Source: Halocafeteria seosinensis (lineage: Eukaryota > Sar > Bigyra > Bicosoecida). From it: a DNA stretch of 64,000 nucleotides. The DNA lies in assembly GCA_001687465.1 (NCBI GenBank), contig LVLI01000005.1, positions 62,001 to 126,000 on the forward strand, given 5' to 3'. Position numbers and translations under genes: made by a program. Position 1 is the stretch's first letter; every line of letters begins with the position of its first letter. Of this stretch, positions 1-64,000 are shown one piece after another. The notes under the pieces were generated by a model. That model searched no databases, was not told the DNA's origin, and worked only from the letters and a program-made list of their open reading frames with translations.

Positions 1-694
1 GAGGCGGACTCGCAACAAGGAGAAATTGTTTAAGGTAAGACTGACATCGTGAAGCATAACGCTGTGCCCGAAGGATATTATGTCAGCTATCTTAATGAGA
101 ACACAGGGCTCCGTTTTTGTGGAATTCGAGAACAAAGATGACGCTCACAAATTCGTAGAGATGGCGACCTCGGAAGACGGCCTCCAATATGAAGGCAAAA
201 AATTAGAACGTGCCATGATGCAGAAAGACTACCTGGAAATGAAGAAGAAAGAAAGATTAGAGCAAAAAGAAAAAAAGTTGGGTTTTAAACGGGAGATGAT
301 CCCAAATTGTATTTTACGCCTAACCGAGGTAGGATCTGGCGCAACTTGGCAAACGCTTCAGAATACTCTTTCCAAGGTAGGAGATGTTAAATTCAGTGAG
401 CTAGATGAGCAAAACCATACAGCTTATTTGCGCTTTGCGGACGCCAACGAGTGTACGCGTGTGAAGGATGCCCTAGATGCTTCTCGCGAACATCCGGAAG
501 CGGAGGACACGAAATTCTCTGCCACCGATCTTGGAGGTGCTCTACCGAAGGCAGATATCCTCCAGGGAGAGGAAGAAAAGCAATACTGGGAGAAAATTTG
601 GGACAAGCAGTCGGCCCGTGTCCGCGAGAGTAGCAAACGTAAGAAAGGGGATAATCCTGGAGGCAGTAGTGCCAAAAGGGGTAGAAAAAACTAA
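1..694 (+). CDS. La ribonucleoprotein (La/SSB), C-terminal part, 5' truncated by window edge
   Basis: La proteins bind the 3' oligo-U tail of new RNA polymerase III transcripts. Two exons are visible: 1-34 and 107-694, separated by a 72-nt intron (35-106, GTAAGA...ACACAG). Joining them gives the RRM1 stretch RRTRNKEKLFK|GSVFVEF, matching the La pattern RRT...FKGS(I/V)FV. The ATG at 80 lies inside the intron, so the open frame from it starts with nine false residues. After RRM1 come a charged linker (KKKERLEQKEKK), a second RRM-like domain starting near MIPNCILRLTEV (the xRRM position), and a Lys/Arg/Ser-rich tail suited to nuclear localisation. The La motif and the start of RRM1 lie off the window. 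The identification is firm. The gene ends 84 bp from the convergent transporter gene. Confidence 0.88.
35..106 (+). other. intron of the La gene
   Basis: This 72-nt GT-AG intron has donor GTAAGA and acceptor ACACAG. Removing it joins FK to GSVFVEF in the RNP1 region of La RRM1, in phase 0. It supplies a calibrated example of the intron type in this genome. Confidence 0.85.
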
Positions 695-778
695 TAATCC
701 ACATGCATCCATTCATGTCACCGTATCCAATGCGCGTCTACTTGCGAGCACAAAGCGGCGTTGATTTGCGTGTAGATA

Positions 779-2323
779 TCAATAAGCTGTCGGTTGAGCG
801 ATTGGCTGTTTCCTTGTCCGGCCGCTATATTGGGCCACCAGGGAGAGGAGAAACCCAACAAATACTAAAGAGCATCCTGCTATCCGCCATTTGGTGAAGG
901 AGACGTCATTGAGTACTAGGTCAATCAATGCGTTTATTGGAATCCCTAGGGCTGTTCCCAGGGATATAAATATCGGATGCACGTACGCAATGCCAAAGTT
1001 GATCAGGAAGTTCGTCAGTAGCGCAAACACGGCAGATAGAGACATTATCAGCCAAGGCAACTTTCCGTAAGAGTAATCCTTTTCAATATCCAGTTCAGCC
1101 GCTCCAACAGAAAGGCCTACACCTATAACGCTGTTGACAAGTCCAAGCGCAGTGAGAAACCAAGAAACCTGCAGTACGTTAGCCCTGCCTAGGGCAAATT
1201 TACTCAGTGTCTTGTAGAGGGCTACAGAGCATGCCGCACCAAGACTTAAGAGGATCGGTTTCCATTCATATTTTTCGCTATCAACTTCCCACGGCGACAA
1301 CACTCCGACTACCCCCGCTAGGGTCACGATAACAGAAACCAGAAACATCACGGGATGTGGAATGCGAGACTTGATTAGTAGCATAGAGAAAAAGTAAACC
1401 CATAACGGACTTGTTGCAAACATCGAAGATGCAACAGTAGCGGATGTTGACCTCAGCGCTGTCGTATATAAAACGTATGTCGTAAACCATAGGACGTAGA
1501 AGGGAACGATGACCAATATCCAGCGAACCCACGGAGAGACTTCCCAGAACCAGGTTTGCTCCTCGAATTGCCCTAGAACAGCGCATTGACAGCACGCACA
1601 TGTTGTTCGAATACCAGCGGACCTTTGAAACAAGAGTGGGGACCGTTCTTTAGACGACGAATTCTGCCTATCCGTGCTGCTGTTTATCCAAGATCCCTGT
1701 AGTACAGCAAGCATCCTTTCTGAGAGAGTACTCGAAGAGCCTCCATCATTCACGCTAGCAAATGAGGTTTCATCCGCTGTGTATCCTAGAGAAGTATAAG
1801 TAGACTCGTTATGATTTGTTCGTTCAAAATAAAACATGGACGAGAGTATGCATGTCGGAATGAGAAGCAAGATATTCCAACTTGTGACGAACCACGCTAT
1901 GATTGTAGCCGGAGCTTCGTCCAAATCTTTATCTCCTGGAAATCTTTCCGATTCTTCGGAAGTCTGCAGAGAAAAAAAAATGACATCAATGATCATCTGA
2001 TATAATACGTGTGGTTCACTGTGTTTCCATCTCACCTGGAGGAGTTGTGTACTTGCCGCCCACGAGCATCCGATTGCAACTACAATGAATCCCTGAGCAA
2101 AGAGTTTGCCACATGATCTGGCATCATCTGGCAAGTATTTTTTAGTCTTCTGTGAACTCATTTCGTTATGAGGCGTCTTTGGCATTCGTCGGGAAGCATA
2201 CTGGGAATGCTGACCAAAGTCCTCCTCCTCGACTTCAAGTTTCTGCGTCGACCAAAACCCAGCATTGTCCTCATCGAACGCGTTTATGGAAGACTCACGC
2301 CTAAGGCCATTTTTGGATTCCAT
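779..2323 (-). CDS. SLC35F3/F4-like drug/metabolite-superfamily transporter
   Basis: Multi-pass transporter of the EamA/SLC35F group. Human SLC35F3 is linked to thiamine transport, but the substrate here is unknown. About ten hydrophobic segments are visible, starting at FIVVAIGCSWAASTQLLQ. Family-like signatures are TALRSTSATVASSMFATSPL and ALYKTLSKFALGRANV, which resembles ALYKV.FK...G.A of SLC35F3/F4. The N-terminal ~70 residues and the loop after TM2 are hydrophilic and Ser-rich. Positions 1964-2035 look like a 72-nt intron (donor GTGAGA, tract of Ts, acceptor CTGCAG) that is in frame and stop-free. Removing it joins TM1 STQLLQ to TSEESE and deletes 24 odd residues, giving exons 2036-2323 and 779-1963 and a 490-residue product. 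Start is the ATG at 2323. It is convergent with La. Confidence 0.8.
   Translation of the reverse strand: MESKNGLRRESSINAFDEDNAGFWSTQKLEVEEEDFGQHSQYASRRMPKTPHNEMSSQKTKKYLPDDARSCGKLFAQGFIVVAIGCSWAASTQLLQVRWKHSEPHVLYQMIIDVIFFSLQTSEESERFPGDKDLDEAPATIIAWFVTSWNILLLIPTCILSSMFYFERTNHNESTYTSLGYTADETSFASVNDGGSSSTLSERMLAVLQGSWINSSTDRQNSSSKERSPLLFQRSAGIRTTCACCQCAVLGQFEEQTWFWEVSPWVRWILVIVPFYVLWFTTYVLYTTALRSTSATVASSMFATSPLWVYFFSMLLIKSRIPHPVMFLVSVIVTLAGVVGVLSPWEVDSEKYEWKPILLSLGAACSVALYKTLSKFALGRANVLQVSWFLTALGLVNSVIGVGLSVGAAELDIEKDYSYGKLPWLIMSLSAVFALLTNFLINFGIAYVHPIFISLGTALGIPINALIDLVLNDVSFTKWRIAGCSLVFVGFLLSLVAQYSGRTRKQPIAQPTAY
1964..2035 (-). other. probable in-frame intron of the SLC35F-like gene
   Basis: The minus-strand sequence begins GTGAGA and ends in a T-run followed by CTCTGCAG. 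It is 72 nt, the same size as the La and second DUF1538 introns. Being divisible by three and lacking a stop, it would be missed by ORF-only annotation. The 24 residues it would encode interrupt the TM1-TM2 loop and have no counterpart that I know in the family. Confidence 0.7.
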
Positions 2324-2878
2324 CTTTGGCGTTTTGTTGTAGTCTTGTCGCGGCGGGGCTGCAGCATTACGGAGCCTCCGGCCTCACAAAACAAACGCAC
2401 ACGAGCTGCCACAATCTCCATAAGGAAAACGTTAAAAAAATGCAAAGTTTACTTCATCGTTACACAGCAAGATGACTATTCAAGAACGAGCATGCTCCAC
2501 ACGGACAACACGAATTCTTATGTGTATAACCCCGACAAAGTTACGCGCTGTGGACTACTTCACAGAAATAGGAGCTTCGCCAGGTGTACTCAACTTCGCA
2601 GTGCCAAGTTGCAATGCATTAGCGTTGCGGCATAACTCTTGGATTACGGTATTTAATCAGTACGAAGTGAGTGTTGCAAGTGGGTATTTAGTACTTTCTA
2701 GAGCATGTGGAACATTGACTCGTTGCTTGGTTTCAACTTTTCTGGAGGGTGTGCAGCTTCTACTGTGTTCAGCGAGAGCAGGGAGACAAACGGGATGACC
2801 CTATTCGTAAAGCAGTTATTTTATGATTACACTTCAAAGAAGGAATCCGAGCATTCGAAGGGAAAATTCCACTCCATA
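2324..2878. other. intergenic region between transporter and LC8-like gene
   Basis: No convincing gene is seen here. It holds the upstream region of the minus-strand transporter and the 3' flank of the LC8-like gene. The short open frames on the plus strand have no recognisable domain. Confidence 0.5.
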
Positions 2879-4302
2879 CTATTGACCTGCTCGCTGCTGA
2901 GAGATAGTGCGTTTCACGTGTCGCTGTTCTGCTGAACGTCCTGCCCATGAAATTAAAGGTCTTGTAACTAACGCCAGTACAGCTAAGTATAAAAAGTATG
3001 ATAGACTTCGCAAACACGAATCTGCCTGTTCCCGCTGGTCCTCTGAGCACGTGATGGATAAATAGGAATCTTGATCATTCCCGAATATTAAAGTACCAAA
3101 TCCAAAAGGCGCTGAAGATCTCCAAGCTGCTGTAGACCCACACTTCAATTCGGTCGAGAGCTCACACAAACCCGGAGGAGTTATCCCAAATAGAAGAATG
3201 GTTATGTAGATAATGACCGATACCACCCCAACGTACTTCAGCGCGCCATGTATCATGGAAAATCGTTGTTGCTCCGGTATTTGGTTCAGTTGCGCTGACG
3301 AAATTGGAATGGAACGATAAACGCATAATTTAGCCTTAGTCTTTGATAAATTTCGTTGTGAGAGCATCGATATCGGGAATAGTCCTACAGAAGCTTGCTC
3401 GGAGGTCTGTGACGAAACAGCATGCTCTAGCAATGGAAGAGCCTTCTGGTCTGAACGACGATCACAGCTATTTGCAGATGGACACGAAACGACAAGGTGC
3501 CATGTACTGCCATAAAATGTAGTCAATATGGTTTTGACTCGGCCAGCAACGATTTGAGCCCGGGATAAGCTGTCGTCTTCGTTCGAATCTTTGACGGTGA
3601 CCTGAGCAAAACCATCATCTGTCTCGAGCCGTGCAATTGCAAACACAGTCTTGGTTATTGTACGCATCTGCTCGTTCATCTCGCTGTCATCAATTTCTAC
3701 AGAATTAAATATTGTATCGAAATCCTGATTGTTGACCGTCAACATTCGGGGTTCATGTGTACCTTCCGGAAGACGTTGATCCTGTGTGCAGTACCCCAAT
3801 GCCAGTAAAGCGTCGCCCCACGTAGTGCCCTGGAAGTTTGAGGATTTTTCGGAGGGATGCTGTGTTTCTGAATCCTCACAATTTCTCCACACGATCAACG
3901 ATAGCGCGTCGGAGGCTGTGTTCGGCTCCGACTCGGAGGTGAATGTCACCTGGAAGAGGGCATAGCTATGCGGCTGGTATCGTGCTTGCATGGCAAGGCG
4001 CCTCGCGAGGAACACGTTCCACCCAGGACCATACTGCAAACATCATTACACATCTCATGCGAGTCTCACTGCGGTACCTTGTGAATGTCACATACCGTTC
4101 GTGTCAGAAGTTGCCGAAACGAAACCACCAAGTGACGAGTACTGGTCGCATGGGGAAGCACAGCCTCCATTGCAGACTTCACGGCTGTGCGCATTAGTCT
4201 GGACATATCAGAGCGAGCCAACGTGGCGGTCGCGAGACTGCCAAACGTTGACGCATCGTTCTCTTTATTTTGCTGCTTGCGTTTTCTATTTTTCGCCGGC
4301 AT
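2879..4302 (-). CDS. membrane protein with two LC8-like dynein light chain domains
   Basis: Exons 4096-4302 and 2879-4033 flank a 62-nt intron (4034-4095, GTATGT...TTTGCAG), giving 453 residues from the ATG at 4302. Residues ~31-100 resemble dynein light chain LC8/DYNLL: SDMSRLMRTAVKSAMEAV matches the first helix, and the splice creates RQLLTRT|YGPGWNVFLAR, equivalent to KKEFDKKYNPTWHCIVGR. Residues ~185-260 repeat the pattern: DSEMNEQMRTITKTVFAIAR, a ~22-residue acidic insertion, then RVKTILTTFYGSTWHLVV. Two hydrophobic segments follow, ~334-355 (VGVVSVIIYITILLFGI) and ~411-431 (SYFLYLAVLALVTRPLISW). Ordinary LC8 is a soluble ~89-residue hub protein of dynein and many complexes, so a tandem, membrane-attached form is unusual. 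The N-terminus is basic. The LC8 calls rest on my own alignment by eye. Confidence 0.6.
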
Positions 4303-4690
4303 TCTTCCCACTGTACACAGTGCTTCTACAAATGAAACAACTCTACTAAGAACGGTGGTTGGTCGGCAACATCGACAATTCTACGAAGGACAAGTGGCTG
4401 ACACCAGAACCCTGATTCCTGGTTACCTTCACAGACTGTTGACGAGAAGCGCGAAGATGGTAGAGTGACCCGGTATGCAACCCCGGCATCGCGGACGGAA
4501 TCTCTTAGCAGAAAACGCTGAACACGAAAATGCACACACAAGAACAACAAAGTATAAAAATAAAGAAGGCTACAAATGTTACAAGTTGTATATTCCCTCA
4601 AACAAATCTAGAAGCTGGGGCGAAAGTCTTCAGTACGAATTGCGGGAACTACGTCTCACATTATGTCTTGATGCACTACTCTGTAGCCTT
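4303..4690. other. intergenic region, no gene seen
   Basis: This 388-bp stretch lies between the LC8-like gene start (4302) and the stop of the calponin-homology gene (4691), both on the minus strand. It should carry the promoter of the former and the 3' flank of the latter. I see no further coding or structured signal. Confidence 0.5.
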
Positions 4691-7600
4691 TCACCGAGTT
4701 GTTGTCTGCAGTGGTTTAGGAGTAAAATGGTAACTGTACGCATTCCGAATTTGCTCCAGGAGCTTCAGTATTACGGCCGTGTTACCAGAATGGATCTCAT
4801 TATCCGACCATAGGTAGTCCAGCGGCATTCGTTTGTTCTGACGAAGTACTCCCAGAACTCGATTGATGTTCTGTAACTTTGCGGCAGTGGTACGAGGATT
4901 CTTTGTGAGTCCCCTTATACCACCCTTCATCCTCTCACAGGATTCTACAATATGCGCCAAGAGCAGCCCGTCGGAGAACTCTCCAGGAATGGAATCGGGC
5001 CAAGAGTCAGTGGAAATACCGTTTTTCCTAAGCCACATTTGAAGCTCTGCTATAGCATTCATGTCCAATGGCAAATCCTCAATAGAAACTTGCTCATCAT
5101 CTTGCTGCTGTTGGTCGCCGCCATCTCGCCTCTCGGTTTCATCCTCCTCGTTTTCAGAAGTGTCAAGCTCAGCTGGCTCCGCTACCTGCCCGTAGTTGCT
5201 GATACTACCAAAACCACCTAGCCGTGGTTGTTCATTCTGAGTTATGCTATGATTAGCTACGGGGGCCTGGACCTGGGGCTGAGCGAGAAAGGCCTTCCTC
5301 CGTGCAACTCTCCTTTTCAGTGAAAACCACCGAGAATCGTCGCTCTTATTCACGCCCACTGAGTGCGCCATGCTTTGGACAGAGAATCCATTTACTATCT
5401 TGAAGAGGGTTGCTAGCAACGCGCAAACGTATTCCATACTGGGGAAATTAATAAATCGTACCGCCCGCTCATGAAGCGCGTTCCGTTCCTTTTGACTAAT
5501 TATACCCTCGTCAGCAGCTCGATTGATCAAAGTACTGAGCCTCAATGATTCGCTGAACTCGTGGTGATCAAGGTACCTATCTATACCAGACACAAACGTC
5601 CGCGCCGTTGATTGCGACGCTAACTTCGCTAGCGCAGTCTGAATACATTGCTCTAACAGTGGAGACTCGTTCACCACTTTTTGGAGTATATCATGGGGCT
5701 TGTCTTCTTCCGAAAACTGATCAGAAAACTGCCTCAACCAGTTTGATAACGTAACAACAGTTTCGTCGTCCTGTGCTTGGATTCCCTCAACAGCTTGCCC
5801 TTCCCTAGATGGTATTTCGGTTCTATCTTCTAGCATTTGGTATTGACCCACACTAGGCCATGTTTCGCTCAAGCCAACCAAAACTAGCCAAAGCGCCGTA
5901 TTATTTCCTCTCAGGATATTCTCTCCCACATTAGCCTCTATTCCTCTCTGAAGTGTCGATATACGATCTATGTCGAAACCACAGAGCGGGTATTCGGTAC
6001 CAGCATAGAGGGACTTAGAAAACAGAAGCAATTCTCGGCATCGCCTCAATGCAAAGCAAACATTTGCTCGCGCGGTAGATACACTCTTAGGGCGCTTAAA
6101 ATATTTCACTTTCCTTTGGAAATAATGAGCGGCGTCTCCAATGGTTCGAGCACTTAAGCCATGGTCACAGGTTTCTCTTGGAAGCAAGTGATCCCTTGAG
6201 TTGGAAAGAATGTGAGGAGGCATGTTCGCGATTGCTTGTTGAGAAAACCTCGTCACGATGAATGCAAGCAGTTCACCATTAAAAGCACGGTTGTCTAGCA
6301 GCGAAAGCTCTTTGTTCATATCCTCAAGGTGATAAGAAGCACTGTTCGTATCTATGCCCAGACCTTGAAGCCACGCGTACACCTGCTCCTTTGAATTTTC
6401 CGTTGGAGAATCAAAGTCCACAGCCGTGCAATCGCAAGCAGGCTTTGTCAAGGCCTCCAAGCGAATAAACTTGCTTTCCTGAGATTCGATGTCCTTTTGT
6501 TCACCATGCCCCCTTCTAGAGGAGCCTTGGGGGCTCTTAGATCGCTCAGGAGAGAAAATCTTAGTAAACTTCTCCTTTCTGGAATACACAGCTATGCTGT
6601 GCATGATGTCCATTATGAGCTCCCAAGCGATCCGGTTGTCTGCGCCGACAATATGCTTCGCAGACTGTTCATCTATGTGGCGAATTCGAAGGGTCTCTCC
6701 ACTAATCGTTGTCAAAGATTTTAGAACCTCAAAACAATCAAGTACGTTCTGCTCCCAGGTACGTAAAACGGCAGCATGTTTGGGCGAGCTCGACGACAGT
6801 ACTTTCGTGCGCTGGAGCAAAATTACGTCACATAGTTTAATGTAGCCAATTCTACCCTTCAAGTGTTTCCAGAACTTTTTCTCTTCAAAATATCGCCTCA
6901 TTGATTGCTTAGATACATTTCTAGTCTGTCTTGGATATCCGCTCAGAGATGCTAGGAGAGCTGAAAGCTGAGAGAGAAGTACACCATCTCTCATCAATTG
7001 ACCGAGATGCCCTTCCCAACGAGAGGTTGTTTCATTCGCTTCGGGTCGATTTGGATAAGTCGCATCTGCAGCCTTTCCAAGTTCCTTGATAGAGATTCCA
7101 CCAAATACACCAAGTTGCAGCAGCCAATCAGAAAGGAATTCACAGGCTCCCTCTCTGAACGGATATTCCATTGAGGCACTCTTTCGATGAGAGGAGCTCT
7201 TTGTTGGACTCGCATTGCCTTTTGTTGATCTCCCCAAACTTTGGTGAGGTACGCTGTGGCTTAAGGCGCTGGCTTGTGTTTCTTGAACATTTCTTTGCGC
7301 ATGCTCTTGCTGATGCTCGAATTGCTGCCGCAGGAGGTGAGAGTGGGCAACAGTACCTTCATAATCCGGATCGTATAAGTCACCAATCATGAAACCCCTA
7401 GAAGGTTGAGAAGGAGGAGTAGGAGGCCGGAAGTACTTCATAGGCTTCTCTTGTGATTTTGCTCGTCCTGATTTTGCAGAAGTGCTTCGTGGTCTTTGGT
7501 CACGTCTGTAATTTGCCTCTCGGTTTCTGCTGTTATTTTTCATGGTGGTTGTATGTTCACGAGACGTCTTCCTCCCGGCATTTTTCACACTTTTTTTAGA

Positions 7601-8388
7601 CGTTGTTCTTCCTCTAGGGCGAGCGGGAATCTGGGACGAAACAGCGGCGCGGGAGTCTTCCCCATTTTGACTACTACTGACGGCACCTGCCGGATGGCCG
7701 TTCCCGGAGCGTTGGGGAGACTCCCGTTTCCGAGTGGAACGAATACTGACAGCATTTCTCTGTTGTGTGCTGCTTAAAGGCTTGCTGGGCTTGCGTTGAA
7801 GGGAGTCAAGGACATCTTTCAAAAACCCAATCAGAGAACATATTGTGAATCGATCCCCAACCTTGATGAGTTCCACGCTGAAGTTGGATTGCAATGTTAC
7901 TGGCAGGTTGCTTGTCCCGAACGCTTCCGAGAGCCACTGTGGACAAATCGGGGGGAATGGTGGACGTAAGGTAGGATGCAAATCGAAATCGCATCACGCA
8001 CTATCCACAAGTCGTCGCATTAACTTACCTGAATGCAGGACGGTAGATCGTAAGGGTTCGACAAAGAGTGCCCAATCGGATGCCCTATCGAAGATGCATA
8101 GCGCTGCTAACCTCAAACAAAGCATACGTGTATGTTTCTCTAGCAACATAAATAAATATAGGACATGCAATGCTCTGGCAAACGTACAATCACGTATTGA
8201 GTGAGTTCTGTGATGACTTGGCCGTCCGCCAGATCTGTCCATGAAGACACCAGGAGAGCCGACGGTACTTCTTCCCCCAGTGTATTTAGCCAATATATCA
8301 ACCCCTGCATATCGAGGGAAGGCGATTCCACAAAATAGGCTTCCAGCGCGTGCATTAAGAAGTCTGTGCTACTAACCTGTTCGTCCAT
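4691..8388 (-). CDS. multi-calponin-homology (CH) domain protein
   Basis: Three exons are inferred: 8188-8388, 8029-8106 and 4691-7936, giving ~1174 residues from the ATG at 8388. The open frame starting at 7981 uses an ATG inside intron 2. Splicing gives a CH-type N-terminus: GLIYWLNTLGEEVPSALL, a DLADG core, then LPSCIQ|WLSEAFGTSNLPV. CH-like segments recur at ~350-540 (FLSDWLLQLG...RDGVLLSQL...NVLDCFEVLKSL), ~610-785 (VYAWLQGLG...NGELLAFIV...LRGNNTALWLVLVGL) and ~1050-1165 (LQMWLRKNGI...FSDGLLLAHIV...NINRVLGVLRQN...GNTAVILKLLEQI). A weaker one may lie at ~815-940. Residues ~135-340 are basic, Ser/Arg/Gln-rich and probably disordered. CH domains bind actin or microtubules, so a cytoskeletal or ciliary scaffold role is inferred. 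Exact family unknown. Confidence 0.7.
7937..8028 (-). other. intron 2 of CH-domain gene
   Basis: This 92-nt intron runs GTAAGT...GTCCACAG. Splicing joins PSCIQ to WLSEAFG in phase 0. The ATG at 7981 lies inside it, so protein models starting there carry about 15 false residues. Confidence 0.65.
8104..8187 (-). other. intron 1 of CH-domain gene, with possible NAGNAG acceptor
   Basis: The donor is GTACGT at 8187 on the minus strand. The acceptor region reads TTAGCAG, so splicing could end at 8107 or 8104, adding or removing one Gln codon. Both keep the following 26- or 25-codon exon in frame. Confidence 0.5.
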
Positions 8389-9297
8389 AGCGCTGGAAGA
8401 GGCTCTTCAGGAGTTAACGAACGACCACTTCAGTCCGACTCGAGTCATTTTCGGTTCGATTACTCTCCACTACAGGGTAATACCTATGTTATAAACCGTA
8501 TTCAACATTAATAACACCACACTGGCGTGCTTTGTGGGAAGTGGAATCCTGCGCGCATATCTTCATTTCGCTTGTGAAAGTCGCAGCCGTTAAGTTACCA
8601 CTAACTTACCAGCGCGCGGACTGGAGTGACTGGAGTGACTGGACAGCTCAGCTGTCACAGCTGGCCCGTGGAAATTCCTGTGGGATATAAACGTTTTCAG
8701 ATGAGTACACGCTAGTGGTGTGGATTAATCGCTACATGCAGTGGCCTTCAGACGCGAAGAAAAATTGGAAAGTACTATTGTAATAGCTTCGTTTTGACAC
8801 GAATTCCAATCTGAATTCTGGTTTGTTGTCACACAGTTTCACAGTATCGATTCTCACCCAGCGATTTGACACAGTGCCATTTTTTTAGACTCGTGAGGAA
8901 GCGAAAAATTCCCATTAAACTCTTAATCTCTGAAGTATCTTAATGAGATTATAATCACCATGTTCCTCCCAACAGTCCCCTCGGCTGGCTGGGATTTCCT
9001 GGATCATTTCCATGCCGCAGAATCCCAAACAGCCAAAACGCAAAGAGAGGAGAAACAGAAAAATATACGATGAAGAGATCATTTCGACAATTGATGTTTC
9101 CATTTCATTTACACTCATCATTTGAACAAGTTGTTCTTGAGGAAACCGTCTCGTCATTGGCATGGTGTGACTAATATTACAAACGAGCCGGCATAGACCC
9201 CGACTTTGGTTGGAAAGGGCTTCAACAAGTAGCAAGAAACGAATACTGCGGCCAGTTGCCGGTGGCGGCTCCGTTGGCCAGTCTGAGTCAGTTAGAT
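8389..9297. other. long intergenic region upstream of CH-domain gene
   Basis: No recognised gene is present. Around 8630-8655 there is a short direct repeat of TGGAGTGAC followed by a CAGCT-rich stretch (CAGCTCAGCTGTCACAGCTG), possibly part of the CH-gene promoter. A minus-strand frame at 8915-9370 (151 codons) has one hydrophobic stretch but no recognisable domain and is not called. Confidence 0.4.
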
Positions 9298-9687
9298 TTA
9301 CACAGTTACCACTGGTACTACTGTTTGGTACAGTGTGGCTGCTAGCCGAGCAGGATATCTGCGATTCCATCCATTGAATCCTCTCTGCCTGTGTGTTGTC
9401 GTCGGACAGTGTGGACAGTTCATTGCCTGGCTGTTCTCCGTATCTATCAGCACTGCCTTTTTCCCAGATTTTTGGTCTTGGTTTACCAACCAGCAGAAGT
9501 CAACTGGGCACCAGAGGGTTTCCTGTGCTTGCGTGAAGACACGATTGAATCGAAGCAAACTCGCGCTCACTTCCGCGGTCGAAGAATCATCAAGAATTAT
9601 GACTGCTTGACTCGGCGAGCACACTCCCTTGGAACTCACACAGGATAGGCAATAGTCACCTTGTCGAGAATTAAGGACGACTTGGCC
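9298..9687 (-). CDS. doubtful small ORF, OB-fold-like sequence
   Basis: The frame is open for 130 codons without a clear start. It reads GQVVLNSRQGDYCLSC near the beginning, then AVIILDDSSTAEVSASLLRF, followed by KSGKKAVLIDTENS. The spacing G-x-V-V...(15-30)...LDD-x-(S/T)-(A)-x-V resembles the first strands of OB-fold proteins such as RMI2 or RPA32-like subunits. The upstream CTAATGACATATGATCTGAG could be a branch point and acceptor, so this may be an internal exon of a small gene lying just downstream of Skp1. No second motif confirms the family, and the 3' half looks non-coding. Treat it as a candidate only. Confidence 0.25.
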   Translation of the reverse strand, partial: GQVVLNSRQGDYCLSCVSSKGVCSPSQAVIILDDSSTAEVSASLLRFNRVFTQAQETLWCPVDFCWLVNQDQKSGKKAVLIDTENSQAMNCPHCPTTTHRQRGFNGWNRRYPARLAATLYQTVVPVVTV

Positions 9688-9776
9688 TCAGATCATATGT
9701 CATTAGTCGACGATGCATTCTGGACACCAGAGGATCGTTTAGCTACAACCGAAATAGGTAATCCTTTTCGATATCA

Positions 9777-10517
9777 CTAGATCTGCTTCGCTCCTTCTTT
9801 CGAAGGGCCTTCGAGTTCAAAGTATTCTCTCTTCCCCTCAATATCGAGATCTGGGAGAATGCGGAAATCACTTGAACATACTTCAGGAGAGGCACCAATA
9901 GGTTTGCTCACCTTTTACATCCTCCATCATTTTTGTGCACACTAGGTATAGAAGCCACTTGTTGTCCAAGTAATTGGCCGCCTGAATTCGCAGGTTAGCA
10001 CAACTGCATACTCACCAGGTAGTTCAGCACAAGTCGGTGACTTACCAATTGCAGATCGAAAAGGGTGTGCTTGTCGACATTGAGGAACTCATTGTCCCAA
10101 CGATTATTTGCAAATTTATTTCCCTCGTCCTGAGTACGAAAACATAGAAGAATAGACAATGTGCAGCTATCTGACTAGGAGTTCTGGCCGACTTACGTCA
10201 GTGAGGAAGGATACGGGTTCTGATGAATGATACTTGCACCAATCTACAACTTTTCTCAAAATATTGTCAGATAACTCTGGAAGAGGAACGACCGACTTCG
10301 TGTCTAAACTCTTATTGGCCGATGGACTCTCGCAGGTCTCCTCTTCCGCTCCACTACTGTCCTCCTCATCGTCGAGCATCATCTCCAGCAGTCCATTCAT
10401 GAGGGCTGCTTCACGAGAGATCTCATAGACAGATCCTTCCCGCGATTGTAGGTACAGGATAGACTGTCCCATCTGCTTCGTTTCTTCTTTCTCCATTTTT
10501 TGTGTGTAATATCTCAA
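9777..10517 (-). CDS. SKP1: Skp1-like SCF ubiquitin ligase subunit, short C-terminus
   Basis: Skp1 bridges F-box proteins to cullin-1 in SCF ubiquitin ligases. Four exons are inferred: 10197-10517, 10046-10129, 9912-9981 and 9777-9850, with introns of 67, 64 and 61 nt. Exon 1 gives the POZ part (SILYLQSREGSVYEISREAA...VPLPELSDNILRKVVDWCKYH). Exons 2-3 give DEGNKFANNRWDNEFL, TLFDLQL|AANYLDNKWLLYLV, matching the Skp1 signature LAANYLD.K.LL. Exon 4 gives VKDLDIEGKREYFELEGPSKEGAKQI and a TAG. The usual final helix with R-x-E-N-x-W is absent, so the F-box-binding end looks about ten residues short. The TAG overlaps a weak donor (TA|GTGATA), leaving a small chance of a further exon. First Met at 10517 or one of two nearby internal ATGs. 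Confidence 0.82.
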
Positions 10518-10913
10518 CCAATGGCTTGTTCCGATTCTGGGTTCACAGCTGTCAACACCACGTTTTTACATCTTTAACTTCAAACACCCAGTCATTCAAT
10601 TTGGATAGCACGTCTTCATTCAAGTTGGATAGCACGTTTTCAAATGCTCCACAATGCATGCATCCATATTGAACTATGTCAATAAGAGCTGGGTGTCGAA
10701 AAGATCACAGTGTAAGTTCACAATCTACAGAGTGTGTGAAGTTGGCGCGAGAAGCAAGCGCAGACTGCGCAGTCGCAAATCAGAGCCTTCAAGGATGATG
10801 GTATACAGCACACTGCTTTTTTTTTTTTTCCTGCTGGTATGGTATGACTCCTCAAGACACGGTGGACGCCGGAGCACAGGTTTCTTCACGATGTTGCCTT
10901 CTTCAACGCAATA
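10518..10913. promoter_or_regulatory. divergent promoter region between Skp1 and the coiled-coil gene
   Basis: About 400 bp separate two divergently transcribed genes. It includes a 13-nt T run (10817-10829) and a short direct repeat of TTGGATAGCACGT (near 10602 and 10625). No TATA box stands out. Both genes' start regions probably draw on this segment. Confidence 0.45.
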
Positions 10914-13900
10914 ATGGAGCTGCAAGAAAACGGGGAGAATGAAGGGCCAGCTGCGCGCAGTTCGCACGCAGCGGGTGGCGACCAACAATCTAGCAATGCT
11001 CCTCTCCCGGCGTCCCACGACGACACCGTCCCGAATACGGCGATGGGGAGTACGGGTGGCCAATCTACTGAGGGGGAAGAGGGGGATTTGGATTTGGAAT
11101 TCCTCGCAGCTCGAGAGCATAGCATAGGCACCTCAACGGACGATGATTCAGAGGTCGAGGAAGAAAGACTGGGGGGAGCAAACTGGCCGAATACTCCCAC
11201 GTTGGATCAAGGCGCTGCCAGTTACGGCAGAAGTGCTTTTCCCCTGTCAGAAGGTCACGTAAGAGATAACGCAGCGTCAGCTGTTACAAGTGAAGAAATA
11301 AGCTCGGCGCTCGCTGGTGCCGATGACAACTCTCATACGTCGGGAGATGGAGCTGGGGACACATCTCCTGCGACATTTGCAACACAAAGCTCGACTGGGA
11401 AAAGAGTTGCTGATGCCTTGGCGGCAAATGCGGAAGGAGAGCTAGAGGAGCAGCGGGAGGAGCACACCGTCGAGTATCAGGGGAACCCCGACCTGGAAGG
11501 GGAGGAGTGTGGCACAAGCGCAACTGGGAGCGACTCCCCAAGCGATCAACATGGTCCTAAATTCGCAACTCAAAAGGAGAGAGAGGAATCATCTCAGGAG
11601 ACACAAAGCACTCAATGCCGCGAGACATGTTCTGATGAACGTGCAGAAGCCGAGACCGACGGTGACCGGCAGTATCGCCAAACCGCCTCCTCTGACGGTG
11701 TAGCAGCTTCTTCTTGTTGTAACGTTTCAGATAGGCAAGAGGAGGAAGATATGGTAAATGGAAATGGGATAAGTGAGAAAGATCAAACTCCTGGCATTAC
11801 TGCCTTTGCCCATTCAACGCCAACCACCGGTATCCGTAACATATACTCAAAACGGAATACAGCTGGAGAGCTCTCAGAAATAGAGTACAAGGTTGTCGGA
11901 TCTCATCAAGATGAAGAAGAGATCAATCAAGTGATGAGTATCCCAAACTCACTTGTTGGTGGTCCCACGTCGTCCCAACAGCATCAATCCAAGCTTAGGT
12001 TTGCCTCGGGTTCCAATTCGACGACTCCTACTTCCAGCGGAAACAGTTCCGCGGCTGGATTCGACGCAGTGGTTAAGGGAAGGATTAATATTATACGGAC
12101 CGGCTCTCAGGCTCCGCGACTTACTTCGCCGTCTAGCTGGGAGGGGCGGGAAGGCGCCGAAGATGACTGGTTCTATGATCCTCCTCCGAAGCAGGCCTGG
12201 CCGACACCTAAGACGGATACAGGAATCAAGTCTCCTCCATGGCCGGATGTTCGAGTAAAGACGAGTCCGGCTACTTCTCCCACTAGACAGATATCGTATC
12301 CATACTCTTGCAGAAACTCGTGGGCTAGTCCACATGGTGCTCAGGCTTCCAGGCTTGGCGACTACCTGCTATCCGCACGTCGGCATTCAATGCCGGAGAA
12401 TGATCTTGAAAGACCATCAAGGCATTTCTGCTTTGACACGGAAGAACAGAAAACTACGAAGTATCGCAGAAGGAGCGTTGCGCTAGGTACTATGAGCCCC
12501 GGAACACTGAAGTATGAGATCCCTTCCGCAGTAGATTCCCAAGGGAAGCTCCACAGGTTACCGGGAAGTGAAGGATACCATGGTGTGTATACTCGTGGAA
12601 TGGAGCTTTTGCAAAAGCGCTCGGATACCGTTTCACGGCACGTGGCGAAGCATGAGGAAGCTTTGAAGAAAGAAACCCCATTCAAACCGGAGTTCTTGTC
12701 TAGGAGCTACGATGCGAGTTACACCTCAAGAAAGAGATGGAGTATCTTCCGGCACTGGAAAGACATTCTGGAGGATCACCGGAGAAGGTTAGCTGATTTC
12801 TGCTTATGGAGAAGCACTATTACTCACCGTATGCATGTGCCGGCTGCAGATTAGAACGCTTAAGGGAAGAATACCGCCAGAAGGAGAACGAAGAGATGAC
12901 TTTTCGGCCGCATGTTGGCAAACCTCCAAAAGACTGGGATAGCAGGAATCTACATGATAAGCTTTTCCAGGAAGCGGAAGAGTTTAAAAGGCGTAAGAAG
13001 CAACTCGAAGAAACTTACTACGAAAACGAGGAAAGATTAGCAAAGGGGAAGCATGAGGAAATCTTGAAGAAGTCCCGGCGTCACTCATTAGAAGAAAAGC
13101 TAGATTCGTCCAAGCCCAGGGCTCTGCTGCTGTATGAAAGATCTCTTGAAAAGTAAGGATATGCGTATACAAATATGTAACTGAAACCTCGATGCCTATA
13201 CTATGGGGTTGCAGAATGCACGAAAAATCCGATGCCGCGAATCATGAGAAGGGCGAGTCACCGCGCCGTGTCGCTCATTCGGAACGACTCGCCAAACTGT
13301 CTGAGCCACGATCTAAAGCGGAACCGAAGAAACCTCGACCTGCATTGAAAGAAGGACCGTCAGCAATTTTGAAAGCTGATGGAGTTGAAAGTGGCAAACC
13401 ATCAGACCCCGCAAAGGTAAAGAAACGACAAGAAGAGGCAAAGGCTGCTTGTATCCGCCGTTTGCGAACGGCAAAATCCAACTTGTATCGAGATGATTCA
13501 GCAAACGCTGAGTCAAGTAGCCCTGGTGAAGGCAGCGTCAAGTTGGATGGCACTCCTCCCAAACCTGGTCTTTTTCAGTGGGAAGGATACACCTGGAAAG
13601 ACGCCCCCGAATCTACTCTTAAGAGGCATCCCTCAAAGTCTTCAACAGCCGCAAGTTCCAACCGAAGAGAAGGTAACTTCGTTAGGCGAGCAGAATTCTG
13701 GGTGAAGGCGTACAATGAGAAGCAACGGAATATTGCCAACCGTCAAGCTGAAAAAGAGTTAGAAGAAGCCAAGAATTGCTCGTTCAAACCGAAAATAAAT
13801 CCAGTTTCAAGGCACCTTACTGAACACCGGAGCAAAGGTGACGGGTCAACTGCGGGTTCGTATGAACTTGAAGAAGGAACTCCACCGAAAGGATATGAAG

Positions 13901-16353
13901 AGTTTTTGGAGCGAATGGGTCATGCACTAGCGTTGCGGGATGTCAATAACAGGTTAGATGTATCGAACGTTCGCCGTGGGGAAGCACCAAGCTCTAGAGA
14001 CGTAGCTGCCAAAGAAAGGATCAAACTTGAGTTCAGCAATCGTCGAAGGCAGTGGGAAGAACGGAAGAGACTGGAGGCCACTTCACGTCGACCATCCAGG
14101 GAAACGACATCGCCTTCCCGTCCTTCTCGAAGCTTTAGCAAGGAGACTTATGGTTCTAAAAAAGGCCAGCATGTGGAACAAGCCATGAATTCGGATTTTG
14201 GGGCCGATGAGGAGGGTACTAACCTGAGAAATGGTTCCCGTTTGCGCACATCTAGCTCAGAGTATGACGCCAGCTGGTTCGTAGACTCGACTCTACCAGA
14301 AAATTACTCGAATACATCTGTTTGGATGTATAGCCCCGAACGGGAACATCATTTTAGGGAAGGGATGTACTATCCTCCCAAACTGCCAGGCACCGCTATC
14401 TTCGAGATAGCGAAAGAAGTCGCCTCCGATCAGGGCCAACGACGAGATTCTTTCCCAGAGGATGTCAAACAATACGTTAAGTTTGGGCACCATGCCGCAT
14501 CTGATTCTGGTGCTTCTATTGCTGGTTCGCTTGGCGATGACTCCGGTCATGTTTCCACTCATCTCGAGTTCTCAGCTGGTATGGACGATGTCCGAAACGA
14601 AGCTCCTAAGCAGGTCTCGTACAAGGAAGGTTCGTCCTCAGAGCGAACGAGTTGGAAGCATATTCTGGATGACATAGAAGCGGACTCAAGGGAAAAGGAA
14701 TACCCTCCTCATGATTTTCCGTCAGAAGATGAAGAAGATGGCACAGCAGAAAATAATGATGGTGGTGCAACCTGGAAGCAGATACTCCAAGAAGTGGAAG
14801 ATGAACGAGCAAGTGCACGAAGGAAGAAAAAGAAGAAGAGAAGTAACGTTGGTAGAAGCGTTGAAAATGCTGCAAGAGTCGTTGATATTGACGACGCGGG
14901 GAAGAACGCTCGAGTTCAGAGTGCCATGAATGACGCCAACACTACAAGAATCGAAACGGTGCGAACGCCGGGCTACCCTCGACTGCCTCAGCGGGGAAGC
15001 AGTATTCAACGGAAACCATACAATGAGGTAATACCAGGAGCTAATGACGCTATTCCGCAACGTTCAGTCATGGGGCGTTTCCCCTACCATAGGGTTACAC
15101 GTGGCGGTATTGATCCACAGGAGGCCTCGCTCTCCTCTGCCCCGTCGGCATTATCCAGCCGCTCACAACTCCAGTCACAAGCAGCCGACCTCCCCCGGCT
15201 GAGTCCCCCGACAGACGCTACGAAGGAAAGTCTTTCCGACCGTTCGCTCCAGCATGCGTCGCCGACTGGTCCTACTGTACTCGAGAAAGAGACGGCAGAA
15301 TCCTCAGGTACACAGGAACGAGCTTCAAGCCAGCGCACCAGAGACGTCATCAACAGCAATACCGCGCCTGAAGAATTGGGAATGCTTGATATGTATGATC
15401 GTCTGACGACACTTCGGAACAGGTTTCGCCATGCAATATCAGCTCCAGAGTCAGGAGAACAGTCACCCAGTTGGAACACCCATCAAGCCGGTTTATCGAC
15501 CAGTAAACACGAGCATCATGCATCTCCAAAGTATGCTTCAAATGACGTCACTCCAGAAGCTCCTCATAGAAACACCATACAAACGCCAGGCACGACTACC
15601 GTAGCAACTGCACCAGCATCTGTCAGAACCAGAGCTGACCACATACAGACAGAGCAGTCAGAATTTCCTGAAGATGAGCCAGAACATAGTGTTGAGAAAG
15701 CGCAAAGCAATATGGATAATGATCATGATGAGTTTCCTTCTGACGATAGGGCAAAGGAAAGCGCAAAGCCAAGTCCTTATACTGAAGCTTCAGAAGGACA
15801 AATTCCCGGGTTTTCTCTTACTGGAAGAAAGGCTAGCAGGAGTAGTAATGACTCCCACCTATATCCTGAAGGAACTGTTTCCAACTTAAAGGAAAGCCTA
15901 TTCAAAATGCGCTCACCATTCCAGCGATATCATGACGCACAACCTACTCCACACAACCGCATAGATCCACGTAATTTCGTAGATTCTTCCGAGCCTCAGG
16001 ACACCGCAAGTCAGTTTCGCCATGAAACTGATGTTCGTGACGCGTCTTCGAATGGCATTGCCACTCGATCTACCGTTAAAGAAAATCAAGAGCAGGAGGT
16101 CCCTAAGCGATCTTCGAAATCATCTATAAAGGCAATCGATTCATTCGACGCAGCCCCTCTTGAAGTGGATTCTGCCGTTGCAGAGAGAAAGTTCCCTCCA
16201 CTACATGCGAACGACTTACCTTCGGATATCATCACAAACAAAGGAGACCTTATGCAGCGATACAGAGAGGAGTATCGATTGCTCAAAGAAGTAATTGATG
16301 GTTGCACAAACGATGAAGATCCATGGCTTGCATTTGAAGAGAAAGGAGTCTGA
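10914..16353 (+). CDS. large charged coiled-coil protein with repeated F-x-P-x-(I/V) and WKxIL motifs
   Basis: Three exons, 10914-12787, 12850-13152 and 13215-16353, are joined by two 62-nt introns (GTTAGC...GCTGCAG and GTAAGG...GTTGCAG), giving 1771 residues. Both joins keep coiled-coil sequence continuous (EDHRR|RLERLREEYRQKENEE and YERSLE|KMHEKSD). The first ~400 residues are acidic, Ser/Thr/Gln-rich and probably disordered. Then come three F-x-P motifs: TPFKPEFLSRSYD (~586), MTFRPHVGKPP (~640) and CSFKPKINPVSR (~913). Motifs of this kind occur in many protist cytoskeletal or ciliary proteins. A second motif occurs three times: WKDILEDHRRR (~615), WKHILDDIEADS (~1204) and WKQILQEVEDER (~1244). 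Charged helices RRKKQLEETYYENEERLAKG and RRQWEERKRLEA suggest coiled coil. I do not recognise a named family. Confidence 0.7.
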
Positions 16354-16391
16354 ACGACACAACGATGATGCTTCAATCGCATTCTTGGTGT

Positions 16392-19300
16392 TCACATCTC
16401 TATGTCTGGGCTCGTTAACCAATTCAACGAGCTCAAGTACGACCGGCGGCGATGATGAACCCACATATAGGGAGAAACCACGAGCATTGAGAGCGCATGA
16501 CGGCGACACCGGCTGATAGTGAATCCATACTGGAACTGCACATAATCCAACAGTCATCGTGCTAAGTTGCATTTGCAGAAAGACGTAGAAGAGTTTCACT
16601 TCAATGAGAGTACTACTTACCAGTCTCGCATCCCAGGGGGCAATATGATATATAGAGCCCGGCACGAATAGTGTTTGAGGAGGAATATCATCCTCGGGAT
16701 TCTCCGATTGAATCGATGTCGGAGAGTTGTCAGTAGCATCTGTAAAGGATACAGTCTGTGGTTTTGCTGATTCATCAGCTCCCCCACCAAGCGTTTGTTG
16801 CCGGTGCTCCACCTCGAGTCGTCTCGATGAATCCATAGCAGTGCACGCGGCTTCTTCATCCTCTTGTCTGAGAGTTGCTTTAGTCGCGTCCATGTCGAAA
16901 GCATACTGGTGGGCATTCGTGCCACCAATTTCACGAGGATAGGAGCTATCTCTACGAACGCCATCTACTGGTGGTGGTAGATCCTCTCCAATCAGCCCTC
17001 GTAATTTACCTTCTTCGTTCATTTGCTGCAGTTCTAATGACATATCGTGTACCATGCCTTCAGTTAAATACACCCAATCCCTCTCACTAAAATCTTCATC
17101 ACTATCACTCTCAGAGTCGCTACAAATGGGTGAACAGTCTGCTTCACTACTATCTGGGGGAGCACTCTGTGAACCGGAAATCCTCCTCAAGGAGTGAGAA
17201 CCACGGGGCATCCACTGGTAGAGCCAATCGAACATAGTTCGTCCGGGTAACGACGACGTGGCAGATTGGTTGGAAGCAAAAGAATTCTCGTTGCTGTCGG
17301 AAGTTTTACTTTCCATTGGTGGATTGCTAGAATTCTTCCACACATACTCGCCAAGCTGACCCCAAAGTTTCCCGAGCACCAAGGTGGCAACGTCTCTACA
17401 AGCTTCCCAACCCACTCCGACGTACTGGAGGGCCCGCGAGCCTATCTTTCCGACTGGATGCCGTAGCAGCTGAGCTCTTAGATCTTCGATCCATACAGTT
17501 CGGCTCATCCTCGCCTGTGAAGAATTGCACAGTAGACAAGCGTCTCAACATTACAATATGTAAGGACTCACTTACAGCTGCGCGGACAGCCGCAACGCTG
17601 TGCAAGGATAGACGTGGCACCATATCGTCACCTAGGACAACTGACGTAATATAAGGTTCAAATAGGTTGCCCAGCTCTGTCGTCCATCAACATATATATA
17701 TATACCCATAACGCTGATGGAGGACCTGAAGCACTCACGGCGGAAACGTACCTTCACTACAGATAGGCGGAACCCCGTAACAGAAGCAGTGGAGCGGGTA
17801 GCTTTGGAAAGGCCAATCTGCTGGAGATTCGTTGGGATCTACTTGCTCCTCGTTGATAGGGGACTGCGCGCACTTTTTGTGAGCTTCTCTCGCAAACTTC
17901 ACGTTCGACGAAAACAAAAGTTTCATTGCTAACAACGCAGCCACTCCGCCACCCAAACTATGTCCTGTCACAATAAGCCTGTAATCTGAAAACTCTGCTA
18001 AGTATTCCAAAGCTATCGCACCAATGCCTCCAAGGCTTTGAAGTTCCTCTTTTTGAAGCTCGTCCCAGTCACTCTCTTGCTCGTATTCACTATCTTCAGA
18101 GACCCCGTCCTCATTGTGGACAGCTTCCGCGTCACAGTATGCATTGCGATTTGCCGAACCGTATGTACGCTTCCATGTATCGCAAAACGGCGATTGAACA
18201 GGGTCCGTCTGGGCAGGTGTACCAGAATTACTGTTCGTCGAATTAGAGTCCGCTTTGGTTGACACGTCATGACCTGCTACGTTTGCCGGGGTCCCGTTAG
18301 AAGCCTCAGCGTCTTGTTTAGACTCGTCTCTTTTCCTGCTAGCAGACTGCTGTGCAAGCCTTCTTTCACGATTTCGTCGCTCTTGCTTTGTTAGCGAAAG
18401 AACTTTTCCACTCTCTTGGTCTACCACAGGAGAGCGACCTAGCAATACGTTAGCACAGTACAGGAACCCTTCATGAACTTTACCATCTTTCAACCATTTT
18501 TGCACTTGTGACCGGGGATACTTCCTGCATATCGCCTCCAGCGGATCGTTGCCCGCCGGTGCCGCCTCCTCCTTGTCTCGAGTAGTTTCTTTCCTTGAAG
18601 TGCTCTTGTCATTATCTGGGATATCAAGATCTAGCTCTACATCCGCACCTGCTAGGTCAGTGAGTATATCGTATCTCGTCCTTGTACCGCGTATAACGAT
18701 CACTATAGCCTCAGCTTGTCGATCGATACAAATTACGTATGCCGGTCTACAGTGGGTGGACTGAAAATTGCATGCAACAACATCCGTGGGAGGTATCCGT
18801 GCCTGCGACCAATTAACTGTTGTGCCAAGTACGCGTAAGCAAGAGATACTTCTTGCGCACACTTACACGGCGTGCGAATTCAACTGAGTCGCCAGCATAG
18901 CCAGCAGCTGCAAATAGTGACCAGTGATGCAATTCGTTAGAAATATTTTTCGCTCCAGGTTGCCTGATCCGTTTAAAGTGAGAGGACTCGTATCGCTTGA
19001 ATGTCATAGTATCTCCTCCGCGCTCGACTGCACTTTAACTCTTCATTAAAGCTTGTCAACGCGTTGGAGGAAAACATGCACACTTACATTGGCTTGAATC
19101 ACTTCCCGTTGGATATTGCGGATATGTGAGTCCAAGAAATTCCTCATCGTAATTTAACTTATCACGAAGCTGTCTTGGGATCACAGGGGCTCCATACTTC
19201 AGACAATACCACAGCCATGCCGCCGTTTCAACGAGTGAGAACGGACCCAAAATTCGCTGAGCGTTCCGAATAGCCGCAAGAATGACCCAACTGCGCATGA

Positions 19301-19955
19301 AAAAGGATGTCTGCATACACTCTAAACCATTTCTTTTTATCATCCCTCGCTGCACTTACATAGACGCTTCCGAGGACTCGATGTCCGCCTGAAGTGGATG
19401 ATATCCCGGCCTCTCATCTTCGTCTGCATCCTCCTCCTCGTTGTCAAACAATGCTCGCTGCTTTGGTTCTTTCCCTCTATCTCCCTTTTGACGCTTCTTT
19501 CGGTGTTTTTTGCGTCTTCGATGGAAAAGCAAAGCTCCTCCATTTGTCGTCGTAACTTTGCTTAGTTCAATCGAATCCTCTGCGCCCGTCGCTCCTGCCT
19601 TCTTATGTCTCCTAACTGTGTTACTATTGCTGAAAGGATACCATGACGCCCAATCGCTAGGTGCTGCTCTATTGACAGCGTCATTCTGCGGAGGATGGTT
19701 GGAAGATGATGCAGTACCTCCTTCAGCTGCCACGTTGTTTGATTGTTCATCATTTGGAGGCTCTTGCCCTTCATCTGAATCGGATAATGAATGCTCTTGG
19801 CGGATCCATGAATGGAATTCGGTAGTTTGCTTTGATTGACGAGTCGTAGGCTCCATCGTATGCAAAGAGGGAGTAAAGCCAGCCCTGCTTCCAGTCAGCT
19901 CCTCGCTTTCGATCAAGCTCTTCAGCACGTACAGGGCCGAATCGAACCCAGCCAA
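16392..19955 (-). CDS. sn1-specific diacylglycerol lipase-like (class 3 lipase), 5' end unresolved
   Basis: Seven exons: 19360-19955 (5' limit uncertain), 19088-19290, 18867-19027, 17752-18802, 17576-17640, 16621-17514 and 16392-16535. Introns are 69, 60, 64, 111, 61 and 85 nt. The phases of all joins agree, and from the ATG at 19856 the product is 1004 residues. Lipase signatures: RPAYVICIDRQAEAIVIVIR then GTRTRYDILTDL, lid-side KVHEGFLYCANVL, nucleophile elbow VTGHSLGGG (Ser), YGVPPICSE|VVLGDDMVPRLSLHSV (catalytic Asp region) and C-terminal MLVVSPYMWVHH (His region). This enzyme class cleaves diacylglycerol to monoacylglycerol. A low-complexity insert of ~125 residues separates GFLYCANVL from the Ser elbow, and ~250 acidic residues lie between the Asp and His regions. 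The membrane-spanning N-terminus of animal DAG lipases is not seen. The gap to the convergent stop is 38 bp. Confidence 0.82.
17641..17751 (-). other. intron 4 of the lipase gene with TA microsatellite
   Basis: At 111 nt this is the longest intron placed in the window (GTACGT...ACGTCAG). It carries a run of TA dinucleotides near 17693-17704. Removing it joins GVPPICSE to VVLGDDMVPR, the conserved lipase core. Confidence 0.75.
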
Positions 19956-20460
19956 GAGACGCTGAAACTTCTGAAATTTCTCGGGAGACTATGGAACTTT
20001 GATGGAGTACAGCACCGCGTCAAGGGAGAAATAGAGGAAATAAAACCAAGTATAGTTGTGTTGAAGACTTCTTCAACTGGGGAACAACAGCACGCAATGT
20101 TCGATATTTATCCCTCAGAAGGAGCTCATGGAGCCCGTCCAATGAAGTCAACAAGTTGGAACCCTCTCATACCAAGTGCACACGGATACGATGGTCTACA
20201 GCCCCATGCGTCTGCGGCGGCAGTATAGTGGATGTGACGAAACAATCTTTCTGATCATTGAAGTTGAAGGAACCTTCAACTTCAGTGAAGTTCAGTCTCC
20301 ATGGGGCCTCATATGATAGGGGTCCAGTTCAGTCTCCATAGGGGTCTGAGTCCATACCAACTGGGAAATGAGAACTGTTGAGTTGTAAGATCTAGCATGA
20401 GTGCATCAGCTGTCCCTCTTTCCCTTCCTGTTTCAGTCATTCACCTCGTCAGAAAGAGAC
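19956..20460. promoter_or_regulatory. divergent region between lipase and XRP2 genes with 24-bp palindrome
   Basis: The lipase frame continues upstream of 19955 to an in-frame stop, reading EKFQKFQRLLAGFDSALYVL. An acceptor (TTTCAG) near there suggests at least one further 5' exon that I cannot place. A near-perfect inverted repeat lies at 20260-20283 with 11-nt arms (GAAGTTGAAGG) around AA. It is followed by two copies of a TTCAGTCTCCAT-type element at ~20292-20305 and ~20328-20341. The plus-strand open frame across 19836-20228 has no domain and is probably a shadow. Confidence 0.4.
20260..20283. repeat. 24-bp palindrome
   Basis: Two 11-nt arms (GAAGTTGAAGG and its complement) are separated by AA. 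It sits in the space between divergent genes and could be a dimeric transcription-factor site or a hairpin. Confidence 0.6.
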
Positions 20461-21894
20461 ATGGGTTGTAGAGGCAGCAAACAGGCTAGCCAGTTCGACA
20501 CCATCGAGGGGATTGAACAGCAGAAGATACAACAAGAGACTTCTTCAACCCCGCAAGCAGGGAATGATGGTACCAAGATTGGTAGTAAGGGTACTGCACA
20601 CGCTTGTTCAGATCGGCCAGCGACGACGGCGGTCGCGGCATCTTCGGAAGAATCTGCCAACCTCAACGGCCAGTCGGAGCAGCACAAGGAATATGACCCT
20701 CAAGATTTCATTGTCTCGGAAAAGACAGCAGAATCGATTGTGCGAGAACCAGGCTCTGTGGGTGGTCAACAATTTACCATAAGAGATATGAAGGAGTGCC
20801 AAGTTTTACTCTTCGATCACACGGACCAAATAACAGTTGAACACTGTATAGATTGTTTGATATTCGTCGGCGCATGCTCTTCAAGTACATTCTTAAGAGG
20901 TTGCCGTGGGTGTCGCTTCATTCTAGCCACGCAACAGTTAAGGTTACGGGAATGCAAGGACTCTACGATTGAATTATTTAGTATGGTTCGCCCAATAATT
21001 GAGAACAGTAGGTCTCTCAGTTTCATGTGTCTTCGATGGACCTACTTTGGTCAGGAGGCGCATTTCGAAAAAGCGGGGCTTATTCCGTGGGATAACCGCT
21101 GGAGTGAGGTTTATGATTTCAGTGCTACAGGAGGAGTGTCGACAGATACTCTGGAACGAGGAGAAGCTACGGGTTACTCCGTCAACTGGAGTCCTGTTTC
21201 GCTTGAGGTGGAACTGAGCGACACTCTCGCAGATCTACCTGACGATATCGTGAACCAACAACAGGTCCGCCGAGTTGTGACGTTCGGTGAACGTTCTCTA
21301 TACAACGGGTTTCAGCAAACTCATGCGAAAGAGAAAGATACCGAGGGCTCTGAGGAAGACAGTGTTATTCCGTCAAAATGGATAGACGCAGAACAGCCCC
21401 TTTTCTTACCGCCGACGTTTGGTGTTATAAAGCGAACGTCCGGCGACACGACATTTGATTCTCCCACCTACCCTTGCTATATTGTTGTTGTGCTACCCTC
21501 GCTGCAACAAGGAACTGATGCTCGCCAGATTGCCACTTCTTTGTCGGGTATCAAGGTAGATTCGGAGCATATCTTGGCTTTAACTCGTTCACGACTCGTA
21601 CCCATCACCAAGGACACTCTAGAAAGTTTCAAGAAACCATTAAAGAGTACCTATTCCAAGCAATGGAAAGAGCAGGAGAAAGCTGTGAAGGAGTGTACAA
21701 AAGAGGTAAAAAAGAGAAAGAGAAAGAAGCTGGATATGCCAAAGTGGATAGTCCTTGAGTTTCGCGGGAATGAGGCGAACGAGAAACTATTACTCGAGCT
21801 GAATTCCTTAGGAAGCGTAAATTACAACAGCATGTTAGTGTTCACTGAACCCAGTGCAGTCACTTCAGCCCAAAAGGCATTTCTAACGGACTAG
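20461..21894 (+). CDS. RP2: XRP2-like protein (TBCC-domain ARL3 GTPase-activating protein)
   Basis: XRP2 is the GAP for ARL3 in ciliary trafficking of lipidated proteins. I chose the ATG at 20461 because it starts MGCRGSK, the N-terminal pattern for myristoylation at Gly2 and acylation at Cys3, as in human XRP2 (MGC). The 20-residue upstream extension in the same frame is not needed. Length is 477 residues. The TBCC/CARP beta-helix covers ~80-230: GSVGGQQFTIRDMKECQVLL, DHTDQITVEHCIDCLIFVG, GCRGCRFILATQQLRLREC and WSEVYDF. The Arg finger in QQ(F/L)R is kept (Arg161). The C-terminal part (~330-477) resembles the ferredoxin/NDK-like domain of XRP2, preceded by a longer charged linker than in animals. 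A single exon is visible. Confidence 0.88.
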   Translation: MGCRGSKQASQFDTIEGIEQQKIQQETSSTPQAGNDGTKIGSKGTAHACSDRPATTAVAASSEESANLNGQSEQHKEYDPQDFIVSEKTAESIVREPGSVGGQQFTIRDMKECQVLLFDHTDQITVEHCIDCLIFVGACSSSTFLRGCRGCRFILATQQLRLRECKDSTIELFSMVRPIIENSRSLSFMCLRWTYFGQEAHFEKAGLIPWDNRWSEVYDFSATGGVSTDTLERGEATGYSVNWSPVSLEVELSDTLADLPDDIVNQQQVRRVVTFGERSLYNGFQQTHAKEKDTEGSEEDSVIPSKWIDAEQPLFLPPTFGVIKRTSGDTTFDSPTYPCYIVVVLPSLQQGTDARQIATSLSGIKVDSEHILALTRSRLVPITKDTLESFKKPLKSTYSKQWKEQEKAVKECTKEVKKRKRKKLDMPKWIVLEFRGNEANEKLLLELNSLGSVNYNSMLVFTEPSAVTSAQKAFLTD

Positions 21895-22178
21895 GCTCTG
21901 CGTAGTATAAGCTTCTCCAACCCTCCAACCATTAATATCAAACGAGTTGAACAAAAGTTTCCAGTAGTTTGTAGCCCACTTGAAATCGTGCGATGTGTGC
22001 TGTGACTCAGTCAGTTTGTGAAGGTCTTGACGGAGTTGGTTTTGTGGAAAATGTGCACTACGTACTCTAATGAGTATTGACTAAGTGTGTTTTATCTCTT
22101 GTTCATAACGTAGCTAAGCATTCCGTTCTTGTTCTTCTTTTCTTTGACTAGCTTGTCGAGGGGCTCATTCGTGGTAGC
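21895..22178. other. intergenic region upstream of DUF1538 gene
   Basis: This 284-bp stretch lies between two plus-strand genes. No gene seen. It is the likely promoter of the DUF1538 gene. Confidence 0.45.
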
Positions 22179-25100
22179 GTGGTACTCTATACGATGGGAG
22201 ACTTAAAGAACAAGAATTCCTCAGGCCCTGAGCACTCCGGGAGGAGTGAACAAGGAACACAGAATACCACGAATGATGTAGCAGTGCATTCTAATGCTGA
22301 TGCAATAGCCTCCACGAACGATACCTCTGCCATCGCGGTACCGAAGTCAGGAGTGAACACACTGACTAAAAGTGCTTCTATGAAAGTCCTCGATGTCAAG
22401 CTTCCCCCTGCTGATAGTGATGAGGAGAAGGAAGATGTAGTTCGTGGCTCACGAATTCAACTGCCACAGAAAGCGAAATCAGATGGAGAAGTTCTAAAGC
22501 TGCACAAAGAGGAAGAACCGACAACAGTTGAGGTAGATAATAACCGCGGTCGGTCGATGTCAGAGTTCCACGTGGACACCTTAGACGAGAATGGTGAGAA
22601 AGTAGAGCCGCAAGAGTTAGAAAAAGATGTGAAAGCGTTAGGCATCCCCAACAACAAATCTTGCTACGAGAATATGCGTCTCAAAATACGGCGGCTTGTG
22701 AAGAAGACTTACAAGCATGTTCTGGTTTCGTCGGGCCTTTACCCCTACGCTCGGCAAGTCAACTATATCATACGGCAGATGATTGAGCACATCTTCGCGG
22801 TCGTTCCACTGACCCTATACTTGAGTTTATTTGTGGTTATTTTCTTCCAAGAGGGAGTGGAGGGAGGAGGGCCAATTGCTGGTGGAGTCATTTCCATGAT
22901 TGGCGGGTTGCTTTTGTTTCTCGAAGGAATTAAAATATCGTGCATGCCGCTCGGCGAGATCGTAGGGAGGAGGCTGCCCGAAAAGTACCCTCTGCCAGTG
23001 TTCTTCATAGTATGCTTTTGCTTAGGGGTATTGACGACTTTTGCGGAGCCTGCCATTGCGGCGCTAACTCCTTTAGGGGCACTGGTGAAGGTTGATGAAT
23101 CACCGTTCCTTTTCCACATTCTGAACGATTGGCAGCAGTTTTTAGTCCTGGCAATAGCTTTGGGCGTGGGAACAGCCACAGGTATCGGGGCTTGGCGAAT
23201 GTTAACCAACAGACCATTGCTTCCGCAGGTTTATATTGTTTTTATCCCTACAATTGTCCTGGCAATGTACATGATGTGGGGAGATGAGGATCTTCGCCCG
23301 GTGATCGGTCTTGCCTGGGACTCTGGAGCAATCACAACAGGTAAGCATCCCTGGGTATTGTAACTAAATCTAAATATTGCTTTGACACTGTTGTTGGATT
23401 CGCCTGCAGGGCCCATTACTGCATCTGCTATTCTGGCTGTTAGCTCTGGTATCGGAGAGACATCTGTCGGCTCAAGTTCGGATGCGTCCGGCAGTCTTGG
23501 CATTGTAACCTTGGCCTCTTTATATCCTATCCTTTACGTTGAGATATTAGCCATTATAATGTCAGTGACAGTTGAAAGAGAATCCATTTTATCATCATCG
23601 TCTGGAAGTGGGGCTGACGATGGTGGAAGCGGCGGTTCTTTCAATGCAGCCCTAATGGATACCATTCAGGCTGCTCTCCCGCTTGTGGGTTTCTTGCTGC
23701 TTGTTTTGAAAGTTATCCTCAGGAAGTCAATCCCCAAAGTTACGTGGGAGGATATTCTGGAGGACAAAGGTGATGCGGCAGAGCAGGCCAAGGCTCAAGG
23801 AGAAGAAAGGTCTCATTTAGCTAAATCCTCTAAAGAGGATCATACAGGACAAACTGGAACTAGCTTTGATGCCGCGGTGGCTGACCTCGCGGGGACGGAT
23901 GAAGCCCTAAACGAAGCCCTCAGAAACCACCCTCTACAGGGGCACCAGTACAGTATCAATTCAGAAGAGGAGGGTGGGTCTTATCTTGTACCGTTTATGG
24001 ATCGTTCTGACAAGAGGCGGTTTCGGACACTTTGGCACGTTTTCCCAACGATGCAGAGACAAGATGTCCATCATTATGCGGATGATGGCAGTGTCATAAC
24101 GGATGTCGATGGCAAGTCGGTCGCCGAATTTAAGAACAAGAATGTTCCACAGCAGCAGTATGACAAATCAGAGAGCAAAGCGCAAAGTCGTCATGAAGAC
24201 CAAAACCATAGCAGGCATGCTCCTCCCCCATGCTCACCGACGCATTCTGGTGAGCACTCGTATGAGTCCCCAACCTGGAACACATTGCCCCCTGCTTCGG
24301 CGGAGGCTGAAACCATTCCCCGATGCGGCCGTTCCGATGGGAAAGTCGTCGAAGCTAACGGTGTTTTCCATGAAGATATAGAGGTAGACGAAGATGACAT
24401 TGTTGGTCACAGTTTCAGTTTTCAGTTGGGGGACCCGGACAAATCTGCTCCCGACAAGGACGCGTCAGACACTTCCAAGAGTTCTCCCGCGGATGAGGAT
24501 AAGGAAAAGGGGAAAATCAGATGCCGGAGATGTAGGCCCATAAACGTTCGAAATTGGTTTAGACGGAATATGTTCTTTCTTGTAGGACTGTGCTTCATCC
24601 CTATCGGCTTGTTGTTTATTAACGTGGGTATACAGTTTGCTCTTACCCCACTGGGTGATCAGGTCGGTAGTAAGATGCCCGCTTTGTTTATGTCTGGAGA
24701 AGGCGTTGAAGAAAACAAAATAATGCCACGAGGGATCGGTTTGGTGATAACAGGCATATATATTTTCCTATTGGGGTTCTTTGCCACGAAAGCGGAACCA
24801 GCTTTGGTAGTTTTGGGGATGACCGTGGAAGAGCTTACAGGCGGAGAGTTTGGTCGCCGGAAACTTCAAAATAGCGTTGCGTTTGGAGTGGGAGTCGGTG
24901 TCACATTGGGATTATTCCAAATAATCTTCGATTGGCCTATTTTATACATTCTCCTTGTCGGCTATGCCATTGCATTGTCACTGTCGTTAGATGCTGGCCA
25001 CTCTGTTCGATGTGCGAGTTGGGATTCAGGGTAAGTTTGCTTTGATGACTTCACACGCAGGTTGCGGTTGCTACTCATCCCCGTGTTCACGTTTTGTTGC

Positions 25101-25286
25101 AGGGGAGTAACTACTGGCCCGGTTACCGTGCCGTTGATTTTGGCAATGGGAATCAGTTTTGGCAATGCTGTGGATGCGGAATCGGGGTTTGGAATCTTGG
25201 CATCTGCGTCTATTTCTCCAATTGTTGCGGTCTTGGTAATGAATAGCGGAAGCAAACTCTTTAAGGCCTACAGAGAGAACTCATAA
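22179..25286 (+). CDS. two-domain DUF1538 membrane protein, probable cation/proton antiporter
   Basis: Exons 22179-23340, 23410-25030 and 25103-25286 (introns 69 and 72 nt) give 988 residues; a start at 22194 is equally possible. The two halves each carry a DUF1538 unit. The first runs from IIRQMIEHIFAVVPLTLYLS through FAEPAIAALTPLG to WDSGAITTG|PITASAILA. The second runs from MFFLVGLCFIPIGLLFINVG through TKAEPALVVLGMTV to WDSG|GVTTGPVTVPLILA. Each intron falls within or beside the WDSG..TTGP motif and restores it. In bacteria the single-domain DUF1538 proteins UmpA and UmpB were reported to form a Na+/H+ antiporter (from memory), so this looks like a fused two-subunit version. The N-terminal ~170 residues and the ~250-residue loop between halves are hydrophilic. 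No plastid or secretory signal is evident. Confidence 0.82.
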
Positions 25287-25400
25287 GTTGTACGATCGAT
25301 TGCGGCATCCTGTGTACAGGTAACTGAAGCATTGGATGTTTGGAGCAGATAGTCAAATTACTTAGAGTATCAAAAGACTGTTCGTTCCATTTATGCAAGA
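25287..25400. other. convergent intergenic gap
   Basis: This 114-bp gap lies between the stop codons of the plus-strand DUF1538 gene and the minus-strand AP2 gene, so both 3' ends and their processing signals must fit within it or overlap. Confidence 0.5.
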
Positions 25401-26468
25401 TTAAATGTTCGTGAGGTCATCAGAGTGAAGAGCATGGCTAAATCCTGTAGAGCTGTAGTTGAACGTTGCCATCACTTGCACGGGATCTATTAGGGTGGGC
25501 TCCGCGGAAGAAGAGGTAGCAGGTGAAACCTGAGCTGCAGCGGATATATCGTCTGCTAGAGTAGCAGGAGTTGCAGCACTTGTCTTTTCCGATTTACCTT
25601 TCTTGCTAGTCTTCTGTAGCTCAGGAGGTGCTCCTCCCTGTTCCATCGTCTGCTGCATCCGCTTCTGTTTTGCCCTTTCGACAACCTCGGCGGCCTTATC
25701 TTCATCTTCATAATAGCCTAAATGAATGCGCTTTCCTTGGATGCGTAAGTATGCTTGCCATTTCCTTGCATTACGGTTCCAACTTACACAAGCGTATTTG
25801 GACGTCATTTTCTTTCCTTTTTTGTCTTCAACGCCATCTTGTAACCGCGTCTCCACCACACTCGGTAGCGGAGCATTCGATCGTCGTCGCTTATTTTTGT
25901 ACTGATTGTTCCCTTCCGACGAATTGGCAGCACTGGTACTATTGTCTTCCTGTTTCTTCCGTTTTGTTGAACCCGACCGAAGGTTTTTCTCCTGGTTCCC
26001 TGAAGTTGTAGGGACAGCAGCACTCACCATGCCAGGGGAGAACACATTCGTGTTGTCCATACTGAAGGACGATGGGCCTTCGCTCATACTGGAAAGCATT
26101 CTCAGCGAGGTCGCAAATTCGTCTTGTCCAGGGTTACCATAGTTGGCATTACCCGCATTAGGGCTTCCTTGGAACTGCATTTGAGGAAGCGGAAACATTT
26201 GCGGGAGCATTTCGTACTGGTTCGACTCGTTTGTAGGCGGAGGTCCAGAGTAATCAATAGTGCCGACTGTCGCCGAGCCACCAGTACTTGGAGGGAAAAC
26301 AATCATCGGCGTCATCTGATTCCATCCGGGAATTTGCTGGGTGAGTTGAGCCCATTGCTGAGCTGGAATCGGTTGAGCATGGTACGGGCTCCTGATGGAT
26401 TCATTGGCCACAGTAGACGTTGCTGGAGCTTGAGAGCCACCTTCGTGTTGGTTCTTCCTCCGGCTCAT
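25401..26468 (-). CDS. AP2-domain DNA-binding protein
   Basis: A single AP2/ERF-type domain lies at ~223-272 of 355 residues: KYACVSWNRNARKWQAYLRI followed by QGKRIHLGYYEDEDKAAEVV. The W..NARKWQA and LGYYEDE..AA positions match the AP2 fold's DNA-contacting sheet and helix. I start at the ATG at 26468 (MSRRKNQHEGG). Just upstream is CTTATTTGCAG, a likely acceptor of a 5'-UTR intron, and the frame upstream of it is not protein-like. The N-terminal half is rich in Gln, Pro, Asn, Ser and Met, as in activation domains, and a basic stretch KNKRRRS may be a nuclear signal. Target genes are unknown. GTAAGT occurs within the AP2 codons (25780s) but lies in conserved coding sequence, so I do not treat it as a donor. 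Confidence 0.82.
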   Translation of the reverse strand: MSRRKNQHEGGSQAPATSTVANESIRSPYHAQPIPAQQWAQLTQQIPGWNQMTPMIVFPPSTGGSATVGTIDYSGPPPTNESNQYEMLPQMFPLPQMQFQGSPNAGNANYGNPGQDEFATSLRMLSSMSEGPSSFSMDNTNVFSPGMVSAAVPTTSGNQEKNLRSGSTKRKKQEDNSTSAANSSEGNNQYKNKRRRSNAPLPSVVETRLQDGVEDKKGKKMTSKYACVSWNRNARKWQAYLRIQGKRIHLGYYEDEDKAAEVVERAKQKRMQQTMEQGGAPPELQKTSKKGKSEKTSAATPATLADDISAAAQVSPATSSSAEPTLIDPVQVMATFNYSSTGFSHALHSDDLTNI

Positions 26469-27234
26469 TTTGGAGTCTGCAAATAAGATGAAAACACTTT
26501 GTCTAACTCCGGGTTTGCAAGTTGAAGGGCTTCCGGACGTTAGGAACCCCGCCACGCTTTGTACACCGCAGGGAGCAACAAAACTATTGCATCCTTAGGA
26601 ACGATACTATTCACTTGAACATGTATCTTGCATGTAATGAACAGTAGCTTTTTGCGACCTAGGTCAGGGCCTTATCACGTCCGCCTCAGACGTCCATCAG
26701 CTCATCTCTTTTGTCCCCTTTGAAATCCCCTCTGTCATTTCCCCACATGCATGCTCCAGAGGCATGTCGCTCAACTGACATTGTTTCATCAATCCTCGCA
26801 ACTTCATCCACTTGCCCCTTTCCTTTGAAAAGAACTTCCAAGAAAGAGAAACCACACTCTCTTCCCATGCCAGGTCGTACGAAAATGAACGCAAGGCAAA
26901 AGGTAGCAAATATAGGATGTGTGCGAACTCACGTGTTGCGATTGAGCAGCCCCTCTCTGTCTTTTTTCCACACACACAACCTCAAGCTCACGTTATGAGC
27001 CAAGGTATCCGGCCAAACACACAAAACCTCTAAAATAAACGTATCAAATCACGTTAGGAAGCTACAAAGCAGTCTTGTTTGTCATGAATAAAACTCAGTA
27101 GCCTGCGACCGAACGGTGGAAACAAACTGTCCATTTTCCGCACCCGGATGTGGAGACTCTTCCGCTAACATCCAGCTGCCGGTGGGCCATCAGTCACATC
27201 TTCGTCGACGTGAACACGTTGCATTTTCATTCGT

Positions 27235-27288
27235 GATCCCCAAACTACATCTCTGCTTAGCCGGTAGGCCATAAATAATACACACTAC
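27235..27288. repeat. dispersed direct repeat, copy 1
   Basis: This ~54-bp segment contains TTAGCCGGTAGGCCATAAAT and is repeated at 27434-27486 with a 25-bp identical core. The flanks are diverged, so it is probably an old duplicated or mobile-element-derived sequence. Confidence 0.6.
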
Positions 27289-27433
27289 GGGCCAATCACT
27301 AAGTGCTATTCATCCCAAGGACTGCAACATAGCGTACTATCTTGACCCTAAAGCAGGCGTTGTAACTTTTGTACAAGTAGTGAAATGGACACAGGGTTGG
27401 ACTCGGAAGCCCGGGAAGATACGACGGCGTGAA

Positions 27434-27486
27434 GATCCCCCAACCACATTCCACTTAGCCGGTAGGCCATAAATAATATACACTAC
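27434..27486. repeat. dispersed direct repeat, copy 2
   Basis: Second copy of the element at 27235. Both begin GATCCCC and end near CACTAC. The copies are about 200 bp apart in the same orientation. Confidence 0.6.
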
Positions 27487-28050
27487 TACTCCCAGGTTAT
27501 TTGCGAAGGAAGTTGTCTACACGTGTACTTCTGCATCCAAGAGTCTGAAGAATCTCATTAGTAAGTGGACCCACCACTGGCTTGACACGGGTGAGTACTG
27601 CTCCTCGTCAAGAGGATGCTGCCATCTTTCTGGCTGGTGGGCTATCTGTCGTGTTAGGGTTTGTTTGAATAGCTGGTTAGACGTTTAGTTATACGGCTCA
27701 CAACGGGTGTAACTCCTATCGGAGGAAGTCTAGTCTATACGATACATTACAGTTGGTCCTGAGGAGTGTACTCTACCACACACAAATGTGACAGATAGCC
27801 CTCTACCAGGAATCGCTCCAGCATCCTCAATGCTGAAGCAGTGCTGAAGGTACTGGTATACTCGACCGTCACTCACCCTATCACCTCTTGCCATTCCCGT
27901 ACACCATACTACCATATGGTACATTCAGACCACTGCAAGTAGAGAGCCGCATCTCAAAGTACATAAAGCATGTTTTACTTGGAATTGTTATATTTGTCTC
28001 TTTTGCGAGCATTCAAGCGCTAGCAAATCAAAGGCTGAGTACCAGTCATC

Positions 28051-28116
28051 TACCCCTGGGGGTAACTCCAAACTAGGTTACCCGTAGGGGTACTTTCAAA
28101 TCTACCTCTAGGGGTA
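28051..28116. repeat. three spaced CCC/GGG palindromes
   Basis: TACCCCTGGGGGTA (28051), TACCCGTAGGGGTA (28079) and TACCTCTAGGGGTA (28103) form three imperfect 14-bp palindromes spaced 28 and 24 bp apart. Confidence 0.6.
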
Positions 28117-28219
28117 ACTCAAATCTGTCCCCAGGAACTACCCCGAATTTCAGTCGGAACATTGAAAGAAATACTAAATATGGTTAAAGAATGTTTAGAA
28201 GAATTAGAATATTGTCCGA

Positions 28220-28378
28220 TCAAGACGTGATGATCTCGAATCTTTTTTTATTCAATTTATTGGAACTGATTTGATACGTAATCAAATATTTAATCTTTTC
28301 ATGTTCTCCTCGTTTAGAAACTCTAATTAATTCAGCTCCCTTTTCAGCAAAATATTTAACAGAAATCTGTGCATCCAT
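28220..28378 (-). pseudogene. AT-rich 52-codon ORF resembling one ankyrin repeat unit
   Basis: The frame reads MDAQISVKYFAEKGAELIRV, then SKRGEHEKIKYLI, then a Lys/Ile-rich tail. The pattern (V)KYxxEKGAxL...SKxGxxEIIKYLI is that of ankyrin repeats, especially the AT-rich type common in giant viruses and some bacteria. The base composition is clearly more AT-rich than the neighbouring genes. There is no further repeat on either side, so it is at most a relic. A plastid-derived scrap is an alternative. Confidence 0.3.
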
Positions 28379-28445
28379 TCCGGAGCAGCGCTAGCTTGCT
28401 GCATAACGAAGCACAAATGGAAGCAGGGCTAACTTGCTCATCAGA

Positions 28446-28562
28446 GATGCAGGGGGCAATCCACACTTCATATTACACCTTTAAGAGATTTACGATGGAA
28501 CGATCGTACGGATGCAGGGCGCAATGCACACTTCATATTACACTTTTGGAACGGTCGTACCG
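28446..28562. repeat. 65-bp tandem duplication
   Basis: GATGCAGGG(G/C)GCAAT begins at 28446 and again at 28511. The copies share the following CACACTTCATATTACAC and the AACG(A/G)TCGTAC segment. The second copy is shortened. Confidence 0.65.
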
Positions 28563-28590
28563 GGGTAGTCTAGCACGGTAAAACCGCACG

Positions 28591-28691
28591 CCGAGGTCAA
28601 ACACTCCAGGTAGATGGTGATAATGTTTGTGTGGCCATGTTCCACCACCGAGGTCAAACACTCCAGGTAGATGGTGATAATGTTCGTGTGG
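28591..28691. repeat. 57-bp tandem duplication
   Basis: A 44-bp stretch starting CCGAGGTCAAACACTCCAGG occurs at 28591 and 28648 with one mismatch. It lies 140-240 bp downstream of the giant gene's stop codon. Confidence 0.75.
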
Positions 28692-28827
28692 GTGTGTACA
28701 ATTCTTATATTCTTAAAGCGCTAACCATTTCGAATCCAAAGATATATAGTACACCACTTACACTTAGTACTGACCGTGACATCTTTCAGTATATGCCCCG
28801 TGTTCGCCGTCAAAAGCGAACTAGCAG

Positions 28828-31800
28828 CTACGGCGGGCATGGGGGCGAAGGGAAAAATGACCCAGGCTCGATAAAAAACTCGCTCATTCCCTCAGAGTTT
28901 TCAGCTGCCACTCTCACGTAGTATCGCTCTTGAGCCAGATTTTCAACTACCTTCTGTAGCTGTCCGTTGGTTTCAGCATCAATATGAAATTTCATCACAT
29001 TAGAGCTGAAATCAGGTGCTACACTAATGTGAACCTCGTAGCGGATGATTTTGACTCCTCCATCCGCTTGTTCATCCCTACCCATATTAACAGAACAAGA
29101 TCCTGGAACCTCCTCAGTTCCTGAACATGGGATTCCGTGACGCGGTATCAATGGTGGATGTGTGATTACTTTCAAACTCCCCCCACATCCAACATTAGCC
29201 GTGCCGTTCAGCACTGTAACATCAACGGGCCTACCGGGCCTTTGCTTGGCCAAAATAAGAGTTTCCGAGGCATCGGAATACATTCCGAAGCCGATACTGT
29301 TCGAAGCGCTCACCCTTACAAAATATTGCTGTCCTGCACTCAAATTTTCTATTGTATATGACTGAGAGGAGGCTCCCTCGACAGCAGTTACTTCGGCTAT
29401 ACCCTTGTGGGGAAGTCCTCCAAACCCTTCGAATTCTTCATCAGTGTCCCATTCTACCTGAAAGGAAACAATCTTGTCACCTCCCGTATTAGAGGGGGAT
29501 GAAAATCCTACAGTGATTTTCGACTGAGAAGTAACCCCTGCTTTGACGGAAAGCGGAGCTTTCGGTAGAGTGATAGGAGCAAGTTTTGAGGGTGTGGATA
29601 CTTGGCACTTTCCAAACCCAACAGAATTTCTGGCACAAACTCGTATCCAGTAGTCAGTACCTTGAGCCAAACCCGACAGAACTACACTAAACGGGCCCCC
29701 ATCGATAATATTGAAAAAGCTGTTCGAGAGGACAGAATGAAATTCCGAAGTCAAAGAATAGTCAACGCGGTACTCCACAATCACACTCCCCCCATTGTCG
29801 AGGGGCGCACTCCAGCTCACCCGTAGCTGAGATCCAGAGACCACTCTTACAGATACTGCGGTAGGCAGCCCCGGAGTTCTGGTAGGGGCAAGGGAGTCCT
29901 TGCCATCATCGGTTGTAGCTCCTTGGGGATTTCCATATCCGATTTTGTTGTAGGCAGTGACTCTTACGAAATAGGGGATACCCTGGACGAGGGAGGTTAA
30001 GGTATGGCCTTCCATGCAATTAAGCAGGTCAGGGTTTTCTCCCTGTTGCTCCTGGAAAATAATGACCGATGCGTTCGTTCCCGAGGATGTGGTAATCAAA
30101 TTCTTCGCCACCCGCATGTTCCAAGCGTCCCCACCATCTAAAAAGGTAACCCTCCAAGTGAATTCTCCTTCGTCAGTGCCGTCCACCCTCGTCACGTGCA
30201 CTGAATTTATAAAGTTGATATTTTCCAGATGACTTTGCATTGAGCCCGGGAACTCATTTGAAAGTGAGCTACACAATGGTTCTGCTGTGTCACAGAAAAC
30301 GTCGCTGACATTATACGCTGAGGCTTCCAATTCTTGTGTCCTGGACGCAACAGCTAAACTGGATATATCGAACGTTTCTTGTTGTTGGGAGCCCTTTTCC
30401 ACAACTAGCGCAAATGCTCCTCCGTCTATTGTGCCAGTCGAAGCAGAGGTGCGAATTGTCCATATCGCGTTCTCGGCATAGTTGGGACACTTGACAAACT
30501 GTCGGAGTGTCTTCGAAGCTTCGAACATAGCCACTGTACTCCATTCTACACGGAAACCTAATATATCCGTGCCCCCGTTCCATTTTGGAGTCACCCAGTC
30601 GACTTGCAGCGACGTTCCGGAGTTATTTACGGTGCTCATCGTCACGTTAAGAGGGGAGGCTGGTACAGCAAGTGGAAGGTGCACAATGCTGCTATCCACG
30701 CAGTAGTCAGCAGATGTCTCAGCACATTCTGCTATTTCGGACCGTCCGATGCCCCTCTCGTTTTCAGCTGAAACACGGACAGCGTATGAAACTCCGCGTT
30801 CAAACACATTTTCCAGACGACGGGAAGTCGTAGTTGAGTCGAGACGAACAGATGAGAAATCTAGAGGGGCCTCGTGAGGTACACAGCGACGACAGACAAG
30901 TGTACCGAACTGCATTTCGTTAGACGGATCTTCAAATATGTCGTGGTTGCCGTCGAGGGCGGTAGCCGACCCTGAAAGGTACGTGGTGTCAACAGAGAGT
31001 TCCCCGACTGGGAGTCCCGCAGGCAGGAAGTCAATCTCCCATGCAGTGCCCTCGCTGACTGCAGTGCTGGTAACTAATACCTCCCTAACGGATGTGAGAA
31101 AGGCTAATGTTTCTTGTAATACGGTTTGTGACACGTTGTGTGGCATGAAGGCTCCAAACTCGCTTCCTCCAACAGCAAGTCGGAACCATCCTTCCCCTAG
31201 AATGCGAAGATATTTTCTCTCAACCATCCCTTGTTTCCGAGTGCCCCGAGCTACATACGTCTGCTTAACAATGATACAATCTTGTCCTTGTCCATTACAG
31301 TTGCTTTCCGAAACCGAGGACTGATCAATCTTAGCTGCCGCCACCGGGGGATTCGTGCCCGCGTTACTAGTACCATCGAACCTTATAGTCCACTTGATAC
31401 CCGTGGATATTACCTCCGTGGAAACAGATATTTCCCCTGTACCTAAATACATCAAACCCTTTCTAATCGTTTCAGCAGTGGAGCCAACCTTTATTTTCAC
31501 GGATAGCTCGGAACTCTTAGCAAAACGGATCAGTACCTCAGCATCCAAATCCAGATCGTTAAATCCCAACGAAGACAAAATAGACACTTCTTGGACTTCA
31601 TGGCGATCCTGTACCTTCCACCATTCTACTCTATAGCCAGTAAGTGCCGAGCCACCGACATTCTCTGGAGCCAACCACTGCACTTCACCACTCTCCAAAT
31701 CACTATGTGAATCGGTGGTTGTAGAAATTGCCAAATCTTTCACCACACCGGGAACAGCCGTAGGTATGACAAATTCGTCGGCTTCTTGGAAGGGGCTCGC

Positions 31801-34800
31801 TCCGAACGATGTCCATGCTCGTATGCGTGTGTAGACTTTTTCTCCAAGGGGTAAGCTGCATAGATTCAAGATCAGCTGTCCTCCTGCTCCCAGTGTAGGC
31901 AAGTCCGTTACATTACCCGATACTACTAATGAGGAGAACTGTACATCAGAAGCAAGCTGATATTCATACCAAAGTTGGCCCGTACTTCCAGTTCTTCTCG
32001 GAGCATCAAACAAAATTTGAACGCAAGACTCCCTCGAGACTTGGCTCGTAACCGATCTTGGCGCCGAAGGAGGGACCTCTTTGGTTACAGTTGATGGAGG
32101 CATTGAGAACGTCCACCGGCGGTTGGTAACTATTTGGCTACTGTTAGACACCCAGAGGGAATTGTCATCAAAGCTAACCGTGTTTTCAGCACTGACTCTG
32201 ACAAATATTTCCGTCCCATTTTGGATGCCCTCACCTTCATACGGAGAGGCTCCGGGAGAACTAATCCGGCTTATTAAGAAGGTCAAATCTGACCCAGGTA
32301 ATATGTTCTCAGCCGAGAGCGAATTAGATGAAAATTCCGATGTTGTGTCCCATTCTACGCGATAGTTTGTCAAAGAGGAGCCGCCATTTGTTGGTGGTGG
32401 CATCCAAGAGACCAGCACTGCTGACGACGAAAATGGCTCTATGTGCACCGATAGAGGACCATCTGCGATGCCACGAGGAACAGCTTGAATTGTCGAGCTC
32501 CATTCCCCGATTCCTAGTGTATTTTCTGCAGCCACTCTGGAGAAGTATTCTCGCCCAGGCGTTAGATCGCGTATGTGAAAGCAGGAAGCACATGCTTCGG
32601 AAGTTACGCGAACTATTGCCCCACTCAAAGACTCCCCAACGTTAAACCTAAACGCCCTGAATTGAATTGAAGCTTGTCCGGAATATCCAATAACGTCCAC
32701 AGCCCATGTTGGAGCTCCTTCTGGACTATAGAATAGCTCATGTCGGTCTGAGGTATCACCGGTAAAAATTGTAGGCGCATTGTGATCACTTGCTAGTCCA
32801 AGGGAAATGGCAGGAAACTCAAACGAACGCACGCGAAACTGGATACCATCTACTTGAATGAGAAGGCCTTCTGGAACATCGAACGTGAGGTCTCCCCTCA
32901 GATACACAATCGAGTCACCATGAGTTGCATTGACCACCACGTTAGCAGCTGGGACGAAAGTTTGTTGCTTAGTGACGTGTACTACATCGATTCCATCCAA
33001 TGACTCCAACGACATTCTTACTTCCTCTTCGGAGGAGTTGCATGATATGCTAACGGTGTCTGTCTCGGTAAGCCCAACGTCCACGCTACAATTATACACC
33101 CTGGAGAAAGGGGAGGCCTCCACTCGCACCAACTGGGTCATAAGCAGTGAATTAACATTGACTACCATTGCACCTCGGTTGGCCGAGACGAGGGAAGGTG
33201 TAGTATCCCACTCTATCACATAGCTAGCAATATTGCTCCCACCATCCCGTGGGGGCACATTGAAGCTTCCACTAAGTGCATTCTCCGTTTCTTCAATTGC
33301 TGTTTGGACAGTTCTCACAATCCCAGTGGCCCGCAAACCGCGCAACTCGGTGGTATCTATATTCAACTGTCTAATGTTGAGGTTCTCAAACGTTATCCTC
33401 CACGTAGTCTCACCTGTAGACTTCCAGTGCGTACTCGATACGAGTACACTACCGGTATCTAGCTCATCTTCTAGAGCATTTGCCATGTCGGTATCAGACG
33501 CCTGGTGGCTCAACAGCGAGGTGATGCGGTCTCCCAAACTCAATGAAAAGTAACCAGTGAGTTTGGACCCTCGTTGTTTCGTGGTAACGGACATTGCAGC
33601 GCCAGCACCTTCCAGAGAAGACACTGTAGACAGCTGTAAATCCTCACCTGTACCTGGAGGGAATGTTACAGTCCAGTTGTAACCTCCAACCTGGTTTGGT
33701 CCTACTCTGTCGACAAGTATATTCTCCATTCCAGTAACTCTGATAAGCTCCGTCTGTAGCAGGAGCGCAGACGAGTCGGGTGCCAACGAAACAGTACTCA
33801 CTTGAGAGTTGCTTAAGTGGTCCTTGACCCTGAGAAAGAAATGGCCTCCTATAAAATTTCTCCTAACAGACCGCTCAGCTGAGCACCTTCCATTATTTAG
33901 TAGATCGTCCGAACAGGTCATTTCTGCGCTTGACTTTCCAACGACATCGAGCAGGGTAATTGTCCAATCCACGCTTCCACTTGATGACCTCACTGTCGTG
34001 GATACATCCACATCATTGATTCCGTCCAACTGTAGAAGTGATTTCCGTATCACATCACTGGTAGAATTGGAGGCAATCGACACGTTACTTCCGCTGAGCA
34101 CTACCAAGACGCTACCTGAGACACCGCCTGTTGAAAGTGCTTCGATTTGGAGATGGAACACTTCAGGAATAAATAGTGCATCCGTGCTTACAACTTGAAT
34201 AGAGGGAAGCATCGCTACTCCAAGGGAAATCTCTTGGATACCATAGACACGATTTACATGCTTGAGTCGATACTCCAGAGGTGCCGAGGGCTTTCCAAAC
34301 ACAATAATGCTGGCGGGATTAGACCAGTTGCCCTCGCCGACTTCGTTGCCAGCCCTTACTCTAGTGTAGTATCTTGTGCCTCCAACTACATCTTGGACTC
34401 GACTATGCATAGGCAGAAGAGACTCCTCCACATTGTCATGGATGTCCAGAGAAGCATTGGTCGGAGTAAGGTCGACATCCACTGGGTCAAGTTTGTTTTG
34501 GTTGCCCAAGTGAGACTGAAACTTCACTGTGTAACCGAAGCCATTAACAACGAATGCTTCATAGGTGCCTGATGGCAGGGCAACTTCCTCGGTGAGAATA
34601 AGCGTTGAACTGGTGACCAGTGGCCTTTCCATGACAGCATGTTCAACCGAAGTAGTCACTTCGTTTCCAGTTTCACAATCCACAACTGTAACATTGAACT
34701 GTTCGGACAAGAAAGTCAAACGATGCCAAAGGATATCATCCTCTTTAATTATAGTAACGACTATATCTGAATCATTGATAACACTAGAGATCTTCTCCTC

Positions 34801-37800
34801 GACAGATATAGCAGTGGCGTTGATGGGAAAGCAGGAAGTTTTCAGTGAAAGCCCCACAAATTGATAGCTGACATTCAATCCTTCTTGGGCACTCGAGAAC
34901 CCCAAAGCTGTTTGAGCATGTGTTGCTGATGCAAGACATGTAACTTCACTCAGCATCCATAACTTTGTGTCAGATAGTTCACCGTCAAAGCTGGGTCCCT
35001 CGTAGGGTCTATCTACGACGAAGCCGCTGCGCCCATTATCGACAACACTTGTCGCGACTGACACATTCTCGAAGCTGGATAGGTTCAGCAACCCACATTG
35101 TGTAGACAGCGTGGCCGTTAACAGGGATTCACCAGCCATTGTGATTACATTCGTTCCCGTAAACCTTAATGTAAAATAAGTTACATTAGCTTCCGATTCC
35201 TGCGCAACTATTACTTTCCCACCGGTAAGCGACGTAAGTAGTTTTGACAGTGATTGGGATGAGGCATTGGAAGGTATGCAAGGAGATACCACACGCACCC
35301 CCGCCGGAGGGGTCCAGGAGAACACCAATCCTACGACGGTGTCTGCGACAATCGTCACATTTTGGATCAATTCACCCAGATCCACCACAGAGGCACTCCA
35401 GTTGTATATCCGCACATTTTGACCTAGATACAACTGATGCCGCTGCAGATCCTCAAATCGGATAAAGTCGTCACCGGTTCTGACCGTAACCCTCCCGAGC
35501 TCATAATTTGGAACATCCATTGAAAAGTAGCCGCGAGTTGCTCTTGGCTCGAACCTGATTTTCGATTTTGCATCCAAGTAAATACTGCTGTCTGTCATAT
35601 TGTTATCGAATGTAACCTGAGAAGAGCCATGCGCTAGTGTGACATTCCCGAGACTCCAGCCAAAGTGCTCGTTTCTTGTTACCATAACTCTTCCCACACT
35701 TTCCAGGTCTTCTAACCTGGTCGCCATCAAATCTGCGGAGGCAAAGAAGGGAATCTCTTCGGTAGTTTTGTTGTTGAATTTCAACTTGTAGCTTCCATCC
35801 AATGGGTAGGAAAAGTCAGACTCCATAGATACTCTGGCTCTTGCGTTAGAACCTTGAAGTCGTGAAGTTGTCTCGAAAAACCCCACGTTGCTTGTTCCTG
35901 GGGGATAGGCCAATCCCTGAATGAGCCCGGGAACGGATCGTATAATCAGAGTATACCGTATACCTCCCATGGTTGGTGTGAGAACGGGAACTCCTTCATG
36001 TCCAGCACCAAAGTTCGAGTTCTTCCGTACAGAGACATCACCAACATTGCTTAGCGACATGACCGCTATTCTGACTCGTTGAGAGTCCTCATCGAAACGG
36101 AGGACAACAGGACCCCTGTTATTGCCAGCAAGATCCACTTCAAATTCTCCTCCCAGAGCTTGGCTCCCCGACTGTATCTCCACAACTACTGCGTCCCCAG
36201 TGAGCTGCTCTTGAACAATTTCCAACATTTCTCGATTACCCGCTCCTGCAGGTAGCATGCCAGCATTATCTACGAAGGTGACAGTCCAAGTTACTCCCCG
36301 GAATCTTCCCATTAATTGTCTGCTCACAAACGCTTTATTGATGGAGCTGAGTGACGCTAAAGCATTCCGCAACTCCGATGCTGAGGTGTTGACTGTTAAT
36401 GTTCTCTCGGTACTGCTGATTGTGTCGTTTAACCCCCACTTTCCAGACGTAACTAGCCCAGGTTGGATTTCTTCACTGACAATGGAGAAGGCTGTCGTTG
36501 TGGAATTTCCCTCTAACAAGCAAGTGGAGGGGCTACAGACGCAATTTATTCCTCCACAAAACGTGTTGTCAGTAACGACAGAAAGGAGAGGTACGTCACC
36601 TGGGCTATGGCAACTGAGGGGACCAGTAGGGCAGTGGGCAGTCCAAGGATCGCGCTTGAACGTAATACTCCATGTATACGCCCCCGTGAAAGGAGTACTA
36701 CTCATAGCCCTGCTCACCTCTACATCTCCGATATTATCTAGCTCTTCAAGTATGACCTCCACTGAATTCAATGGATCCTCCTCCCTTGTGGGTTTCGCGT
36801 CGTGGCGAATGGCCCGTGTTGTAACTGATTCGCACACCAACGGTAATCCTAATTCGATGGCGGTGTCACAGTCATCGAGAGTAGTGTTGAACCTCAAACG
36901 GAAGTAACCATTCACAGGAGCTACACCGGTTTCCAAAATTTCAGAGGCACAATTTATCATCGAAAAGTCAGAGTTTGTTGTAGACAATGTGGAAGAGCGA
37001 CACGAAATTTCAAACGGTAAAGGGCCAACATTCTCACCCCATCCTCTGCTAAACCCGGAGCTCCAGTCTTCTACGGAATCACCAGAGAAAACATTTGAGA
37101 CAAACGTGACTCTCCAGGTGTATGCTTTTACTGTATTTGATTCCCCTTCCAACAGGATGCTGTCAGTACGAGATACCTCAATGCTGTCTGTAGTCGGCAA
37201 CGCCTCCAAGGCAGCTCTCACGGCAGCGCTACTCGCATCGAACAGAAGAAGAGACGTGACGGCTCCTTTGTAAGACAAACGAAAACCGCCGCTCAATTGG
37301 TTTCCGTTGGTTACCGTATTAATAACGACGTCCGTGGAAGCCTGTGAATTGGTTCCGCGAGTGTTGTCCTCTACCTGGAGCTGCGGAATGTCTCCTCCAT
37401 TCAAATCGTCCTCAAATGTAATCCTCCAAGTGTATCCCTGTACACTGTTCGGTTCAGCATCTACGGAAACCGAAATATTCCCAATAGTAGATATCTTCTC
37501 TAGCTTCTCTTGGATTTGTGAAGTAATGTTGTCTCTAAGGAGGCTAATTCCTTCATGAACTAACGTGATGCTCTCCGTTGATTCATTATCGAAGGTTAGC
37601 TTAAACGACCCCCTTACTGAGTTTCCTTCTTGCACTGTTTCTACTGCTGCAGAAGCATGCAGGTCGGTCTTATCAGACGATGATACCATAAGGGAGGAAA
37701 GGATTTCCATCTCAGGTACGTCTCCGTCACTGCCTTCAAACTCTACCGTCCAGCGATAGCCACCTGTCCAGCCTTCACCCAAGAGGGGAGCTAACTCCCT

Positions 37801-40800
37801 CCTGGTGACAATAACTTCCGGATGAGGGCTCCCATCTTGCTCTGATACCAACTGATGAATAAACTCCTCCATTTCGCTAATTGTAGCGTTTGCCCGCAGG
37901 AATAACGAATCATCTGAGGGAGCATACCCTGGTATCGATATTCGGAAAGTCGAATTTTGATCGATAAATTCTCCCTCCTGGCAACCATAGCCTCCTGTTT
38001 CGCAGAGATTTTCGACAATGTAAATATTGCTGTTCGTCAGATTGCTCGAGACTTCAGTAGGTACCAATGGTCGAAGGTCGCCGTCTGTTGCAAGGAACTC
38101 AATGCTCCACACAAATCCACCTGCGTGATCGGGGCCTTCCCGTGTAACGTTGACGTTATCCAAGTGGGGCAACGCATTCAAAGCAAACTGTATGCTGCCT
38201 GTGCCTGTGGCCGGGCTGTTAAACGCCAGTGTGTTTGTGGAAACAGTGTCGCCTGACGCGAAGTCTGTATAGGTCAGAAAAAAATCACCTTCAACTATTT
38301 GGTTGCCTTTTGTAACCCGGCTAATGCCAAGCGGATCAATGTCTGGACAGCTGTCCGCACCCTCGCAATCCGTACGTGGAATCCTATGATTTTCCGGAAT
38401 TAGAGCACTATTTGGGATTACCCCGTCTACAGCTGACCCATTAAAAACAACTAAATATTGTCGAAAATTGCTGTCGTTTAAGTTATCTACCCGTGATATC
38501 TCCACATGACCAGCCAGCTCACCCTGATTGGAGGAAAAATGGACTTCAAACTCATCCGGGAGAAATTTGGTGGGGAACTCAACGTTATACTGACAACTGG
38601 AGAGCTCCTCCTCTCCCGAACTGGTACCACACTTGCATATTCCAGAGGTTCCCTGAAATCGGCATTCATTTATGTCAAAACGAACAGTCACAGTGACGTC
38701 GTCGTCATCAAACGACATGTCCGTTCTTCCTGAATTGTAAGATATCACAAGTCTATCCTCAAAACTCGTACCGCTCGAGGGGAATTCACCAACCTGAAAC
38801 TCAGAACCACATTCTACTGTCAACTTGTCTCCAGAGACGGATACAGTCGGAGATGCTGTGCCGAAGAACGTCGAAGGATCAGAAAAATAGTCATCAATCT
38901 GTTGCTTAATGTCTAGGATATCAGACGAATTGTCCACAAATATAGGTACCGCTTGCTCAACATCAAAAAGAGTTCCGGAAGCATTGAAGGCAAATGTTAC
39001 TCTAGAACTGTTTGATTGCTCTTCGCCGCAATTCACGAGGAACTCGAGTGAATGCAACATCAGAAGATCGTCGGTAAACAATTCCAGCTCCACTATTGCA
39101 GCTCTACCTGTGTACTCATCCCTTAACGTGATCATCTTGACCTCATCAACATCTTCCGATGTAGTCTGAATTCTTTGTATTTCCCTCCGAGGACCTGATG
39201 GGTCTGCCCCGGAAATCAGGTACTCCGTAGCATTGGTGAACGTTACGATTTGTTGCTGTTCGGTGACAGACTGCCCAGTTGCCGTAACCGACTGGACCTC
39301 ATTTACCCGCTGAGCGAATGTTGAAATAGATTGAACCTGCGGCTCAACAGGATCCGATTGTATTGTAACCGTTTGAATTTCGTCTCTCCCACCTATGTCG
39401 AGCGATATAGCCTGAATCTCATTTAGAACGTCCGTGACGACATCAATGTGCTGTTGCTGAGGCTCGACAGAACTTGTCAGATTGATATACTGGCTCTCCG
39501 GAGATACAGAGAAGAACGAACGACTAAAAGAGTCAAAGGAACTGTCCATTGTGTAATCTAGAGTGAAGCTCTCTAACGTCCTTCCACCATCGTACAAAGG
39601 AAGACTCCACATAGCGTCGAAAGAAGTTGTACTGTGTGGACTCAATTTAAGGTCAACAGGGGCAAATGGCACTCGACGAGTGGGCACTGCCGTCGGAGGG
39701 TCTGTCACTGCAATGGCACCAAATCCCTCCGCGCTTACTGCCATAAGCCGGACCGCATACTCCTTACCCGGTTCCAATGAGGAAGAAACATTACCAATGG
39801 TGATAGTGCGCTCCCCAATAACAGCCTCGAGTGGTTGACTAGCGTTGACAATCATGGACTTCATTGGAAGGTCTGTTACCTTCGAGAATGTCCTTTCCGT
39901 CCACTCGATGACATAATACAGAATAGGAAGTCCCCCGTCTCCCCCAAAGTGAAATCCTTGGTCTGAAGGAGGGTCCCAACTAACCTTCAACTGAACGTCA
40001 CTGAGAACACCCAACTTCGCGTCAATGGGAGCCCCGGGTCTTAGTGTTCGGGGAATAGCAGAAAGAATGTTACTGAACTCACCGAAACCTGCAGCATTGG
40101 AAGCCCTAACACGGAAGTAAGTGCGTTTGCCTGTTTCTAGACCAGCAACATTGTAGAAAGCCTCCTGAGAACCACTCCAAGCCGATATCCGCGCAGAGTT
40201 AAACTTGGAAAAATCTACGGACTGACTCCATTGCACTTCATAGAGATTTATTCCGAAGGCACCCTGGGGTGGCAGTAGCTTCCAGATCACTTTTACCTTT
40301 GACTGAGAGAGGATAAGAGCTGAAAGCAGCTCCACGTCATCTGGAAGGGCGATCACCGTTTGCGGCTGGGTAGCTGCCGAACTTCGTCCAACACCTGCCT
40401 CCAACGAAATCGAGGTGACCCGGACACTATATTCAAAACCGGTGGCCAGCGGACCCACTGTGTATGAGACTCTGTTCCCAGATGTCGATCCTGGAACAAT
40501 CCTGCTTCCGTACTGTGGAGACGTTGCTGCGGACTGGAGCAGGTGGGACTTGGCGACAACGTCCTCACCAATTAGTCCCGCCTGGTGAATGACCAGCGCC
40601 CTCCGTTCGCAGCAAGGAGCAGCAAATGTAATCATCCAATCGAATCCATGCACATTCAGATTACGTGTAACTTTGATCGTGCCAACGGATTTAAGTTCTT
40701 CTATAGAACCGGCCAGAATGGCACTGGAGGCGTTGTGAGGAATGGGTCGTGTGCGCTCGTTCCCTAGACTTAGCCTAAAAGTGCCCCCGATGGCGTACTC

Positions 40801-43800
40801 TCCTTTCTTTACAACAAAAGCTGCTATATTTACGTTCGACCCATCTATTTGAGTAGCATTTGTCACTTCAAACAGTGGTTGGGGACCCACATGAAGCTGG
40901 CCAAGGAATGTAATTTCCCACACGAAGCCATGTCCAGGGAGAAACACGAGGTATTCGGAGAAGGTTGGGCCCATGAATTCTCTGTCAAGGACTAAGTGAG
41001 TTACGTTGTATGACACCACCGCAAATTCGTTGGCATTTTGCACGTCCCCAAATTCGATTTCAGAATATGCTGCCAGACGAATCGTCATGCCATTTATCAG
41101 CTGGGAAGTGATATCCTGTGCGTCACCATTGACTTTGAGGATATTGCTGTTTTGCTCTGCACCAAAAGTCCCAAGCATGCGCACCCAAGAATCAAAGCGT
41201 CGAACGGAAACCTGCCCAATGTTTGGCATCCTAGTGAGAGTATCCCCTAGCTGTGAGGCAGTTGCTTGGAAGCTTATTGGTTCACTTAGCTTGCCTCCAA
41301 ACTTAACTCGGAAGTTACCGGAAATATCGTCTTCTGTGGCAGTTGTCTTGAGGCCAACAACTTCCCTAATTGGGGCCGATGCTCCGATTGTAACGACGTT
41401 TACCCGTTTTTGAGGAGCTTCGTCCCACCATTCGACTTTATACTGGCTAATAACCGCGCCTCCGGTATTTGAAGGAATTCCCCATTCAACTACCACCTTG
41501 TCCAACCCTTCCTTATACGTGGAAACTGACGATGGCTCAGCCGACTTTGTGATGACGCTTTGGGAGGCAGTCTGACTGGGAATACTAAAGCCTTGAGAAT
41601 TCCCAGCGAATACTCTACAAAATTGTTTCTGTCCCAATGGCAGCTCTTCCATCCGTGCTTCTAGAGGACGAGATCCTTTCACAACTCTAAGTGACTGCAC
41701 TTGAGAATTAAAAAGCAAACCTTCGGGATTATCTGACAATTGTAGAACCAATAAAGGAAGTAGTTCTGCTCCGCGTTCGGGGTCATCTGTAGTGTGAGTA
41801 AAAGTGACAAGCCACTCGATTCCAAATCGAAACCCAAGACTAATGTCTGGCTTGATAGCGCGCTCGAAGTCAGTTACCACTCGCTTGATGGATCGGGACT
41901 TTACGCTAACAGTTCGAATCACAGGTATCGACTGTAGTTCTTCTTGGACTTTTGTGTCGTTTACAGGGAGATCAAATTGCACACTATACCCACGGAATGT
42001 TAGGGTAACCGTTGCATTTCCGTCTTCAAGAAGAAACAATGCCTCTTCTTCACTGTTGGCTGACATTTCGATTGATAGTGACTGGGTTTCAAATGTATAC
42101 GCGTTAGGCGAAATGTCCGCATTTCCATTCTGCCTTTTCCAGATGTGAGTGTGCAGCCCTGTCCCTCGAAGACCCGAGGAATCTATTGAAAGTAGCTCCA
42201 GATTACCACGCGGTCGACTGAACGTAACGACCCAGCGGAAACCGTTGTGTCGGCTTGCTCGCGTGACTCCTATGGGGATATCGGCAATTTTGTAGAATCC
42301 CAGGATGTTAGCGAGCTCCGAACCGAGTGACTCAGCTGTCACGTTCCAGGGGAGCCTCCAAGTTTCGGCTGCTCCAAATGATAGTAGAAAGAAGCCGCCT
42401 CTGCCTTCCTGGCTTCGGAAAGTAACATCTATGACCTGTATATCGTCTTCTATAGCATATGTTGAAGAGCGTGTGACGTCATCCCCATAAAAAGGGGAAA
42501 GAGAGCACTCAAGGAGATATTGAGATACTCTTTCGCCTCCTGAGTACAACGGTGGCCTCCAAAAGAAAGTGAGTCCAGCATGCATGCTGTCTTGCACCAG
42601 AACTAGATCTCTTGGACTAGATGATGGTTGTGCAAATTCTGGAGTCTCCACAGAGGCAGTTGCAATTTTTCTCCATGCCTTTTTGCTTCTTGCATACACA
42701 ACCGACTCAAGTTTCTCGTTGTTAGGCAATGCAAGGTATGATCCACTCATTCTCCGCAACGGCACGACGGGTCTAAGCAGATCTACCAACACCACTTCGT
42801 CTACAAAAGGGAATGAACCATTTCCGCACACAACTGGCAGGAGTAAGGGGATAGTTTCAAAATGGTTGCTTTGCCCTAGGAAAGTAACGTAGAAGCTTTC
42901 GTCTTTCTCAACAACTACTGTGTATAGACGACAGTCCGCGGAGGAATTGCGACACCCCCACCTACGAAAGAGTGTAGATAGGTTCTCTTCTAACTCAGAG
43001 ACAGGCAATCCCCAGGAAAGGCAATCCTCCGTAACTTCGTTATCTAGGGAAATTTTGAACGTGATATCATCACCATCTACGGGTGAAGACATCGGCAAAC
43101 GGAGAGAAACTGTCTGAATAACAGCGTTTGTTCCTACAGTTATCGTGTCAGCAGGCTCTTCAGGACCGTCTATCACCAGATGCGACCCAAGTGCAGAGAC
43201 ATCATTTTGCTGAATTCTCAGAGACTCCAAAGGAGCGTCGGTGGAATCAAACGCAAGATACCATTCGTAGCCATCTGTCTGTTTGAAACCGCTTCCTTCA
43301 ACAACTTCCCCAAACGTCCAGATTGCAGGCGAACTCGGATCATCACGATCACAGATGCAATAACCGGGAGAGCAGTCCTGGACATTACAGAATGAGAGTT
43401 TGATTCCATTCAACATTATCATTTTGCCAGCACAATCTCCAAGCTCACTTGTCGAGAACAGCGTAGACGAATTCTGGTGAATGGTTATCCTTCCTCCAAT
43501 TTCTCTCCAGGATACGTCTCTGGCCACGCGCAGTGAGCCGACATGGTTGAAGGATCTCAGTATCCGGGAAACCTCTACTGCCGTATCATCAACATGCAGA
43601 AACTCACTGGTACTTTCCTCCAAAGACAGTGTGAAACCGCCAGAGAGTTTTCCTCCAGAACTATAAGCAGACAACCTCACTACTGGCAGTATGTCGGCGC
43701 GAGCATTAATCCCTCCTAGGGTAGAAAAATCTACCCATGGGGTAGGGTCACTGAAATCGCTCTCAATAACCCACATTCGTCCCTCCAGAGCGGTTTGCTG

Positions 43801-46800
43801 AAACACTTCATCAACTGGGAAGATTTCTACCGACCCAAATACCTCCTGCAATTGGGACTTGATTCTTGACGGAGAATCATTTACAAAAATATGAACTTCC
43901 TCCGAGCTAGAAAACTTCAGCGAAATGCTTCCAGTTAACGAATGACCCGTCGCCACTGACAGCACTATGGCAAAGCTCTTCCTGCCAGAAGGTAGACATG
44001 GAAACGATGAGGCTTCATCTCGTTGAGTGCACCGATTGCGCGTGTTTGCGGGCGGAGTCTTGACTCTAACTCGAAACTCATGGTCTTCTATTGTTTCACT
44101 CAGAATACTAGCTGACACTTGTGGTAGAGAGCCCTCCCCACAGCTCAGGAATGAGCTTTCGACGGTAATATTCGTACCCTCCGGATGAAGGAATGTCCTA
44201 AGCTCAACTGTAGCTTCTTTCCTCGATGAAGTAGCCGTTCCAAATGTCACGGAACTATTGGATACAAAGGAAAGTAACGACAATATACTTGAAATTTCAG
44301 AAGAAGAAGAATTTACATCCAGTAGAGGTGTAAGGAAAGAGTCCTCGTCATTTTGGAACTTTAATCGGTAACTTCCAAATATAAAGCCCATGGAGCACTC
44401 CAGTGAATACGATGCCTGTATCTTACCTTCAGTCAGAGTTTTACCCATTACAACGTCTACCACGCTAATGAAGCTAGATAACGGACTGTTCAAAGTCAAC
44501 TCAGCGCTGTGGGCATTCAAGCTGCCTATTGACGCAGACACTGGAACCGGAGGTGACTCAGCAGTCAGCAGAAATGGGACAACGGGAGTTTGCGGTCTTC
44601 CAGAACCTTGTGAATTAACCATTTTAGGACCAGTTGCGGACCTACCGGTAGAAGCCGCTGTAGCGACCAGATGGTCTTGCGGGGAAAATGAAAACTTTGC
44701 CAATTGGTTAGGTTTAATAGGCTGTTGAACTTCCTCCAAAAACAGATGGACGTCTCCTCCAGTTACCGTGTGGAGATCGATGCCCCTAACCCTGATAGTG
44801 GAAAATATTTCGGAACTGCTGCAAAACGTAACTGTCCAATTGATTTCCGTGCTGGCAGAATTAGCTTCTCGGTGCACTTTCGTTGAGCCGATGGACGGCA
44901 AACCTAGTGTCAGTAAATCTCGTAACTCATCAGCGGATGTATCAGAATATACTGTGAGTATGCTTCCGTTACTAAAATCGGATATGGCAAAGCTTCCTAA
45001 TATTTGGCTCGTCGCTGAAAGCGAGATTCTACGAACAGCAGGTGTCGCGCTATCCAATGTGTGTAACAACGATGAGTTGAAGTCTTCAGGGGAAGAGGGT
45101 CGAACGACAATGGTAGAGACATTTATCTCGGCTGTTGGTGCTACCGCTTGCCCCAAAAGCCCTGTATCGTTTGCGGTCGATGCCTCGTTGCTGCTAGTGA
45201 AAGTTATCAGCCAGTCGTACTCATTGTTTGCCGTAGGTCCAAATCTAGTTACTTGTACAGTTGCAACCCCAGGGAGACTTTGTAAGGCAGCCACTAACTC
45301 AGACCCTGTAACTGATATGGGCACAGTAACCCATGCTCTACTCCTGACAGAGAAGGCCCCCACTAAACTTACGGGCCTATCAAGTTCCACCAGCTGCACC
45401 CTGTCCCCAACAACAGTTATATTTACAGCTGCGGCTACAACTTCGTTGTTAAGTAGCAGGGGATCTTTTAATACGACGTCGGTGTCAGTGTGCAATATAA
45501 TAGTGCGATCTTCTCCAGGTAATAAGACTGCTGGTCCTAACGACGTCGACTCTTGTCTCAGTGAGACCGATTGCTCATTTTCAGGATGCTCCCACTGAAG
45601 GTAAATTCTATCTTTTCCAATCGGTTCCTCGGTATTCTCGGATACTCTATTTAGGTGAGATCCTACCATTACTACATCCCCGGGAGCAAGCACTTCACGC
45701 AGATCAAACCCTCCTACGACGAGATACGCCCTCCGTGGATGGTCAGATAAGTCTATTTCAATACAACTGCCACAGAGCAATCGAGAAACCTCCCCTTGGA
45801 AATTCCAAGAAAGTCTCATAGTTAAGTTCTCATCCAAGCGCTCACCGGTAATGGAGCGTGTACTCAGTTTGGTGACCTCTGGAACGAAGAAAGTTTCGCC
45901 AGGCTGAAGCCGAACAACGTTGGACGTTGGTGATATAACGTTCCCTTCATTATCCTCGAACATGGAGCACCCGTTCTCGGAGAAGATGACTTGAATAAGG
46001 TCAATCGGAGGTTGCACGGATGGATCCATGAAAAGCACCTTAAATCCTAGAGTCGACGGCGATTGATGCTCGAGCTGACTGTGAACGTCATTAGACTTTA
46101 ACATCCACGAGAGAGCTGCATCAAGTTCGGCTTCTGTTGCACTAAAGTCTATGCATGTACTCAATGAACTACCCAGCTTAAGCTGAAATTGACCATCAAA
46201 GACATCACCATTCGTGGTCACGTTGACAAGCTGCTGTTCTTGCTGTCGCGTAGCACGTCCGGCTGTAGAAAAACTATAGGCTACAACCTCGTCGCCACCA
46301 CTTCCAAAAGCAGATAAGGTATGCGGACGGAAGATGCTCAACTGTGCTCTAGAGGTATCAACTTGCTCCAGCTCCGCAAAGGCAGGTGGTCGAGGTGGTT
46401 CCCGCGGAGTAAAAGGCCCCGCAACTTCGGAGGGAGCGCTGTACCTTGAAATGCCTGCGGCAATATCGATGACTCTGACCACTCGAACCCAATACTCGCG
46501 ACCAAACAACAGCTTGTCATTCTGCAAAACTGTTTTAGTTTCAGCTGCATGAATTTCAATCTCAGGCCGATTCATGCTTGCGGTGCAGTCAAAACTAAAG
46601 CGCTCAAAACTATATCCGCGACCGCCTTCGAAAGAGACAGAGCTTGCCAAATCTTGATTAGATGCACGTACTAACATAGAAAAATCCTCAATAAGTTCAT
46701 GGAGATCTTCCGTCTCGATCAAAACATCTGGAGGAAGAGTTGCGTATTCAATCGTCAAACACGCACTGTAATTCCAATGGGGTGAAAAGTCTCCTTGGCT

Positions 46801-49800
46801 TCTGACATTCAGTAACTCGAAGACTCCTTGCTCAGATATTGCGTTTTCAACGACTGCCTCGTCGATTTGGCTATCCAGGGATATGGAGAAAGTAATGCTG
46901 GTATTCCACTCGGCAATGCTAGAGCTCCAATTAAGAGTTATGTTTCGCTCCCCACTTGAGGACAGATCCAGTTTCGAAAGCTTCAGTTGAGTTGTGAGGG
47001 GTTGCTCCCCACAACGGCTTGAGAAAGTGTCGAATGAATCCAGTTGTAGAATGAACTCCTGAGATGACTCCATTGTATCGCTGGACCAACTGATCATTGT
47101 ATCTCCATTTTCCTCTTGCTGAATTCCTATAGCACTAGGTGGGGTTACAACGGTGCTCACCGGCACCAACGCCACCAATGGGTGCGCAGAAAGTTCTGGC
47201 CACTCAATTAGATGCATCTGATCCCTCACTCCAGCAACTACAAATTCTCCGATTCCCACATTGTTTGCCGCCGCGACCCTGGCGAAGAATTTTCCTGTAA
47301 CAGCAAGATCGGTAACCGTTTGCGAAATCATCTGCATTCCGTCCCGTAAATGGTTAGTCCCTTTGATGACTTCGAATACAGTTATTCGTGGATTGTCAAT
47401 ACGCATCAAAGGAACGTCGCCTACATGTGACTCATACCGGATGAGCAACTCCTCTCCCTGGCATATTTTGCTCCCATTATTCAACGGCGTTATATCACCG
47501 ACAAAAGTGATAGACTGTAACAGTTCTACAAACGCGTTGACGGAGATGTTTACTGGAACGTGCTGGAGACTGCGTCCGAATATCTCAACGTTGAAGTACG
47601 AACCTTCTTGCTCGTAACCAGAAAGGCATTTGATTCCTTGAACTTCCCGCACGGAGCCGCTGGAAGCAGAAACAGGGCTACTTGTTACGGAAAAGAGACC
47701 CGTTGCGTCTACAATCAGGTCATGTACACCCGACCGCAGGGCACTGACAAATGTTATAGTCCAAGTATAACCATGAAAAGGTCCGGCATTCTCCATCAAG
47801 TAGGAAGATCCTCGATGTCGCCTCCTTTGGACTGATACGTCTATCACGTCAGGTAAAGACTCCAAGGCGCTCTCTACTTCGCTCGCCCCAGCATTCCAGT
47901 CTAACTGTGGAGTTCGCTTTCCATAATAAATTAAGGAAAACGTTCCGCCAATGCCAGTTGAAGGGGAAGTAACAGTGAAAGACTGGATATCAGGCTGGAC
48001 TATCATCTCTGGGCGGACGAACTCGGAGCGCAGTGGCTTTCCTTTTCGCGAGTCAAAGCCCAGAGAAGAATCGACTTCCAGCAGGTAGTGTTGCACGGGA
48101 GAACCTCCATCTCGCAGAGGAGAGTCCCATTGGATTTCGATTTCACCCGCCTCGAGCGGCCGCATGTGCACCTGCAGTGGGGCTGATGGTGGGACAGTGT
48201 GAACGTGAAATGGTGATGGGTGACCATCGACCACCTCGGAAAACCCAAACCTGTTCGCTATCTTGACTTCTGCGGTGTACAACACGTTTTCGCGTAGACT
48301 TTGCAGTAATACCTCCGTCACCAACGAGATGAGAAGTGAGGCCCTGCTGGCATCTGTAGCAAGCACTGTATTGCCGGCAACAAGTAAGGGGCCTGGAGGA
48401 GCTGAAGCAAATGTGATACGCCATTTAAACCCGGAAGAGGCCAGGGATCTTCCAACGTGGACCAAAGATACGGATGGCAGTTTTTCTAAGAGATGTTTGA
48501 TCTCCGCCGCGGTAGCGGTTGCACGAATTGGCGAAGTGAACTCTGGAACGTAGAGAGGAGCAAAAAACGCTTCATGGGCGGGAAAAGTTGCATGGCCCAT
48601 ATCTTCATCAAATAAAGCAATAACGAGATCTTCTACTTGGGATACCTTGAAGATTGTTTCCGAGTCATGTCCTATGCGGACGAACAAACCATCAGGGATA
48701 CTCGCTCGAGACACTTCGCTCACTACGGAGAGGTCGTGGGCATTACGGGAAACATTGATGCAACCCCAGAGCGTTGATTCGCGGAAAACAGGTTGCAATA
48801 TCAGTGAAGTTCCCTCATATGTGGCAGGAACTCCCGTACCGGGATGCCCGAGCGTAATCGATCGCGAAGTGACATTGAGTACTCGAAACATTTGATTGTT
48901 CACTAGGATCCGCTCAGTGGGACACATGACTTTGTCCAGATTGTTGCACCCATTCTCGGAACTAATAATCATGCTTCCGTGATCGAAGTCGAAGAGGCAA
49001 ATGTTACTACCACTCTCAACTTTGTTGACGAAAGTGCCATTGAAGGCACCGATAGCTAAAGTGAAATGACCACCAGTTACTGGTGCAGCGTTGGTTGAGA
49101 TCTTGACCTCATGGATGTCATAGCGCAGCTGCTGTTCTATCCTAGATGTGACTGTACTGCTGTCGGAGACTTCAACAACCAAAGAAGTGGCATCTCTTGC
49201 TGGCGTGAATCCATCCATCGGGTACAGAATGTCCATTTTTGCAGTCCGAGTATCAAGAACTTCCACTGTTGGGACTTCTGGAGTGATCGGGAACTTGCCA
49301 AGAAGTAGCCCATTATCCAGATACGTCCAATTGCTGATGCCTAAAGGGGTTCGACTTGATAACCGGACCCGGTACCGTATGCCTTGGACCAAACCATCTA
49401 GCTGGTGGCTGTGCAAGTCGGTGGCCGAGCTTGAGTTGACTACATCTAGCTGATAATTGTTGGGCCAGAACCCCTTATCTCCTTCTTCCGCGTAGAGGAC
49501 ATCCACTGACAGCGTCGGGAGCGAGAAGTAAGTATTTGTTATAAGCAACGGCTGCGTCGAATTGGTAATGAAAAAATCATTGAAGGAGACTCTGAACTCC
49601 CGCGTGAAGTTAGATGGTACTGTTTCCGAAACAACCACCCGTCCAAGTCCAGGAAGGCGTCTTAGAGAACTTTCAAGATAGTCTACAGTAGCATTTGGTT
49701 GAATCCATTCGGTTGAACTCACTCTTGAAATCCTCAAAGCTGATGAAAAGGAGGGGAACACAAAATCGACATCTTTCGAACAGTTGCGGTAATCTGCTAA

Positions 49801-52800
49801 TGGCACATTCCGGGCATCAAACTTCATAAGACCACTAGCGTGGACAGAAAATTGCTTATTGTCAACGAGAATTAGGTCACACCGATCCAAAACAGTCGTT
49901 AAGTCTTCTTCAGGTAGAAGCAGAGTCTTGGTGGTGACAGTGGAATCCACAGTGCTGTTGGAACGTAAGGAAGTAGTGTCTAGAATCAGAGGCCGAATTG
50001 GGTGGAGTTTGGAGCCCATGGATGGTGCCGTAAAAACAGCTTTGAATAGTATCTCGCTTGTTCCTGTTCTCAAGTTATTGCTAACATCAATCTTAACGGA
50101 GTGAACATTGTCGAGTGACAAAAGGGCATCCTGGATACCCATTTTTGTGGCGCCAACGGGTATTCCACTGGTCGTGGAAACTACCTGAAACTCGCAATCT
50201 GTACAATGACTTGTATCGAAAGACAGCCGAAAAGTCCCCTCCATAGGACTATCACTCCAGATGCGGACTTCCTGAACCACAGCGGCAGAAGCTTCGCCGA
50301 CTCGCTCATTCGGTTTTCCGCTTTCACTGTATCCTAACTTGAAATAGCCGGCACTGGACCATTGAGTATCATCTTCCAGTGACAACAACAAAGTTTGAAC
50401 AGCATACCGCCCAAAATGCGGAAAAAAACTCCTTCTGCTGAACCGTTCGATGAGAGTCTCAACCGTTCCCCCGTGTTTTGGGAAAGAATTTAGTACCCAG
50501 GTCAAATTGACGGATGAGGCAGTAGTTCGTTCGTAGGAGACACTGCTAGGGGGAAGGACTGCTCGCGGAACCAACAAAACCGCAGGTACTGGCAGCGCGT
50601 ACGGGCCGAAAAGAGCGGTAGGATTATACGCCGCAAGGCGGACATAATACTCCCGCCCAGGCATCAACGATTTCCCGGTCATTGGAATGTTATATATCAA
50701 GGGGAAAGTTGGCTCACAATTATCCACGACGACAAATCCACTTGTGCTTGACAACCCCTTCGTAGGGGAGCTAAAGTTCAAGAAGTCAGCATTATCATCC
50801 CATTCTATTTTAAATTTTGTAACTCGATCCCCTCCATCAAATGGTGGAGAACCCCATCTTATCTGTAAGAGATTGGGCCCTGCAAGTTGCACAACGGGTG
50901 GACTGTTTTGATCGTACAAATTGGTTGGCTTTGACGGATGGACTACTGGCGGTGCTAAGTAGCGAGGTTGAGACAATTCAGCAGGGCCAAACCCAGCTGC
51001 ATTGGCGGCGGTAACTCTGATGTAGTACCGCTCTCCTGGAGTTAGTCCACTTATGGTCGTTTGTACTTCATTCGTGTCCTCCGCTTCGATAAGAATACAG
51101 GCAAGTCTGTCAGAGCATAATCCTTCAATGATCTCGTCCTCATTTTGTCTACTGATTGTCCAGCCCCCATTGGTACTTAGAACACTTAATGAGATGTTTG
51201 GTCCTGAAAGAGCACTCGCAAAAATGATTTCGAGATCGAAACCGTTATCTACGACGTGAACGACACCAGAGTTGGGTAAGCCCGACAAGGCCAACTCTAT
51301 GTCAGCGGCAGTAGCGTTCTGTTCTAAGGCGGAGCTCGTATAGGCTCCTTGCATGGCACATCGTCCGCAAATTGATGTATCCAGGAGTAATGCAAATCGT
51401 TCGAGAGGTCCATCACTCCGCGTCAAAGTAAAAGTTGGCTCAGTGTCCTGTAGAAAAGGATTTGATAGGGAATTTTTCAATGCGGGAGCCCACTCGATAT
51501 AGTAATGAGTGACAGAGTCTCCTTCATCTGACAGTGGCGCATGAATTCTCGTTGCGATAGTTGTAGCTAGTTGAGCCTTGTCTCCCGTTCTTGTCAGGTG
51601 TATTGCCACGCGCTGAGGTGCTAAAGGTGCAGAGAACGCCTTTACAGAAATTGGCGTGGTGAACAAACCGTTCCCCGCTTGGTTAACTCCTCGCACACGG
51701 ACAAAATACACGACCCCCTGACGCAGGTTACTCAGCTTGAATTGCTTTACCATATCAGGCAGTTCATCCGAACTGACATTGCGTTGATGTGCCGGATGAC
51801 CATTTGAGGAATTGAAGTTGCTTGACGTGTCCCATTGAATTTCGTATCTCCGAATAGAGTCCCCTAACAACGACGCAGTGTTGTGCTCTCCGTCAACCCA
51901 ACTTACCCAAACAAAGGACGAGCCAAAAACTAGCCTCGATCCCACAGCAGATCCTTCGAATTCTGTCAATGTACCGGGTGTGGCAGCCGGTAGGATGCAC
52001 TGCGAGCACCCAGGGACATCAGCAATACAACCTGAGGTGGTGACATTGCACACGGGTCTGGCAATTGCAGCGGGGCCAGTTCCTCTTTCGTTCACCGCAA
52101 ATATACGAAAAACTAGGGGCTGTCCGGTATGACATATCGGAATTATAGCTTTAATAACTAGGGACGTTGCGTCCGGGCTAATCTCGCTACAGTTTCCGCT
52201 GAGTTCACAGCGTGAATTAGCTTCCGGGAAGAAGCCGAAGATTTCCCTCCATTCAACCACATAAGTTGTAGTATTGCCTCCATTTGAATCAGATGGTAGC
52301 CATTCTAGGGTCACTAGGCTTTTGTTTGATGCGACTCCAGCAACCGTCGGCGCTAAAGGCATTCCGGGGGTGGCCTTAGGTGCAACCGACAACGGATTTT
52401 TACTATCAGAACTCCTGAGCGTGCTGAAAGAGCCAACGCCTTTGCTGTTAACACCAGCACCTTTCAAAAAGTAGTGTGCACCTGGCGTTAGAGAGAAGTT
52501 ATCGTTCAGCGATGTAAACTTAACCGACGCTGAAGGTAGTCCATTGAAAGAGCTAGGGTTACAGTCTTCAACGGTAACACTTGCCGGGCCCACATTAGAA
52601 AATTCGGAGCCAATAAAATTAACATAAAATAGTGTGGATTCTGTCCCGATCGCATTGGTTTCCCGCGAGTTTGCAAAATTGGCATTTGCTCCCGCGCTCA
52701 CGTTGTAAAGTTCTTTTATTGCAGACGTGAAGTTTCCAATGGTTAAGTAACTACTCAGACACTGAGACTCTTGCATGCCGTGCCGCAATTTGAAGTGAAA

Positions 52801-55800
52801 CTCGTCGATTCCATCTATTTTTGTAATGTTTAGAAGAAAAACTGGAGATCCTAGTTGTATGCGGCAAGGATTACAGACCCGGAAATTACTAAATCCTTCA
52901 AGAGCAGTAGGCCACTCGTATTCGGATACGACTTTGCTTTGGAATGAAGGTGACGCTGATAGTTGGAACCGGTACGCGACAATAGGCTGACTCTCAACAG
53001 TAATATCAAATCCATTCTCATCTTTTTGCGGTCTCCAAAGTTCCACGTCGATTTGATTGGCAACATCTTTCCCACTGGGACTGGCATTGAACGACGGGGC
53101 AGGGACCCGCTGCTCAACAGGAGTTATTGCTGCGGGGCTTGAACTAACGAAGTCACTCCTTAGACTATTTTGCACGGCAGCAACGCGCAGGAAATGCGGT
53201 CGCTCAGATAGGAAAAACAATTGGTGTTTGCACACGAGACTCGGGTTACAAACAGAGGAGCTTACCACCTCAGCTCCCGAATCCGCACTTGCAAAGGTGA
53301 ACTTACGGTCTACGTCCCATTGCACAAGATAATAAACAGAGCTGCTGTTACCCAGCGGTTCAGAAAATTCTTCTCTCTTCCAAATCAAACCAACACTAGA
53401 GGAAGCCACGGGTACAGCAACGACATCTCCCGGCCCACTTGGTATAACTGGACTACCAAGCAAAAGAACGGAACTTGACTTCACGATACTAGGGTACTTG
53501 CGGTCAACGATCTGAGCCGTGGTAGGCACGGAGAAGCCAATGTTATTCAAAAACAACAGGCGAATTTCAATACCGGAAAGATTTTGCGCATCAATTGTGG
53601 TCGACTTAGTTCCGGAATCGCACTCCGTGCTTATAGCTTGTGTCGATTGTTCCCAATCCGAACTCCTTCTGGAAGCGTCTCTCCATTGGATCACCGTTTT
53701 GTACGAGAATTCGCCCGCAAAGCACGAAGGAGCGTTCCACCATATCGAGAATATTCCGGAATTCATGGGTGTGGCAAATACATCTGTTGGGGACTGAGGT
53801 ACTCCCCTTTCCGGAGACACTGCCTCCCTTGCCCGCAGGAATTCGCTTCTGCTCCGGCTTTGTGACTCTAACGCAACTCTAAGGAAATACGACTCCCCCT
53901 CAAGCAAGCCATCAACTATGGCGTTGCTTGGCAGCCCCCCTCCAATTATGACAGAAGACTGCAGTAGTAAATCTGTTCCTGACAGATTGGATTCGTTGGA
54001 TGGTTTCAAGGAGTCAACAAACGTATTCCCATCACCACTCAGGAGAAGCTGAGGAATGTTAGTGGTCTGCTCGATGAAACGCACGACCCACTTTATGCCA
54101 TATCGTCTTAAGGGAGGACTTGCGTGCTGACTTAGGTTAACTTTCTCCACCTCGACAACCCCGATGGAGATGATTGACTCCAGTTTCGACTTGACAATGT
54201 CTGCACTGTCGGAGAGGTATATAGAGGGAGATATAAAATTATTGTAAGACACCCAGAAGTGAGAATCAAAGCAAATGTCCTCTGCGGCGGAGGTGATTAC
54301 AATCTCTTGAACCGGAGTCGCTGTTGCAATCTTTTTCTCGCCAAGTGGCCTTACGAGGAGACCGAAGGAGCCACTATCAAAAGCGGGAGGCATACCTTCC
54401 TCCTTCACGACCACAGAAGACGATACTCTTCTACCTGACAAACGAGAAATATCAATGGATACTTCCGGCAGACTATCCCGGAAAGCAAAAAACGTAACAT
54501 CCCATACATACGCTGCTGCAGAATGAGAACTAGATACGCTTACTCTGCCAAACTGCTCCATTTTACTCAACAGCTGCTGGATTGTGGAAGAGGATGCATT
54601 TACCGGAAACCAATCCGATCGCTGTCTGTCAATTAATATTCTAACGCTGCCAGTTATTATGGACTTTGAAGTGAGCTGCAGCTGCAGACGAGGAGGAACT
54701 CCAATGTCATTATCGTACTGGATAACTGCAGATTTCGCCAAGCGTTCATAAAGGGTGCCCGCTGTATTCCAAGATACCGACACTGCCGAAGCGTTCACAC
54801 TAGCCGTATCGATTTTGACTGGAGAAGGAAGAAATTGCTGAGGTGAGATAATTCGAGGAAGCGCAATCGTCGATGCTCCCCACTTGTTGCCAACTCCGTT
54901 CCAAGAGGACACTCTGACGTGATAGTGCACATTTCCCTCTAGCATAGAAATGTTGCTTTCGATGTGCTTACCTTCGGCTTGCACTTCAAACTCGCGTAGA
55001 TGTCTTGTCGCAATAAAGTTATCAGAGGCTCTACTGAATTGAACTGTGGTGGCGGTTGGTGCCATACCGTCCTCGCTTTGCACTTCGTCAACCAAAAGCT
55101 GGAGACTGGGGCAAAATGATGTTCTGTCCAAGAAGACAATAGTAATTTGTAGCGTATCGTCTTCTCGATGAGTTAAGACTTTAGTTTTACCGACGTTTGG
55201 AAGTTGCAACAGGGCCATCGAAATGTTCCTACTGTTTTCGAAGATTCCAATTCCTCTGGTTTGCCACCCATCAGCACTTATCGAATAGCGTCCACTCTTT
55301 GCATTCACTACATTTAATTGTTGGATTTCAAATCCTTGGAAAGCCTGTACAGCACGGAACACACGAATCGATTCTCCCCCAGGAGCGTTCACAGACGCCA
55401 GCTCCAGAAGAGGTAGCTTTTTCGCCGGGACCGAGTTTGCAATAAACGTTATAGCATAGAAAGTTTCAAAGACGCCATCTTTCGTCCTTCTACGAATTTG
55501 TACGTCCACCATTCCAATCGATGAGAGTGCTTCAATTTGTTTTCGCAATGTCGTACAATCCACTTCAAAAGGCATCATATCCGTAGATGCATTCACATAT
55601 CGGAGACTTGCATTAAAATTGCTAATAGGCTTATACGAGCTTACGTGCAGCACCTGAACTTCGTATGGAAAGTGGGTAATGTCCCGGGACTTTTTCCCTG
55701 CCAACCACGCATCAAACCCAGCGACGTCATACTCGATCTTGTACTTGGACACAGCAACGCCCCCTGTTTCCTCAGACGAATCAAACCTGACTGATATGCT

Positions 55801-58800
55801 GTCCCAGCTGGTGGCACTGACTTCAATGTTACGGGGAGGAGGAGCCGTAGTCCTAGGTATTTCCGACTCAGGAACGGAAGAGCGCGCATCTCTCGAAAAC
55901 CCAAACGAATTAAAACTGAAAATCCGAAAATAGTACTGTACTCCCGTTTCTAAACCTGCAACATCATGTATACATGGCTGTTGACTGCAGTCGCCTTGCC
56001 GAACTTCGCGTTCATGGTGGCCCAAACACCGGCCATCTGCAGCGCTACTAAAATTAGAATTCGTGTCCCATTCAAGTCGATATTTCTTCACGTAATCCCC
56101 CCCGTCACTGGTGGGTCCAAACCAACTAACACGGAGCGAGTGCTGAGAATTTACCAGGAGACGGAGAAGTCGAGGAGCTGCGGGTTTTTGCTTAGGTGGC
56201 TCCAACGTCTCTGGATCCGAAGGCGTTGCAAAGCTTATCCCTAGTTCATTAAGCGCCGATACTAGAACTCTAACCTGTACACCAGGAGCAAGCTCTCGCA
56301 AAACAACGCTCTGAAGCGTTGACGACCCACGAGGTACGAGCTGTGACCTAGCTCCCGCCGGTGCTCGTCCTTGTTGTATCACGCTAATTACGACTCCAGA
56401 GTCATCAGAAAACGAAGACTCTGCGGAGAGCATCGTTGGTTGCTGGCCTAGTTTCCCGACAAACGTTATTTGGTACCTTGTATATCCTCCGTCTGAAGAA
56501 TTGCTCACCCTGACCTGCTGAATACTGCTTAAACTATTCAAAGCATTTTCAAGTATCTGTGGGGACACATGTCCTGGGAGCCACCTCGTTGTGTTTCCGA
56601 GGAATTGGAGTCTAAACACTCCTTCAACAGAAAGTGGGAACGAAACCTCCTGCACCTCCTCCTTGACAACTCCAGTGTAAGATTCAACGAGAAAACTGGA
56701 TATCGGGAATCCATTTGTCTGGGCGTCAGTCTTCCATATAACCTTCAAGGAGCTCGATGACTCAGATATAGAAACACCACTGGTAGCTTCTCTTTGCACG
56801 AGGAAGACATTGTTTTTCCCCAACGGACCTGGCTTTCCTCCAGGTTTAATCGTCAGTATTGGTGACCACAACGAGCGACCCGCTGCATTTACAGCAGCTG
56901 TACGAACAAAAATCGGTGCTCCGGGCGTTAAATTTCGCAGAGTATGAGCAAATGAATCCGGAACGTTGGTTAACACCATCAACAGTTCCGTCTCCATTTC
57001 TGCACTTGAAACGTTGTTGCTGAAGTCAGGAGAAGAGCCCCACTCTATGCGAAAACGCTCAACGTTCAATCCGTTTAACACAGTGGGCATGCGCCAATGT
57101 ACTTCAACAGAATCGGCCGCGAAATCTGATCTTCGCAGAAACGGAGAAATTACCCTTCCGGGGGCGCCTACTGGGGTTAAGGTTTGCCTATCAGACGGTG
57201 GACCTAGCCCCTTGTTGTTTTCGGCCAAAACGAGAATAGTATATTCAGTGCCTGGAGTCAAATCAGTAAGCAGAAACTGGTAGCGACCCGTAGCTGTATT
57301 AATTTTCGTGGCAGACACTACAGGACAATTGCTGTGTCGGGTGCACAGATCCTTAACATCCCCTCCGATATGGAGGTCCAACCCATCACATTGATCGTTC
57401 GCCGAGTCTGCTCGACAGACGACAGGGAGACCTGACCCTGAAAAGTGAGAGATACCAAGAGGAGGCAGTTCTGCAGTTCCGAAACTACCATTTCTTTCCC
57501 TAACTAAATCTTTGAATTCAACAAGATACTTGATGGTAGTTTCCCCATCTCCTGGAAGACAAGAGCTTTGCCTAGCTCCTGGGGACGCTACACATTCAAC
57601 AAGGACTCTCCCAACATTATCGAAAGCATTTTGCAATTCCGTTTCAACTTGGGCAGGGGTAGCTCCAATGCCCAGATTGTTCGTTTCTCTACCTTCCAAC
57701 TCGATCTTAAATACTGAACCTTCCTCGAAGGGGATGATTAATCCTTGAACTTCAGTAGCTGTGATATCTGTAAAATATTGAATTGTGTACGACACGATGT
57801 CCGACCCACCGTCGTTCTCTGGTGGCAGCCATGTAACACTCAAGGAATGAGGAGAAATAACGGCAGTCCTCACGTCTTCAGCAGTTTGCGGGATGACCCC
57901 AAATGGCTTCAAAGGGAAAGGAGAATCTTGTATATGCATCAGTTGGTTCGACAAGCTAACCGCAGGAATCTCTTGAAACGGTAACACGCTAGATTCCCAG
58001 AACAGTTTAATCATGGCAAATCCCGTGTTTGCGCGGTACTCAACGGTGATGTCATAGAGGGCACCTTTTGACAAAATCGACGTATTGCCGCTGAAAGCCG
58101 TGAACTCCTCTTCTGGAGAAGGAAGGTGGTCAAACTCATCGATGATCAACGAGTCTTGAACCCATATTCTCGCTCCATCCCTGACTTGAACGGTAATCGT
58201 GTGAATCCCGTCAACAAGCGGCTTGAGGAAACCTGTCCAGCGGATGGAGACGAAATCCTTGGCAGACTCCGTAATGAATGAGGGCCACTCGAAATCAATG
58301 CGGGGATCAGACCTGGAAAATGCAGGTGAGCCGTGCAACCATCTGTTGTTAAAGTAGTCGCCCATAAGACCCTTGCTCCCAACTTGAGCTACATTGAGCT
58401 GGTAAGTTCCTTGACGCGGAGTAAAATAACTAGCTTCATAGATACCTGCTGCGTCATGCTTCACTGTTCCTATAACTTTCTGAGGACCATCCAACCGCAG
58501 CACGAAGTTTTGTTCTGGGATCCCAAACGCCGACTCGATGCTCGCAAAAGGCGAAGACGGGCACAACTCCTCTACAGTGACCTGTAACCTGGTTCCTCCT
58601 AGAGTGAATGTTTCTAACGAGAATGGCTGGCGATCTCCTTCAGTCGATATTAAATCAAGCACAAAAGAGAAACCAACGGAATCTGGCGCCAATTGCAGAT
58701 CCTCCACCCTTAGGTAAATTAGATGACTTATTCCGTTTAACGCCTGGAGGATAGTGTCTTTTGTAGGGGGAAACAAAACGGTTTCGGTAAATTCTCCACG

Positions 58801-61800
58801 GTACCCGATTTTAAAACTACCGTTGATTGGTGTTGCCGAGTGCACTTGTAGTTGCTGCATCTTGAATCTTGAACATGAAGTTATCATCACCTCTTCTGAG
58901 TCGTCAACCTGCAGTGCAGCAACGTCGCCCTGTTCGGTATCGAAGAACACGAGAAACTCCACACCATGGCCTGCAACGACACGCTTTTCTACAGTGACTA
59001 GACCAACCGATTTTATTTGCTCCAATTCAAATTCTATTTCGGCGGGATTGCTTGCTGAACTCATAGTTCCGGTTGTCTCTGAGGCAGCACTCACCCGAAA
59101 ATCAGTTTGAAAACTCTCCGGAACGCTGATCACTTGTAACTCTCGTCGTGGTTCCTCGTATATTCGGTTACTAAATCTGTCCCTCATTTCTATAAAGAAA
59201 CGAGAGGTTTGCTGAAACTCTGCGGTTACTAAAGAACTCGGGATGGCATTACTAAATGCTGTGCTATGGGGTCCACTCAATTCTGCTGGGGAGACGGTCA
59301 TCGAAAACGGAGTGTATCCAAGTACCAATATTTCACTTGAAACGGTTCCCAAACTCGCGTTGACTAGAGTGGCTCCAAAAACTGGAAGCTGTCCAATCGT
59401 AGAGGGAGAGATTATCGTTCCATTGATTTGGGAGAGGAAAGTTACTCTGGCCTCAACAATTGTGGAATTTTCCAATATGTCGGTACTAACACTAGCAGAG
59501 ACTGCTCCAATGCTTTCTAAGTTACTTACGCTCTCGAGGGAATCAGAGGTTATTCCAGACACCTGAATGGTCCTCCCGCGAAAGGATATTTGTACAGGAA
59601 CTGTGTCAACCTCTACGGAATCAGAGAACACAAATACAAGGCGGTTCGTCTGGGGTATCAGTTCCTTTCCAATATGTTGTCGCTTTAGGGGGGATACAGA
59701 GTACGTCAGGTTTGCGTTGTCAAAGTTGTCCACAAGGGATACTTGAGGCATTTTGGAGGTAGCCCTATTGAAGACTACCGTAAATGTCTTGCTCGTCAGC
59801 GTCGATTCTACTCTAATATCGACAGAATCAACGGAAGGGGATGATTGATAGATTCGACGAAGCACTTCCGGGGAAACACTGAACCCTAAGTTTCCAGATT
59901 CGATCCCGCCAATGATTACATTGAAACTTCCAGCCACCCTTTCACCTTCATTATGAGCAATTACAAGTTTATGCACTTCTCGCTCGGAAATGTACATTAT
60001 GGCTACGGAATACTCTCCCGAAAACGTTGGAAGCACGGTAGCTACGAAAGCTCCGTCGAGAGACTTCGACACAGTACCTTGCACTTTGACAGGTGAGGAC
60101 GCTGGGCTCAAATTGTTTCCGCGGACATCTAAGGTATCAGCAGGAATTGCCAGATATGCCTCCACGATGAAGCGAGATGGATCCCCACTAAGCAATAAGT
60201 TGTTTCCAAACTCGTCCTTGGTTTGGATTGTGAAACTGGAAGCTATACCTGCTTTCCCAACGAATAAGCCTGGTCCCATAGCGACCATTTTTTCTGCATT
60301 GATGGGACCAGGGATAACGTCAACAAGGAAAGGGGAATCTCCAATGTTTCTTGCCTCTTTCCCCGCCACAAGAACTTCCACAGTCGCCCTCCTATTAGAA
60401 CCAACAACATTAGAGATGTCCATAACCACAGGTGGGACTACACCATCTTCTTGGCCAAATTCAATTATGTAGACAACGCTCAACAAGCTTCCGCCAGGAC
60501 CGGTCTCCTCCGATATATCCACAGTAACGTTCAGCGCACGTGCTGGGTCAGCAAAGGAGGAAAGTTTCTCCTCAACCACAGGTAAACTGTCGGTAAAAAA
60601 GATACGCTGGAGCTCCGGAGCTTCTTCGGATAGTAATGGTACCCAATACCCTTGCAGCTCTGAATCGGCTGAGACTTTCAGTTTCTGTTTGGTTGCTATC
60701 GGTTGTGCTCTAATTGACACTTCGTATGTCCCCCTCACTTCGGGAAGGAAATTGACATGGTACTTGCCTAAATCATCACCAACGAGGAAAATGGGTACGT
60801 CTTCCGCGTCCTTCACACCGACACGAGAGTCCAGTGGAATTCTTGTTGCATTGTACACACCAGAGTGGGATACCGTAAAGACTTGTGGCCCGACAGCTAT
60901 TTGTGCGCCCCGTTTAAGGACTGACCTGAGATCCACGTCAACTGTGATGTAGCTGGCAAATTGGGTGACGGTAGCCCTGGCCAACTCTTCTGAGTTGTAA
61001 CCCAACGCAGTTACACCAGCTTCAAGAGCCAAAGGAGAACCAGTCACCTCCTCATTAACTCGACCCTCCCCAGCCCATCCTGCTATGCCTCTTACCGAAA
61101 CCAAAAATTTCTCACTTCCATCGTTAAAACGTAAATTGCCATCGCTGTCTCTGCTCAAAATTGTGACTAAAACTTGAGTGCCTGCAATAACAGGGTCTTG
61201 AGGTATTCCCTGGATTTCCGTCTGACTCGCGCTCAATGCACCCGGTACTACGGTCACTGTATGTGGACTGTTCATTAATTCCCTTGTAAAAAATAAGTTC
61301 GTTGAAGGGATCGGCTGCTTTTCTAGATCACCTAGGGACCAAAATAGGGAGACGAACGCGTTCCCTGTGGTCTCTACATACTCAACCCTAAGAGTATAAA
61401 ATCGACCCGGTTCAACGTTTATCTGTCCAACTACCTCCTCCTCCGTAGAATTGACATTGCTGAGGAGAACCGACCCGTTGAAGAATAGGGAGGCTTCGGA
61501 ATCCGCCTTCAGAAACAATGATACTGTGTCAGACGTTGGGATCAGGATTTCACCTTCCCAAATCACGCCGAAAAAGTCGGTAGGAAACTGGAAGGCAGTT
61601 AGTGGACCACCGGTGCCCCAGTCAAAGTCAATAGTGGCGTCGATGCGTGTCGAATCACAAGCCACCATTTCTTCAGGGCAATGCGACAAGTCCCCCGTTT
61701 CGGACGCAAGTAATGGTCCAGAGAAATCAGTAAATCGATAGTAGGTGGCTAAGAGACCACCCCTTGATCGCAGTGTTGCTCGAAGTTGATACTGCCCCGC

Positions 61801-64000
61801 AACGGAGGGGGTATATTGTACAGGATGGACTCCATTACCCACAGGAGAAGTGGTGTCGACACCAGCGGATATTTCGGGAGGTCCTCGCGGTAAATCGGTC
61901 CTTTCAGCTCGATCATCGATCACACCTCGCAAAGTAACAGACAAGGCGTCGTCAAAGTCTAAATCAGTGTCCAAGGGGTTCCCAAAGATATCAACCACTT
62001 GGATAGAAAAGCGCTCTACGACCCCCTGAACTGCAACACCACGCGCATTGTGAGAGCTCAGTGGGCCATCGACCTCTTTAGAGTCAGACGCTATTTGGAC
62101 GCCACTTCGTAGATCTGTTGCTATGTGCTCGCCTCTTACGGCGACAAAAATGTCGTAACTTCCACTTAATGTTGGAGTATAACTAACTGTATACTTTCCG
62201 GGGGAAGGCAACGCCTTAATTGTGACTCTGGAATTGTTCAGTGTCAGCTCTGCCTCTGTACTGCGATGAGACAACCGTACATCGATTGCGTGAATATCCA
62301 CTCCGGATGGTCTCAGATTTCCCGAGGTACCGTGAACAACTATTTGGCTTCTAACAAAAGGCGAAACATTCAGAGAATCACTGGACAAGTCAGTCTCTTC
62401 AAATAGAGGAGTAAGCAACGGCTGAGGGCCGAGTGGTTTTGGATGGTCACCCCTCCCGCCATTAACGAAAGTAACTAGCCACATGCGCTCAACGACGGTT
62501 GATGAATCGGCTAGATTTGGACCAAATACGTTTTTTTCAACCTGTACTTTGCCGATAGAGGGGAGCTGTTCTAGTAGAGTTTTCATTTCCTCTGCTGAGG
62601 TGTCTTGGCTGAGAAGTTCCGTAACTTCACCCTTGAAACGCAATCTGAAAACACCCGTAACTTCACAGTACATCAAAGGTTTCTCAGGACAGTCCAATAA
62701 AGGCATACTTATCGCCTGCACTTCTTTTCGAGGCATATCTCGAACCGTAACATTGAAGGATAATTTGTCGCCTGCTAAACCGCCTTGGAGTCCGATACCT
62801 TCCGCTGTGGATGCAGCGCCACTAGGCCCTGAAACGTTCACTTCTATATGAAACGGACTGTGCTTGATCGTGTCTCGACCAATTGCTCTCACTTGCATTT
62901 CCCATGATCCAGCTTCAAAAACTGTATAGTCCATAAGGTAGGTTCCTAACGTACCGGACCGTCTCGCTTCAATTGAGGCGCCCGAAAGGGGTTTCAGTTC
63001 GTCTTTGAATCCAGTCGCGACCGGGGAGTCCACACGGATAAAAAATGTATCCCCATCACGAGCTACACTGGTAAGCAAATGGTCCGGCTGTACAGACGTC
63101 CCACTGAATAATCGTTGTAGCAATAGTCTAAGTCCCTGAGCACTAGAATTTGAGAACAATTCTAGCGTATTTTCCTCAAACCGTAGACTGATAACACTAC
63201 TTGTAGGAATCATATGTAGCACAATCGTACTTGAATTTAAGGATGCCTCTTGGGGGCCTTTCATCGAGGCAAAAAAATAGTCACTCACTCCATCCCCCTC
63301 ACCTTCCCCATTTCGCCTGTTTGCGAACGTGTCTCGTCCAACTATTTGTACTGTTTGTTTACTACCAGATGTTGCTTCCCTTAAGCCTTGACCAGAGGCT
63401 GTACTACTTGGCCCATGTAACAAACCATGTACCAGCTTAATAACTTTCTTCGATCTGTCCATTGTCGCAATTGGCTGACCAGCGAAGGACTCAGACAATA
63501 TCGTGCTGTCCCCGAGGTAGATACCAATTTCGTAGTCGCCAGCAACCAGAACCGTATAAGTGACAGCGTAGGAACCATCCCCTCTATCTTCAACATTGGC
63601 CTTGATTCGTTCGCCACAACCAGCAGAAATGCACGAAACTTCTACAAGAAATTCGTCTCCTCCTGAGTTACGAACGTTTCCGAACGTGTCTCGAGAGGTG
63701 ATAACGAAATGCTGTGTCTCCCCCACAGTGCCACCATGCAAACCGTTGCCCATTGCAAAAGACGTCAATGCCACTGCTTGCCCCGGACTGACAACCACTT
63801 GAAAGGGGGAGCAAGCATCTAGATCACCGCGGCCGCATTGGATGTGACTGCGGCCCAGCATCAATGAGTCTCCACTGGCACTAGTCTTTACTTCTATGTC
63901 GTAGTGTCCAGACTTCCTAATAAGGTAAGACACCAAATATTGTCCGCTCCCTATATATTCTGGCGAGACGGCGTATTCCTCCTTGTCAAGTGACCCTCTT
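28828..64000 (-). CDS. giant modular protein (filamin-type, PA14, fibronectin III and novel modules), 5' truncated
   Basis: A single open frame runs from the window edge to the TAG at 28828: at least 11,723 codons with no visible intron. The codon at 63936 is not the start, because the frame continues to 64000 (DKEEYAVSPEYIGSGQYLVS). From N to C it has filamin-type repeats (e.g. HFVITSRDTFGNVRNSGGD), PA14 domain 1, more filamin-type repeats, PA14 domain 2, then roughly thirty FN3 domains recognised by the last strands (Y-F-V-R-V-x-A-x-N-x-x-G-x-G). Interspersed and often inserted inside these are at least forty copies of a ~100-residue beta-rich module. Many N-x-S/T sites, few Cys and extracellular-type domains suggest a cell-surface or matrix adhesion protein. 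Signal peptide and any membrane anchor are not in the window. The C-terminus is Pro-rich (PSPPCPP) without anchor. Function unknown. Confidence 0.88.
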   Translation of the reverse strand, partial: RGSLDKEEYAVSPEYIGSGQYLVSYLIRKSGHYDIEVKTSASGDSLMLGRSHIQCGRGDLDACSPFQVVVSPGQAVALTSFAMGNGLHGGTVGETQHFVITSRDTFGNVRNSGGDEFLVEVSCISAGCGERIKANVEDRGDGSYAVTYTVLVAGDYEIGIYLGDSTILSESFAGQPIATMDRSKKVIKLVHGLLHGPSSTASGQGLREATSGSKQTVQIVGRDTFANRRNGEGEGDGVSDYFFASMKGPQEASLNSSTIVLHMIPTSSVISLRFEENTLELFSNSSAQGLRLLLQRLFSGTSVQPDHLLTSVARDGDTFFIRVDSPVATGFKDELKPLSGASIEARRSGTLGTYLMDYTVFEAGSWEMQVRAIGRDTIKHSPFHIEVNVSGPSGAASTAEGIGLQGGLAGDKLSFNVTVRDMPRKEVQAISMPLLDCPEKPLMYCEVTGVFRLRFKGEVTELLSQDTSAEEMKTLLEQLPSIGKVQVEKNVFGPNLADSSTVVERMWLVTFVNGGRGDHPKPLGPQPLLTPLFEETDLSSDSLNVSPFVRSQIVVHGTSGNLRPSGVDIHAIDVRLSHRSTEAELTLNNSRVTIKALPSPGKYTVSYTPTLSGSYDIFVAVRGEHIATDLRSGVQIASDSKEVDGPLSSHNARGVAVQGVVERFSIQVVDIFGNPLDTDLDFDDALSVTLRGVIDDRAERTDLPRGPPEISAGVDTTSPVGNGVHPVQYTPSVAGQYQLRATLRSRGGLLATYYRFTDFSGPLLASETGDLSHCPEEMVACDSTRIDATIDFDWGTGGPLTAFQFPTDFFGVIWEGEILIPTSDTVSLFLKADSEASLFFNGSVLLSNVNSTEEEVVGQINVEPGRFYTLRVEYVETTGNAFVSLFWSLGDLEKQPIPSTNLFFTRELMNSPHTVTVVPGALSASQTEIQGIPQDPVIAGTQVLVTILSRDSDGNLRFNDGSEKFLVSVRGIAGWAGEGRVNEEVTGSPLALEAGVTALGYNSEELARATVTQFASYITVDVDLRSVLKRGAQIAVGPQVFTVSHSGVYNATRIPLDSRVGVKDAEDVPIFLVGDDLGKYHVNFLPEVRGTYEVSIRAQPIATKQKLKVSADSELQGYWVPLLSEEAPELQRIFFTDSLPVVEEKLSSFADPARALNVTVDISEETGPGGSLLSVVYIIEFGQEDGVVPPVVMDISNVVGSNRRATVEVLVAGKEARNIGDSPFLVDVIPGPINAEKMVAMGPGLFVGKAGIASSFTIQTKDEFGNNLLLSGDPSRFIVEAYLAIPADTLDVRGNNLSPASSPVKVQGTVSKSLDGAFVATVLPTFSGEYSVAIMYISEREVHKLVIAHNEGERVAGSFNVIIGGIESGNLGFSVSPEVLRRIYQSSPSVDSVDIRVESTLTSKTFTVVFNRATSKMPQVSLVDNFDNANLTYSVSPLKRQHIGKELIPQTNRLVFVFSDSVEVDTVPVQISFRGRTIQVSGITSDSLESVSNLESIGAVSASVSTDILENSTIVEARVTFLSQINGTIISPSTIGQLPVFGATLVNASLGTVSSEILVLGYTPFSMTVSPAELSGPHSTAFSNAIPSSLVTAEFQQTSRFFIEMRDRFSNRIYEEPRRELQVISVPESFQTDFRVSAASETTGTMSSASNPAEIEFELEQIKSVGLVTVEKRVVAGHGVEFLVFFDTEQGDVAALQVDDSEEVMITSCSRFKMQQLQVHSATPINGSFKIGYRGEFTETVLFPPTKDTILQALNGISHLIYLRVEDLQLAPDSVGFSFVLDLISTEGDRQPFSLETFTLGGTRLQVTVEELCPSSPFASIESAFGIPEQNFVLRLDGPQKVIGTVKHDAAGIYEASYFTPRQGTYQLNVAQVGSKGLMGDYFNNRWLHGSPAFSRSDPRIDFEWPSFITESAKDFVSIRWTGFLKPLVDGIHTITVQVRDGARIWVQDSLIIDEFDHLPSPEEEFTAFSGNTSILSKGALYDITVEYRANTGFAMIKLFWESSVLPFQEIPAVSLSNQLMHIQDSPFPLKPFGVIPQTAEDVRTAVISPHSLSVTWLPPENDGGSDIVSYTIQYFTDITATEVQGLIIPFEEGSVFKIELEGRETNNLGIGATPAQVETELQNAFDNVGRVLVECVASPGARQSSCLPGDGETTIKYLVEFKDLVRERNGSFGTAELPPLGISHFSGSGLPVVCRADSANDQCDGLDLHIGGDVKDLCTRHSNCPVVSATKINTATGRYQFLLTDLTPGTEYTILVLAENNKGLGPPSDRQTLTPVGAPGRVISPFLRRSDFAADSVEVHWRMPTVLNGLNVERFRIEWGSSPDFSNNVSSAEMETELLMVLTNVPDSFAHTLRNLTPGAPIFVRTAAVNAAGRSLWSPILTIKPGGKPGPLGKNNVFLVQREATSGVSISESSSSLKVIWKTDAQTNGFPISSFLVESYTGVVKEEVQEVSFPLSVEGVFRLQFLGNTTRWLPGHVSPQILENALNSLSSIQQVRVSNSSDGGYTRYQITFVGKLGQQPTMLSAESSFSDDSGVVISVIQQGRAPAGARSQLVPRGSSTLQSVVLRELAPGVQVRVLVSALNELGISFATPSDPETLEPPKQKPAAPRLLRLLVNSQHSLRVSWFGPTSDGGDYVKKYRLEWDTNSNFSSAADGRCLGHHEREVRQGDCSQQPCIHDVAGLETGVQYYFRIFSFNSFGFSRDARSSVPESEIPRTTAPPPRNIEVSATSWDSISVRFDSSEETGGVAVSKYKIEYDVAGFDAWLAGKKSRDITHFPYEVQVLHVSSYKPISNFNASLRYVNASTDMMPFEVDCTTLRKQIEALSSIGMVDVQIRRRTKDGVFETFYAITFIANSVPAKKLPLLELASVNAPGGESIRVFRAVQAFQGFEIQQLNVVNAKSGRYSISADGWQTRGIGIFENSRNISMALLQLPNVGKTKVLTHREDDTLQITIVFLDRTSFCPSLQLLVDEVQSEDGMAPTATTVQFSRASDNFIATRHLREFEVQAEGKHIESNISMLEGNVHYHVRVSSWNGVGNKWGASTIALPRIISPQQFLPSPVKIDTASVNASAVSVSWNTAGTLYERLAKSAVIQYDNDIGVPPRLQLQLTSKSIITGSVRILIDRQRSDWFPVNASSSTIQQLLSKMEQFGRVSVSSSHSAAAYVWDVTFFAFRDSLPEVSIDISRLSGRRVSSSVVVKEEGMPPAFDSGSFGLLVRPLGEKKIATATPVQEIVITSAAEDICFDSHFWVSYNNFISPSIYLSDSADIVKSKLESIISIGVVEVEKVNLSQHASPPLRRYGIKWVVRFIEQTTNIPQLLLSGDGNTFVDSLKPSNESNLSGTDLLLQSSVIIGGGLPSNAIVDGLLEGESYFLRVALESQSRSRSEFLRAREAVSPERGVPQSPTDVFATPMNSGIFSIWWNAPSCFAGEFSYKTVIQWRDASRRSSDWEQSTQAISTECDSGTKSTTIDAQNLSGIEIRLLFLNNIGFSVPTTAQIVDRKYPSIVKSSSVLLLGSPVIPSGPGDVVAVPVASSSVGLIWKREEFSEPLGNSSSVYYLVQWDVDRKFTFASADSGAEVVSSSVCNPSLVCKHQLFFLSERPHFLRVAAVQNSLRSDFVSSSPAAITPVEQRVPAPSFNASPSGKDVANQIDVELWRPQKDENGFDITVESQPIVAYRFQLSASPSFQSKVVSEYEWPTALEGFSNFRVCNPCRIQLGSPVFLLNITKIDGIDEFHFKLRHGMQESQCLSSYLTIGNFTSAIKELYNVSAGANANFANSRETNAIGTESTLFYVNFIGSEFSNVGPASVTVEDCNPSSFNGLPSASVKFTSLNDNFSLTPGAHYFLKGAGVNSKGVGSFSTLRSSDSKNPLSVAPKATPGMPLAPTVAGVASNKSLVTLEWLPSDSNGGNTTTYVVEWREIFGFFPEANSRCELSGNCSEISPDATSLVIKAIIPICHTGQPLVFRIFAVNERGTGPAAIARPVCNVTTSGCIADVPGCSQCILPAATPGTLTEFEGSAVGSRLVFGSSFVWVSWVDGEHNTASLLGDSIRRYEIQWDTSSNFNSSNGHPAHQRNVSSDELPDMVKQFKLSNLRQGVVYFVRVRGVNQAGNGLFTTPISVKAFSAPLAPQRVAIHLTRTGDKAQLATTIATRIHAPLSDEGDSVTHYYIEWAPALKNSLSNPFLQDTEPTFTLTRSDGPLERFALLLDTSICGRCAMQGAYTSSALEQNATAADIELALSGLPNSGVVHVVDNGFDLEIIFASALSGPNISLSVLSTNGGWTISRQNEDEIIEGLCSDRLACILIEAEDTNEVQTTISGLTPGERYYIRVTAANAAGFGPAELSQPRYLAPPVVHPSKPTNLYDQNSPPVVQLAGPNLLQIRWGSPPFDGGDRVTKFKIEWDDNADFLNFSSPTKGLSSTSGFVVVDNCEPTFPLIYNIPMTGKSLMPGREYYVRLAAYNPTALFGPYALPVPAVLLVPRAVLPPSSVSYERTTASSVNLTWVLNSFPKHGGTVETLIERFSRRSFFPHFGRYAVQTLLLSLEDDTQWSSAGYFKLGYSESGKPNERVGEASAAVVQEVRIWSDSPMEGTFRLSFDTSHCTDCEFQVVSTTSGIPVGATKMGIQDALLSLDNVHSVKIDVSNNLRTGTSEILFKAVFTAPSMGSKLHPIRPLILDTTSLRSNSTVDSTVTTKTLLLPEEDLTTVLDRCDLILVDNKQFSVHASGLMKFDARNVPLADYRNCSKDVDFVFPSFSSALRISRVSSTEWIQPNATVDYLESSLRRLPGLGRVVVSETVPSNFTREFRVSFNDFFITNSTQPLLITNTYFSLPTLSVDVLYAEEGDKGFWPNNYQLDVVNSSSATDLHSHQLDGLVQGIRYRVRLSSRTPLGISNWTYLDNGLLLGKFPITPEVPTVEVLDTRTAKMDILYPMDGFTPARDATSLVVEVSDSSTVTSRIEQQLRYDIHEVKISTNAAPVTGGHFTLAIGAFNGTFVNKVESGSNICLFDFDHGSMIISSENGCNNLDKVMCPTERILVNNQMFRVLNVTSRSITLGHPGTGVPATYEGTSLILQPVFRESTLWGCINVSRNAHDLSVVSEVSRASIPDGLFVRIGHDSETIFKVSQVEDLVIALFDEDMGHATFPAHEAFFAPLYVPEFTSPIRATATAAEIKHLLEKLPSVSLVHVGRSLASSGFKWRITFASAPPGPLLVAGNTVLATDASRASLLISLVTEVLLQSLRENVLYTAEVKIANRFGFSEVVDGHPSPFHVHTVPPSAPLQVHMRPLEAGEIEIQWDSPLRDGGSPVQHYLLEVDSSLGFDSRKGKPLRSEFVRPEMIVQPDIQSFTVTSPSTGIGGTFSLIYYGKRTPQLDWNAGASEVESALESLPDVIDVSVQRRRHRGSSYLMENAGPFHGYTWTITFVSALRSGVHDLIVDATGLFSVTSSPVSASSGSVREVQGIKCLSGYEQEGSYFNVEIFGRSLQHVPVNISVNAFVELLQSITFVGDITPLNNGSKICQGEELLIRYESHVGDVPLMRIDNPRITVFEVIKGTNHLRDGMQMISQTVTDLAVTGKFFARVAAANNVGIGEFVVAGVRDQMHLIEWPELSAHPLVALVPVSTVVTPPSAIGIQQEENGDTMISWSSDTMESSQEFILQLDSFDTFSSRCGEQPLTTQLKLSKLDLSSSGERNITLNWSSSIAEWNTSITFSISLDSQIDEAVVENAISEQGVFELLNVRSQGDFSPHWNYSACLTIEYATLPPDVLIETEDLHELIEDFSMLVRASNQDLASSVSFEGGRGYSFERFSFDCTASMNRPEIEIHAAETKTVLQNDKLLFGREYWVRVVRVIDIAAGISRYSAPSEVAGPFTPREPPRPPAFAELEQVDTSRAQLSIFRPHTLSAFGSGGDEVVAYSFSTAGRATRQQEQQLVNVTTNGDVFDGQFQLKLGSSLSTCIDFSATEAELDAALSWMLKSNDVHSQLEHQSPSTLGFKVLFMDPSVQPPIDLIQVIFSENGCSMFEDNEGNVISPTSNVVRLQPGETFFVPEVTKLSTRSITGERLDENLTMRLSWNFQGEVSRLLCGSCIEIDLSDHPRRAYLVVGGFDLREVLAPGDVVMVGSHLNRVSENTEEPIGKDRIYLQWEHPENEQSVSLRQESTSLGPAVLLPGEDRTIILHTDTDVVLKDPLLLNNEVVAAAVNITVVGDRVQLVELDRPVSLVGAFSVRSRAWVTVPISVTGSELVAALQSLPGVATVQVTRFGPTANNEYDWLITFTSSNEASTANDTGLLGQAVAPTAEINVSTIVVRPSSPEDFNSSLLHTLDSATPAVRRISLSATSQILGSFAISDFSNGSILTVYSDTSADELRDLLTLGLPSIGSTKVHREANSASTEINWTVTFCSSSEIFSTIRVRGIDLHTVTGGDVHLFLEEVQQPIKPNQLAKFSFSPQDHLVATAASTGRSATGPKMVNSQGSGRPQTPVVPFLLTAESPPVPVSASIGSLNAHSAELTLNSPLSSFISVVDVVMGKTLTEGKIQASYSLECSMGFIFGSYRLKFQNDEDSFLTPLLDVNSSSSEISSILSLLSFVSNSSVTFGTATSSRKEATVELRTFLHPEGTNITVESSFLSCGEGSLPQVSASILSETIEDHEFRVRVKTPPANTRNRCTQRDEASSFPCLPSGRKSFAIVLSVATGHSLTGSISLKFSSSEEVHIFVNDSPSRIKSQLQEVFGSVEIFPVDEVFQQTALEGRMWVIESDFSDPTPWVDFSTLGGINARADILPVVRLSAYSSGGKLSGGFTLSLEESTSEFLHVDDTAVEVSRILRSFNHVGSLRVARDVSWREIGGRITIHQNSSTLFSTSELGDCAGKMIMLNGIKLSFCNVQDCSPGYCICDRDDPSSPAIWTFGEVVEGSGFKQTDGYEWYLAFDSTDAPLESLRIQQNDVSALGSHLVIDGPEEPADTITVGTNAVIQTVSLRLPMSSPVDGDDITFKISLDNEVTEDCLSWGLPVSELEENLSTLFRRWGCRNSSADCRLYTVVVEKDESFYVTFLGQSNHFETIPLLLPVVCGNGSFPFVDEVVLVDLLRPVVPLRRMSGSYLALPNNEKLESVVYARSKKAWRKIATASVETPEFAQPSSSPRDLVLVQDSMHAGLTFFWRPPLYSGGERVSQYLLECSLSPFYGDDVTRSSTYAIEDDIQVIDVTFRSQEGRGGFFLLSFGAAETWRLPWNVTAESLGSELANILGFYKIADIPIGVTRASRHNGFRWVVTFSRPRGNLELLSIDSSGLRGTGLHTHIWKRQNGNADISPNAYTFETQSLSIEMSANSEEEALFLLEDGNATVTLTFRGYSVQFDLPVNDTKVQEELQSIPVIRTVSVKSRSIKRVVTDFERAIKPDISLGFRFGIEWLVTFTHTTDDPERGAELLPLLVLQLSDNPEGLLFNSQVQSLRVVKGSRPLEARMEELPLGQKQFCRVFAGNSQGFSIPSQTASQSVITKSAEPSSVSTYKEGLDKVVVEWGIPSNTGGAVISQYKVEWWDEAPQKRVNVVTIGASAPIREVVGLKTTATEDDISGNFRVKFGGKLSEPISFQATASQLGDTLTRMPNIGQVSVRRFDSWVRMLGTFGAEQNSNILKVNGDAQDITSQLINGMTIRLAAYSEIEFGDVQNANEFAVVSYNVTHLVLDREFMGPTFSEYLVFLPGHGFVWEITFLGQLHVGPQPLFEVTNATQIDGSNVNIAAFVVKKGEYAIGGTFRLSLGNERTRPIPHNASSAILAGSIEELKSVGTIKVTRNLNVHGFDWMITFAAPCCERRALVIHQAGLIGEDVVAKSHLLQSAATSPQYGSRIVPGSTSGNRVSYTVGPLATGFEYSVRVTSISLEAGVGRSSAATQPQTVIALPDDVELLSALILSQSKVKVIWKLLPPQGAFGINLYEVQWSQSVDFSKFNSARISAWSGSQEAFYNVAGLETGKRTYFRVRASNAAGFGEFSNILSAIPRTLRPGAPIDAKLGVLSDVQLKVSWDPPSDQGFHFGGDGGLPILYYVIEWTERTFSKVTDLPMKSMIVNASQPLEAVIGERTITIGNVSSSLEPGKEYAVRLMAVSAEGFGAIAVTDPPTAVPTRRVPFAPVDLKLSPHSTTSFDAMWSLPLYDGGRTLESFTLDYTMDSSFDSFSRSFFSVSPESQYINLTSSVEPQQQHIDVVTDVLNEIQAISLDIGGRDEIQTVTIQSDPVEPQVQSISTFAQRVNEVQSVTATGQSVTEQQQIVTFTNATEYLISGADPSGPRREIQRIQTTSEDVDEVKMITLRDEYTGRAAIVELELFTDDLLMLHSLEFLVNCGEEQSNSSRVTFAFNASGTLFDVEQAVPIFVDNSSDILDIKQQIDDYFSDPSTFFGTASPTVSVSGDKLTVECGSEFQVGEFPSSGTSFEDRLVISYNSGRTDMSFDDDDVTVTVRFDINECRFQGTSGICKCGTSSGEEELSSCQYNVEFPTKFLPDEFEVHFSSNQGELAGHVEISRVDNLNDSNFRQYLVVFNGSAVDGVIPNSALIPENHRIPRTDCEGADSCPDIDPLGISRVTKGNQIVEGDFFLTYTDFASGDTVSTNTLAFNSPATGTGSIQFALNALPHLDNVNVTREGPDHAGGFVWSIEFLATDGDLRPLVPTEVSSNLTNSNIYIVENLCETGGYGCQEGEFIDQNSTFRISIPGYAPSDDSLFLRANATISEMEEFIHQLVSEQDGSPHPEVIVTRRELAPLLGEGWTGGYRWTVEFEGSDGDVPEMEILSSLMVSSSDKTDLHASAAVETVQEGNSVRGSFKLTFDNESTESITLVHEGISLLRDNITSQIQEKLEKISTIGNISVSVDAEPNSVQGYTWRITFEDDLNGGDIPQLQVEDNTRGTNSQASTDVVINTVTNGNQLSGGFRLSYKGAVTSLLLFDASSAAVRAALEALPTTDSIEVSRTDSILLEGESNTVKAYTWRVTFVSNVFSGDSVEDWSSGFSRGWGENVGPLPFEISCRSSTLSTTNSDFSMINCASEILETGVAPVNGYFRLRFNTTLDDCDTAIELGLPLVCESVTTRAIRHDAKPTREEDPLNSVEVILEELDNIGDVEVSRAMSSTPFTGAYTWSITFKRDPWTAHCPTGPLSCHSPGDVPLLSVVTDNTFCGGINCVCSPSTCLLEGNSTTTAFSIVSEEIQPGLVTSGKWGLNDTISSTERTLTVNTSASELRNALASLSSINKAFVSRQLMGRFRGVTWTVTFVDNAGMLPAGAGNREMLEIVQEQLTGDAVVVEIQSGSQALGGEFEVDLAGNNRGPVVLRFDEDSQRVRIAVMSLSNVGDVSVRKNSNFGAGHEGVPVLTPTMGGIRYTLIIRSVPGLIQGLAYPPGTSNVGFFETTSRLQGSNARARVSMESDFSYPLDGSYKLKFNNKTTEEIPFFASADLMATRLEDLESVGRVMVTRNEHFGWSLGNVTLAHGSSQVTFDNNMTDSSIYLDAKSKIRFEPRATRGYFSMDVPNYELGRVTVRTGDDFIRFEDLQRHQLYLGQNVRIYNWSASVVDLGELIQNVTIVADTVVGLVFSWTPPAGVRVVSPCIPSNASSQSLSKLLTSLTGGKVIVAQESEANVTYFTLRFTGTNVITMAGESLLTATLSTQCGLLNLSSFENVSVATSVVDNGRSGFVVDRPYEGPSFDGELSDTKLWMLSEVTCLASATHAQTALGFSSAQEGLNVSYQFVGLSLKTSCFPINATAISVEEKISSVINDSDIVVTIIKEDDILWHRLTFLSEQFNVTVVDCETGNEVTTSVEHAVMERPLVTSSTLILTEEVALPSGTYEAFVVNGFGYTVKFQSHLGNQNKLDPVDVDLTPTNASLDIHDNVEESLLPMHSRVQDVVGGTRYYTRVRAGNEVGEGNWSNPASIIVFGKPSAPLEYRLKHVNRVYGIQEISLGVAMLPSIQVVSTDALFIPEVFHLQIEALSTGGVSGSVLVVLSGSNVSIASNSTSDVIRKSLLQLDGINDVDVSTTVRSSSGSVDWTITLLDVVGKSSAEMTCSDDLLNNGRCSAERSVRRNFIGGHFFLRVKDHLSNSQVSTVSLAPDSSALLLQTELIRVTGMENILVDRVGPNQVGGYNWTVTFPPGTGEDLQLSTVSSLEGAGAAMSVTTKQRGSKLTGYFSLSLGDRITSLLSHQASDTDMANALEDELDTGSVLVSSTHWKSTGETTWRITFENLNIRQLNIDTTELRGLRATGIVRTVQTAIEETENALSGSFNVPPRDGGSNIASYVIEWDTTPSLVSANRGAMVVNVNSLLMTQLVRVEASPFSRVYNCSVDVGLTETDTVSISCNSSEEEVRMSLESLDGIDVVHVTKQQTFVPAANVVVNATHGDSIVYLRGDLTFDVPEGLLIQVDGIQFRVRSFEFPAISLGLASDHNAPTIFTGDTSDRHELFYSPEGAPTWAVDVIGYSGQASIQFRAFRFNVGESLSGAIVRVTSEACASCFHIRDLTPGREYFSRVAAENTLGIGEWSSTIQAVPRGIADGPLSVHIEPFSSSAVLVSWMPPPTNGGSSLTNYRVEWDTTSEFSSNSLSAENILPGSDLTFLISRISSPGASPYEGEGIQNGTEIFVRVSAENTVSFDDNSLWVSNSSQIVTNRRWTFSMPPSTVTKEVPPSAPRSVTSQVSRESCVQILFDAPRRTGSTGQLWYEYQLASDVQFSSLVVSGNVTDLPTLGAGGQLILNLCSLPLGEKVYTRIRAWTSFGASPFQEADEFVIPTAVPGVVKDLAISTTTDSHSDLESGEVQWLAPENVGGSALTGYRVEWWKVQDRHEVQEVSILSSLGFNDLDLDAEVLIRFAKSSELSVKIKVGSTAETIRKGLMYLGTGEISVSTEVISTGIKWTIRFDGTSNAGTNPPVAAAKIDQSSVSESNCNGQGQDCIIVKQTYVARGTRKQGMVERKYLRILGEGWFRLAVGGSEFGAFMPHNVSQTVLQETLAFLTSVREVLVTSTAVSEGTAWEIDFLPAGLPVGELSVDTTYLSGSATALDGNHDIFEDPSNEMQFGTLVCRRCVPHEAPLDFSSVRLDSTTTSRRLENVFERGVSYAVRVSAENERGIGRSEIAECAETSADYCVDSSIVHLPLAVPASPLNVTMSTVNNSGTSLQVDWVTPKWNGGTDILGFRVEWSTVAMFEASKTLRQFVKCPNYAENAIWTIRTSASTGTIDGGAFALVVEKGSQQQETFDISSLAVASRTQELEASAYNVSDVFCDTAEPLCSSLSNEFPGSMQSHLENINFINSVHVTRVDGTDEGEFTWRVTFLDGGDAWNMRVAKNLITTSSGTNASVIIFQEQQGENPDLLNCMEGHTLTSLVQGIPYFVRVTAYNKIGYGNPQGATTDDGKDSLAPTRTPGLPTAVSVRVVSGSQLRVSWSAPLDNGGSVIVEYRVDYSLTSEFHSVLSNSFFNIIDGGPFSVVLSGLAQGTDYWIRVCARNSVGFGKCQVSTPSKLAPITLPKAPLSVKAGVTSQSKITVGFSSPSNTGGDKIVSFQVEWDTDEEFEGFGGLPHKGIAEVTAVEGASSQSYTIENLSAGQQYFVRVSASNSIGFGMYSDASETLILAKQRPGRPVDVTVLNGTANVGCGGSLKVITHPPLIPRHGIPCSGTEEVPGSCSVNMGRDEQADGGVKIIRYEVHISVAPDFSSNVMKFHIDAETNGQLQKVVENLAQERYYVRVAAENSEGMSEFFIEPGSFFPSPPCPP
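32694..33002 (-). other. module B nested in module A, itself inside an FN3 domain (example 2)
   Basis: The FN3 front half ends near YVIEWDTTPSL. Module A runs to DGIDVVHVTKQ. Module B follows (DSIVYLRGDLTFDVPEGLLI, VDGIQFRVRSF, PAISLGLASDH), module A resumes at APTWAVDVIG, and the FN3 back half closes with CFHIRDLTPGREYFSRVAAE. It shows three levels of nesting in order. Confidence 0.6.
39125..39503 (-). repeat. short tandem (E-V/I-Q) peptide repeat in the giant protein
   Basis: Eight or so imperfect units of ~15-20 residues carry E-(I/V/P)-Q/K-x-(I/V/M)-x: EPQQQHIDVV, NEIQAISLDIG, DEIQTVTIQSDP, EPQVQSISTFAQ, NEVQSVTATGQ, TEQQQIVTF, REIQRIQTTSED and DEVKMITL. The alternating hydrophobic pattern suggests stacked beta strands or a spacer. 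It sits inside an FN3-containing segment. Confidence 0.7.
40905..41225 (-). other. module B nested in module A (example 1)
   Basis: Module A is split after NIGQVSVRRFDSW. About 80 residues follow (ILKVNGDAQDITSQLINGM, TIRLAAYSEIEFGDV, FAVVSYNVTHLVLDREF), and module A then resumes at GFVWEITFLGQ. The insert has a small beta-barrel-like pattern: a V-N-G turn, I-x-L, F-x-V, L-x-L-D. Confidence 0.6.
57990..58375 (-). other. PA14 domain 2 of the giant protein
   Basis: It begins GLMGDYFNNRWLHGSPAFSR, then IDFEWPSF, FVSIRWTGFLKPLVDGIHTI, DGARIWVQDSLIIDEF and YDITVEYRANTGFAMIKLFW. It keeps the full PA14 pattern and marks the boundary between the filamin-type region and the FN3 array. Confidence 0.82.
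58380..64000 (-). other. N-terminal filamin-type repeat region of the giant protein
   Basis: Filamin/ABP280-type immunoglobulin repeats recur, with the diagnostic central strand (F-x-I-x-x-x-D-x-F-G-N) and end strand (Y-x-V-x-Y-T-x-x-x-x-G-x-Y). Examples are VITSRDTFGNVRN and AVTYTVLVAGDYEIGI (~63.5-63.7 kb), IQVVDIFGNPLD (~61.98 kb), TIQTKDEFGNNLL (~60.2 kb) and FIEMRDRFSNRIY (~59.17 kb). Several repeats are interrupted by module A, for instance at ~62.5-62.65 kb. Confidence 0.75.
61330..61765 (-). other. PA14 domain 1 of the giant protein
   Basis: The sequence begins GGLLATYYRFTDFSG and includes IDFDWGTGGP, FFGVIWEGEILIPTSDTV, FLKADSEASLFFNGSVLL and ends YTLRVEYVETTGNAFVSLFW. These match PA14 landmarks (G-L-x-x-x-Y, F-x-V-x-W-x-G, D-x-x-x-x-L-x-x-x-G, Y-x-x-x-x-x-Y...L-x-W). 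PA14 domains often bind carbohydrate. Confidence 0.8.

Follow-up and report, generated by a model that had tools for sequence, protein, structure and literature searches.

Recurrent interruption of FN3 domains by a plug-in-like module, with probable three-level nesting, in a giant protein of Halocafeteria seosinensis

Nested domain insertion of the form A1-B1-C-B2-A2 has been surveyed across 48,551 insertion events (PMC13114784), and the part of that survey available to us reports a three-level case in NdhH and a six-level case in cyanobacterial RNA polymerase and notes that the ends of inserted domains lie closer together than those of other domains. With such cases published (PMC13114784), three-level nesting alone is not new. 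The giant protein described here, from the bicosoecid Halocafeteria seosinensis, follows the same principle of a domain in a domain in a domain; set against what that part of the survey covers (PMC13114784), it differs in its many recurrences within one chain, in the runs of inserts found in a single loop, and in having FN3 as the host. Nested insertion has so far been known mostly from single cases, and here a single giant has its FN3 domains interrupted again and again by one module. Word searches of open-access PMC turned up no report of a giant protein in which FN3 serves as a serial host, nor any on a plug-in link between such a giant and modules of phages and planctomycetes.

Arrangements that appear to work in a similar way are found on phage virions. 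Certain distal tail proteins are termed "evolved", reportedly because of inserted carbohydrate-binding modules. Lactococcal phages carry such evolved proteins (PMC10688798), and the likeness, as far as the available portion of that source goes, lies in an extra module inserted into a structural tail domain and implies no kinship to the module treated below. Phage Douge has Ig-like domains on its capsid and its tail tube that bind glycans of the cell wall, according to the portion of the report available (PMC13033339), and here too no kinship is implied. Virion modules that do match our module, which we call module A, occur in structure 9d93_Ma and in genes of phages HINdeR, Kratark and Trixie, with several, one or no copies at one site; their host is a tail protein (a distal tail protein by inference) rather than FN3, they are small parts of the virion, and no module B was seen in them. 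Planctomycetota proteins (loci L020, L021, L023, L024 and L027) carry the same module A with 2 to 12 matches per frame, and four of the five frames span the whole stretch examined (>2,800 aa); unlike in the giant, FN3 profiles derived from the giant detected no FN3 halves beside module A at these loci. Titin, in which FN3 is accompanied by the defining I-set Ig and kinase domains, has lent its name at NCBI to a homologue from Phytophthora ramorum (P0111), the likeness being that of a giant FN3-rich chain. Our giant differs from titin in its signal-peptide-like start and its interrupted FN3s, and a Pfam scan of eight 1000-aa stretches (8,000 of 14,550 aa) found fn3, filamin and PA14 domains and no I-set Ig or kinase match. 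The titin label of P0111 looks FN3-driven.

The window analyzed is a stretch of 64,000 nucleotides (positions 62,001 to 126,000 of contig LVLI01000005.1, assembly GCA_001687465.1). The assembly comprises 30.6 Mb in 605 contigs, and the genome is therefore a small eukaryotic one. An uninterrupted minus-strand frame of 14,550 codons, with its stop at 28828, encodes the giant protein and overruns the window end, occupying 28828 to 64000 within the window and continuing to ∼72480 on the window scale when the neighboring stretch is joined. A predicted gene model of 14,621 aa includes 3 short upstream exons separated by GT-AG introns of 59, 55 and 59 bases, and its predicted start (MKLMKLYIYLTIIYTTVGVAVA) is signal-peptide-like by eye. 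In this model an FN3 N-half follows the start by eye and is succeeded by EVQ repeats and A modules, so that the first FN3 looks split too.

A sequence-only reading of the window had proposed that, at 32.5 to 33.3 kb, one FN3 contains module A and module A contains module B, with insertion at loop positions twice over. The landmarks of this arrangement were recovered at the sequence level in aa 13064-13338 of the frame (window 32467-33291, minus strand), in the minus-strand order YVIEWDTTPSL, the V-x-V strand of module A, an insert of ∼70 aa, TWAVDV, and GREYFSRVAAENTLGIG. The segment opens with the FN3 N-part (strands B-C, ending in YVIEWDTTPSL; aa 13064-13101, window 33178-33291), which scores 37.2 bits with the N-half profile and takes part in the joined fn3 match. 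It continues into the first part of module A (lead strand, helix and V-x-V strand; aa 13102-13179, window 32944-33177), which scores 25.6 bits with the A profile and 29.0 bits when this copy is kept out of the training set. Module B (aa 13180-13250, window 32731-32943) is placed by alignment and by a profile match of 57 bits, a value that is self-including, as the B profile was seeded with this very B and seven homologues. The second part of module A runs from TWAVDV onward (aa 13251-13285, window 32626-32730), with weak support from its shuffle test (see below), and the segment closes with the FN3 C-half (strands E-F-G; aa 13286-13338, window 32467-32625), which scores 41.7 bits with the C-half profile. 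Without the insert, the two FN3 parts give a Pfam fn3 match of 39.6 bits (6e-10, profile positions 11-83); the C-half alone gives 26.1 bits, itself just above the curated fn3 cut-off (PF00041, 25 bits), and the N-part alone has no Pfam match. We regard the placement of module A inside this FN3 as solid on sequence grounds. Each inner unit would lie within one loop of the unit around it, with the outer halves complementary, and it is probable that we are dealing with one FN3 whose chain opens between strands C and E to admit a plug-in module A, a hairpin of which is in turn opened by module B.

The same FN3 is possibly split at two loops. Three more A modules (aa 12796-12856, 12879-12955 and 12976-13044; window 33292-34245, minus strand; A profile) lie upstream of its strand B, and a possible strand A (PSAPLEYRLKHV; window 34246-34311, minus strand) was recognized by eye. 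The order of the parts and the linkers of homologues fit a strand A upstream of the three A modules. A profile test of this second split, in the A-B loop, did not single it out in 8 proteins, 39 to 453 of 500 random segments doing equally well, and including such a strand raised the Pfam score by 1.4 and 3.2 bits.

Along the whole frame, FN3 halves were located with profiles of the N-half (strands A-B-C) and C-half (strands E-F-G) that were built from the giant itself and later extended with 16 homologues, matches being kept down to ∼4 bits. After merging, 25 N-halves and 28 C-halves alternate in 48 of 52 steps; shuffling the order of the halves gave a mean alternation of 26.4, and none of 100,000 shuffles reached 48. 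The gaps from N-half to C-half are bimodal, measuring 26-45 aa in 10 of 24 pairs (plain FN3s, which stand among the nested ones along the giant) and 127-1718 aa in the other 14. Detected A modules lie in 13 of these 14 long gaps, the exception being the FN3 at 1357-1619, and the proposal that domain nesting recurs through the protein is supported at the sequence level. The linkers from C-half to N-half measure 12-47 aa in 19 of 24 cases.

When inserts were removed, a single Pfam fn3 match extended over both halves in all nine FN3s of the giant that were tried, eight of them above the cut-off, including one whose halves lie 1,718 aa apart (36.6 bits); the FN3 near aa 9954 fell under it at 18.1 bits. 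The counterpart of the FN3 at aa 13064-13338, once rejoined, gave only 16.9-20.1 bits in homologues P0012 and P0108, under the cut-off of 25. Five FN3s were also scanned half by half, and nine of the ten halves matched fn3 on their own at 15-26 bits. The lone N-halves end at fn3 profile positions 36-39 (four of five matched) and the lone C-halves begin at 43-51 (five of five), so the split in these five FN3s lies between strands C and E.

The sequence-only reading had named equivalents of the nested segment at three other places. The one at 40.9 to 41.2 kb is a clear second case of an FN3 holding a module A that holds an insert: FN3 aa 10309-10712 (window 40345-41556, minus strand; half profiles, joined fn3 and shuffles) contains an A copy at 10388 with a long insert at about aa 10428-10508 (window 40957-41199), together with one additional A module, and the resulting order N-A(B)-A-C is matched in homologue P0121. 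The insert itself has no B match, and the same place in P0121 is a B of 82 bits. At 43.2 to 43.6 kb the inner level stands: module A carries a long insert there (aa 9614-9759, window 43204-43641, minus strand; A profile and shuffles), and no FN3 halves were detected nearby. The place at 35.3 to 35.7 kb was not confirmed as an equivalent, having two partial A matches ∼100 aa apart with no B match between them. It does lie inside the FN3 whose halves, at aa 10938-10976 and aa 12695-12717 (window 34297-39681, minus strand), are separated by 1,718 aa; ten A modules were detected in between, along with a series of xEVQxIxT mini-repeats. Further minus-strand FN3s are split by two A modules at aa 9948-10310 (window 41551-42639; joined match 18.1 bits, below the cut-off) and aa 13578-13930 (window 30691-31749; 34.4 bits), and by one A module at aa 13936-14195 (window 29896-30675; 44.5 bits).

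Module A is ∼100-110 aa long and has no Pfam model of its own. With an iterated profile the frame yields 56 copies, all but one of which score above 8 bits. Relative to the FN3 halves, 58 A modules could be placed: 29 have an N-half before and a C-half after them, 22 have the two in the opposite order, 2 lie between C-halves, and 5 lie before the first C-half, the matching N-half of these five being in the upstream exons. Nine of the 22 modules between C-half and N-half fall in aa 1956-4864, a stretch that also has filamin and PA14 domains, three are those before strand B of the FN3 at aa 13064-13338, and ten are elsewhere, in stretches where FN3 halves went undetected. The number of A copies detected per FN3 takes the values 0, 1, 2, 4 and 10.

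The inner level of nesting was assessed in nine insert-bearing A copies with a profile of 49 copies that had spans under 95 aa and left out the copy at aa 13102-13285. Each rejoined module A was compared with 500 versions bearing shuffled C-parts; random partner segments drawn from the same protein (0 to 32 of 200 equal) were unusable as a control because A parts abound in it. The rejoined module beat 500/500 in seven copies and 499/500 in one: the four homologous counterparts of the copy at aa 13102 (P0015, P0027, P0108 and P0014) and the giant's own copies at 10388 and 9614 beat 500/500, and the counterparts of the copy at 10388 in P0121 and P0116 beat 499 and 500/500, respectively. The copy at aa 13102-13285 beat only 482/500, with 18 shuffles equally good, and the case for module B inside module A at this place thus leans on orthology, weak in the giant's own copy and strong in its homologues. 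The first parts end at A profile position 42 in eight of nine copies (P0121, 50) and the second parts begin at 46-48 in eight of nine, with none found for the copy at aa 13102-13285. This profile of uninterrupted A copies bridged the insert unaided in none of the nine native copies; the first A profile did bridge it at 10388 and 9614. Further B matches in the frame occur at 7512 (34 bits) and at 7834 and 3837 (14-15 bits), and the match at aa 7512-7574 is located between two A modules, not within one. Searches of Pfam, PHROGs (best E, 0.03), PDB (best, 0.12) and phage records (best, 3) gave nothing significant for module B outside its own protein group, and a suspected relation to a phage tail module was not supported.

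Protein searches recovered many homologues, among them ones labeled as golden alga (apparently Mallomonas, P0015), Phaeothamnion, and the oomycetes Phytophthora ramorum (P0111), Pythium and Aphanomyces; 32 homologues in total carry module A. The order of the last FN3s (N-AA-C N-A-C N-C N-C) is kept in all 12 closest homologues (P0012, P0014, P0015, P0021, P0027 and P0107-P0113, P0021 requiring a looser cut-off), which comprise seven with E=0 and five covering >90% of the query region (the C-terminal part) and include one oomycete and one golden-alga record; the 20 remaining A-bearing homologues correspond to different regions or to different proteins and fall outside this count. This shared order indicates that the nesting is old, not recent. 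Module A with its B within the FN3 at aa 13064-13338 aligns in 7/7 aligned homologues. A tree of the FN3s, examined for a single or repeated origin of nesting, required 6 changes, and 65 of 500 shuffles were as low. The outer FN3 order is constant while the number of A modules varies among homologues: before strand B of the FN3 at aa 13064-13338 there are three in our protein, four in P0012, and five in P0108 and P0109. The proposal that the gene grew by insertion rather than by end-to-end duplication accordingly needs amending. Nesting by insertion holds, but the inserted A modules come in runs of 1, 2, 4 and 10 per FN3, and these runs, with a copy number that varies among homologues at the same place, suggest that tandem copying within the inserts also drove growth. 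Growth would then combine insertion with tandem copying inside inserts and not proceed by insertion alone, an ancient framework having been established by insertion and then filled by tandem copying.

Relatives of module A extend to phages and bacteria. The A profile matches PDB entry 9d93_Ma, "Tail tip cage, gp23", from what we take to be mycobacteriophage Bxb1, at E=3.2e-25 with three tandem copies, and the sequence match between module A and the "CTE-like" phage module seen there is significant over the module; weak matches fall on the major capsid protein 9d9w (E, 0.03) and the tail tube protein 9d93_Ja (E, 0.8). A tblastn search with one A pair hit 457 phage records, the best being a minor tail protein of mycobacteriophage HINdeR (E=5e-8, 33% identity, 72% of query), and an EVQ lead strand is common by eye to the HINdeR copies and module A. 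Among 27 A copies scanned against PHROGs, 3 matched "major tail protein" (best, 8.9e-7) and 4 matched "tail sheath" (best, 0.0011). One alignable phage tail protein is represented by HINdeR gp26 (660 aa), Kratark gp26 (446), Trixie gp30 (337) and a Lillie homologue (290), and its single internal site holds four A matches in HINdeR (one weak), one in Kratark, and none in Trixie or Lillie. Given several, one or no copies at one internal site of the host protein, module A behaves as a plug-in as far as these sequences go. The Pleione tail sheath carries one module A, at residues 73-151. A viral-contig scan with a single A pair returned 8 stretches, none of which was confirmed, and a genome scan with a prophage-like A copy from Streptomyces gave 87 candidate stretches, among which 17 loci were confirmed (ten from Actinomycetota, including a Solirubrobacterales MAG; five from Planctomycetota; and one each from a Hydrogenedentes MAG and an Armatimonadetes MAG). 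The bacterial A modules stand in tandem, and profiles derived from the giant, which may miss bacterial FN3s, detected no FN3 halves beside them in the 17 prokaryotic loci. A profile of 11 phage and bacterial A copies, themselves picked by means of the frame's own A profile, found 23 copies in the giant frame, against no match once the frame had been reversed or shuffled.

How the FN3 halves relate to each other admits other accounts. The modules could simply stand in series, the FN3 halves being decayed separate pieces, as the 22 of 58 A modules found outside detected FN3s and the tandem bacterial copies would suggest. The halves nevertheless alternate far beyond chance and are complementary in the fn3 profile, the long stretches fall between N-half and C-half while most C-to-N linkers stay short, and the order is conserved in homologues, all of which makes a serial arrangement extremely improbable. 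A second account would have each half pair with a neighbor's half, by domain swapping along the chain. Nothing direct speaks for it, although inserts of 500-1700 aa would slow local closure, and it is highly unlikely, as N-half and C-half follow each other in order, plain FN3s lie between the nested ones, and in related phage proteins a module of this kind occupies one site within a host domain.

Module B may instead be an elaboration of one hairpin of module A and not a separate domain, leaving two levels rather than three. Its absence of significant library matches and its near-constant site in module A speak for this account; A copies without B, however, look complete, B also occurs between two A modules, and it has its own conserved pattern in homologues, so that we consider the account unlikely though worth keeping in mind. 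As to the phage relatives, short repeats can converge and the identity is low (33% for the best phage match), and instead of common descent the likeness might reflect a simple beta-alpha repeat that arose convergently. The E-values of 5e-8 (one sequence against phages) and 3e-25 (profile against PDB), the shared EVQ lead strand, and the 23 matches against none in reversed or shuffled controls all run counter to this, and convergence strikes us as very improbable. We thus retain the reading of FN3 containing module A containing module B, with module A a relative of the phage modules.

Under this nested reading, module A would be a self-contained, portable module whose sole requirement is a loop to occupy. 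As it is present or absent inside unrelated hosts, its two ends should stand close together, which would be the simplest reason that it can be nested at all. The FN3 halves would be expected to close up beneath the A plug, and the same closure may be presumed for phage tail proteins, of which forms carrying module A and forms lacking it both occur. Runs of A modules within one loop would grow by tandem duplication, and the product would be a very long chain of FN3 (elsewhere filamin and PA14) from which A and B modules project sideways. The giant is most likely a secreted cell-surface protein or an extracellular fiber or coat displaying binding modules, and by analogy with phage tails module A potentially binds something. 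Tentatively, and with somewhat more doubt than confidence, we propose that module A is an insertion-specialized plug-in of phage virions, bacteria and stramenopile giants that spread by horizontal transfer and repeatedly seeded loops of unrelated folds (phage tail protein, tail sheath, FN3 and IPT/TIG), and that the giants of 8,000-14,600 aa in this genome grew chiefly by recursive plugging and by tandem copying within the plugs. Insertion of module A explains why domain searches of such proteins return no more than broken FN3 halves, and module A itself is a cross-kingdom module missed by current annotation. With its occurrence also in the IPT/TIG domains of a homologue and in a phage tail protein, where phages offer natural empty sites, it provides a test bed for the tolerance of folds to large insertions, the folding order of nested domains, and the growth of the longest proteins.

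The homologue in question, P0125, has two IPT/TIG domains that score 53.2 and 57.2 bits when rejoined without module A; their first parts alone score 38.9 and 37.8 bits and their second parts have no match, indicating that module A also splits IPT/TIG domains. The POTRA model (PF08478) reaches 13 bits against A copies in the scanned stretches of the frame (cut-off, 23) and 23.3 bits over the whole of P0125, just above the cut-off, with no single stretch passing. Heavy-metal-domain matches also occur among the A-bearing proteins. The same genome encodes other very long A-carrying frames, of 10,171 aa (C24), 8,190 aa (C244), 3,210 aa (C255) and 1,781 aa (C262), and the longest of these (C24) is IPT/TIG-like by eye.

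Four minor tail genes of actinobacterial phages form a natural insertion series for module A, carrying several, one or no copies at a single internal site (L011 1676-3658, L031 298-1638, L030 295-1308 and L032 298-1170). The module also enters hosts other than FN3: in P0125, an A-bearing homologue, two IPT/TIG domains are split by A modules at TIG profile position ~59. The Halocafeteria genome itself contains a giant frame of 10,171 aa (L036, contig C24, 103500-113499), IPT/TIG-like by eye, whose A modules seem to split TIG domains, and a third giant frame of 8,190 aa (L037, contig C244, 11000-20999) that also holds A modules; by eye, the repeats of the latter are of another type, cadherin- or Big-like. 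In Gemmataceae, two frames on one contig (L023 and L024) each come close to 3,000 aa and contain 8 and 12 A matches, respectively, interspersed with repeats that by eye are autotransporter-like.

Within the giant FN3-rich protein, a CxxC motif (CASC; window 32581-32592) lies shortly ahead of the FN3 C-half. Both its cysteines are invariant across the 11 rows of alignment A5 and may form a disulphide or bind a metal where the insert opens. Shortly past an FN3 strand C lie tandem xEVQxIxT mini-repeats of ~15 aa each (window 39091-39480, aa 11001-11130), which look like multiplied lead strands of module A; homologues have comparable mini-repeat runs downstream of an FN3 linker. The mid-region of the protein includes filamin-type and PA14 domains (window 60829-63828; Pfam 2.5e-31 and 6e-13, respectively).

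Two long plus-strand open frames run antisense within the giant gene (216 aa, window 36257-36907; 276 aa, window 44768-45598) and are perhaps by-products of minus-strand coding. The gene's neighbours in window 1-28000 are ordinary, with 4 of 10 scanned frames above the cut-off: an EamA transporter, a class 3 lipase, a tubulin-binding cofactor C and a DUF1538 protein.
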